From an uncultured Bacteroidales bacterium (GTDB lineage Bacteria > Bacteroidota > Bacteroidia > Bacteroidales > FEN-979): a stretch of DNA of 40,994 bases. Each line of letters begins with the position of its first letter. Position 1 is the first letter of the stretch. Made by a program: the position numbers and the translations under genes. The DNA is taken from the NCBI GenBank assembly GCA_903926565.1, contig CAIYJU010000056.1:1-40994 (forward strand), in the 5' to 3' direction. The notes under the pieces were generated by a model. It was not told where the DNA came from and searched no databases. It saw only the letters and a program-made list of their open reading frames with translations. This document shows, piece after piece, positions 1 to 40,994 of the stretch.

Positions 1-2961
1 AACGGTAATTGTGACCGGTGTGGTATAGTCCGAATAGTAATCGGTACCGCCTGTAGTGGCAACCGTTCTCCTCTGGTAACTGGTCGTTGCCGTCAGCGTT
101 GGCGCCTGGTAGGTTGCCAGCGTCGCCCCGCTGATGTTGATATAACTCCCGCTGGCATTGGTCTGCCATTCGTACGAGATGGTTCCGATCCCGGTTCCGT
201 CCAAAGTTGAGGTGAAGGCCGCCGGGGTGGTGTTGTAGCATATCGTCTGGCTCGCGGCGATCGCTCCCGCAGAAGGCTTTAACTCAACTGCCCAATCCAC
301 TGAGACAATCGAACTTCCTGGATCACAGTATGTGAATTCGCGCCACGTATAGATGTTTACGCCTGTTTTCCCGGTTGTGGCAATTGTAGTCCCTGACGTA
401 TATGCCAATGGTGCTGACCAAACGGCTCCGGTCTTGGTTCTGTATAAAAGTGCATCTGTTTCTTTACCACCGGTTCCGGGGGTAAGGACTGCAGAAACAT
501 AGGTACCATCAAAGACAGTAGCGACATCGGGGGTTTTGGCCAATGAGCCTGAGACAGGCGGCACTTCGGCATTGATCAGTGCAAGTTCGGAATTTGCAGC
601 ATCACAGGTGCCGTTTTTGACCACAACCCGGTAATATCTTGATGCTGAAAGATTCGTCGCAGTATAAGTCGATGCAGTTGAAGCCGCAATATCGGTCCAG
701 GCATCAGTACCATTGGCACTGTATTGCCATTTCTGGATCGTTCCGGTGTAGTTTTCAAGTGTCAGCAGGGTGCTGTTGGTACCTGCACACACACCGCCTA
801 TTGTGGGACTAATAGCGCCACCAACTGTGCCGCTGATGGTCAGGGTCATGTCATCCGTCAAAGTAGTTGTGGCAGGATCCGAAAATTCAGCAAACAGTGT
901 TAAAGTAACAAAACCAGTGCTGATATCATTATAGCCGGCGAAGTATGTCGTTGCCAGATTAGAAGTGTTGTCGAAATAGCCATCCCCACTGGTCGACCAC
1001 TCAGTATAATTTACAGAATACGGCCCTCCGGCACTACCTGAAACTCCGTAATCTGTGCCACAGGTTGTTGCATCTGGTCCGGCATTAACTGTTGGGCCAT
1101 CTGATGCCATAAAATTTAACTCATTACCATATGATGTGCCAGCTGAACTGGTTGCATAGGCCCTTACATAATAGGTAGTTCCAAGCGTGAGCCCGGTGAT
1201 GGAACTGGTGAAAGCACCTGTTCCCGTTCCGTTGCTTGTTTTGGGATCGGCCGTGGTGGGCGATCCAATGGTATTCCAGCAAACCCCCCTTGCAGTAACA
1301 GGATAGCTGCCTGCACTGGTAACATCACCTCCGGAACTTGCAGAAGTTGCATTAATTGCAGAAATAGCTGTTGTAGTAACAGTTGGCGGGTAGTCAGCGG
1401 CAACGAAACTTTCTTCAGAACCATAGGAGGTTCCATAACTATTGGTCGCATATGCCCTCACATACCAGGTGGTTCCATTAATAAGCCCTGTGATAGAGCT
1501 GGTGAAAGCACCCATTCCTGTTCCATTGGTGGTTTTAGGATTCGCAGTGACGGGCGTTCCTACATTGTTCCAGCAAACACCACGGACTGTTACCGTGGCA
1601 CCGCCATCATCAAGCACATTGCCTCCGGATGTGGCAGATGTTGCCGATATTGCCGATACCGAGGCCGTCGATACACTGGGTGGCCCCGGAGCAAGAACAT
1701 CCCTGCTGGCAGTATTGGAGTTAAGCAGACCGTCAGTAACTGAAAAGTCGATCGTGCGGGTGGCACCTGAGGATCCAACTGCGTTGCTGTATTTAACTGA
1801 CCTGAGCGCTGCCTGGTAATTGGCGATGGTGGTGGTACCGGTTAACGTGAGCACTCCTGTTGTTGAGTTCCATGACCCGGTAATGCCATAGGCGTTGACA
1901 AAAGAAAGAACGTCTTTCCCAGACTCAAAATTGTTGGAGACGGTCACAGTTCCACTTACAAAGTTGGTCCCTAAGTTCTGTGATGCTGTGAGCGTCGCGG
2001 TAATATTTTTCGCAGCAGCCCCAAGGGTATACCTTAACGGGATGGGCTCCATGTTGGTAAGCATGGGGTTGTTCGGAGTGAATTGCGTAAAACCGGTTCC
2101 GGCCTCTCCTTGAAATATATACAGGGAGCCATTATACACACAGATGCTGGCATCGTCAACTGACCAGGGAAGCGTGAGTGTGTTGTTCCATTCCTGGGCA
2201 CCAAGGTCGTAGGAATAGAGATTTGTTCCGCCGTAACTACCCATGCAATAATAATAAGCGTCATAAATGGCTGCACCCAGTACTACTCCGTCAGGAACAC
2301 CGGTTAAAACTTCCCATGTGTCGGTGGCAACATGATACCTGCTGAAACCCGAATTCCCGTTGCCTTCGCTACAGTAAAAATACCCGTTTTTATAGGCGAG
2401 GCCGCCCCACTTTTCCACAGCAGGCGCTGATGCCAGGGCAGTATAGGTGCCGGCAGCAATATTGTATCTCCAAAAGTTGCCCGGAACACCATCGCAGGCA
2501 ATGTAGATATTGGTACCATCGTTGGAAATATCCCCGGTACCATCACTACCAGGAGGGCCTGCAATGCTCGTCCATGAATTGGTGGCAATGGTATAAACCT
2601 CCAAATTCGAAAACTGGGTGTATGCGATGTATATTTTTCCATTTACCAGGGTCGCACCTGCATTGTTATCTGTTATATGCGATGCACTGGCCAGGGTCGT
2701 CCAGGTCCCCGTTGCAATATCGTATCTGAAATAGGCAGAACTCTGATCATTGCCCAAAGCATACATAAAACCCGATGCCGGATCGATGCACATGGCGTTT
2801 AATGACTGCGGGCAGTCGGGAAGGGTTGTAAATATTCCCGAGATAGTTCCTCCGGTCATCCGGGAGGGAAAGGCTAATAACAGTAACAACAGTATCGTTG
2901 AAAATACTGTTGCTCCCTGCAAATTAATGAAGCGCTGGTTTTGATAGATGTTTTTCATCAT
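1..2961 (-). CDS. Large secreted Kelch/Ig-like multidomain protein (3' end outside window)
   Basis: The frame is open from the ATG at 2961 to the window edge, giving 987 codons; the C-terminus is missing. Residues 1-35 form a signal peptide (basic start, then a run of leucines). Residues of about 45-270 hold Kelch-like segments of the type YRYD-x-ATGTW and YNIAAGTYTALASAP. Then comes a segment of the kind seen in Bacteroidota adhesins (LTNMEPIPLRYTLG to SVKYSN). Two fibronectin-III-like repeats follow at about 421-516 and 519-615, both with the RGVCWN and WYVRAYAT/YYVRAYAT signatures. The rest is Ig/PKD-like with stray Cys. Such proteins are usually exported by T9SS, but the sorting tail is not in view. 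A second ATG follows the first directly; 2961 is chosen because the purine-rich site ends next to it. Probably transcribed with the DUF4347-like gene 59 bp upstream. Confidence 0.85.
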   Translation of the reverse strand, partial: MMKNIYQNQRFINLQGATVFSTILLLLLLAFPSRMTGGTISGIFTTLPDCPQSLNAMCIDPASGFMYALGNDQSSAYFRYDIATGTWTTLASASHITDNNAGATLVNGKIYIAYTQFSNLEVYTIATNSWTSIAGPPGSDGTGDISNDGTNIYIACDGVPGNFWRYNIAAGTYTALASAPAVEKWGGLAYKNGYFYCSEGNGNSGFSRYHVATDTWEVLTGVPDGVVLGAAIYDAYYYCMGSYGGTNLYSYDLGAQEWNNTLTLPWSVDDASICVYNGSLYIFQGEAGTGFTQFTPNNPMLTNMEPIPLRYTLGAAAKNITATLTASQNLGTNFVSGTVTVSNNFESGKDVLSFVNAYGITGSWNSTTGVLTLTGTTTIANYQAALRSVKYSNAVGSSGATRTIDFSVTDGLLNSNTASRDVLAPGPPSVSTASVSAISATSATSGGNVLDDGGATVTVRGVCWNNVGTPVTANPKTTNGTGMGAFTSSITGLINGTTWYVRAYATNSYGTSYGSEESFVAADYPPTVTTTAISAINATSASSGGDVTSAGSYPVTARGVCWNTIGSPTTADPKTSNGTGTGAFTSSITGLTLGTTYYVRAYATSSAGTSYGNELNFMASDGPTVNAGPDATTCGTDYGVSGSAGGPYSVNYTEWSTSGDGYFDNTSNLATTYFAGYNDISTGFVTLTLFAEFSDPATTTLTDDMTLTISGTVGGAISPTIGGVCAGTNSTLLTLENYTGTIQKWQYSANGTDAWTDIAASTASTYTATNLSASRYYRVVVKNGTCDAANSELALINAEVPPVSGSLAKTPDVATVFDGTYVSAVLTPGTGGKETDALLYRTKTGAVWSAPLAYTSGTTIATTGKTGVNIYTWREFTYCDPGSSIVSVDWAVELKPSAGAIAASQTICYNTTPAAFTSTLDGTGIGTISYEWQTNASGSYINISGATLATYQAPTLTATTSYQRRTVATTGGTDYYSDYTTPVTITV

Positions 2962-2969
2962 GACCTCCT
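2962..2969 (-). promoter_or_regulatory. Unusually strong Shine-Dalgarno site
   Basis: The minus strand reads AGGAGGTC directly before the ATG at 2961, or 3 bases further from the second ATG at 2958. The strict spacing favours the second ATG. Bacteroidota genes seldom carry such a strong Shine-Dalgarno sequence, and other starts in this window are A/T-rich. Confidence 0.6.
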
Positions 2970-3020
2970 GTATTTATATTTATTTATATTTTCTTCATTC
3001 AGATTATTTGCTTCCAAAGA

Positions 3021-3476
3021 CTATCTCACCATGATAAATTCCAGCCCGGAAAGTTGCTCCAACTGCTGTTTGAGTTCTGTCCCGGCAGGCGTGGTGAAAG
3101 CCACTATGCTGTGTATCATAACTTTTCCTTTGACAGAACTCTTCCACTTTGCCAGCAACTCCTTACACTCATATACATTTTTCGAGGTAATGGCCATGCT
3201 GTTAAAAATCAGTTCACCGGGTTTGCTCTCAAGGTATATGTGCAGGTCCTGAACCGTCCGGCCGTCAAGTGCTTTGACGATCTGCTTCAAGGGGCTGACC
3301 TGTGTCTCCCGGATCTGATATGCATTACTCTTTTTTGCATATCGTTTTTGAACCTGAACCAGGTTCGCATCATTCGAGCCTGCCCCGACAATTACAAAAT
3401 CTTTGTCCGGTGACTGTGCGTTACTTTGACTTACAAACAGTAAAATCAGGCCGATCGTGAATAAAATGTTTTTCAT
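3021..3476 (-). CDS. Small secreted DUF4347-like protein
   Basis: 151 residues with a clear signal peptide (MKNILFTIGLILLFVSQSNA, cleavage near residue 20). The mature part resembles a complete single DUF4347 domain: FVIVGAG opening strand, LKQIVKALDGRTVQDLHIYL in place of the family's LQQIADALAGR-x-DAIHIxSHG, PGELIFNS in place of PGxLxLG, and LAKWKSSVKGKVMIHSIV in place of the strand ending in YGCNVA. The family His (SHG) and Cys (YGC) positions appear replaced (LESK and HSIV). DUF4347 normally sits at the N-terminus of giant adhesins; here it stands alone, directly upstream of one. The function is unknown; a secreted binding or stabilising partner of the downstream protein is an inference. 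The match was made by eye. Confidence 0.65.
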   Translation of the reverse strand: MKNILFTIGLILLFVSQSNAQSPDKDFVIVGAGSNDANLVQVQKRYAKKSNAYQIRETQVSPLKQIVKALDGRTVQDLHIYLESKPGELIFNSMAITSKNVYECKELLAKWKSSVKGKVMIHSIVAFTTPAGTELKQQLEQLSGLEFIMVR

Positions 3477-3776
3477 GGCTATGGAATTTATGGATTATTT
3501 TATTGAATTTGTGATTGTTAAGTAAATAAACCTGGTTGGTATAAGAAAACAATTCAAGATTGGAAAATTATTCAGAATTTTTATAATTAGTTGTAGGCAG
3601 ATGTATGATTTTTATGTAGGTGTTTGCCCTACAAAAAATATATAATCAGCTTTTTTTAGCCTACCCGGGGAACACAGATGTGTGTATATGGGGATTCAGG
3701 AAACCAGGTTAACATAGTCTAAAACAAGACGGAACCACTGAACTCCTTTCTTAACTGAAGGATTTAGTAACAGGCA
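3477..3776. other. Divergent intergenic region, mostly featureless
   Basis: A/T-rich spacer between the divergent genes at 3476 (minus) and 3877 (plus). It contains an inverted repeat ACACA-GA-TGTGT at 3672-3683. No convincing promoter for the minus gene and no RNA gene were seen. Confidence 0.5.
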
Positions 3777-3808
3777 TTGAATATTTTCAATATTTTGTTT
3801 TATGTTTG
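3777..3808 (+). promoter_or_regulatory. Bacteroidota-type promoter for the Wzy/ligase-like gene
   Basis: TTG at 3777-3779 and a perfect TATGTTTG at 3801-3808 are separated by 21 bases, matching the Bacteroidota primary-sigma consensus (TTG near -33, TAnnTTTG near -7). The -7 element overlaps the ATG at 3802, so that ATG cannot be the start if this promoter is used. Transcription would begin near 3815 and leave a leader of about 60 bases before the ATG at 3877. Confidence 0.6.
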
Positions 3809-3876
3809 CAGCTCTGCACGATAGAATATTTCATAATCTCCGGTCCCCCCGGTTCTATTTTATAAAAACATCAACG

Positions 3877-5847
3877 ATGACTGCAAAAAACAAAAAAGCA
3901 AAAACTTCCGGAATCCCTCCTTCCCCGGTCCTCTTCAATGTATTCTTTTTTTTCCTGATGCTGGTCCTGCCACTGGTCTTTTTTCCAACGGCGCAGGATG
4001 CTTCTCTCGTGCCCAGGATGATGGTGCTGTCGTTTTTTGTATTGTGCTACACCGCCTACCTCTATGCATTCCACCGGGAAACTGCTTTCACCCCTGGTTT
4101 GCTTAAAAACCCGGTGCTCATCTTTGGCGGGCTTTATCTGCTCATGCTGATTCTTTCAGTTGCCGGGGCATTGAATAAGGTTGAAGGTCTTTCAGACATA
4201 ACAAAAACAGGACTGACGCTGATTGTCATAGTTTATGCCGCGCAACTGTTCGCTGTCACACCGGGCTGGTTTGCCAGAATTGCCAACATGGCTGTCATTG
4301 CAGCCTTCATTGCCATCCTGATCGGGTTCTACCAATTTTTCACCATGGTGCCCGGCAACGATGAAGTACACCTGGCCAATGGCAGGGATATTATTACCGT
4401 GGTCAAGGGGTTGATGGGAAATAAAAACGAATATGCCAGTTACCTGATGCTGCTCCTTCCATTTACAATGTATGCTGCTGTTTCCGGGAAGGGCAACCGG
4501 CGTGCTGCTGCCTTCACCGCTACTGTTATGATATTTATCATGCTCGTGATTGTAGCGGCCAGGGCCACATGGGTTGGCGTCGTCCTCTCCGGCATTGTCA
4601 TTTCAGTGATTACCGTAATTTATTCCAAAAAACTTGAATTAAGCGGCCGCCATGTAAAAACAATGGTTATTGTTGCTTCGTCGGTTGTGATCATTCTTGC
4701 AGCAGGGGTGCTTGAAGGCGGAAAATTCACCCACAGCAAATACATTGAAAAACTGGGCTCTATCATACGACCGGAAGCCGACAACAACCATTTCAGGCTT
4801 GGCATGTGGAAGATAACAGCCGAAATGGCCATGGACCATCCGGTTACAGGGGTGGGTGCCGGTAACTGGCAGATTGCCATCCCTGAATATTACAGCAGGA
4901 TCGGGTTAAAAGACAAGGAGGTAAACTGGATCTCACCACACAATGATTACCTCTGGATCCTTGCTGAGAAAGGAGTTCCGGGGGTTGGACTCTACCTTTG
5001 CATGATCATGGCAGCGATATGGTTGTTCATCCGCATCCTTCGAAGCAATTTTGAAAAGGAACGTGTAAAACAAGCCCTTTTCATCATGGCAGGGCTTATC
5101 GGTTACCTGGTCGTTGCCTGTTTTGATTTCCCTTATCAGCGGATTGACCACCAGGTGATATTTGCCATCCTGGTTGCTGGTCTTATTACCTTATCCTCAA
5201 CATCAGTTGCTGCGAAACAGGTAAATGTCAACCGGCAGCTTTTTTTCGTTCCGGTCCTCCTTTTCCTTCTCTTCGGCACCGTGTATGGTTACCAGGCATT
5301 GAAAGTCGAAACCCATATCAAAAAGAGCATTGCTTTGCGTAATGCCGGGAAAATGGCAGAGGCATTGGATGAAGTTGACGCAGCCCGCACACCATGGAGA
5401 AGCCTGGATGCTCCGGGATCCCCGGTAGATTATTATGCCGGGTTGATCCATGCAATGATGAACGACAACAGTGCTGCGATCCATTCATATGCATCTGCGC
5501 ATGCCTTTCATCCGAATCACGTTGCATTGCTCAACAACCTTGGCAAGAGCTATTACAATATCGGGTATTACGGACTGGCTGAACACTACTACCTGAAAGC
5601 GCTTCAGATCGTGCCCGGATTCAAGGAAGCAAGAGTGAATTTGTCAACCCTTTATTACACCAAAGGCAAGTACAGGGATTCATACGATATGTTGAAAGGC
5701 ATCAGAGGAGGAGGCAGGATTCCTGAAGTCAAACAGAATCGCCGGGCCCTCGAAAAATTATTGGGATATCCGACAGATTCTGTGAAGGTCAGGAAACACA
5801 AGGATAAAAATCACAAGAAGGATCCCAAGAAAAAAAGAGGTGCCTGA
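3877..5847 (+). CDS. O-antigen ligase/polymerase-like membrane protein (Wzy_C) with TPR tail
   Basis: 656 residues from the ATG at 3877; an upstream in-frame ATG at 3802 lies within the -7 element. Around 12 hydrophobic segments span residues of about 20-460. The Wzy_C-type region carries FRLGMWKITAEMAMDHPVTG and a following SPHNDYLWILAEKGVPGVG, characteristic of O-antigen ligases and related polymerases. From about residue 480 the protein is soluble, with TPR-like repeats (NNLGKSYYNIGYYGLAEHYY; ARVNLSTLYYTKGKYRDSYD) and a very basic Lys-rich C-terminus. The family joins or polymerises lipid-linked glycans at the periplasmic face of the inner membrane; some members (PglL type) glycosylate proteins. 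It is closely coupled to the downstream nucleotidyltransferase, so its substrate may relate to the lasso locus (inference). Confidence 0.8.
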   Translation: MTAKNKKAKTSGIPPSPVLFNVFFFFLMLVLPLVFFPTAQDASLVPRMMVLSFFVLCYTAYLYAFHRETAFTPGLLKNPVLIFGGLYLLMLILSVAGALNKVEGLSDITKTGLTLIVIVYAAQLFAVTPGWFARIANMAVIAAFIAILIGFYQFFTMVPGNDEVHLANGRDIITVVKGLMGNKNEYASYLMLLLPFTMYAAVSGKGNRRAAAFTATVMIFIMLVIVAARATWVGVVLSGIVISVITVIYSKKLELSGRHVKTMVIVASSVVIILAAGVLEGGKFTHSKYIEKLGSIIRPEADNNHFRLGMWKITAEMAMDHPVTGVGAGNWQIAIPEYYSRIGLKDKEVNWISPHNDYLWILAEKGVPGVGLYLCMIMAAIWLFIRILRSNFEKERVKQALFIMAGLIGYLVVACFDFPYQRIDHQVIFAILVAGLITLSSTSVAAKQVNVNRQLFFVPVLLFLLFGTVYGYQALKVETHIKKSIALRNAGKMAEALDEVDAARTPWRSLDAPGSPVDYYAGLIHAMMNDNSAAIHSYASAHAFHPNHVALLNNLGKSYYNIGYYGLAEHYYLKALQIVPGFKEARVNLSTLYYTKGKYRDSYDMLKGIRGGGRIPEVKQNRRALEKLLGYPTDSVKVRKHKDKNHKKDPKKKRGA

Positions 5848-5866
5848 CCTGTTGGAAACAGTAAAA

Positions 5867-7081
5867 ATGAAGCCTTCTGCGACAATGCAATTATTGTTGC
5901 AATGCTGCAGATACAACCTGGAAAACAATTACAAAGACCTTACAGGGTTCCTGTCCGGTAATACGATCGACTGGCCGGACTTCATAGCGCTTGTAACGAA
6001 ACACAGGTTGTCCCCGCAGATTCACTTCGCATTGAAAAATTTTCAGACGGAAGTTCCCGGTGTGGTTCTGGAAGAACTGTCAACCCTGGCATCAAGAAGT
6101 CTGAAAAGGATAATGAACCTGGCCGGGGAACTCGATGTGTTGCATGAACTGTTCAGCACCCATAATATTCAATTTATCAGCCTGAAGGGTCCTTTAATGA
6201 TATGGCAGTTGTATGGCGATTACTCCTGCAGGCAAACAAGGGATATTGATATCCTGATCGAAGAGATGAACATTGACAAAGCCATCCTGGTATTGTCACA
6301 GGCAGGATATCAACTGATTGACCAGTACTTCTGCAACCATCCTGAGAAACACGCACTTTACATGAAAAGGGAGAACCATGTGAGGTTCCGGCATCCCCAT
6401 AAAATGGTCTTCATTGAACTGCACTGGGCTGTCTCAAAATATTTTACAACCATACATACCGCAGCGCTGTTTGATTCCAAAACCCGGGTTACTGTTCATG
6501 GCAGGGATTTCAATACATTCCCCCTGGATGACTACTTTATTGTTCTGGCAACCCATGGCATTTATCACCGGTTCGAGTTGCTGCTCTGGTTATACGATAT
6601 CGGGCATATGATGCGAATGCCTGCAATAAATTTGAAAGAATTGCTTGTCAGTGCGGAAAAATTCAACTGCACAACCGCTGTTAATGTGAGCCTGGCGCTT
6701 GCAGTGTCACTGTTTAACCTCACAGAGTCGGGGAATTTTCCGCCATTGAACAAGTTGACAAAAAAAGAACAATTCATTTACAACCAGTGTGTTGACACAA
6801 TAACGGGAACCTCTGCACAGAAGCCTGCCGGCAGGATTAACCGTTTTTTCAGTACGGTCGCACAACGGGTTTCACAGCAGATCTACCTGCTATTGATGAC
6901 CGATGACATACCAAGTAAAAAGAGAGCATTTCTCAACACCCTCATCAAACCCTATGTTTGGGAAGATTCAGGGAAAATTCCACAAAATAACCTGCTATAC
7001 CTTATGATGACACAGGTTAAATGGCTGAAGCTTATACTGTCAGGCAGGATGAATCAACGGGGACAGATCAGGAAAAAATAA
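5867..7081 (+). CDS. NTP_transf_5-family nucleotidyltransferase (lasso tailoring type)
   Basis: 404 residues from the ATG at 5867. A GTG at 5840 in the same frame would overlap the previous stop by 8 bases and is possible but rarer in this phylum. The family signature is LKGPLMIWQLYGDYSCRQTR followed by DIDILIEEMN: the KG loop, then the R-x2-DID metal-binding acidic pair of the nucleotidyltransferase fold. Members of this family (Pfam PF14907) occur in lasso clusters of the paeninodin/pseudomycoidin type beside an HPr-kinase-like gene. There, from memory, the pair phosphorylates the C-terminal Ser and then adds hexose. The same pairing occurs here, though the two genes lie 6 kb apart. Its 3' end overlaps the convergent glycosyltransferase by 28 bp. 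Confidence 0.75.
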   Translation: MKPSATMQLLLQCCRYNLENNYKDLTGFLSGNTIDWPDFIALVTKHRLSPQIHFALKNFQTEVPGVVLEELSTLASRSLKRIMNLAGELDVLHELFSTHNIQFISLKGPLMIWQLYGDYSCRQTRDIDILIEEMNIDKAILVLSQAGYQLIDQYFCNHPEKHALYMKRENHVRFRHPHKMVFIELHWAVSKYFTTIHTAALFDSKTRVTVHGRDFNTFPLDDYFIVLATHGIYHRFELLLWLYDIGHMMRMPAINLKELLVSAEKFNCTTAVNVSLALAVSLFNLTESGNFPPLNKLTKKEQFIYNQCVDTITGTSAQKPAGRINRFFSTVAQRVSQQIYLLLMTDDIPSKKRAFLNTLIKPYVWEDSGKIPQNNLLYLMMTQVKWLKLILSGRMNQRGQIRKK

Positions 7082-7950
7082 ACAATCCTCGCCATAACTT
7101 CATCATTCACAGCAAACCAGGCATCGTAAAAAGCCTTCACTACCGGATCATCAGCAAGGCCATCCCTGTTGGCACCGGTTTCCCAGGGTTTGTAGCTTCC
7201 GGTAAAGTGCAAAATCCTGATGTCAGCAGGATCGATATGACCGGCTGCTGAAAAGTCCCGCCAATTGCTGACGATCATGTTATACGTATAATCAAGTAAC
7301 CGGACTTTCCCGTCAAAAAGCAGGTTGAGCACCACCTGGTCGGTGTTGTGCGTGCGGATATTCCCGAAAACGGTGCTGTGAATCAACTCCTTTAACCCTT
7401 CATATGTGTGATGGTTCAGCAAAGTTTTATCAGCAACCATAAAACCGGCATTGAAGGTTTTCTTCAACACATCTCTGTCTCCGACCCCATCGGCGCTGAT
7501 CCTTTTAAAGGTGCTGCGGTCGCGCACTTTCCCAACATGCCGGTTCGGCTGATCCGAGCACGCCAGCAGTGGTTCGGGATACGAAAGCAGTTCCGAAATA
7601 TTACCCGTGACGAGCATGTCGCTGTCAAAAAAGAACAGCCGGTCGTATCCGTCAAGGTTGAAGAGTTCTATGGAATAAAACCGCTTCCGCCTTGGGATGA
7701 ACGCCGGAAGTGCATTGCAAAGATGCCCGATACGCAGCAACAGATCTTCTCCGGGTTTGCGGAACACCACCTTCGGAAAGATTTCAAACAGTTTAGCCTG
7801 CTCTGGGTCCAGCCCGTCCGAAATAATCACAATATCACCATCGAACCAGGGATTGTGATTTAAAAAGGATTGGATCAGCACAAGCGTTCCCGGAACAAAT
7901 TCAGAACTTGTCACAGTGCAAATACCCGTATTCCCTGAATTTATCGCCAT
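7054..7950 (-). CDS. GT8-type glycosyltransferase (copy a)
   Basis: 298 residues, cytoplasmic, no signal peptide. A GT-A fold is indicated by the N-terminal strand GICTVTSSEFVPGTLVLIQS, the nucleotide-sugar/metal motif D109-S-D111 in LFFFDSDMLV, and the late ILHFTGSYKPW motif that supplies the last metal ligand in GT8 enzymes. It is homologous to copies b and c (9542 and 11229), sharing NPWFxGD, ALPAF and RFYSxE, but is the most divergent. It is the last gene of the minus operon, 32 bp after a sulfotransferase. Sugar donor and acceptor are not predictable; the context suggests the lasso peptide or a cell-surface glycan. Confidence 0.8.
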   Translation of the reverse strand: MAINSGNTGICTVTSSEFVPGTLVLIQSFLNHNPWFDGDIVIISDGLDPEQAKLFEIFPKVVFRKPGEDLLLRIGHLCNALPAFIPRRKRFYSIELFNLDGYDRLFFFDSDMLVTGNISELLSYPEPLLACSDQPNRHVGKVRDRSTFKRISADGVGDRDVLKKTFNAGFMVADKTLLNHHTYEGLKELIHSTVFGNIRTHNTDQVVLNLLFDGKVRLLDYTYNMIVSNWRDFSAAGHIDPADIRILHFTGSYKPWETGANRDGLADDPVVKAFYDAWFAVNDEVMARIVYFFLICPR

Positions 7951-7982
7951 CTCACCATATATTTCTCATCACCGGCTACCTT

Positions 7983-8744
7983 TTACCTCCATTCAAAATC
8001 ACGTCCCGTCATCTCATACAATTGCCGGTTGAACGGCTCGAAATAGGCGGTCAGCTGTTCCCTTGTTTCCGGCTTCATCGGCGGATAATCAGAAGGGTTA
8101 TGCTTTTTGTTTATACTGATCTCTGCCGGTGGAAGGCCTAAATATCGGAAAACCTGCTGAAAGGTTTGTCCGGCATCTTTAAAATAGTCTTCACTCCGGA
8201 TGATCAGCAGTTGTTCCCTGTCAAAATAACGGTACCATTCGGCAAGCTGTTCCGCGTACCTGCTCCTGGTCAGAAAGGAAAACCTGCGGTACATCAGGTC
8301 CGAATGGTTTTCCTCCTGGTAAAAGGCCTCTTTCCTGCCGGCGTGGACATCCTCCTCAAGCCGGATGCAATGCTCAAATGACAGGGATATCCTTCCCTTG
8401 CGTTTCATGTGCTGGTACTGTGAGTAGGCGCGGTTTACCGGGTTGCGGAGCAGCAAAATCAGTTTGATGTCGGGGTATGTATTGTAAATCCGGACAGGTG
8501 CCAGCGGATGAAAAAAATAAAAGGGAGATGCTTCCCCGGTACAAACAGGAACAGTGTCCCTGTTTTTGTTAAAATAACGGAGATACCAGTCAAGACCAAA
8601 GGAGTAATTTTCATCAAAAAAATGGAGTTCTTTTTTTCTCGGCAGTTTAATTTCCGGGTGTTTCCCAAGGTGTTTGAAGAGCGTGGAAGTACCGCATTTC
8701 ATGGCTCCGATAATGATGAAATCTGGTGCTTTTATCGTTTTCAT
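7983..8744 (-). CDS. PAPS-dependent sulfotransferase (copy a)
   Basis: 253 residues. The 5'-phosphosulfate-binding loop is GAMKCGTSTL at about residues 13-22, and the 3'-phosphate-binding segment is LLLRNPVNRAYSQY. The order and spacing fit Sulfotransfer_1/heparan-type sulfotransferases, which transfer sulfate from PAPS to hydroxyls or amines. The length is typical for bacterial cytosolic members. It is homologous to the sulfotransferase at 10481, which has the same PDFxIxGAxKxGT start, which supports duplication. It lies 9 bp from the gene upstream and 32 bp from the GT8 copy downstream. Acceptor candidates are Tyr residues in the predicted peptide or sugars added by neighbouring GTs (inference). 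Confidence 0.8.
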   Translation of the reverse strand: MKTIKAPDFIIIGAMKCGTSTLFKHLGKHPEIKLPRKKELHFFDENYSFGLDWYLRYFNKNRDTVPVCTGEASPFYFFHPLAPVRIYNTYPDIKLILLLRNPVNRAYSQYQHMKRKGRISLSFEHCIRLEEDVHAGRKEAFYQEENHSDLMYRRFSFLTRSRYAEQLAEWYRYFDREQLLIIRSEDYFKDAGQTFQQVFRYLGLPPAEISINKKHNPSDYPPMKPETREQLTAYFEPFNRQLYEMTGRDFEWR

Positions 8745-8753
8745 GATATCAGA

Positions 8754-9545
8754 TCAGGAATGAAAGGTATAAGCTGAAAGGTGTTCAAACCTGGCCAGAT
8801 TCTGTGAAACATACTCAATATTTGATTCACTCCATGACACATCCAAACGACTTTTATGCGGGGATGGGTAGATGACTTTTCTGCAATTTTCAACAAACCC
8901 CTCAGGCACCTCCAGGCCAAGAAACCTGAACAGGTTGAGGATGGTTTCATCGGGCAGAGACAATAACTTTTCGTGGTAAACATCATGCCAATCGTCAGGT
9001 TGAATCAGTTTCCTCAGTTCTGCAGTCCGCTCAATTCGTTTAATAAATTTATCAATTGTAATGACGATATTGTCTGTTTTGGGGTTCTGGGTTTTCGTGA
9101 ACAGGGTGCTGATCATATCATATGGGTTCCTTATAACATGAATGTACTTTATTGGCATGCCCAACCTTGTTCCAATGGCATCGAAAACTTCCGGTTTTTT
9201 CGTGAAAAATTCCGAACTGCCTCCGCCCTTTTTGTCACCAACCACCTTCAGTGTCGTAAACCGCCCGTTCCATTCACCCGGAATGAAGTAAGAATAATTG
9301 TTCCATGTTCTTCCTTCCCGGGCAAACTTGATTGAATTTAAGAGGATCATCGAAAAAATCCGTTCTTTTGGGTATCCCTTCCTCAGTAATTTTCCGACAT
9401 GGAGTTCATGGGAAATTGCTGCATTGGGATGCGCATCAATGATTGACCCCACCAGGCTGTGCCCGCTGTACGGATAGCCGATAAACAGGCAAAAGTGTTG
9501 AAGGTGGCTTAACAACGCTTCATTTAATTCGATATCATTGGTCAT
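8754..9545 (-). CDS. Sulfotransferase family protein, divergent
   Basis: 263 residues. A sulfotransferase fold is suggested by the loop FIGYPYSGHSLVGSIIDAHP near residues 21-40, in place of the usual YPRSGT, and by VIRNPYDMISTLFTK, which matches the RNPxD 3'-phosphate motif. Nearby VVGDKKGGGS and a late LFRFLGL are also seen in the family. It is not a close copy of the other sulfotransferases in the locus, so it probably has another acceptor. The start codon overlaps the stop of the upstream GT8 gene (ATGA), indicating translational coupling. PAPS dependence is expected from the family but unproven. Confidence 0.75.
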   Translation of the reverse strand: MTNDIELNEALLSHLQHFCLFIGYPYSGHSLVGSIIDAHPNAAISHELHVGKLLRKGYPKERIFSMILLNSIKFAREGRTWNNYSYFIPGEWNGRFTTLKVVGDKKGGGSSEFFTKKPEVFDAIGTRLGMPIKYIHVIRNPYDMISTLFTKTQNPKTDNIVITIDKFIKRIERTAELRKLIQPDDWHDVYHEKLLSLPDETILNLFRFLGLEVPEGFVENCRKVIYPSPHKSRLDVSWSESNIEYVSQNLARFEHLSAYTFHS

Positions 9546-10453
9546 AATGATTTGTCGGTTTTTTTTAATGCGGTCAACTTCTTTTGCAAATGGTAGAATT
9601 TTAAAAAACTGATGTACCTCTCATACCACATCTGGTATGCTCTTAACCAATTCAGGTTATTTTGCGATGAATCAAAGACTTCGTTAAAATTCCAGGGTTT
9701 AAATCTTGAATAGTAGTGTATTATTTTGGCATCATCGAGGGAGATGTTCTCTTTCTCCCTGATCATCCGGGCTGCCCTTGCCCTGAAGTTATAACGGGTG
9801 TCGAGCAACATGACTGAATTTCCGAAATACTGGTTGATGATCCTCTCATCGGTGTATGAGAGGTTGTCATTTCCCCACCTTTCAGGATCGATGAGTTTCA
9901 GCAATTCCGGATAGTGATTCTCATTTATTACGCTGTTATCAAGAAGCATAAAACCTGTGTTGAAAGGATTCTTCAAAAACCCCCCCTGGTTTTCGGTCGT
10001 TTGAAACCCAACATTAAAATTCACCCCCTCTCTCCCCTTGCCTTTGTACCAGCACAACTCCGCACTGGCATAAAACGATCCGGGAAGCGTGAATAACTCT
10101 TCAACGGATTTAACCACGATCATATCGCTGTCGAGAAAGAGTATCTTGTCATAACCGTCCAGCCTGAATATTTCAAGAGAGTAAAACCTGGCTGTTTTAT
10201 CCTTAAATGCAGGCAGGGCATTGCTGAACTTAAACAGCCTGGAAATAAGGTCTGCAGTTGGTTCAACCAGCTTCACGTTTCCCGCCAGTTTAATATCGTC
10301 TTTCATTTCCGGAGGCAGGTCATGGCAAATCACCGCAATATCGCCTGAGAACCATGGATTTGAGCTGACAAACGAGTGCAGCATTGTCATGGTCCACTGG
10401 AAATAACTTTCAGTGGTTACTGTCGCAAGGCAATATTTTTGATCTTTGTTCAC
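9542..10453 (-). CDS. GT8-type glycosyltransferase (copy b), GTG start
   Basis: 303 residues. The start codon is GTG: the alignment with copy c starts at the same place, and an in-frame stop lies two codons upstream. D108-S-D110 in ILFLDSDMIVV is the GT8 metal-binding triad, and IIHYYSRFKPWNF near residue 265 is the late motif. It is clearly paralogous to copy c at 11229 (shared CLATVTT, QWTMTM, NPWFSGD, AELCWYKGKGR/AESCWYQGKGR and NTGFM/NSGFM). It overlaps the next sulfotransferase by 4 bp. The sugar and acceptor are unknown. Confidence 0.8.
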   Translation of the reverse strand: MNKDQKYCLATVTTESYFQWTMTMLHSFVSSNPWFSGDIAVICHDLPPEMKDDIKLAGNVKLVEPTADLISRLFKFSNALPAFKDKTARFYSLEIFRLDGYDKILFLDSDMIVVKSVEELFTLPGSFYASAELCWYKGKGREGVNFNVGFQTTENQGGFLKNPFNTGFMLLDNSVINENHYPELLKLIDPERWGNDNLSYTDERIINQYFGNSVMLLDTRYNFRARAARMIREKENISLDDAKIIHYYSRFKPWNFNEVFDSSQNNLNWLRAYQMWYERYISFLKFYHLQKKLTALKKTDKSL

Positions 10454-10480
10454 TGTTCAGTTTTCATTGTTCATTGCGGA

Positions 10481-11248
10481 TCAGGGCTTCCATTCATCAA
10501 TTTCCCGCCCCAGGAATTCAAAAAGCCGGTCGTTAAAGGGTTTGTAAAACCGCTGAAGCGCTGTGGCCGTTCCGTGATCAAGATTTACAGTATACTCGGT
10601 TTTGCGTTTCCATGTACAAGTGCCTTCCGGGAAACCGTTGATGTTTAAAAACCTGCTGACTTTACTTAACGTCTCTGCAGGATCATGATAATATTGTTCG
10701 GAAATCAGAATCAGCAGCTGTTCCTTCGGAAATATCCCCAGAAGATGTTCAATTTGCTCAATGTACCTCCCCCGTTCAAAAATGTCCAATGGTTCCTGTC
10801 TTCGGGTTAATTCGGAATTATTGGTAAGATAATAGTTGAATAAATGGGAAAATCCGATATTATCGATTACTGGACTGTTTCTCCTGTTATACTGATGGGT
10901 TTGCTTTAACAACCGGCTCTGGTTGTACCTCATGGTCCAATTGGAAAATGCCCGCTTTACCGGTTCCCGAAGCAAAATAATGAGTTTCATCCCGGGGTGA
11001 TGATTGAAAATTCTCTGATGACAATCGACTTCGTACAGATAGGAAGTTGATTTCTCACCCTGTGTTTTTTCACGATCCGGGAAATGTGAACAATACCATT
11101 CGCTGCCATTTTTGAAAAAGTGCGAAAAATAATTAAGTTCCGCCCCGGGTGTGTAAACATCGGGATGGTGTTTCAGGTCAGCAATCAACGAAGTTGTTCC
11201 CGACTTTGCTGCACCTGCAATCAGAAAATCAGGAATGGCGGGGTTCAT
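10481..11248 (-). CDS. PAPS-dependent sulfotransferase (copy b)
   Basis: 255 residues. The phosphosulfate loop is GAAKSGTTSL (residues 12-21), and the 3'-phosphate motif is IILLREPVKRAFSNW. Both are close to those of the 7983 copy, with a shared PDFLIAGA-type N-terminus and a similar C-terminus (YKPFNDRLFEFLGR versus FEPFNRQLYEMTGR). The 5' end overlaps copy c of the GT8 enzymes by 20 bp, showing tight coupling. Each of these sulfotransferases lies beside a GT8 gene, so a sugar-then-sulfate module is plausible (inference). Confidence 0.8.
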   Translation of the reverse strand: MNPAIPDFLIAGAAKSGTTSLIADLKHHPDVYTPGAELNYFSHFFKNGSEWYCSHFPDREKTQGEKSTSYLYEVDCHQRIFNHHPGMKLIILLREPVKRAFSNWTMRYNQSRLLKQTHQYNRRNSPVIDNIGFSHLFNYYLTNNSELTRRQEPLDIFERGRYIEQIEHLLGIFPKEQLLILISEQYYHDPAETLSKVSRFLNINGFPEGTCTWKRKTEYTVNLDHGTATALQRFYKPFNDRLFEFLGREIDEWKP

Positions 11249-12140
11249 CGCTTTTCAGGAGGTTAATTTTTCGTTTCAGATGGTTGTACTTCAAAAATTC
11301 AACATAGTATGCATACCATATCCGGAAGGCCTCAATATGCACCATGTCGCCTTGTGACAGGTTAAAAACCTCGGCAAAATTCCAGGGTTTGTACTGCCGG
11401 AAATAATGTATGATCATGGCGTCTTCAAGCCTGACCCCCTCTTTTGCCTGGATCGCTGCCGAAGAAGTTGGCCTGTAGTTATAACTTGCATTGAAAAGCG
11501 TTATCTTATCTCTGAAATACAGGTTAATGATTAGCTGGTCAGCATGAAGCGTATTTTTATTTGTCCAGAGTTCCGGTTCAATCAATCGTACAAGACAATC
11601 ATAGTTCAAAGGGGTAAGCACTGATTCATCGAGGATCATGAATCCTGAGTTTATCGGGTTTTCCAGAAACAATCCAGGCACCTGGTAATTTTCAACCGCT
11701 TCATACGTGTCAATCCGCCTTCCTTTACCCTGGTACCAGCACGACTCGGCACATGCCCCGAACGGTACCGTTACATCAAACAGTTCTCTCACCGATTTAA
11801 CGACCAGCACATCACTGTCAAGGAATAAAACCCTGGAATATCCCGACAAACCAAAAGTCTCCAGCGAATAGAACATCGGAGCAAGCCTGGCAAATGCTGG
11901 CTGGACATTTATTAACTCCTTAACCCTGCTGAGAAGATGATTTGAAGGGGTTATAAAACGCACCTTCGGAAAAATGTCAAACCTGCTTCTGTCTTCAACC
12001 GTCAGGTCAGGGGATATAACCACGAAATCGCCTGAAAACCAGGGATTCGACTCACGAAATGAAAACATCATGGTCATGGTCCACTGGATATAACTTGCAG
12101 TGGTTACCGTGGCCAGGCAAATATTCTCACTCTTCGTCAT
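11229..12140 (-). CDS. GT8-type glycosyltransferase (copy c)
   Basis: 303 residues. The metal-binding D108-S-D110 lies in VLFLDSDVLVV, and IIHYFRQYKPWNF is the C-terminal motif. It is the closest relative of copy b at 9542. The start overlaps the stop of the cysteine-rich gene upstream (ATGA), and its end overlaps the next sulfotransferase by 20 bp. GT8 enzymes are retaining and use UDP-sugars or similar donors; specificity here is unknown. No signal peptide, so it probably acts in the cytoplasm on the peptide or on a lipid-linked glycan. Confidence 0.8.
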   Translation of the reverse strand: MTKSENICLATVTTASYIQWTMTMMFSFRESNPWFSGDFVVISPDLTVEDRSRFDIFPKVRFITPSNHLLSRVKELINVQPAFARLAPMFYSLETFGLSGYSRVLFLDSDVLVVKSVRELFDVTVPFGACAESCWYQGKGRRIDTYEAVENYQVPGLFLENPINSGFMILDESVLTPLNYDCLVRLIEPELWTNKNTLHADQLIINLYFRDKITLFNASYNYRPTSSAAIQAKEGVRLEDAMIIHYFRQYKPWNFAEVFNLSQGDMVHIEAFRIWYAYYVEFLKYNHLKRKINLLKSDEPRHS

Positions 12141-13054
12141 GCATTATTGGTTTTCAGATATTTGACAAAAAGTTTAGCCGGAATCAGTTTGAAATTTGAA
12201 AATCCCATTTGATGAAACTTCTCAACATTGAAAAAATAGAAGGCATACTCAAGCATGCCAAGTTCCTGTTTTTTGCACCGGATTTTTTCCGCCCCGGCCT
12301 GGTTAGACTTCGAAATATCAGCATAACAGATCCTGGAAGGACAACTGTAGGCACATGCTGCATTGGCAAAAAGCATGATCCGGTTTTTTTCAGGAAGGCT
12401 TTCTAGAAATTCATCATCGTCGTTCAAATCCATCGGAATCACTACGTCATCGTATAGTTCAAGGGCTTTTGAGACTTTCCGGACACTGTTCAGGTTCTTA
12501 ATAATACTGGCCCTGATTTGATACATCGGAAAATCTTTTCTGACCATCCGGGCGAGTTCATCCGAGGTACAAATTATAACATTCCCCTCACGGTGGTATT
12601 TCTCAAGAAACAAAAGATTCTGCTGGTAAAGTTCATGTGAAAAAAAATGGTTTGTTAAGGTAAGGGCGAGATTTATCTTCCTGTTATACAATGTATCAAT
12701 TTGATTTTCATTCAATGATTTGGCAGGGTCATACACCCGTCCTCCGTAAAACCCGGAAGGCTCAGTAGTGCTGCCAAAGACTGAAGTGATCTGCGAAAAA
12801 TCAATATAAACAAATGAAAACTGAAGGTATTTGACAATGCTGGAGCGCTGATTTATCCATCTTCCCGATACGGAATATGAGTAAGCAGGATTTTTAAACA
12901 TTTCGTGACTGGTTTTGATGTCAACGACATTTTTAAACAGTTCTTTCATCTGTCTGCCAGGGTTCGTTTTTATCATGTAAAAATAGTTTATTAAAGCAAT
13001 GCCCAGGCTAAAATATCCAAACATAATTAAATTATATTTGTGCCGATTTTGCAT
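12137..13054 (-). CDS. Conserved hypothetical, TIM-barrel-like with Cys cluster (U32-like?)
   Basis: 305 residues and not firmly recognised. Alternating strands and helices (VYIDF, INLALTLTN, VIICTSDELA, RASIIKNLNSV, DVVIPMD, IMLFANA) suggest a TIM barrel. It ends in a cysteine cluster C234-x3-C238-x4-C243 with a further C260. That layout recalls U32-type proteins (UbiU/UbiV family), where Cys residues bind Fe-S, but no peptidase assignment is justified. It is the first gene of the minus operon, overlapping the GT8 gene by 4 bp. The start could also be the ATG at 13024 or 12976: the 13054 start runs under the promoter of the divergent kinase gene. A role in the modification pathway is inferred only from position. 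Confidence 0.55.
   Translation of the reverse strand: MQNRHKYNLIMFGYFSLGIALINYFYMIKTNPGRQMKELFKNVVDIKTSHEMFKNPAYSYSVSGRWINQRSSIVKYLQFSFVYIDFSQITSVFGSTTEPSGFYGGRVYDPAKSLNENQIDTLYNRKINLALTLTNHFFSHELYQQNLLFLEKYHREGNVIICTSDELARMVRKDFPMYQIRASIIKNLNSVRKVSKALELYDDVVIPMDLNDDDEFLESLPEKNRIMLFANAACAYSCPSRICYADISKSNQAGAEKIRCKKQELGMLEYAFYFFNVEKFHQMGFSNFKLIPAKLFVKYLKTNNA
13033..13040 (+). promoter_or_regulatory. -7 element for the kinase-sulfotransferase pair
   Basis: TATATTTG is a perfect TAnnTTTG -7 element, 40 bases before the ATG at 13080. No good TTG was found at the expected -33 distance. It supports 13080 rather than the in-frame ATG at 12999 as the kinase start. Confidence 0.4.
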
Positions 13055-13079
13055 TTATTTCAATTTAGAGTTCGTGAAC

Positions 13080-14021
13080 ATGGATCAGCAATACTATTAT
13101 TACAAAGCGTTCGGACTGCTTTTCAAGTCTTGTATTGAACATCCTGAGTTTATTGCTGAGCCTTTCGCTTCCGATCCTGATTGCCTCATTACCTTTGGAT
13201 CAGTTCCAATAAAGTTAACCAAACCTGATAAAACAGGGGGTGTATACCAATCGAAGGGACAACAGTTTCTGCTGAAAATCAGTCATGTTGGCCGTTACCT
13301 GATAGAAAATGGAGATACAATCACCATTGAAATGATTCCCGGTGCAACAACACGTGATATAGTTGTATTCCTTTGGGCCTCTTCCATCGCGGTGTTGCTG
13401 CACCAGCGGGGAAAGTTCATCGTACATGGAAGTTCGGTCATGAAAGGAGAACATGCCGTCATTTTCTCCGGTCCCTCCGGGAGTGGCAAGTCAACCATTG
13501 CCTCTGCATTTGCAACGCACAAAGATTCGCTGATCATTTCCGACGACATCTCTGCCATTTCTGTTGATTCCACCGGCACTCCTGTGGTATTGCCAGGTTA
13601 CCCGCTGATGAAGCTCTGGCGCGACTCATCCGACACCCTTGGGCTTGAATGGGATGAAGAGAGGTTGATCCGTGAGAAGGTAAACAAGATGATGGTTAAC
13701 ATCAGTGACAGGTTTGTTCAGCATTCTGTTCCGTTGCGCCAGTTTTACCTGCTGTCATACAAGAGTAATGGTCCCGCGGTTATTACTGAAATTTACGGGT
13801 ATAAAAAGCTGGAATTGCTTACAGGAAAGATTTTCCGGAAGAATTATCTGAAAAAAGGTGAATCATCCACCCTGGATGTGTTCACAGAGGCATCGAAAAT
13901 ACTTCCGCATGTCAGGATCTGCACCCTGGAACGAATGCATGGTATTACCCACCTCGACGAAACCGTTGCAATGATTGAACAGGACCTTATGCATTCCGGG
14001 GTCATGAATCCCGTTCGATGA
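13080..14021 (+). CDS. HPr-kinase-like peptide kinase of a lasso cluster
   Basis: 313 residues from the ATG at 13080; an in-frame ATG at 12999 lies upstream of the -7 element and is disfavoured. The C-terminal half is HprK-like: VHGSSV at 115-120, Walker A GPSGSGKST at 131-139, the paired Asp D155-D156 in ISDDIS, and PGYPLMKLW. It lacks the N-terminal domain of full HprK, as do lasso-cluster kinases such as ThcoK/PadeK, which phosphorylate the C-terminal Ser of the precursor. The precursor here also ends in Ser. The stop overlaps the next start (ATGA), so it is coupled to a sulfotransferase. Phosphorylation of S44 is a strong inference, not seen directly. Confidence 0.8.
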   Translation: MDQQYYYYKAFGLLFKSCIEHPEFIAEPFASDPDCLITFGSVPIKLTKPDKTGGVYQSKGQQFLLKISHVGRYLIENGDTITIEMIPGATTRDIVVFLWASSIAVLLHQRGKFIVHGSSVMKGEHAVIFSGPSGSGKSTIASAFATHKDSLIISDDISAISVDSTGTPVVLPGYPLMKLWRDSSDTLGLEWDEERLIREKVNKMMVNISDRFVQHSVPLRQFYLLSYKSNGPAVITEIYGYKKLELLTGKIFRKNYLKKGESSTLDVFTEASKILPHVRICTLERMHGITHLDETVAMIEQDLMHSGVMNPVR

Positions 14022-14854
14022 AAAACCTGGTTTGGCTGGCATCCTATCCCAGATCGGGCAACACCTGGTTCCGCTTGTTTTTATCCTCTCTTTTATCCGG
14101 AAACCAGCGAGCTGACCTGAACAACCTTGAGGTTGACCTTTATGCGAATTCCAGGATCATTTTCGATGAATTGTCAGGTATCTCTTCATCAGAGTTGACC
14201 ATTCATGAGATCAGGGAGCTGAAACCAGTTGTTTTTCAGCTTCTGTCAGCCGAATCATCAGGGCGGTTTTACCTGAAAACCCACGACCGGTTTTTTCCGA
14301 CTCCCGACGAAAATCCTGCATTCCCGCCTGCATCATCCTTTGGATGCATCTACATCATTCGAAACCCGCTGGATGTTGCCGTTTCCAATGCGTTCTATTT
14401 CAGTAAATCCGCGGATGAGGTGATAGCGTCAATGAACAATCCCGAACATGCGCTTCACCCTTCGGTCAATTGTTTGCATCCATTGCTGGAAGAGTGGCTG
14501 GGCGACTGGAGCGGACATGCCACAAGCTGGATTAATTCGAAAATACGGGTACATGTTATCCGGTATGAGGATATGATCCGTTTTCCCGTTGAAACATTTT
14601 CAAAAGCCCTCAGGTTCCTGGAGCTTACATATACAGAAGAACAGGTAAAGCATGCCATCTCAGAAACATCGTTTGAAACCCTGAAAAAATCGGAGAAGCA
14701 GTTTGGATTTAAAGAGAAACTGCCGAGTTGCGATGCCTTCTTCAGGCAAGGAAAAGCAGGTGGCTGGAGATCATTTTTAACTGAATCGCAAATCAGGAAA
14801 ATAGTATCTGATCACCGTGAGGTGATGGAAAGGTTCGGATACATCGAACTTTGA
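14018..14854 (+). CDS. Sulfotransferase of the cytosolic (Sulfotransfer_1) type
   Basis: 278 residues. The three classical motifs are intact: the phosphosulfate loop YPRSGNTWFR at residues 10-19, IYIIRNPLDVAVS for 3'-phosphate binding, and near the C-terminus FRQGKAGGWRSFLT, matching the RKGxxGDWKxxFT nucleotide motif. This makes it the most canonical PAPS sulfotransferase of the four here. It is translationally coupled to the kinase (ATGA overlap at 14018-14021). It lies just before the GxxExxY element, which may separate it from the lasso core operon. Possible acceptors are a peptide Tyr or Ser, or a sugar hydroxyl. Confidence 0.85.
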   Translation: MKNLVWLASYPRSGNTWFRLFLSSLLSGNQRADLNNLEVDLYANSRIIFDELSGISSSELTIHEIRELKPVVFQLLSAESSGRFYLKTHDRFFPTPDENPAFPPASSFGCIYIIRNPLDVAVSNAFYFSKSADEVIASMNNPEHALHPSVNCLHPLLEEWLGDWSGHATSWINSKIRVHVIRYEDMIRFPVETFSKALRFLELTYTEEQVKHAISETSFETLKKSEKQFGFKEKLPSCDAFFRQGKAGGWRSFLTESQIRKIVSDHREVMERFGYIEL

Positions 14855-14873
14855 AACAATGACAAACCGCAGG

Positions 14874-14953
14874 ACGCGGAGACGCAGAGGCGCAGAGGCG
14901 CGGAGACGCAGAGACGCAGAGACGCGGAGGCGCGGAGGCGCGGAGGCGCGCAG
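14874..14953. repeat. Left octamer array (10 units)
   Basis: Ten head-to-tail 8-bp units of the form RCGCRGAG (ACGCGGAG, ACGCAGAG, GCGCAGAG, GCGCGGAG; the last is GCGCGCAG). There are no spacers, so this is not CRISPR. It is G/C-rich against an A/T-rich background. Confidence 0.9.
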
Positions 14954-14954
14954 A

Positions 14955-15332
14955 TCAGAGGTTGTTTACATATCTCTTAAACCCGTTTATCAAAACAGGG
15001 ACATTGAAATTAACCAGGAATCCAAGTTTTTTATTGGTCAGCTTCAGGTAGGAAATTATCTGAGCCTCATAAACCGGATGCATGATTTCTATGGATTTAA
15101 GTTCAAGAATAATTTCATTTTCAACAAGAATATCTATTCTAAGATCCCTTGACAATTCATATCCTTTGTAATTCAACGAAACTGGCACCTGGCGCTTCGC
15201 CGTGACATTTCTAAATTCAAATTCCTTCATCAGGCATTGTTCATAAATTGATTCAAGGAGGCCCGGCCCCATAATCTTATGAACTGTGATACAGGCATCG
15301 AGAATAATCCCGGAAATTTTATTGTATTCCAT
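14955..15332 (-). CDS. GxxExxY family protein (PD-(D/E)xK nuclease-like)
   Basis: 125 residues. The name-giving motif is G24-L-L-E27-S-I-Y30. A nuclease-like core follows: D67 in DLRIDILVEN, then E77-L-K79 in IILELKS, matching the D...ExK active-site pattern. The function of the family is unknown; members are often multi-copy and tied to short G/C-rich repeats, as here. The gene is complete and free of stops. It is oriented against the flanking lasso genes and its codon use is more A/T-rich than its neighbours, consistent with an insertion. Confidence 0.8.
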   Translation of the reverse strand: MEYNKISGIILDACITVHKIMGPGLLESIYEQCLMKEFEFRNVTAKRQVPVSLNYKGYELSRDLRIDILVENEIILELKSIEIMHPVYEAQIISYLKLTNKKLGFLVNFNVPVLINGFKRYVNNL

Positions 15333-15391
15333 TTTTTATAAATTTCCCCTTTATCGGTTTTTCATAAAATAGTGGTGCAATTGTTCATAAC

Positions 15392-15520
15392 TTCTCCGCG
15401 TCTCTGCGCCTCTACACCTGTGTCTCTGCGTCTCTGCGCCTCTGCGTCTCCGCGTCTCTGCGCCTCTACGCCTGTGTCTCTGCGCCTCTACGCCTGTGTC
15501 TCTGCGCCTCTGCGTCTCTG
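15392..15520. repeat. Right octamer array (inverted relative to left)
   Basis: About 16 units of the complementary octamer (CTCYGCGY and variants such as CTCTACRC and CTGTGTCT), ending in CTGCGGTTT, the inverse of the left end. It is more degenerate than the left array. The 150 bases beyond it to the promoter at 15672 show nothing recognisable. Confidence 0.85.
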
Positions 15521-15671
15521 CGGTTTCATTTCAATGACCAGTAAAACAATTTATCTCCAAATTTCCGGCAACCATTCCAACATATCACTTTTGGTTTCAG
15601 CGTTGAAACATTAATCAACCCAGCCCATCAAAATAAAATTTGCCATGACAGCCTTTCACAGATAAAACCAA

Positions 15672-15703
15672 TTTGCACGGAATTACAAAAATGAATACTT
15701 TTA
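15672..15703 (+). promoter_or_regulatory. Promoter of the lasso core operon
   Basis: TTTG at 15672-15675 and TACTTTTA at 15696-15703 (7 of 8 to TAnnTTTG) are 20 bases apart. A start near 15710 leaves a leader of about 70 bases before the B1 ATG at 15781. Its position, after the GxxExxY element, gives the core operon its own promoter. Confidence 0.5.
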
Positions 15704-15780
15704 CCCCTGTAAATTTTTCAGTTCAGAACTACGGCAACCCGCTGAAATAAGACTAAACAAAACATATAAAATATCCACCC

Positions 15781-16068
15781 ATGGCAATAAACATTAACTC
15801 GGTTATTTCAAAAAATCCAGCCATCATCTCCAGCAAAATGGACGATGAAGTGGTGATGATGAGCATTGAAAAAGGAAATTATTATGGATTGAACCCGGTT
15901 GCGGCAGAAATCTGGGAAATGCTCACCGCACCCATGACCGTGCAGGCGATAATTGACCGGTTGATGGAGGAATTTGACGTTGAACGCGAACAATGCTACA
16001 ACGAAGTGCTTGTCTATATCGGTAAGCTTGAAAATGAAGGTTTAATCGTCGTTAACGATCAGTCCTGA
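15781..16068 (+). CDS. Lasso peptide B1 protein: PqqD-like RiPP recognition element
   Basis: 95 residues, the usual size of a stand-alone RRE. PqqD-fold features are the beta-hairpin DDEVVMMSIEKGNYYGLNPV, the following AAEIWEML helix, and the C-terminal winged-helix part EVLVYIGKLENEGLI. In split lasso systems B1 binds the precursor leader and delivers it to the B2 peptidase. It lies 14 bp before B2. The leader of the nearby precursor has W11-x2-P14-x-I16, the type of site a B1 recognises. No Shine-Dalgarno is seen at the start, as is usual for the phylum. Confidence 0.85.
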   Translation: MAININSVISKNPAIISSKMDDEVVMMSIEKGNYYGLNPVAAEIWEMLTAPMTVQAIIDRLMEEFDVEREQCYNEVLVYIGKLENEGLIVVNDQS

Positions 16069-16082
16069 AATCACCCTCCTGC

Positions 16083-16493
16083 ATGACCCGCAAAACAATC
16101 GGATTATCAGACATCTGGTATTTTATTGCTGCTTATGCTTTACTCTGTGCATGCCAATTCCTGGTTCTCTTTATTCCATTTCGCTGGTACATCCGGCTAT
16201 TTAAAGATCACGGGAAAAACAATGATGAAAAAATTACGGCAGCCAAAACGCTCATTGTACGTAAAGCATTGCTGCGGGGGCTTCACTATCTTCCGTGGAA
16301 GGGAAAATGCCTGGTCCAGGCACTGACAGCGAAAACATTGCTGAAGATGGTTCATCTGCCCGGCACCATCTATCTCGGAATAGCCAAAGAGGACAACCTC
16401 CTGAAAGCGCATGCATGGCTTAAATCGGGCAATCAGTTTATTTGTGGCCAGGATGGTTATAGGAAATACACCATCGTGCAGGAGATTTCATAA
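16083..16493 (+). CDS. Lasso peptide B2 leader peptidase (Transglut_core3)
   Basis: 136 residues. The transglutaminase-like cysteine-protease core of lasso B2 enzymes is visible: Cys76 in GKCLVQALTA, His110 in LKAHAWLKSG, and a candidate Asp124 in CGQDGY. An N-terminal hydrophobic stretch at about residues 11-32, with basic residues after it, suggests membrane contact, as seen in many B2 proteins. It removes the leader to free the core N-terminus for cyclisation. It lies between B1 and the cyclase with gaps of 14 and 11 bp. No active-site loss is seen. Confidence 0.85.
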   Translation: MTRKTIGLSDIWYFIAAYALLCACQFLVLFIPFRWYIRLFKDHGKNNDEKITAAKTLIVRKALLRGLHYLPWKGKCLVQALTAKTLLKMVHLPGTIYLGIAKEDNLLKAHAWLKSGNQFICGQDGYRKYTIVQEIS

Positions 16494-16504
16494 CAACAAT
16501 TCAG

Positions 16505-18424
16505 ATGAGTACAATCTTTGGAATCATTGATAAAACCGGAGAGGGATTCGACCCGCATTGGCTTGAAATAATGAAGGCTGACCTTTCTCATGGAACTCCT
16601 GATGAATCGGGCATCTGGCTGAACGAGAAAGCCGGCTTGGGAAATTTATTGATTTTCAACACTCCCGAATCCCTGACTGAAAAACTGCCGTTTGAGGACC
16701 AGCAGACAGGTCATGTCATTTGCAGCGATTCGAGAATCGATAACCGGAACCAAATAGCCGGGTTGTTATCGGTCAGTGATAGTGACCTGAAAAGGATGTC
16801 CGACAGCGACCTGGTCATGCAGGCATACCTGAAGCGTTCAGAAGAGTGCTGTAACTTGTTGCGTGGTGATTTTTGCTTTGCCATTTATGATCCCAGTCAC
16901 CATTTTTTATTCATTGCAAGGGATCATTTTGGAATGCGGCCACTCTTTTATTTTGATCATCCCCGTTACTTTGTCTTCTCCTCTGAATTAAGAGGAATCC
17001 TTGCCTTGCCATTTTTCGATAAAGAACTGAACAAGTCATGGTTGCTTGATTTCCTGATCAATGTTGAACGGGAAGAACATGACACTTTCTACCAGGGGAT
17101 ACACTCCCTCCCACCCGGCCATCGCCTGGTTGTGAGCTCCGGACGCGTGGAAATCCGCAGGTATTGGGAATTGACGGTTCCCGACAGGCTGGTTATGAAA
17201 TCAGATCAGGAATATATAGCGGGGTATAAGGCGCTGTTTGAAAGCGCAGTGAAAAACCGGGTCAGATCCGCTTTCCCGGTGGGCGCAGAGTTAAGCGGCG
17301 GACTCGACTCATCCTCCATTGCAGCGGTTGCTCAGAAGAGTCTGACGGCCAGGGGCGATCAATTGCATGCTTTTGCCCGGGTGCTTCCTGAGAAGGTCAT
17401 TCCTGAGCTTGATGAGAACTGGCAGGATGAAACTGCTGAAATTGAAATGGTTTGCAACTTTTGCAGGATAGAAAACATCCAGCATGTAACTCTTGAAGAT
17501 CAAAGGATCATCGACAACATACGACAAAACATCGATGTGATCCGTTCACCCTTTTACAGCAATTATGGCGTATATAACCTTAATGCAAATCAGATGGCAA
17601 GATCTGCAGGGGTACGAACCATTTTATCCGGTCATGGCGGGGATCAGATGCTGACAAATCCGGCTCATTTTGTATATACCGATTACAAAAGAAAATTCAG
17701 GTATTTTAAACTTTTTTGTGACATCAGGGCTCAAAACACCATACATGAACTTGGGTTTGCACAATCCCTGAGATATTTTTTTAATCTGCCTTCAGGTAAA
17801 ACAGATTTCAGCAATAAGAGACAAGAGGTTAAAAAACTCTACAGGTTTGGAATCGATCCCGGTTTCCTGAACCAGCATGACCTTGAGAAACAGTATCTGA
17901 AACACCGGCAGCAGGTGATGCTGCTCCCGGATGGTGCCACTGACCTCATGTTGAAGATTACCCAGCGTCATTTAACCAACCGGATTGAAGTTACCTCCAT
18001 CCTGGCAGGACATGACCAGATTGAATTCAGATATCCCATGTTCGATGTTGATTTGATCAGGTATTATCTTGCCGTTCCGGATGAAATCAAGCGCAAATTC
18101 AGGGTCGGCCGCTATATTCACAGGATGGCCATGCAGGATGAATTACCGGCATCAATTCAATGGAGAAAGGACAAGAACGGCACGATAAACCCGGGGCTTC
18201 CAAGGATTTTCACCAACGAGGCCGGAAAAATCAAAACCGACATGCAAAAATTTATCACGAATCGTAACATTTCATACCCGAATGTTTTTGACCTGAAAAT
18301 GATTGAAAAGCTTGTTGCCGCCAATGATAGCGAACTATTCAAATTCAAATCCCTGATCAATAAATTTTTCCAGTTGCAACCTTTTGAAAAAATAATTGAA
18401 AATAAATTTGGAAATCCGGTCTAA
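16505..18424 (+). CDS. Lasso cyclase (asparagine-synthetase-like, C protein)
   Basis: 639 residues, the size of lasso cyclases. The N-terminal half resembles a class II glutamine amidotransferase (DFCFAIYDPSHH; ARDHFGMRPLFYFDHPRYFV), but the catalytic Cys2 is absent (the protein starts M-S-T), as is normal for lasso cyclases that use no glutamine. The synthetase half carries the ATP pyrophosphate loop ELSGGLDSSS. Cyclases adenylate the side chain of an Asp or Glu and join it to the core N-terminus, threading the tail. The predicted acceptor is Glu34 of the precursor. The Cys2 loss and the B1/B2 neighbours separate this from ordinary AsnB. Confidence 0.9.
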   Translation: MSTIFGIIDKTGEGFDPHWLEIMKADLSHGTPDESGIWLNEKAGLGNLLIFNTPESLTEKLPFEDQQTGHVICSDSRIDNRNQIAGLLSVSDSDLKRMSDSDLVMQAYLKRSEECCNLLRGDFCFAIYDPSHHFLFIARDHFGMRPLFYFDHPRYFVFSSELRGILALPFFDKELNKSWLLDFLINVEREEHDTFYQGIHSLPPGHRLVVSSGRVEIRRYWELTVPDRLVMKSDQEYIAGYKALFESAVKNRVRSAFPVGAELSGGLDSSSIAAVAQKSLTARGDQLHAFARVLPEKVIPELDENWQDETAEIEMVCNFCRIENIQHVTLEDQRIIDNIRQNIDVIRSPFYSNYGVYNLNANQMARSAGVRTILSGHGGDQMLTNPAHFVYTDYKRKFRYFKLFCDIRAQNTIHELGFAQSLRYFFNLPSGKTDFSNKRQEVKKLYRFGIDPGFLNQHDLEKQYLKHRQQVMLLPDGATDLMLKITQRHLTNRIEVTSILAGHDQIEFRYPMFDVDLIRYYLAVPDEIKRKFRVGRYIHRMAMQDELPASIQWRKDKNGTINPGLPRIFTNEAGKIKTDMQKFITNRNISYPNVFDLKMIEKLVAANDSELFKFKSLINKFFQLQPFEKIIENKFGNPV

Positions 18425-18484
18425 GATGTTTATTATTGTCCCCTTGATTGCACACAGAACGCTAACTTATAAATATTTACTACT

Positions 18485-18619
18485 ATGGAAAATGTTACAA
18501 AAACCAAAAGGACATGGCAATCTCCTGAAATTGAAGTTATTAATTCTAAAATGACCAACAGCGGAGGCCATCCCTGGTACAAAGAAGATGCCCATTACAC
18601 CGACCCCTACCTTTCCTAA
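18485..18619 (+). CDS. Lasso precursor peptide (44 aa)
   Basis: The leader has W11-x2-P14-E-I16, a variant of the Y-x2-P-x-L site, and Thr24, the usual -2 residue. Cleavage after Asn25 gives the core SGGHPWYKEDAHYTDPYLS, 19 residues. Ser1 to Glu9 would be a nine-membered ring, leaving a ten-residue tail; Ser1 is rare but known (streptomonomicin). If cleavage is after Ser26, Gly1 to Glu8 or Asp9 is possible. There are three Tyr, no Cys, and C-terminal Ser44, the residue phosphorylated in paeninodin. The gene sits 60 bp after the cyclase and before a terminator. It is too short for routine ORF calling. Confidence 0.8.
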   Translation: MENVTKTKRTWQSPEIEVINSKMTNSGGHPWYKEDAHYTDPYLS

Positions 18620-18690
18620 TGCATATTCTTTTTATAAACAGTTTTAAATTCTAAACGGTTTTGTAACTGTTGTGCATCAGTATGATATTC

Positions 18691-18717
18691 AAACAGCAGG
18701 TTTTACCTGCTGTTTTT
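18691..18717 (+). terminator. Intrinsic terminator after the precursor gene
   Basis: AAACAGCAGG, loop TTTTA, CCTGCTGTTT and a following T tract form a ten-pair stem with a U run. It stands between the precursor (stop at 18619) and the exporter (start 18751), so it may trim transcripts after the precursor and allow only partial read-through to the exporter. Confidence 0.8.
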
Positions 18718-18750
18718 GATTTTTATGCATGTCAGTGTTCAGTTAAATAC

Positions 18751-20475
18751 ATGAAGCAAAAGGAGATACATCGCCAATTTTTAATCCGGCTTTCCAAAGA
18801 CCTTTTCAATTTTTCCGGCAGACGTGTGATTGTCTCTTTTGTCCTGCAGATTCTTACAGGTTTTACACAAGGAATCGGCATCCTGCTTTTGATCCCGCTC
18901 CTCAGCCTGATCGGAATTTTCGACAACCAGGGCAAGGGATCAGATTTTGTTGCAAAGGTTGTTGCCTTTCTCCATAAAACGGGCATTCCCGGCGGAATCG
19001 TCACAATCCTGTTATTTTATATTGTTATTGTTGCATTGAGTTCCGCGCTCAACAGCTACCAGAGTCTTGTCAATGCAAGGATTCAGCAAAGGTTTGTAAG
19101 GTTTCTCAAAGACAGGTTATACATCTCCTTAGGACACAGCCAGTGGCTTTTTGCCTCACGGTTACGGATGTCCGATGTTGCGCATATCGTTACCTCCGAG
19201 GTTCAGCGGGCCGGTCAGGCCATCTTCCAGGTTTTAAGATCCACCAGCACCCTGATCACCATGTTGATGTACCTTGGAGTAGCGTTCCTGTTGTCACCAT
19301 CCATGGCTTCTATATCCCTGGCCGGGGCACTCGTTCTGCTGGTCCTGGGGCAAAAGAAAAACAAATCGGCTGCTCAGCTTGGGAAATCCAGCCAACACGC
19401 TGCAAAGAAGGTTTACCAGGTGGTTCTGGAACATCTCTCGGGAATGAAGGTAGCCAAAAGTTTTGCTGAAGAAGACCGGTATATCGGAGAGTTTATTCAA
19501 CATACCGAAGATGTTGAAAACCGGAAAATAGATTATGTTAAATTGAGCTCACGCACCTCGTTCATGTTCTCCCTTGGAACGGTTGTCCTGCTAAGCGCCT
19601 ATGTTTATTTTGCCATCGAGGTACTTGCCATGCCTGCCTCCACCCTGCTGGTACTTATCTACATTTTTTCACGGCTGTTGCCCAAGGTCTCTTCGCTGCA
19701 GTCTTCCTACCAGTCCATTCTGCTTTCGATACCGGCCTTTACCGCCGTAATGGAGCTGCAAAAGGAATGTGACCTTCATGGTGAAAATTTAACCAGGGAC
19801 GGCAATCGGGCTGATATAGAAGGCTCTGTTGTTTTCAGAGATGTTTCCTTCAATTACGGCGCCAATATGGTACTTGATCATCTGTCGCTTCAAATCCCGT
19901 TAAACAGAATAACCTGCATCACCGGCAAATCCGGTTCGGGAAAGACCACACTCGCCGATTTGATCCTGGGGTTACTGAAACCGGTTTCAGGAGAAATCCT
20001 GGCGGACAACCGCCCGCTCGACGAGGCCCTCATCTACCAGTGGCGTAAAAGCCTCGGATATGTCACCCAGGAGTCCTTCCTCTTCAACGATACAATCCGC
20101 AACAACCTGGTGTGGACAAAGCCTGATGCCACAGATGATGAACTCTGGGATGCGCTCCAGAAAGCATCAGCGGATGAAATGGTGAGAAACTTAAAATCCG
20201 GGCTCGAAACTGTTGTTGGCGACCGGGGCGCCCAGCTCTCCGGCGGAGAACGCCAGCGGCTTGCACTGGCAAGGGCGCTGGTCCGCAAACCTGCCATGCT
20301 CATCCTCGATGAGGCAACAAATGCCCTGGACCAGGAAAATGAACAGAAGATCATCGGGGCGCTTGAGCGGATCAAAGGCACCACCACCATGGTGATCATC
20401 TCTCACAGCAAGGAAATTCACCGGATTGCCGACCAGGTCATCCACCTCGATGCAGGGAGGATCAGCCATGGCTGA
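18751..20475 (+). CDS. ABC exporter (fused membrane and ATPase domains), lasso D type
   Basis: 574 residues from the ATG at 18751; an in-frame TTG at 18670 lies upstream of the terminator hairpin and is rejected. Five to six membrane helices fill residues of about 20-310. The ATPase follows, with Walker A GKSGSGKTT near 392-400, signature LSGGERQRLALARAL near 496-510, and Walker B LILDEATNALD near 517-527. This domain order matches ABC exporters that secrete lasso peptides and also confer immunity. There is no N-terminal C39 peptidase domain, consistent with leader removal by B2. It overlaps the downstream GT2 gene by 8 bp. Confidence 0.85.
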   Translation: MKQKEIHRQFLIRLSKDLFNFSGRRVIVSFVLQILTGFTQGIGILLLIPLLSLIGIFDNQGKGSDFVAKVVAFLHKTGIPGGIVTILLFYIVIVALSSALNSYQSLVNARIQQRFVRFLKDRLYISLGHSQWLFASRLRMSDVAHIVTSEVQRAGQAIFQVLRSTSTLITMLMYLGVAFLLSPSMASISLAGALVLLVLGQKKNKSAAQLGKSSQHAAKKVYQVVLEHLSGMKVAKSFAEEDRYIGEFIQHTEDVENRKIDYVKLSSRTSFMFSLGTVVLLSAYVYFAIEVLAMPASTLLVLIYIFSRLLPKVSSLQSSYQSILLSIPAFTAVMELQKECDLHGENLTRDGNRADIEGSVVFRDVSFNYGANMVLDHLSLQIPLNRITCITGKSGSGKTTLADLILGLLKPVSGEILADNRPLDEALIYQWRKSLGYVTQESFLFNDTIRNNLVWTKPDATDDELWDALQKASADEMVRNLKSGLETVVGDRGAQLSGGERQRLALARALVRKPAMLILDEATNALDQENEQKIIGALERIKGTTTMVIISHSKEIHRIADQVIHLDAGRISHG

Positions 20476-21331
20476 GAAGCCGGTCGCTGATATATCCATT
20501 GTTGCTCCCAATTACAACAACGGACGCTTTCTCACTGCATTTATTGAAAGCATAGTCAACTCAACCTTCCTCCCCCGTGAGTTGATCCTGGTTGATGACG
20601 GTTCAACTGATGAATCAATGGTTGTTTTAGAAAAATTCTCTTACCTGGAATATCTCAGGGTGATAAGGCTCCCTGAAAACCGCGGGATGCCGGCAGCCCT
20701 GAACGCCGGGGTGGAATGTGCTGCAGCAAAATATATCATGCGTGCCGATCCTGACGACACTTTCTATCCTGAACGCATTGAATGTCAGTATCAATATATG
20801 GAAATGCATCCTGAAATCGATATTTCGGGATGCCAGGTACAGTACTTTCAATCCAAAACCGGGCATAACCTGAACATCTCCAACTTCCCAACCCGGCATA
20901 CCGATATTGTCCGTTCCTTTCAAAATGGAGTCAACGGCATACAACATCCAACCGTTATTGCCCGGCGGAACGTTTTCCAGGCCTACAGGTATGCGAATCA
21001 AACCCCGGGCGAGGATTATGACATCTTCTCGCGAATGGCACGTGATGGCCATCATTTTGCCAACCTTCACGAGCCATTGTACAGGATGAGGATTCATCCG
21101 GCAAGTTCAACAAGCAACATCACCTTAAAATCGGTACAGTATATATTCTCCACCCGTGACAGAATATGGGGCACTCAATCAACCAAAGCAAGAATATATT
21201 GCTACTATTTTTATATCTATTTTTACCGGCAGTATCAGCTTAAAACGAATATTTTGTCAAGACATCTCTTTTTGTTGTTAGCGGGCATCGTATTCCCGGC
21301 CAGAATAATTAAACGATTTACCGTCAGATGA
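20468..21331 (+). CDS. GT2 family glycosyltransferase
   Basis: 287 residues from the ATG at 20468, which overlaps the exporter stop by 8 bp; an in-frame TTG at 20426 is a poor start. Classical GT2 features are ISIVAPNYNNGRFL, ILVDDGSTDES, the GMPAALNAGVE segment and the metal-binding MRADPDD. It is probably cytoplasmic; a hydrophobic C-terminal stretch (YYFYIYFYRQY, LFLLLAGIVF) may contact the membrane. Its place after the exporter suggests it works on the peptide or on a glycan made with it. Family assignment is firm; donor and acceptor are unknown. Confidence 0.85.
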   Translation: MAEKPVADISIVAPNYNNGRFLTAFIESIVNSTFLPRELILVDDGSTDESMVVLEKFSYLEYLRVIRLPENRGMPAALNAGVECAAAKYIMRADPDDTFYPERIECQYQYMEMHPEIDISGCQVQYFQSKTGHNLNISNFPTRHTDIVRSFQNGVNGIQHPTVIARRNVFQAYRYANQTPGEDYDIFSRMARDGHHFANLHEPLYRMRIHPASSTSNITLKSVQYIFSTRDRIWGTQSTKARIYCYYFYIYFYRQYQLKTNILSRHLFLLLAGIVFPARIIKRFTVR

Positions 21332-22416
21332 AAGTTGGAATCCTTGGAACCCGCGGAATCCCGAACAATTATGGAGGTTTTGAACAGTTTGCCGAATATT
21401 TTTCATGCAGGCTGGCAGCAGCCGGGGTTGAAGTCTGGGTATACAATTCGCACAACCATCCATACCGGCAGGATAAGTGGAACGGTGTTCATATCGTGCA
21501 TTGTTTTGATCCGGAGTATATTATTGGACCGGCCGGACCTTTTATATACGACCTGAATTGCATCCTTGACAGCCGGAAACGTCATTTTGACATCATCTTA
21601 CAACTTGGATATGCAAGTGCCTCTGTGTGGCACAGGTTTCTTCCCACAGGGGTTAAAATTGTAACCAATGTGGATGGGCTCGAATGGTCACGCTCCAAAT
21701 ATGGCAGAATGCTCAAATCCTTCATCCGAAAGGCGGAACACCTGGCTGTTTTCAGCAGTGATTTAATTGTAGCCGACTCACCGCAGATCGACGAATATTT
21801 TCATCGTACCCATGGAATAGACTCCTGTTATATTCCTTATGGGGCAGAAATCCTTGATAAGCCGGACGAAACAGCGCTGCATGCTTTTAATGTGTTACCG
21901 GGATCATACTATCTGGCCATTTCAAGGATTCAGCCCGACAACAACACCGAGGCCATTATGAAAGGGTTTCTTGAGTCAGGTTCTGACCGGCACCTGCTGT
22001 TGGTGGGCAGTATGAATAATCAATATGGGAAAGAGCTGATAAGAAGATACCCTTCTGAAAAGATCAGGTTCCTGGGCACCATTTTCGACATCAACCTGCT
22101 CAATCAGCTGCGGTATTATTCGCGGCTCTATTTTCATGGACATTCGTCAGGCGGCACCAATCCTTCACTACTGGAGGCCATGGCTTCCCGGGCATTGATC
22201 TGCGCACATGACAATCGTTTTAACAGGATGATCCTTGGCCCGGATGCCTTTTATTTCAGCAATGAACACGATATTGCAGGCCATATCCTTGCTGACCCAT
22301 CCAAAGGGGAGCATGCACACTTTCTTTCAAATAATGTAAAGAAAATCGTGGATACATATCAGTGGGATAAAATAACAGATTCCTACATCGAAGCGTTTAA
22401 AACTGTTCTGAAATAA
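21328..22416 (+). CDS. DUF1972/GT4-type glycosyltransferase (rhamnosyltransferase-like)
   Basis: 362 residues. The N-terminus MKVGILGTRGIPNNYGGFEQ is the hallmark of DUF1972 proteins, exemplified by the WchF-type rhamnosyltransferases of capsule pathways. VDGLEWSRSKYG in the middle, and the C-terminal GT-B region with GTNPSLLEAMASRALICAHDN, complete a two-domain retaining GT. The start overlaps the GT2 stop (ATGA). It closes the lasso operon; a bidirectional terminator follows. The sugar is plausibly rhamnose or a related deoxyhexose, unproven. Confidence 0.85.
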   Translation: MKVGILGTRGIPNNYGGFEQFAEYFSCRLAAAGVEVWVYNSHNHPYRQDKWNGVHIVHCFDPEYIIGPAGPFIYDLNCILDSRKRHFDIILQLGYASASVWHRFLPTGVKIVTNVDGLEWSRSKYGRMLKSFIRKAEHLAVFSSDLIVADSPQIDEYFHRTHGIDSCYIPYGAEILDKPDETALHAFNVLPGSYYLAISRIQPDNNTEAIMKGFLESGSDRHLLLVGSMNNQYGKELIRRYPSEKIRFLGTIFDINLLNQLRYYSRLYFHGHSSGGTNPSLLEAMASRALICAHDNRFNRMILGPDAFYFSNEHDIAGHILADPSKGEHAHFLSNNVKKIVDTYQWDKITDSYIEAFKTVLK

Positions 22417-22430
22417 TAAGGATATTCCGT

Positions 22431-22468
22431 AAAACAAAAAATCCCGCTTTCGCGGGATTTTTTGTTTT
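22431..22468. terminator. Bidirectional terminator
   Basis: ATCCCGC, loop TTTC, GCGGGAT, flanked on the left by AAAACAAAAA and on the right by TTTTTTGTTTT, so it works in both directions. It ends the lasso operon on the plus strand and the giant gene on the minus strand. Confidence 0.85.
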
Positions 22469-22481
22469 CGAATCGTTATCT

Positions 22482-25400
22482 CTAGTTTATTTTTATCAAT
22501 TTAAATGTTTCTGCCTGATCGCCCGAAACCACTTTTACGAAGTAGAGTCCGGTCGGGAATCCGGATATTGTGAATTCACGTTTCTTCTCTCCGGTGAGTT
22601 GTCCTGAAAGAACTTTATCACCACGCATCCCGAATATTTCCACCTTCACGACTTCAGCTGTTGAACCACTTGTTTGTTCAATGGTAAAGTTTCCGGTAGT
22701 CGGGTTTGGATAGATGTTGAATTTGACATTCTGCGAAATAGCAGGCAGTGTCTCTTCGCCGGTTGCTGTGTTAACAATTGAAGGAGCCTTCGCGCCGCAA
22801 TGATCCGTTAATGAGATATACCCATGCAGGTAACCGCCGGCTAACACCTTTGCTCCGGGCATAAAGAGTATATTCTGTCCTGCGATCATCGTGACGTTTC
22901 CACCACTGTTCACAATAAACGAAGTACCTCCACCCGCAACAGTAATGGTAAGCAGGGAGTTATAACACCTGGTTTCAGCACCAACAGTTCCTGTAACAGT
23001 AATACTGCCGGTATGGTAACCGGTAACTGTCATAACCACTGAATTGGATGTGGCAGGACCGGAAACACAACTTTCACTGGATGTCAGTACACAAGTCACG
23101 ACATCACCATTAACAGGTTTATATGTATAGGTTGAACCGCCGCCTGCAACATTAAATCCATTGACTTTCCACTGGTAGGATGGCGTTACTCCACCGTTAA
23201 CAGGAGTGGCAGTGAACGTCACATTTGCGTCAGCAACAGAAGGATTTACAGATGGAACAATAGTTACACTGACTGGCAACGCAGGAGTAAGGGTAATATT
23301 CACACAATTATACATCCTGTTTTGACAGTGGGTGGTATTGTTTTCAGCAAGCGTCCAGTAGTGACCTGCAACTGGCGGGATAGAACCGAATGAGATCGGG
23401 CCACCTGTGCCGGCAATCGTTGTCGGGCTGATTTGAGTAATACCAAGCCAGAGTGTATAACTAACTCCCAATTGTGAACCGGTAAGTCCGACAGTTATAC
23501 CAGGAACACTTGAACAATATGCTCCGCTTCCGGTCCCGGCATAAATGACAGGCAGCGGGTTAATTGTTACAACGACAGGTTTAACATCAAACCAGCCTCC
23601 CGGAGGTATGGTGGCCTTGATGTAGTATGTGCCATTGCCGACAGCCGTGGGGGTTGGTACCGGAAGGGTACAGGCAGCATCACGCCAGTAGGTTAATACC
23701 GTGGTTGGCGGATAGACGCTTCCAGCGGTAACAGCAGGTGCGGTCAGGTCAATCCTGTATGGTGAACAGATTGACTGATTATGTGTAACCAGGATGGGTT
23801 TTGGATTCACTGTGATGGTGAATGTCTTGGCTGGTCCTGTACAACTAACTGATCCATTACTATAGGAAGGTGTAACTACGATGGTGGCCACAACAGTAGA
23901 CACACCGAGATTTACAGCAGTAAAGGCAGCAATATCACCTGTTCCCGCGGCAGCAAGGCCGATGCTTGTTGTGTTGTTTGTCCATGTGAACGTAGTAGTT
24001 CCGCCTGTGTTGACAGTGCCGTACAGAACGGCTGCTGTCAGATCACCATTATTCAACACCTGATTTGCCGGCTGATTCACCTGGCCTGTCGGGTTGACAG
24101 TAATAGTAAAGGTCTTCGACGGTCCGGCACAACCGGTCAGTGCCTCCTTAGCTGGTCCAGGGTTATAGAAGGTCGGCGTGACGGTAATCGTAGCAGTGAC
24201 AGGAGAGGTACCAACATTTATTGCGTTAAATGATATATCTCCTGACCCTGTTGCAGACAATCCGATACCTGGTGTATTGTTTGACCACAGGTAGATCGTA
24301 GTTCCACCTGTATTGGTGGTTCCGAAAACCACACCTACACTGTTCGTGTTGCAGACAACCTGATTGGCAGGCTGATTTACCTGTCCGGTAGGATTAACCG
24401 TGATGGTGAAAATCTCCTGATTGCCATCGCAGGTTACTGATCCATAAGTGAAATGTGAAGTTACTGTAACAGTGGCAACAACAGGTGCTGTACCATTATT
24501 GACCGCGGTAAATGAAGCTATGTTCCCTGTGCCGCTTGCATCAAGACCGATGGAGGGTGCTGTGTTGACCCATGTATAGGTGGTAACTCCAACCAGGTTG
24601 GTGGTGGTAAAGTTTATTGCGCTTGTCGATACACCATTGCATAACCTCTGATTAGCCACGGTGTTCACCTGGCCGGTCGGGTTCACCGTGATGGTAAATG
24701 TCTGTTCCGGACCATCACAGGTTACCAGATCATAAGTAAAGTGAGGTGTTACCGTAATGGTTGCAACGACAGGTGAATTGGTGATATTGGCAGCACTGAA
24801 TGATCCGATATTTCCGGTTCCGCTTGCGGCGATTCCGATGCTGGGCAAAGTATTTGTCCATGTATAGGTAGTGACACCAACCGTGTTGACGGTTCCAAAT
24901 GTAACCGAAGTTAACGTTCCGTTACACTCTACAATGTCTGCCGGGTCATTGACCTGTCCTGTTGGATTTACCGTAATGGTGAAAATGTCGGCTGGTCCGT
25001 CACAGGTTAGCGCTCCATAAGTAAAATGCGGGGTCACCGTAACCGTAGCGATAACAGGCGCTGTGCCGGTGTTGATCCCGGTAAAACCAAGGATGTTACC
25101 TGTTCCGCTGGCTGCAAGTCCGATACTGGCCGCACTGTTTGTCCAGGTAAATACCGTGGATCCAACAGTGTTATTGGTTGTAAAGCTGACACCAGACACG
25201 GGCGAACCGTTACAAACAACCTGGTCGCCCGTTGCATTAACCTGTCCGGTCGGATTCACAGTGATGGTAAAGGAAATCTCCGAACCAGTGCAACTCACAC
25301 CTTCGTTTTCAAATATTGGTACGACAATGATTGTGGCCACTACCGGCGCTGTACCGGTATTGACTACGTTAAAGGAGGAAATATCGCCAGAGCCGGCCGA

Positions 25401-28400
25401 AGCCAATCCAATGCCCGGCTGATCATTTGTCCAGGCAAAGGTTGTATTACCACCGCTGTTGATGGTTGTGAAGATGATATCCGCAGTCGGAGATTCGTTG
25501 CACAGCAACTGGTTCGATACAGCATCCACCTGGCCGGTCGGGTTGACGGTAATTGAGAATTGCTTTGTAGGTCCGGTGCAACTCACTCCATCATTGGTAA
25601 AGGTAGGAGTAACATATAAATCTGCTACCAACGGTGAGGTACCCGTATTGGTGGCATTAAAGGCATCTATGTTGCCGATGCCAAAAGTGCCCAGGTTGAT
25701 ACCCGGCTCACTGTTGGTCCAGAAATAACTTGTATATCCTCCGGTGTTGTAGGTATCGAATGTTACCGAGGTACTTGTCCCGATGCAAACCACCTGGTTA
25801 TCCGGCTGATGAACCTCTGCCGTAGGATTGACTGTGATGGTGAAAGTCTCTGCTGGTCCGGTGCAGTTTTCAAATTGCGGCGTAACAGTAATTGTCGCAA
25901 TAACTGGTGCAGTTCCTGTGTTGATGGCAGCAAAAGCAAGGATATCGCCGGAACCATCTGCAGCCAGTCCGATGGTTGGATCGTTGTTGGTCCAGGTATA
26001 AGTGGTTGCTCCGCCAGTATTGTTTGTACCAAAGATTATATCGGTGGTATTTGCACCATTGCAAACAACCTGATTTGAAGGTTTAATCACCTGTCCGGTT
26101 GGATAAACTGTAATGGTGAAGGTCTCCGTAGGTCCGACACAGTCAGCAGCTGGTTCCTTTCCACCAAATAGTGGGAAAGCAGGTGTCACAACAATCGTGG
26201 CTACCAATGGTGAGGTCCCTGTGTTTACAACATTAAAGGGGTCAATATTGCCGGTACCCGTACCCGGAAGTCCAATTTCAGGAGTATCGTTTGTCCATGA
26301 ATAAGTGGTGGTACCACCGGTATTGTTGGTGGTGAATGCAACCGAAGCACTTTCTCCATTGCATTTTACCAGGTCGGCAGGATCATTAACCTGGCCGGTC
26401 GGGTTCACTGTGATGTAGAAGGTCTCCGATGCCCCTGGGCAGGTTATATAACCATAGTTTGTCGGTGTCACAACAATTTCTGCAACAACCGGGGCAGTAC
26501 CGGTGTTCACGGCTGTAAACGCTGCAATATCACCTGTTCCGGCGGCAGCAAGGCCGATGCCCGGCTCACTGTTAGTCCATTCATAAGTAACTCCGCCTTC
26601 GTAGTTGATCGAGAAAAATGACACACCTGTTGTAAGAGATCCGTTGCATAATAACTGGTCACCGGGATTGTTCACCGTTACCAGAGGATAAACAGTAACA
26701 TCTCCGTTAACGTAGAAATCGGGGGTTGGGGTGTCACAGAATGTAGTATAATCAGGAGCAACTCCGGCATATTCACATGCAGTTCCCTGTGCGTTTTCAT
26801 TTAAAGTGATTGCAGAAATCGCTGTTCCCGGAACGACATTAAACCTCAGTGTAAACATTGTTTCATCAGTTCCAAGAGATACTCCGTTACCAGGTAAGGC
26901 ACCATAACCGGAGACTTTGAAAATACCGGCAGGCAAAGTTGTAACTTCAAACGGATCCCATTGTCCTTCAAATGCGGCATTCCTGCTGATAATTGTGGGA
27001 TTGGTCAATTCTGTATCGGTGTATCCAAAGGTAAGGGAAAGACTTCCTACATTGCTAAATGCACTTACTGTAACAGGAACATCGACTGTTGTCGTTCCTT
27101 CGCATATATAAGCATCGGAAACGGTGGTCACAGGACCTCCCACAGTAACAGTAATTTCACCCGTTAATTGTGCAGAACAACCTGTTGCAACAATCGTAGC
27201 TAATACATTGAAAGTGGTACTGGAGGACAGGTTTCCGGTTGGCAAACTGATGGTTCCGCCATCACCTGCAACTGGTTGGCCAATGGGGCTGTTGTCGGCA
27301 TCATTCCGTAGCTGGTAGTTTGTGCCAATGACAGATGCGGCAACAGTGATAGTCACACCTGAACCGGAGCAAATTGAATTTGTACCAAAAACCAGCAAAC
27401 TGATATCCGGTAATGGAAGTACTGTCGTCGATGCTGATGTTGAAGCTTTACAACCAAATCCATCAGTAACGGTTACTCCCCAGGTTGATGCTGAGGATAC
27501 AGTTATTGTCCGGGTAGTTTCTCCTGTTGACCATAAATATCCCGAAAACGCACCCGCATCTAAAACGGTTGAACTGCCATTACAGATTGCTAAATTACCA
27601 GTTATGTTAACAACGATGGGGTTAACAACAACAGTTACAGTAAAGCTGCATGTAACAGGAGGGTTCACTCCATCGTTTGCTGTGTAGGTAACAGTTGTGG
27701 TACCAAGCGGGAAATTGGCTCCCGGTGCGAAATTACTTGTAAAGGATAATGGCGTCAGACAATTATCCGGGTCTGAGGCGGTAGGTGCTGTCCAGCTAAC
27801 GTTGGCAGTACAACCGGCAGCATTGACCGGAACAGAGATATTTGAGGGACATCCTGAAATAACCGGAGCGGCATTTCCTTCGTCTTTCAGTCTGATGCCC
27901 CAGAATGAATTTGTTCCTGTACCATATCCATCAACCTGTAAATAATATGTGGCGCCAGGTGTTAAACAGACTGGAGCAATCCATGCTTTATATGGAGCGC
28001 TACCTGTAGTAGAGTCGTCATTTGCAGCGATCAGATAATTACCCATAAAACCGGCACAGTCTTCCATACTGTAAAGTGCAAATTGGTTATCCCACTGGTT
28101 AAAGTTGCTGTTATTCCCTATTGATACTCTGCCGGAGGCTGGTGCAACAAAAGAGAACCATACGGTATTGTTGGCGACCTGACCGGTCCCCCATCCGGTT
28201 TGAGTTGTAAATCCTGTCCCCGGAGGTGAAGGTTCACCAGCTTCGACAGTTGAACCAACGTTTGTAAATGGTCCGCTAAGTCCGATCGAAATCGGGATTG
28301 CAGAACACACATTGTCACCATTTACAGAAACGACTGTTGTTACGCAGTTTGTCGTTGATACACAGCCGTTGCTGCCTGTAACGATGCAGTTAATATAAAA

Positions 28401-31400
28401 AGTGCCGGCTGTGCTTGCAGTAAGTAAAACCACATCACTTGTTGCACCACCTATACCTGAGAAACCTGTACTGCAATTTGTTGTGGAAACCTGCCATTGA
28501 AAGGTAGAACCTGCCTCATGCCCGGTAACTGCAAAGGTCATGCCTACATAAGTCAGACCAGTGGAAGGCCCGGAGGCTGTACCACCCGGTCCTGTACCTA
28601 CCGTCACCTCCTTGTTCATTGAACAAGTAGTGCCACAGCCATCGGTTATATCAACACTGAATGTATATATCCCAACAGGAAGATTTGCAGTAATCGTTTG
28701 TGCATCAGGATAAACACCCCCGATACCGTCATTCCATGTGTAACTAAAGGCACCTCCACCTCCTGTTGTATGGGCAGTGAGGTTGAAATTGAGATTATCA
28801 CACGAAGGAGTGTTGGTAATATTCGTGCAGGCAATTGGGTCGCCGAGAGATACGGTTACGGTACCTGTTGAAGAGCAACCGCCAATCGTTCCGGTTACAG
28901 AATATACAGTGGTAGCATTAATTCCCGAAGCCAGCGGATTAGGCAAACTCGGATCATTTAAGAAGGTCGTTGGTGTCCATGCATATGTTGCCGTTCCTCC
29001 TGACGGTGAAAATGTATATGAGGAAACAGTAGTGGAGGACCATGAAACATTATTTCTTCCGGGAGAGGCTAAACCCGCAGTACCTGAAATGTTTTCGAGG
29101 CCCTGCACACTCGTGTTCAACCCAATATTCGTTGCAATAACATCAATCACGTTGGAACCTTCATGAAGGATTATCTGTCCGACATAATTCCCTGCATCAT
29201 TAAAATCAACAATGCAAATTCTGTTTGGCGAATTACCTGATGTGTAATAGTTGATCTCCCCTGCACTGACAGTGGTCCAATCCTTCCATGCCAGGGCAAT
29301 ATAGTTATTGGGAACCGCCGCTGCCGGTATTGCTGCCGGTGTCCAGGCGTTGGAAGCGCTGCCCCCAAACTGAATGTTCCCATTTGTACTCACCTGGAAT
29401 GTTGTATAGTAGTTTCCATAAAAACCAAAATTAAAACCTATTGGCACTGAATTGGAAACAGCATCATCGCCAACAGGAGCGATTGTATATGTACCGGGTG
29501 TGAGTCCGACCGTACTAACCGGAGACAAAGTATTTGCCGCCACAGTGTATGCAGTTGTATTAACTGCATTGACAAGCAATTGCGAACTCCCGTCCATACA
29601 AACTGACGTTGGTGTTGCATTGGGTCCGATAAGGGATGGTTTCTCAGCAACTGTAATTACAGAAGTTGCAGTGTTTTTACAACCATTGGCATCAGTACCG
29701 GTAACTGTATATGTGGTTGTTGATCCGGGACTGGCATGTACCACTGCAACATTGGTAAAATCCAATCCGGAGGCAGGACTCCATGCATAAGTGCTGGCCC
29801 CGCTTGCAGTCAGTTCAACAGGTGAGCCTCCCGGAGTACAGTAGAATCCGGATATCGGGAGTACTGAAACCGAAGGAAGTGTATTCACAGTCAAGGTCAA
29901 TTCATTAGATGTACCAATGGCTCCTCCGAAAGAACAAGTTACTTTCAAACGATAGTAATAGGTACCTGCAACCAAGGCGCCTGTGGTATAAGATGTTGTA
30001 TTTGCCCCTGAGCCTCCGGAAACATTGCCAAAACCCAGACCACCACCAACTGTGGAGACTTCCCATTGATAGGAAACACCAGCCCCGACTTCTGAACCAG
30101 TGGTTGACATATTATATGTTAAACCAACACATAAATTAACAATCGCTGGTGAAATGGCACCACCGGCTGCTCCGGTACATACAAGCGGAGTATATTCATC
30201 AGCCCCGATGTCGGGTGTGGTGGCATTACGTGTATTGCCATCAAAATCCGTTGTAATTCCTGCGACAGGTGTCCCAACATTATTAACTGTTGTAGAACCT
30301 AAATTGATATGTAAATTGGTTGCGGAAATAAATGAAGGATCAGCACTTATTGAATTGCCATCTTTTCCGGTTGCGGTTTGCCAGGCAGCCAATGCTGTTC
30401 TGGCTAAAAGATTATAATAACCAACATTTCCACCCGGGCAATAATAGTCATTATAATTAATCGTACCGGCTGAAATGTTTGTAGTGGCTACACAATAGAG
30501 GCCATAGGCATATGTGCTCGCGTGCGTGTTTACAATTATATTATCCTGAAATTCAGTGATAGTAACTCCTGACACACTTGCATTTACGGCAAAGGAAGAA
30601 TAATTCAATCCTGATCCAAGCTGTGTGCCCATTGCTATACTGTTATAATTTATTTTCACCAGGGTAGCACCGGCTGTAAAGAATATACCTGTGGGTATAA
30701 ATGTGCTGGTAGCACTTGTTTGATAAACTACCATTTTGCAATCCCTGATAAAGTTGTTGTTAATGCTGATCCCTGCATTGGATGTTGCACCTGTAACATA
30801 AATTCCATGGGCGCCATATCCACCCGTATTTGGCTGATTAATGTCATGAATATTGTTTTTCGAAACAATACACCCGGCATTGACCGTACCTATTTCGATA
30901 CCGGCAATGGTAGTGGAGTATCCTGTTGCACCATAATCCCCGACCCGGATATCATTGCCTGATATCGTGGCAGATCCTGTACCTGCGGTTGAAGCTGAAT
31001 AGGTAATCAGGATGCCCCTGCTGCCAATATTTAATGCAGATGTTGCACTTCCAATAGTGTTGTTCAAAATCTGAGTCCCTGTATTCAAGTATGTAGCGCT
31101 TACTCCGGAAGCATAAACACCATGAAACGCACGGGTGATCAGGTTGTTTTCAACCCTGGTATTTAAACTGCTGTACGCACCGGTTGAGATGGCAGATGAG
31201 TTGGACATCACAAAACCGTAACTCACAGTCGTTGAGGTGGCTGAGTTTCTGCCACCAGTAATGATACAGTTTTTGATGGTGCAATTATCCGCTCCATCCA
31301 GGCCGGTGGCACTGTTTGATGCAAAACGAACTGCAGCTGTGCCGGTCGAAGCGTTGGTTGCGACTACAATGCTTAAATGTCTTGTGCCAGTGCTTGCAGG

Positions 31401-31772
31401 GTCACCGTTAATTGTAACGTTATCTGCACCGTATAATTCCAAAACACCTCTGCTCGCTGTTGGAGCAGCTGCAGAATTGATGGTCCAGTCACCTCCGCTG
31501 GGAACAATTAACACACTCGAATAACTCGAAGGAGACGCACTTTTTAACAGTGGCACTGAAACAGCGGGCTCTGTAGTATTCCCGGTTACCGAAATTGTTA
31601 CGCCCCCCTGATGTGTTCCAAGATTAATTGCTGCAAAAGCCGCATTCACAGTTGCGTACGAAGTTGGCCCTACAGTCCCTGCAGTTGCAGTTACACTAAC
31701 TTGTGCATTGGCATGTTGCAACGAGGATACACCAAGAGCAAGTGCGAATAAAAAAAGTAATAGTTTTTTCAT
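22482..31772 (-). CDS. Giant T9SS-exported surface protein with Ig/HYR and ten tandem repeats
   Basis: 3096 residues from the ATG at 31772, where a signal peptide (MKKLLLFLFALALGVSSLQH) begins; the extension to the TTG at 31802 is rejected. Domains in order: a right-handed beta-helix-like region (about residues 90-450), Ig/PKD-like domains with Cys, a HYR domain (about 1297-1377; GCPSNISVPVNAAGC), a cohesin-like region (about 1550-1690), ten repeats of about 96 residues (about 1694-2660), further Ig-like segments, and a T9SS type A tail at about 3020-3096 (NIYPNPTTGNF and GLYFVKVVSG). It is thus secreted and anchored at the cell surface. It is probably an adhesin; no catalytic domain was found. 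Confidence 0.9.
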   Translation of the reverse strand: MKKLLLFLFALALGVSSLQHANAQVSVTATAGTVGPTSYATVNAAFAAINLGTHQGGVTISVTGNTTEPAVSVPLLKSASPSSYSSVLIVPSGGDWTINSAAAPTASRGVLELYGADNVTINGDPASTGTRHLSIVVATNASTGTAAVRFASNSATGLDGADNCTIKNCIITGGRNSATSTTVSYGFVMSNSSAISTGAYSSLNTRVENNLITRAFHGVYASGVSATYLNTGTQILNNTIGSATSALNIGSRGILITYSASTAGTGSATISGNDIRVGDYGATGYSTTIAGIEIGTVNAGCIVSKNNIHDINQPNTGGYGAHGIYVTGATSNAGISINNNFIRDCKMVVYQTSATSTFIPTGIFFTAGATLVKINYNSIAMGTQLGSGLNYSSFAVNASVSGVTITEFQDNIIVNTHASTYAYGLYCVATTNISAGTINYNDYYCPGGNVGYYNLLARTALAAWQTATGKDGNSISADPSFISATNLHINLGSTTVNNVGTPVAGITTDFDGNTRNATTPDIGADEYTPLVCTGAAGGAISPAIVNLCVGLTYNMSTTGSEVGAGVSYQWEVSTVGGGLGFGNVSGGSGANTTSYTTGALVAGTYYYRLKVTCSFGGAIGTSNELTLTVNTLPSVSVLPISGFYCTPGGSPVELTASGASTYAWSPASGLDFTNVAVVHASPGSTTTYTVTGTDANGCKNTATSVITVAEKPSLIGPNATPTSVCMDGSSQLLVNAVNTTAYTVAANTLSPVSTVGLTPGTYTIAPVGDDAVSNSVPIGFNFGFYGNYYTTFQVSTNGNIQFGGSASNAWTPAAIPAAAVPNNYIALAWKDWTTVSAGEINYYTSGNSPNRICIVDFNDAGNYVGQIILHEGSNVIDVIATNIGLNTSVQGLENISGTAGLASPGRNNVSWSSTTVSSYTFSPSGGTATYAWTPTTFLNDPSLPNPLASGINATTVYSVTGTIGGCSSTGTVTVSLGDPIACTNITNTPSCDNLNFNLTAHTTGGGGAFSYTWNDGIGGVYPDAQTITANLPVGIYTFSVDITDGCGTTCSMNKEVTVGTGPGGTASGPSTGLTYVGMTFAVTGHEAGSTFQWQVSTTNCSTGFSGIGGATSDVVLLTASTAGTFYINCIVTGSNGCVSTTNCVTTVVSVNGDNVCSAIPISIGLSGPFTNVGSTVEAGEPSPPGTGFTTQTGWGTGQVANNTVWFSFVAPASGRVSIGNNSNFNQWDNQFALYSMEDCAGFMGNYLIAANDDSTTGSAPYKAWIAPVCLTPGATYYLQVDGYGTGTNSFWGIRLKDEGNAAPVISGCPSNISVPVNAAGCTANVSWTAPTASDPDNCLTPLSFTSNFAPGANFPLGTTTVTYTANDGVNPPVTCSFTVTVVVNPIVVNITGNLAICNGSSTVLDAGAFSGYLWSTGETTRTITVSSASTWGVTVTDGFGCKASTSASTTVLPLPDISLLVFGTNSICSGSGVTITVAASVIGTNYQLRNDADNSPIGQPVAGDGGTISLPTGNLSSSTTFNVLATIVATGCSAQLTGEITVTVGGPVTTVSDAYICEGTTTVDVPVTVSAFSNVGSLSLTFGYTDTELTNPTIISRNAAFEGQWDPFEVTTLPAGIFKVSGYGALPGNGVSLGTDETMFTLRFNVVPGTAISAITLNENAQGTACEYAGVAPDYTTFCDTPTPDFYVNGDVTVYPLVTVNNPGDQLLCNGSLTTGVSFFSINYEGGVTYEWTNSEPGIGLAAAGTGDIAAFTAVNTGTAPVVAEIVVTPTNYGYITCPGASETFYITVNPTGQVNDPADLVKCNGESASVAFTTNNTGGTTTYSWTNDTPEIGLPGTGTGNIDPFNVVNTGTSPLVATIVVTPAFPLFGGKEPAADCVGPTETFTITVYPTGQVIKPSNQVVCNGANTTDIIFGTNNTGGATTYTWTNNDPTIGLAADGSGDILAFAAINTGTAPVIATITVTPQFENCTGPAETFTITVNPTAEVHQPDNQVVCIGTSTSVTFDTYNTGGYTSYFWTNSEPGINLGTFGIGNIDAFNATNTGTSPLVADLYVTPTFTNDGVSCTGPTKQFSITVNPTGQVDAVSNQLLCNESPTADIIFTTINSGGNTTFAWTNDQPGIGLASAGSGDISSFNVVNTGTAPVVATIIVVPIFENEGVSCTGSEISFTITVNPTGQVNATGDQVVCNGSPVSGVSFTTNNTVGSTVFTWTNSAASIGLAASGTGNILGFTGINTGTAPVIATVTVTPHFTYGALTCDGPADIFTITVNPTGQVNDPADIVECNGTLTSVTFGTVNTVGVTTYTWTNTLPSIGIAASGTGNIGSFSAANITNSPVVATITVTPHFTYDLVTCDGPEQTFTITVNPTGQVNTVANQRLCNGVSTSAINFTTTNLVGVTTYTWVNTAPSIGLDASGTGNIASFTAVNNGTAPVVATVTVTSHFTYGSVTCDGNQEIFTITVNPTGQVNQPANQVVCNTNSVGVVFGTTNTGGTTIYLWSNNTPGIGLSATGSGDISFNAINVGTSPVTATITVTPTFYNPGPAKEALTGCAGPSKTFTITVNPTGQVNQPANQVLNNGDLTAAVLYGTVNTGGTTTFTWTNNTTSIGLAAAGTGDIAAFTAVNLGVSTVVATIVVTPSYSNGSVSCTGPAKTFTITVNPKPILVTHNQSICSPYRIDLTAPAVTAGSVYPPTTVLTYWRDAACTLPVPTPTAVGNGTYYIKATIPPGGWFDVKPVVVTINPLPVIYAGTGSGAYCSSVPGITVGLTGSQLGVSYTLWLGITQISPTTIAGTGGPISFGSIPPVAGHYWTLAENNTTHCQNRMYNCVNITLTPALPVSVTIVPSVNPSVADANVTFTATPVNGGVTPSYQWKVNGFNVAGGGSTYTYKPVNGDVVTCVLTSSESCVSGPATSNSVVMTVTGYHTGSITVTGTVGAETRCYNSLLTITVAGGGTSFIVNSGGNVTMIAGQNILFMPGAKVLAGGYLHGYISLTDHCGAKAPSIVNTATGEETLPAISQNVKFNIYPNPTTGNFTIEQTSGSTAEVVKVEIFGMRGDKVLSGQLTGEKKREFTISGFPTGLYFVKVVSGDQAETFKLIKIN
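23800..26690 (-). repeat. Ten in-frame repeats of about 290 bp inside the giant surface gene
   Basis: Units start near 26690, 26390, 26080, 25800, 25520, 25230, 24940, 24650, 24370 and 24080. Each carries xVCNG near the start, TTYTWTN, IGLAASGTGNI, VATITVTP and TFTITVNPTGQV. Copies differ by many silent and replacement changes, so they are old, not freshly expanded. Boundaries are approximate. Confidence 0.8.
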
Positions 31773-31985
31773 GGTTATTTGTTTTGTTGAGTTTGGTTTC
31801 AAGAAAAAATATTTTTCGGAGGATATATGATTAGGTTGATTTCTTCTTTGTCAGATCACTTAAGCGCTGTAATAAGTTATGGGCATGTTAATTACAAAAA
31901 ATCATGCAATCAGTAATAAAATATTATTGACGGCCTGATACAAGCGGGTAAATATATAAATAAAATTGCACAAATCTGACACAAT

Positions 31986-32010
31986 GTAATTTATATTAGT
32001 TATAAATTAC
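31986..32010. repeat. Perfect A/T-rich inverted repeat
   Basis: GTAATTTATA, loop TTAGT, TATAAATTAC: ten perfect pairs. It lies 20 bases past the nhaA stop on the minus strand, upstream of the giant surface gene. It may be a weak terminator for nhaA or a protein site; without a T tract it is not a clear terminator. Confidence 0.5.
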
Positions 32011-32030
32011 TTAACAGAGAATGACTCTCC

Positions 32031-33179
32031 TTAACCAATGGATGGCCGGTTCGACAAACTATTCCTCAACCATAAATATCCAACCACACCTGCAATGGCA
32101 GAAGCAACCAATACTGCAATTTTCGAACTGTTAATCAACGCAATCTCATCGTAAGCCAATAAGGTGATGAAGATGGACATGGTAAACCCGATACCACCCA
32201 GGAAACCTGCACCAATAACATGCCTCCAGGTCAAATCAGGTGGAAGAGCGCACAACCCCAGCCAGGCGCCGGCCATGGAAAACAGACAGATTCCCAGTGG
32301 TTTACCTATAATGAGTCCCAGGAAAATTCCGATGCTGCCAGGTTCAGTCAGACCATGTGCCCAATTTCCTGAAAGTATGATGCCGGTGTTGGCGAGGGCA
32401 AACAAGGGCAGAATAAAAAAGGCAACCGGTCGGTGCAGGAAGTGTTGCAGCCTGTAAGATGGCGATTTTTCCCCGCCATCTCCGAAAGGCAGTGCAAAAG
32501 CCAGCAACACACCTGTAATGGTTGCATGAATTCCTGAATGTAACATATAATACCACATAAATATCCCCCCGATAAGATAAGGGAAAATGAGGTGTATTTT
32601 TAACCGGTTAAATATCAGGAGCAGCCCGAATATTCCCAATGCGATCATTAAATTTGTCCAGACGAGTGATGTGGTATAAAAAAAGGCGATGATCAGGATG
32701 GCGCCCAGGTCGTCTATAACGGCCAGCGCTGTCAGGAACACTTTAAGCGTTGATGGCACCCTGCTGCCCAGCAATGACAGAATTCCTATGGCAAAAGCAA
32801 TGTCGGTCGCCATGGGAATCCCTGCCCCTGACTGGGTTACCTCATTTATGTTAAAAGACAAATAGAGAAGAGCGGGAATCACCATCCCGCCAAGGGCCGC
32901 AATCAGAGGTAAGGTGGCATTTCTGAATTCTGACAATTCACCGGCATATATTTCACGTTCAAGTTCCAGACCGATCAACAGAAAAAATACCGTCATTAAT
33001 CCGTCGTTGATCCAGTGCTGAACGGAATGGCCCTCCAGGCTGAAATCCCAGAATTCAACGTAACCTTTTCCAAAAATTGAATTGGCTGTGAGCAAAGAAA
33101 TTAAGGTGCAGGCAAGCAGCACCAATCCACCGGATTTTTCGCTGTTGAAAAAATCAGTAAATTGTCTTGTCAGTTTCAT
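32031..33179 (-). CDS. nhaA: Na+/H+ antiporter NhaA
   Basis: 382 residues, the usual length. Typical NhaA segments run through the protein: NDGLMTVFFLLIGLELERE, TLPLIAALGGMVIPALLY, GIPMATDIAFAIGILSLLG, and the sodium/proton-binding aspartate pair in AVIDDLGAILIIAFFYT. The C-terminal GFLGGIGFTMSIFITLLAY is also characteristic. It exchanges internal Na+ for external protons at the inner membrane and helps keep pH and salt balance. Eleven to twelve membrane helices are expected. A -7 element lies just upstream at 33217-33224. It appears to be a single-gene unit. Confidence 0.95.
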   Translation of the reverse strand: MKLTRQFTDFFNSEKSGGLVLLACTLISLLTANSIFGKGYVEFWDFSLEGHSVQHWINDGLMTVFFLLIGLELEREIYAGELSEFRNATLPLIAALGGMVIPALLYLSFNINEVTQSGAGIPMATDIAFAIGILSLLGSRVPSTLKVFLTALAVIDDLGAILIIAFFYTTSLVWTNLMIALGIFGLLLIFNRLKIHLIFPYLIGGIFMWYYMLHSGIHATITGVLLAFALPFGDGGEKSPSYRLQHFLHRPVAFFILPLFALANTGIILSGNWAHGLTEPGSIGIFLGLIIGKPLGICLFSMAGAWLGLCALPPDLTWRHVIGAGFLGGIGFTMSIFITLLAYDEIALINSSKIAVLVASAIAGVVGYLWLRNSLSNRPSIG

Positions 33180-33216
33180 CTTATGTCATTAAGCATATCC
33201 ATCCCGGATGACGGGT

Positions 33217-33224
33217 CAAAGGTA
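33217..33224 (-). promoter_or_regulatory. -7 element for nhaA
   Basis: Minus strand TACCTTTG, a perfect TAnnTTTG, 38-45 bases before the nhaA ATG at 33179. No -33 TTG at the right distance; that position falls in the 11-bp repeat array. Confidence 0.4.
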
Positions 33225-33244
33225 AAAAATTAATGAATGGTCTG

Positions 33245-33343
33245 CTCCCTGCTTTCTCCCTGCTTTCTCCCTGCTTTCTCCCTGCTTTCTCCCTGCTCGC
33301 TCCCTGCTCGCTCCCTGCTCGCTCCCTGCGCGCTCCCTGCACT
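33245..33343. repeat. 11-bp tandem repeat (nine units)
   Basis: Nine units of 11 bases: four CTCCCTGCTTT, three CTCCCTGCTCG, then CTCCCTGCGCG and CTCCCTGCACT. Three copies of a TTAGCRTTC motif follow at about 33352-33392. It lies in the divergent spacer between nhaA and the sensor kinase. Ordered variants point to recent stepwise growth by slippage. Confidence 0.9.
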
Positions 33344-33500
33344 TTCCCACTTAGCATTCTCTTAGCGTTCATTAAGGATTCGCTTAGCATTCAGGTTTGT
33401 CCCTGAATCCTCCAGGCATGCTCCCATAAGGTCCCTGCATGATAAAAATTTTTCTGACATCTATGATCAAAATTATTTATCTGATAATCATATTACATAT

Positions 33501-33508
33501 TAAATTTG
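33501..33508 (+). promoter_or_regulatory. -7 element for the two-component operon
   Basis: TAAATTTG matches TAnnTTTG exactly, 55 bases before the ATG at 33564. A matching -33 TTG is not seen. Confidence 0.4.
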
Positions 33509-33563
33509 CATAATGATTTAAGTTGGTTCAATCATTCAGGAATACATAACAGCTCAATGGGAT

Positions 33564-35087
33564 ATGGAATATAAATTATCAGTTCTTATCATAGAAGATA
33601 ATGAGAATGACGCAGAATTAAATGCACACCATTTGCGTAAAATGGGTTACAACATCAATTATTTTCGGGTGGAGACGCCGGCAGAGATGAAGAATGCACT
33701 GAAAATGCAGGCATGGGATTTAATTCTCTCCGACTACTCCATGCCCAGGTTTGATGTATTGTCTGCACTGGCAATCTATCACGCTTCCGGCCTGGATATT
33801 CCGTTCATCGTGATATCCGGTGCCATCGGCGAGGAAAAGGCAGTGGAACTGATCAAAGCCGGAGCACATGATTTTCTGTTGAAAGATCACATGACCCGGT
33901 TCGCATCCGTCGTTAAAAGAGAGTTCAGAGAAGCACATCTCAGGCAGCAGCTTGCCAATGCCAACACTTCTCTTTCAATCAGTGAGGAGCGGTACCGGAC
34001 CATGATCGAAGCTTCTCCCGACGGCATTTTCCTGACTGACCTTACCGGAGTTATTACTGAAGTTTCTGCCGCCGGACTTGCCCTTTACAGTTCTGACACC
34101 GGGGAAACGCTTGTCGGAAAACCATTTGCAGCAATCCTGGCTTCAAAAGAGGAAGGCATTCTTTCTGAAATTTTTGAAAAAACGCTAAAACAGGGGCTTG
34201 CCCAGAATTTTGAACTGCGGCTTCTCAAAAAAAACAACCAGGTGCTGGTTGCCGAAGCAAGTTCCGCGTTATTGCATGATCCTGTCGGGAAACCAATCTC
34301 TTTTATGATCATTATCAGGGACATTTCTCAACGCAAAAGCCTGGAGATGCAACTCATTCATTCTGAGCGGATGGCAGGCCTGGGAGAGATGGCATCCGGC
34401 ATTGCACATGAGATCAACCAGCCATTAAATACCATTTCAATGGCCATGGATAATATTTTGGGTGAAGTCGCATCGAATGAAAAAATTGAAATGGAATATC
34501 TTCAGAAAAAGTCTGACAAGATTTTTGAAAATATCACGCGTATCAGAAATATCATCGATCACATCCGGGTATTCTCAAGAGGTCATGATGATTATATATT
34601 GACCGGCTTTAGCATCAACACAAGCATTTTGAATGCCATTTCAATGGTTTCTGAACAGTTTAAGCATCATGCGATCGAACTCCGGCTGAATCTTGCAGAT
34701 CACCTTCCCCAGATTACCGGAAATACCTATAAATTTGAGCAGGTTATTCTTAATTTACTTTCCAATGCCAAAGATGCGCTGCTCGAGAAAGAGGCTGGTG
34801 TTGCAGAATATTTTGAGAAAACGATAGAAATAAAAAGTTTTGAGCAAAACAGCATGCTGATGGTCGAGGTCTCAGATAATGGAATGGGCATTGCTGCTGA
34901 AAACATCCCACAGCTTACACTGCCTTTTTATACGTCCAAAGATCCCGGTAAGGGAACCGGACTGGGCTTGTCCGTTTCGTATCAGATAATCAAGGAACTG
35001 CATGGCCAGATCGAATTTTCGAGCAAAGTAGCGTTCGGAACCCAGGTCATGATAATTTTGCAAACACAAAACGAGAAAGAAGCATGA
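33564..35087 (+). CDS. Sensor histidine kinase with N-terminal receiver and PAS domains
   Basis: 507 residues with no membrane segment, so cytoplasmic. Residues 1-125 are a receiver domain (acidic E11-D12, phospho-acceptor D57 in LSDYSMPRF, K107 in FLLKD). Residues of about 140-255 are a PAS domain (ERYRTMIEASPDGIFLTDL). The kinase core follows, with H282 in SGIAHEINQPLN, NLLSNAKDAL for the N box and a late GTGLGLSVS for the G2 box. HEINQPL is typical of NtrB-like kinases. The stop overlaps the next start (ATGA), so it partners the sigma-54 regulator downstream. The N-terminal receiver suggests input from another kinase. The signal is unknown. Confidence 0.9.
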   Translation: MEYKLSVLIIEDNENDAELNAHHLRKMGYNINYFRVETPAEMKNALKMQAWDLILSDYSMPRFDVLSALAIYHASGLDIPFIVISGAIGEEKAVELIKAGAHDFLLKDHMTRFASVVKREFREAHLRQQLANANTSLSISEERYRTMIEASPDGIFLTDLTGVITEVSAAGLALYSSDTGETLVGKPFAAILASKEEGILSEIFEKTLKQGLAQNFELRLLKKNNQVLVAEASSALLHDPVGKPISFMIIIRDISQRKSLEMQLIHSERMAGLGEMASGIAHEINQPLNTISMAMDNILGEVASNEKIEMEYLQKKSDKIFENITRIRNIIDHIRVFSRGHDDYILTGFSINTSILNAISMVSEQFKHHAIELRLNLADHLPQITGNTYKFEQVILNLLSNAKDALLEKEAGVAEYFEKTIEIKSFEQNSMLMVEVSDNGMGIAAENIPQLTLPFYTSKDPGKGTGLGLSVSYQIIKELHGQIEFSSKVAFGTQVMIILQTQNEKEA

Positions 35088-36475
35088 CAAACCAGGAAAA
35101 GATTGAGATCCTGATTCTTGATGATGAAAAACAATTCACAGAGGAGTTACATGAATTTTTGCGCAAATCAGGTTTTGAATCTTTTGAGACCAACACATAC
35201 GCTGACGCAAAAACGGTTCTTGCCAATCATGAAATTGACCTGCTCATCCTGGATGTTCGTTTGCCCGGGATCAGCGGCCTTGACATATTAAAGGAGGTAA
35301 AAGCTCAGTATGCCGGCCTGGAGGTTGTAATAATTTCTGCTCACGGTGATATGGATACGGTCATCAAAGCCATGCGGCTGGGCGCCTTTGATTATTTGCG
35401 TAAACCATTCAGACACATCGATATTCAGATTGCCATCGAGCGGACAACAAAATATTTGTTCCTTCAGCGAAAGCTCAAACAGGTTCAGGAGCGGAACTCA
35501 CTTATCTCCAAGACACTGGAAGAGAAAATTGATCGTCAATTTATCGGAATCAGCCCTAAAATCCGTAAAGTATTTGAATCAGCTGTTACTGCTGCAAAGT
35601 ACCCCGATGCAAACGTATTGATTACCGGTGAAAGCGGAACAGGAAAAGAAAATATTGCTAGGATCATTCATTATTCAAGTGACCGGAAAGATCATATTTT
35701 CTGCGCAGTGAACAGCAGTGCAATTACAGATTCTTTGCTGGAAAGCGAATTTTTTGGCCATAAAAAAGGCTCATTTACCGGAGCAGTTAACGATAAAATG
35801 GGCTTCTTTGAAGTTTGTAATAAAGGAACATTGTTTCTCGACGAGATTGCAGATATGCCATTGAACCTTCAGGCAAAAATACTGCGCGCAACCGAAGAGA
35901 AAGTGATCACCCGTGTTGGTGATACATTACCCATACAGACCGATTTCCGCATCATATCGTCAACCAATCTTGATATTGATAAACGTGTGGAGGAAAACAA
36001 ATTCAGACTCGACCTGATGCACCGGTTAAACACACTGCAGATTCACATTCCTGCATTACGCGAAAGGCCGGAAGATATCGCTCCCCTGCTGACTCATTTC
36101 ACTAATCATTTTGCCGTAAAATTTAACAGGCCGGGCATCACCATTAATGAAGATGTAGTTGCTGCACTTGAAAAATATCCATTCCCCGGAAACATCAGGG
36201 AATTAAAGAATATGGCCGAAAGAGCCATCATTCTCTGCAAAAACAATTCTCTGTCTGTAAACGATTTTCCTTTCAAGTCCCAGCGCATGGCATCGCCTGA
36301 AAACAACAGTGTAGCCGTTAACCTGAAGAACCAGGAGATTGACCTGATCAGGAAGGCGCTTCAATCTACAAAATTCAACCAGAAAGCAGCAGCGGATATA
36401 CTTGGGATCACCCGTGATGCACTCATCCGGAAAATGAAAAAGTACAATCTGACGATTGGGAAAAGTGAAAACTGA
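35084..36475 (+). CDS. NtrC-family sigma-54-dependent response regulator
   Basis: 463 residues. Receiver domain with D13-D14 and phospho-acceptor D57 (LLILDVRLPG), then an AAA+ domain with Walker A GESGTGKE (182-189), sigma-54 contact loop GSFTGA (229-234; the classic form is GAFTGA), Walker B LFLDEI (250-255), and a C-terminal Fis-type helix-turn-helix at about 420-458 (KAAADILGITRDALIRKMKK). It is activated by phosphorylation and uses ATP to open sigma-54 promoters from a distance. It is translationally coupled to the sensor kinase. A strong -24/-12 sequence lies 170 bp downstream. Confidence 0.95.
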   Translation: MTNQEKIEILILDDEKQFTEELHEFLRKSGFESFETNTYADAKTVLANHEIDLLILDVRLPGISGLDILKEVKAQYAGLEVVIISAHGDMDTVIKAMRLGAFDYLRKPFRHIDIQIAIERTTKYLFLQRKLKQVQERNSLISKTLEEKIDRQFIGISPKIRKVFESAVTAAKYPDANVLITGESGTGKENIARIIHYSSDRKDHIFCAVNSSAITDSLLESEFFGHKKGSFTGAVNDKMGFFEVCNKGTLFLDEIADMPLNLQAKILRATEEKVITRVGDTLPIQTDFRIISSTNLDIDKRVEENKFRLDLMHRLNTLQIHIPALRERPEDIAPLLTHFTNHFAVKFNRPGITINEDVVAALEKYPFPGNIRELKNMAERAIILCKNNSLSVNDFPFKSQRMASPENNSVAVNLKNQEIDLIRKALQSTKFNQKAAADILGITRDALIRKMKKYNLTIGKSEN

Positions 36476-36489
36476 GAGTGGCTTAAAAC

Positions 36490-36503
36490 CGCACACATGT
36501 GCG
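36490..36503. promoter_or_regulatory. Inverted repeat, candidate activator site
   Basis: CGCACA-CA-TGTGCG is a perfect six-base inverted repeat, about 145 bases upstream of the sigma-54 promoter at 36646. NtrC-type activators usually bind inverted repeats 100-200 bases upstream, so this fits an upstream activator site; it is unproven. Confidence 0.4.
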
Positions 36504-36645
36504 ATTATTTACACTCTTATCCCCTATTCCTCACATAACATACCTGGCGCACTGCTGGTCCGAAAAAAATATTTAACATTATTCATTATTCATTTTAAAG
36601 CAGTTACACTTCCTTAACGGACAAATAATTCCCCCGTCCTTTTTC

Positions 36646-36661
36646 TGGCTTCTTATTTGCA
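36646..36661 (+). promoter_or_regulatory. Sigma-54 (-24/-12) promoter
   Basis: TGGCTTCTTATTTGCA: GG and GC elements are exactly 12 bases apart (36647-36648 and 36659-36660), matching TGGCAC-N5-TTGCW at all but two positions. A start near 36672 lies 19 bases before the ATG at 36691. No competing TAnnTTTG was found in the region. Confidence 0.7.
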
Positions 36662-36690
36662 TTGCAGGGTGCACAACCCATCGTGCAGAT

Positions 36691-37125
36691 ATGATTAAGA
36701 TTATCACCATATTTCTCCTGATCTCCCTTCCCATATTCAATTATGCGCAAAAATTATCGATTGTTTTCAATGCCGGCGGCATTCCTGAAGAGTTGACGCT
36801 GGTTGATTCAAATGGAGTCAGGGCTGGCTATTCAAACATCTATAATTCGCGTGGCGTTTTAACAATGTCGTTAATGTATAAGAACGGGGTTCCAAACGGC
36901 CAGTGGTCGAAATATGATGAAAACACCGGAAAGTTAAAAGAGTCGTTTACCTATGTCAACGGGAAACTGAATGGCGAGCACATCTGGTGGGATGAATCCG
37001 GCAAAGTCATCAAATGTATCGTGTTTAAAAACGGGGTAAGGATAAATTATCCTAAAGCTGAAAGTTTGTGGGCGTTGAATCTTGACCTTAACAGTCTGAT
37101 CAATTCCGTCCAGCCAATTGTATAA
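36691..37125 (+). CDS. Small secreted MORN-like repeat protein
   Basis: 144 residues with a signal peptide (MIKIITIFLLISLPIFNYAQ). The mature part has MORN_2-like hairpins: LTMSLMYKNGVPNGQWSKYD, KESFTYVNGKLNGEHIWWDE and KVIKCIVFKNGVRINYP, the YwqK-like pattern. It has no lipobox, so it is periplasmic or exported. No partner toxin is seen, so the antitoxin label sometimes given to this family has no support here. It follows the sigma-54 promoter and regulator pair, so it is a probable target of that system. The function is not known. Confidence 0.75.
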   Translation: MIKIITIFLLISLPIFNYAQKLSIVFNAGGIPEELTLVDSNGVRAGYSNIYNSRGVLTMSLMYKNGVPNGQWSKYDENTGKLKESFTYVNGKLNGEHIWWDESGKVIKCIVFKNGVRINYPKAESLWALNLDLNSLINSVQPIV

Positions 37126-37138
37126 TTTCTTTTCTTTT

Positions 37139-39775
37139 TTATTTCCCTTCAGGTTTTTGGGGTTCAGGAATTAGCACGATTTTCTGACCTTCCACATAGT
37201 CACCCTGGGCGGAAGCCTTTATTTCAAATTTCAATAAACCCTGAGGCCAGGTAACATTTAAAAAACCCATTTGTGCCTGATCAATTTCTAGTGTGTACTG
37301 GCCGGGGGGGATGTCCATGGCATAAAAGCCTCCATCGGCAAAAGTGCGTATGGTTTGTTCATATTGAACACTTACCCCTTTTATCAGCAGACGTAACCCA
37401 CCCTGCCCCTGCATGCCTGTACGGGTGTCGACTGAGACAATGCCATCGATGATGCCCCCGCGATAAAAGGGAATTTCAACGCGTTTGTACTGGTTCGGAT
37501 CGGTAATAAAAGAGAATTCACTTGTCAAAGGAACAAGTGTAGGATCAGACATCGAGTTGCGGTTGACCTTGAGGTTGTAACGGTAATAACTTTGCAACTG
37601 GCTTAATCGTAAAATCCCATCCTTTCCTACTTTGGCAGAGACCGGATTGTCGAGAACCACTGAATTATAGGGCAACACCTCATCCGTTGTATCAAAGGTA
37701 CCCGAGTTATTATTGTCAACATACGACAGCACCGACACTGCCGCACGCCCAACCTGTTCCCGGTTTGAAAGTTCGATTCTGCCATTTCGGGCATCCACTC
37801 CGATGGATCCGTTCAAACTCTGCCTTAAAGCGAGATCATGCCCAATTGAATTCAGCGTTGTTGTCGATCTGATGATATTGAGGTCGAGGGTAAACCCCAC
37901 TTCAGTAGAAATAGATTTCTGTTTGAAATTATATCCTAAATTGACATTTAAACGACCATTGCGAAATAGTGTACGGGACAATTGAAAGTCGGTCTGGGCT
38001 AACCTGCTCGACCTGAAATCATACAAAACCTGTCCCCGTATAAAAGTGCCCCTGACAAAAATCGGCACCCCTGGTGTTCTGGCAACTGTGTAAGTCAAAG
38101 AAGTTGTAAGTGAATGCTCTCCAAAAACTGTCAGATTTTCAATTTGAGTAAATGCATTGCGATAATTAACCCTCAGGTTGAACTGCCATATTCTCGAACT
38201 GATATCAACATTAAATTTCGAGGTTGTACTCCCCGCCAGTTGAGTATGTTGACCCCCAAAACGCAATCCGGTCTTCATTCCGAAAACATTAACAGGCATA
38301 TAAATACTGCCGATGAAATCCTCCGCTGCCCCAAGAATGTTAAATACACCCTTATGAGGGTAATGCGAATAAATGAAATTTATACTAAAATCAGATGGAT
38401 ACATCACATTACCTGAAAACCTGTAATAATTGTCCGGTGCAATATCGGCAGTTAAAATATATTGTTTTGCTATTCGGGTAGAAACACTTCCATAATAAAA
38501 ACGGTTCATTTCCCATGCCCTGGATGCAGAATAATCTGTACCTCCGGATGCTGTGAGCCAATTGGTTATCCCCACTGTGAGGTCTGCATGTCCAGTATAA
38601 ATTTCAGCATTCTTTATTGTATCAGAGTTTGCGATTTCGATGGTTCCTCCCTGAAGATGGTAGGTTGCAACACCGGGTGGAAGAAAAACAAAGGGAACCT
38701 GTAACTCCCGGTCAATCATCTTCACTTCTCCTGACGGCGTATAAACCCGTGTTGTCAAACGAGATGTGCCATAGTTGATAGGAACATTAAAGCGGTAGTA
38801 GCCAAGTTCGTCAGCCCGCATATAGGCAATCAATTTATCATTAAGGTACAATTCCACCTCTGACTGTGGATCAGTGTGTCCATCAAAGACATAGGTGTCG
38901 TATTTTCTACGTGGTTCAACCGGATCGTTTGTTATTGAAATCCCTCTGATTTGTTTTCCCTGCAGTCCGGTGGTCGATAACTGCCCGGCAGTAAGGCTAG
39001 AGAAAAAATGATTCTCCCGAACGACAAAACGCCATCGAAGACTGTTCGTCTGCAGTTTATTCAGAGATCCAGTTGCCTTTGTTCCTATTATTGCTCCCTG
39101 GAAATCTCCACCAAGAACCTCCATGCCCAAATTAAAAGCATATCCCAGGCTCTGGGAATTATTGGAATAATATCCGTTCAACACATAATCTACCATCGCT
39201 CCCCCAAAAAACTGGCGTTTGCGTTTAAAGGCAATAGGATAATCCTCCCTTATATTTTGGTTGGTTTGCATTTTATTGCGTTGCATTTCCCTTTCAAGTT
39301 TCTCTTGAACTGGAAGCTTATTCTCTGTGACAAGACTCAAAGTTAAATAATCAATATTGGCTGTAAAAACCAATCCGAATATTTTCTCGAAAATGGCCGG
39401 GCTGAGGTAAAAATCCATTGCTCCTATTCGGAAATCATCAGGTGTGATTGGAAAAGTTTTTTTGCCCAATTGAATCTGCATTGAACTGAGATTGATGGAG
39501 AATGGGACATCCGGACTCAAATAGGTACCTGTAATTGTAAAATTCTTCACATCAGGTTGATAAACAACCTGAAACAGATTAAACAGTTCAATAATCGGAA
39601 GGTATGTTTGTTTGGATTGGGAATTGAGGATGCTGCTCAGATAGACACCACCAATACCAGGGTACCTGAAAACCAGCATAACCTCTTCTTCATCTGTTTT
39701 AGATTGAGAGTAGGCTTTAAATACAGGAAGGATTAAAAGTAAAACAAGGAGAAATGAAATGTATCTTATTTTCAT
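37139..39775 (-). CDS. Outer-membrane usher (FimD/PapC-like) of a Bacteroidota chaperone-usher system
   Basis: 878 residues with a signal peptide (MKIRYISFLLVLLLILPVFK). A long beta-rich middle matches a 24-strand usher barrel by length and pattern; VFDGHTDPQSEVELYLNDKL followed by YYRFNVPINYGTSRLTTRVY recalls the usher plug/middle region. The last 150 residues have a beta-sandwich of the carboxypeptidase-regulatory kind (GGFYAMDIPPGQYTLEIDQ). Ushers carry folded subunits across the outer membrane. It lies 16 bp after the chaperone gene, which supports the assignment; sequence similarity to FimD is weak by eye. Confidence 0.7.
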   Translation of the reverse strand: MKIRYISFLLVLLLILPVFKAYSQSKTDEEEVMLVFRYPGIGGVYLSSILNSQSKQTYLPIIELFNLFQVVYQPDVKNFTITGTYLSPDVPFSINLSSMQIQLGKKTFPITPDDFRIGAMDFYLSPAIFEKIFGLVFTANIDYLTLSLVTENKLPVQEKLEREMQRNKMQTNQNIREDYPIAFKRKRQFFGGAMVDYVLNGYYSNNSQSLGYAFNLGMEVLGGDFQGAIIGTKATGSLNKLQTNSLRWRFVVRENHFFSSLTAGQLSTTGLQGKQIRGISITNDPVEPRRKYDTYVFDGHTDPQSEVELYLNDKLIAYMRADELGYYRFNVPINYGTSRLTTRVYTPSGEVKMIDRELQVPFVFLPPGVATYHLQGGTIEIANSDTIKNAEIYTGHADLTVGITNWLTASGGTDYSASRAWEMNRFYYGSVSTRIAKQYILTADIAPDNYYRFSGNVMYPSDFSINFIYSHYPHKGVFNILGAAEDFIGSIYMPVNVFGMKTGLRFGGQHTQLAGSTTSKFNVDISSRIWQFNLRVNYRNAFTQIENLTVFGEHSLTTSLTYTVARTPGVPIFVRGTFIRGQVLYDFRSSRLAQTDFQLSRTLFRNGRLNVNLGYNFKQKSISTEVGFTLDLNIIRSTTTLNSIGHDLALRQSLNGSIGVDARNGRIELSNREQVGRAAVSVLSYVDNNNSGTFDTTDEVLPYNSVVLDNPVSAKVGKDGILRLSQLQSYYRYNLKVNRNSMSDPTLVPLTSEFSFITDPNQYKRVEIPFYRGGIIDGIVSVDTRTGMQGQGGLRLLIKGVSVQYEQTIRTFADGGFYAMDIPPGQYTLEIDQAQMGFLNVTWPQGLLKFEIKASAQGDYVEGQKIVLIPEPQKPEGK

Positions 39776-39791
39776 CTTCCTTTTTTCATAA

Positions 39792-40622
39792 CTATTTGAT
39801 TACCACATCAATGGTCTGCTTAACCGGTTCAGCTTGAACCAGGTCACTGATTGCCATATCGCCACGTTTGGTTTCAAAAGAAACTTCAAGCTTGTAATTT
39901 CCGCCAATCACTTTTGTAATATTGATATCTAAACGCCTGAATACCTTAAAATATGCGTTTGTGGAAGATTGGGCATTTGCAACTACATTCCCTTTGGTAT
40001 CAATAAGTTTTGCGATCATACTTCCAATAAATGGCGCATCTCCAAGCCTTGTAACCTCGGCTATAACCCCAAGCAAACTATCTTTCTGAACAGCATCAAT
40101 CTTTTCTATTTTTAAACCCGTTGTTACCTTACCCCTTTTGTAAAAAGCAGGGATGACCTGTTCAAAATTAAATTTTATTGTGGTACTGATACCTCCGGGA
40201 GTTGGTTTGGAAACATCGGCAGTTTGAGGCTTACCAAGAATTTTAGCCCTGGTAAAATAAAATCCGTCCTTCATTTCAGGAGACGGTTTTACCTGCACAC
40301 GTATTGTACGTTGCTGATTTGCCTGCAGAATGAATGTTCTCGGAAATGCCCGAACAACCGGATCCATGGCATACTGTTTATATGCAGCAGAATCAGTGTA
40401 ATTCATGACAATATTGCCATCTGAATCAGAACCGGGATATCCAAAGGCAAAAGAAATTTCAACTTCCTGAGGAACCTCGGAATTATTTGTAATATAGATA
40501 TTCCCCACCCCACTCTTACCATCGACAGAAACATAAGGAGGGGAAATTGACAATTGTGCAAACAAAACAGTGCAACTCAAAGAAAATATCAAAATCAGTA
40601 CAGCATTCTTTGCCCTTTTCAT
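39792..40622 (-). CDS. Periplasmic pilus-type chaperone
   Basis: 276 residues with a signal peptide ending near LFAQ. The mature N-terminal domain starts LSISPPYVSVDGKSGVGNIY with NNSEVPQEVEI, and later carries the family's G1-strand motif as RTIRVQVKP after ILQANQQ, which donates a strand to the subunit. The second domain follows from about residue 165. This is the usual two-domain layout of fimbrial chaperones, with about 30 extra residues. It is first of the chaperone-usher pair and is preceded by the DUF4402-like subunit gene. Confidence 0.75.
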   Translation of the reverse strand: MKRAKNAVLILIFSLSCTVLFAQLSISPPYVSVDGKSGVGNIYITNNSEVPQEVEISFAFGYPGSDSDGNIVMNYTDSAAYKQYAMDPVVRAFPRTFILQANQQRTIRVQVKPSPEMKDGFYFTRAKILGKPQTADVSKPTPGGISTTIKFNFEQVIPAFYKRGKVTTGLKIEKIDAVQKDSLLGVIAEVTRLGDAPFIGSMIAKLIDTKGNVVANAQSSTNAYFKVFRRLDINITKVIGGNYKLEVSFETKRGDMAISDLVQAEPVKQTIDVVIK

Positions 40623-40770
40623 GGTTATTGATTTATTGTGAATGAAACTTGTTTTAATTGTGTCACAGTGGTTTACCCGATTTATGATTATTACGGATAT
40701 TAATCTAAAAGGTTACAGTAACTCACGGTGAAATTACAAAAAGTTTCGATTGGTAGTGATATTAATGAAG

Positions 40771-40793
40771 AAATCCGGGAAGGCCCCGGATTT
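40771..40793 (-). terminator. Hairpin after the DUF4402-like gene
   Basis: AAATCCGGG, loop of five, CCCGGATTT: a perfect nine-pair stem 65 bases past the stop on the minus strand. The T tract is short, so it could be a weak terminator or a transcript-stability element ahead of the chaperone gene. Confidence 0.5.
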
Positions 40794-40857
40794 TCATGAT
40801 CATTGAAATAATTTTCGGTGCTGCGCAGAGCTAATCCGAATATTGTATATGTGTGGT

Positions 40858-40994
40858 CTAATTAAATTCAGCCTTTAACGTTACTGTACTTGCATAGCTT
40901 CCTGCCGGGGTTGTTGCTCCGCCGAAGCCCGGGGTTACCGTGCCACCAAGATGTACATAAATTACGTCTGCAGGTGTACCCTGGGGTACGATCG
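40858..40994 (-). CDS. C-terminal end of a DUF4402-like surface protein (partial)
   Basis: Only the last 44 residues are in the window; the rest lies beyond the right edge. The tail VHLGGTVTPGFGGATTPAGS and then YASTVTLKAEFN matches the end of DUF4402 domains (GGTLT, then a Gly/Ala-rich turn, then GxYxGTVTVTxxYN). This is a beta-sandwich seen in secreted Bacteroidota proteins and near chaperone-usher genes. It is upstream of the chaperone and usher, so it is a likely fibre subunit. The match rests on a short segment. Confidence 0.6.
   Translation of the reverse strand, partial: IVPQGTPADVIYVHLGGTVTPGFGGATTPAGSYASTVTLKAEFN

What the first reader, a model, noticed from the sequence alone, without database searches (positions are those of the whole stretch)
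15781..20475. Complete lasso-peptide core with an uncalled 44-residue precursor
B1 (RRE), B2 (Cys76/His110), C (Cys2-less AsnB-like cyclase), A and D are contiguous, in order B1-B2-C-A-D. The precursor at 18485-18619 has W-x2-P-x-I, Thr at -2 and a predicted core SGGHPWYKEDAHYTDPYLS. Ser1-Glu9 gives a nine-residue ring. Bacteroidota lasso peptides are few and a Ser1 core is uncommon, so the product may be new.
Basis: partly seen in the sequence, partly recalled or inferred. Interest (0 to 1): 0.85.

Follow-up and report, generated by a model that had tools for sequence, protein, structure and literature searches.

The report
Lasso peptide cluster with kinase-sulfotransferase pair
This stretch of an uncultured bacterium's genome holds a real gene set for making a small knotted (lasso) peptide, and beside it sit a kinase gene and a sulfotransferase gene that often accompany such gene sets and may add phosphate and sulfate to the peptide.

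Summary
B1, B2, C, A and D lie in order at 15781-20475, and the 44-codon precursor at 18485-18619 is a real gene: it is kept between C and D in 3 of 3 genus relatives with a close B2, evolves under strong purifying selection (dN/dS about 0.03 against the nearest) and is followed by a conserved hairpin. Thr(-2), Glu9 and a C-terminal Ser are identical in all four species; residue 1 is Ser in two and Gly in two, so the Ser1-Glu9 ring is well supported but not shown. Both occur in 25 of 46 B2 loci of the host's order; among the 80 best sulfotransferase loci scanned they are adjacent in 68, and adjacent together with B1 or B2 in 59. In one locus they are fused. At loci with the pair 36 of 38 strict precursor candidates end in Ser, the residue some lasso kinases phosphorylate. 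Most likely product: a 19-residue lasso peptide phosphorylated at Ser19 and possibly sulfated, site unknown.

The parts
13080..14021 (+). HPr-kinase-like peptide kinase (K); the ORF opens at 12999, conservation begins at the ATG at 13080
   Evidence: H143, G158, G163, K164, D182, D183 (ORF numbering) invariant in 12 of 12 aligned lasso-locus kinases, matching positions of the motif reported for lasso kinases in PMC10368454 (passage); weak match TIGR04352, 30.1 bits against 200
14018..14854 (+). PAPS-type sulfotransferase (SULT), overlaps the end of the kinase gene
   Evidence: PF00685 95.4 bits against 22; S-Y-P-x-S-G-N-T-W, His89, R115-N-P-L-D and S123 invariant in 11 of 11; meaning of these motifs recalled
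15781..16068 (+). B1, PqqD-like leader-binding protein (RRE)
   Evidence: NF033536 91.4 bits, over cut-off
16083..16493 (+). B2, transglutaminase-like leader peptidase
   Evidence: NF033537 73.6 bits, over cut-off; Cys76, His110 invariant in 15 of 15
16505..18424 (+). C, asparagine-synthetase-like lasso cyclase without Cys2
   Evidence: PF00733, PF13537; NF033535 398.2 bits, below cut-off 525; SGGLDSS in the sequence
18485..18619 (+). A, 44-residue precursor; leader residues 1-25, predicted core residues 26-44 (window 18560-18616)
   Evidence: conserved in the window and 3 relatives, dN/dS about 0.03, pattern in 0 of 6418 distant short ORFs
18691..18715 (+). terminator-like hairpin between A and D
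   Evidence: 11-pair stem with T tail (13 such sites found in the region against 10.0 expected, this one the strongest), folding z-score -6.0, hairpin visible in all four aligned sequences (read by eye)
18751..20475 (+). D, ABC exporter
   Evidence: PF00664 and PF00005
20468..21331 (+). family-2 glycosyltransferase, next to D in the window and 3 of 3 relatives; role uncertain
   Evidence: PF00535; synteny
21328..22416 (+). family-4-type glycosyltransferase (DUF1972), in the window and 3 of 3 relatives; role uncertain
   Evidence: PF09314, PF13439; synteny
12137..12949 (-). protein of unknown family, divergent from the kinase gene (ORF opens at 13054; conserved start 12949); role uncertain
   Evidence: no NCBIfam match, no Pfam match over cut-off; found in exactly the 4 of 19 genus genomes that have this cluster; homologue fused to a sulfotransferase domain inside the lasso locus L089; homologues elsewhere outside lasso loci
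7054..12140 (-). three family-8 glycosyltransferases (7054-7950, 9542-10453, 11229-12140) and three sulfotransferase-fold proteins (7983-8744, 8754-9545, 10481-11248); membership in the lasso pathway uncertain
   Evidence: PF01501, PF00685, PF13469; largely kept beside the cluster in the relatives, with local changes; the 8754-9545 gene is in exactly 4 of 19 genus genomes
5840..7081 (+). nucleotidyltransferase NTP_transf_5, a kind also seen near other lasso genes
   Evidence: PF14907 156.9 bits; homologues in 39 of the 80 sulfotransferase loci; in L042 beside the block, not found in L039

Best explanation
The genes make a lasso peptide. B1 binds the leader of the 44-residue precursor; the HPr-kinase-like protein phosphorylates the C-terminal Ser of the linear precursor; B2 cuts after residue 25 (Thr at -2); C activates Glu9 with ATP and joins it to the amino group of Ser1, giving a nine-residue ring threaded by the ten-residue tail DAHYTDPYLS; D exports the product. 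The adjoining sulfotransferase most likely adds a sulfate from PAPS to the same peptide or its modified tail. Basis: gene identities, precursor conservation and the kinase-sulfotransferase-lasso linkage are shown here from sequence; the steps of B1, B2, C and kinase follow published lasso systems; ring, phosphate and above all sulfate are inferred. My odds: lasso pathway 0.95; Ser1-Glu9 ring 0.8; phosphorylation of Ser19 0.65 (lowered from 0.7 on checking, because the C-terminal Ser is also present at loci where no kinase was found); sulfation of the peptide 0.5.
For: Curated lasso models for B1 and B2; conserved K-SULT-B1-B2-C-A-D order in four genomes; four precursors with identical T(-2), E9-D10-A11-H12-Y13 and C-terminal S; dN/dS about 0.03. 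Order sample: of 46 B2 loci, 25 have the sulfotransferase and all 25 have the kinase; 8 have the kinase only, 13 neither. Of the 80 best sulfotransferase loci: kinase model in 72, kinase adjacent on the same strand in 68, kinase with B1 or B2 in 62, adjacent pair with B1 or B2 in 59; B1 in 61, C in 56, B2 in 52. One ORF in L107 holds kinase and sulfotransferase domains next to C and a precursor candidate. 36 of 38 strict candidates at pair loci end in Ser, against 8.9% of 20980 short ORFs. Catalytic motifs intact.
Against: No product has been seen. C is below the curated cut-off of the lasso cyclase model and A below that of the paeninodin model. The C-terminal Ser is not specific to pair loci: 6 of 6 strict candidates at loci without the full set also end in Ser, as do 5 of 5 looser candidates at 4 loci with neither gene found (several on short contigs), while at kinase-only loci 7 of 18 looser candidates do (some of these are not true precursors). 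No sulfate acceptor stands out: a Tyr in the last eight residues is present in 23 of 45 Ser-ending looser candidates with the pair and 1 of 7 with kinase only (p = 0.11). 39 of 74 pair loci gave no strict candidate. 7 of the 80 sulfotransferase loci show neither kinase nor B1/B2, and 10 with kinase show no B1/B2, several on short contigs.
Confidence: 0.75

Rival explanations
1. A plain phosphorylated lasso peptide of the paeninodin kind; the sulfotransferase works on something else, such as a polysaccharide made by the neighbouring glycosyltransferases.
For: The window holds three more sulfotransferase-fold genes, several glycosyltransferases and an O-antigen-ligase-like gene at 3802-5847, so a sulfated polysaccharide is plausible; no conserved sulfate acceptor was found in the precursors.
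Against: This sulfotransferase is found beside the kinase in distant phyla: adjacent in 68 of 80 loci, while GT8 hits lie in the fetched flanks of only 8 of the 80; kinase and sulfotransferase are fused in L107.
Confidence: 0.3
2. The cut lies one residue later, giving a Gly1 core GGHPWYKEDAHYTDPYLS with an eight-residue ring to Glu8.
For: Gly is the commonest first residue (21 of 38 strict candidates), and GG follows in the window.
Against: It would put Thr at -3; the genus precursors with GGG and GGS at this place fit T(-2), Gly1 and Glu9, so T(-2) with Glu9 is the register that all four share.
Confidence: 0.12
3. The cluster is decayed or silent and makes nothing.
For: A GxxExxY gene with flanking repeat arrays interrupts the gap between sulfotransferase and B1; the host is a draft genome of 210 contigs.
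Against: The reading frames of the cluster are open, the precursor is under purifying selection, and the same element sits in the same gap of L042, whose cluster genes are also full length.
Confidence: 0.05

Closest known systems
Paeninodin (Paenibacillus dendritiformis), lasso peptide with HPr-kinase-like tailoring kinase
   Same: HPr-kinase homologue in the cluster and a precursor ending in Ser, which the kinase phosphorylates (review PMC8498205, passages); split B1/B2 and the leader motif (recalled)
   Different: gene order K-SULT-B1-B2-C-A-D, Ser1 or Gly1 core, sulfotransferase gene joined to the kinase gene, precursor below the family cut-off NF033524
Firmicutes lasso clusters with a putative sulfotransferase gene at the start (Zhu et al. 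2016c as told in PMC8498205)
   Same: sulfotransferase gene beside a lasso cluster
   Different: no activity is told there; here the gene is shown to pair with the kinase in 25 of 46 B2 loci of one order and across phyla, once as a fusion
Pseudomycoidin (Bacillus pseudomycoides), phospho-glycosylated lasso peptide (PMC8498205, passages)
   Same: kinase plus a nucleotidyltransferase gene
   Different: in the window the nucleotidyltransferase is 6 kb from the kinase, beyond the GT8 block; sulfotransferase added
BsfA/BsfK lasso system of Bradymonas (PMC10368454, passages)
   Same: kinase motif with His, GxxGxGKS and Asp-Asp (in my alignment the middle glycine varies)
   Different: there Ser3 of a core ending in Asp is phosphorylated and leader residue -2 is Ile; here Thr(-2) and a C-terminal Ser

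Membership tests
Lasso peptide gene cluster (split B) | B1 leader-binding protein of the PqqD family | tested here: met
   NF033536 over cut-off
Lasso peptide gene cluster (split B) | B2 transglutaminase-like peptidase with Cys and His | tested here: met
   NF033537 over cut-off; Cys76, His110 invariant in 15 of 15. The third catalytic residue was not identified
Lasso peptide gene cluster (split B) | AsnB-like cyclase C | tested here: inconclusive
   best NCBIfam model is the lasso cyclase NF033535 but 398.2 bits against a cut-off of 525; adjacency to B1, B2 and A argues for it
Lasso peptide gene cluster (split B) | precursor with leader motif, Thr(-2), and D/E at core position 7-9 | tested here: met
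Lasso peptide gene cluster (split B) | threaded macrolactam product | not testable with these tools
   needs mass spectrometry and threading tests
Paeninodin family (NF033524) | precursor over the curated score | tested here: not met
   18.6 bits against 27; the three relatives 15.4, 19.8 and 21.7
Kinase-tailored (C-terminal phospho-Ser) lasso peptides | HPr-kinase-like gene in the cluster with intact ATP site | tested here: met
   present in the window and 3 of 3 relatives
Kinase-tailored (C-terminal phospho-Ser) lasso peptides | C-terminal Ser on the precursor | tested here: met
   4 of 4 in the genus; 36 of 38 strict candidates at pair loci; but also 6 of 6 at other loci, so not specific
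Kinase-tailored (C-terminal phospho-Ser) lasso peptides | phosphate found on that Ser | not testable with these tools
   no product
Sulfated lasso peptide | sulfate ester on the product | not testable with these tools
   only gene linkage and intact motifs

The most novel reading that the evidence does not exclude
The whole block from about 5.8 to 22.4 kb is one pathway: a lasso peptide whose C-terminal phospho-Ser carries a glycan built by the nucleotidyltransferase, GT8, GT2 and GT4 enzymes and sulfated by four sulfotransferases, giving a sulfo-glyco-phospho-lasso peptide; the kinase-sulfotransferase pair would be a widespread, uncharacterised tailoring module.
Probability: 0.12. Interest if true: 0.8.

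Novelty: new variant of a known kind. Interest (0 to 1): 0.5.

Why it matters
A sulfotransferase that pairs with the lasso kinase across phyla makes the question whether sulfated lasso peptides exist, and what the added charge does, directly testable with a small gene set. I know of no sulfated lasso peptide, and the listings and the passages showed none; these cover open-licence papers only. The four-species precursor alignment gives a ready test object from a phylum for which I recall no characterised lasso peptide (listings seen, papers in them not read).

Tried and rejected
Tyrosine as the sulfate acceptor: many tails read E-D-x-x-Y or F-Y near the end, but 22 of 45 Ser-ending candidates at pair loci have no Tyr in the last eight residues, and the contrast with kinase-only loci is not significant (23 of 45 against 1 of 7, p = 0.11). 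Left open.

C-terminal Ser as a mark of the kinase-sulfotransferase pair: rejected as a specific mark. Strict candidates at loci without the full set end in Ser as well (6 of 6).

The unknown protein at 12137-12949 as a dedicated lasso gene: supported by its 4-of-19 distribution and the L089 fusion. In an order sample of 295 genomes it is found in 5; four strong hits are in genomes with kinase-sulfotransferase lasso loci, but in the three that are not the host (one genus) it lies on another contig among unrelated genes with no lasso, GT8 or sulfotransferase hit nearby, and the fifth hit is weak. The structure prediction had low confidence (mean pLDDT 43.8, four sequences), so no fold search was made; a profile search of solved structures gave three hits at E 0.39 to 0.62.

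GT8 genes as regular partners: 8 of the 80 sulfotransferase loci have one in the fetched flank, none of L043-L058 or L147-L182, none printed for L183-L217; too few to claim.

Clade inheritance of the cluster in the genus: not supported by the rpoB tree, where the label needs at least two changes; 17 of 19 genomes were in it, the other two gave no rpoB match, and 7 of 13 inner branches are unresolved.

Looser precursor pattern: 65 candidates at 54 of 79 pair loci with B2, of which 45 end in Ser; it admits clear non-precursors, so the strict set is quoted, in which the window and L039 share one core sequence (37 distinct). Rows dropped before counting: L118 and L145 as duplicates; also L090, L040, L059-L066 and the short loci before L039. 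One search did not include L183-L217, fetched later.
Full report
The window is contig C56 of a 4.69 Mb draft genome in 210 contigs. Cys76 and His110 of B2 are invariant in 15 of 15 aligned proteins. C starts MSTIFG, without the Cys2 of glutamine-dependent synthetases (sequence; role of Cys2 recalled).

The precursor is a gene. The same short ORF stands between C and D in the three genus relatives that have a close B2 (G015, G018, G001; loci L039, L041, L042; B2 80, 69 and 62 percent identical). By BLAST the ORF is 93 percent identical over 44 residues, 78 over 37 and 65 over 37. All four share W-x2-P-E-I, N-S-K-M-T at -6 to -2, Glu9-Asp10-Ala11-His12-Tyr13 and a C-terminal Ser; position 1 is Ser, Ser, Gly, Gly. 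Against L039, 13 of 20 base differences lie in synonymous codons; dN 0.039, dS 1.36. A terminator-like hairpin follows at 18691-18715 and can be seen in all four sequences. The strict precursor pattern was absent from 6418 short ORFs more than 4 kb from any gene hit and present in 57 of 9758 nearby.

At 13080-14021 lies an HPr-kinase-like protein in which H143, G158, G163, K164, D182 and D183 are invariant in 12 of 12 aligned; these fit the lasso kinase motif given in PMC10368454 (passage), whose middle glycine varies here. At 14018-14854, overlapping the kinase gene, lies a sulfotransferase whose S-Y-P-x-S-G-N-T-W, His89, R115 and S123 are invariant in 11 of 11 aligned (their roles in PAPS binding and catalysis are recalled).

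How tight is the link? In the order sample B2 was found in 46 of 393 genomes. In maps of these 46 loci the sulfotransferase is in 25, each time with the kinase; kinase without sulfotransferase in 8; neither in 13, some of them cut by contig ends. In the phylum sample B2 is in 36 of 395 genomes. The sulfotransferase profile hits 6 of 395 at E up to 1e-25: three at E below 1e-90, all with B2 on the same contig (0.3 to 6 kb away by coordinates for the two that are not the window), and three at E about 1e-44 to 1e-51, of which two have a B2 elsewhere in the genome, not linked, and one has none. Record titles include Bacteroidales, Chloroflexi, Acidobacteria, Verrucomicrobia, Desulfobacteraceae, Rhodospirillales and Gammaproteobacteria. 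In L107 kinase and sulfotransferase are one 657-residue ORF.

The precursor type. At 74 loci with sulfotransferase, kinase and B1 or B2, 35 gave 38 strict candidates; 36 end in Ser, one in Asn, one in Val, against 8.9 percent of 20980 short ORFs. Position 1 is Gly in 21, Ser in 9, Thr in 6, Ala in 2. But 6 of 6 strict candidates at other loci end in Ser too, so the Ser belongs to this kind of precursor and is not proof of the kinase at a given locus. Published kinases phosphorylate the C-terminal Ser of linear precursors in paeninodin and its kin, with a different site (Ser3) in the Bradymonas system, where B1 speeds the kinase (PMC8498205 and PMC10368454, passages). Phosphorylation of Ser19 is therefore the natural reading. 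The sulfate acceptor remains open.

Literature. A sulfotransferase gene at the start of some Firmicutes lasso clusters was noted by Zhu et al. 2016c as reported in the review PMC8498205 (passages; the original was not held). Searches for 'lasso peptide' with 'sulfotransferase', with 'sulfation' and 'lassopeptide' with 'sulfotransferase' showed no sulfated lasso peptide in their listings; I read the listings, and passages of PMC8498205 only. A 2026 review (PMC13352647, passages) names several lasso modifications; none of its three 'sulf' matches that were shown concerns a sulfated lasso peptide. The library holds open-licence papers only.

The wider block. Between the nucleotidyltransferase (5840-7081) and the kinase lie, on the other strand, three GT8 glycosyltransferases, three sulfotransferase-fold proteins and one protein of unknown family. 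They are largely kept beside the lasso genes in the three relatives (L042 has two GT8 genes in this stretch, and no nucleotidyltransferase hit was seen in L039 or L041, whose fetched stretch ends there). The two that I searched for (12137-13054 and 8754-9545) are found in exactly the 4 of 19 genus genomes with this cluster. Two other genus members, G007 and G008, have only distant B2 genes and lack both. A homologue of the unknown protein is fused to a sulfotransferase domain between sulfotransferase and C in L089. Against a dedicated role, homologues in three genomes of another genus sit in unrelated surroundings.

The cluster turns over fast or moves. By rpoB, G018 and G001 are 98.7 percent identical to the host and G015 93.3, yet the cyclase is 54.5, 59.7 and 69.3 percent identical in the same order and the sulfotransferase 63.7, 61.4 and 74.3. 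The exporter and the unknown protein are about equally close to G015 and G018 (80.8 and 80.1; 79.6 and 80.4), still far below rpoB for G018. The rpoB tree needs at least two changes of the cluster label. Transfer between species is a likely cause; fast divergence, or wrong binning of a contig, cannot be excluded.

Host. Two contigs of genomes of the same order have the lengths of records titled Bacteroidales (G257:C30 and L102, 84758 bases; G043:C15 and L145, 85451 bases), so the order is probably Bacteroidales in NCBI's naming; this is inference from lengths.

Verdict. A true and well-supported lasso cluster, ordinary in its core, made more interesting by a kinase-sulfotransferase pair that is common, conserved and, as far as I could find, without a known product.

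Noticed in passing
window 14868-15522: A GxxExxY-family gene (14955-15332, TIGR04256, 131 bits) lies on the other strand between the sulfotransferase and B1, flanked by inverted arrays of an 8-base unit. The same gene, 93 percent identical, sits in the gap between sulfotransferase and B1 of L042 while neighbouring lasso proteins are about 60 percent identical; no hit in L039, L040 or L041.
   Followed up: partly
L107 8921-10894: One open frame holds an HPr-kinase-like domain and a sulfotransferase domain, next to a lasso cyclase and a precursor candidate with a very acidic tail; a second sulfotransferase and kinase hit follow downstream.
   Followed up: partly
L089 10883-12541: A homologue of the unknown protein at window 12137-12949 (46 percent over 254 residues) is fused to a second sulfotransferase domain between sulfotransferase and cyclase.
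   Followed up: partly
L078: Four strict precursor candidates in one Chloroflexi locus, three of them with Ser1 cores, two with a double Cys near the end.
   Followed up: no
L206 7052-9740, L207 7007-9736: Two kinase genes flank the sulfotransferase (K-SULT-K-B1-B2) in two genomes of one genus.
   Followed up: no
window 22482-31802: A 3106-residue repeat-rich ORF on the minus strand next to the cluster; a homologue (66 percent over 1423 residues) sits beside the cluster in L041.
   Followed up: no
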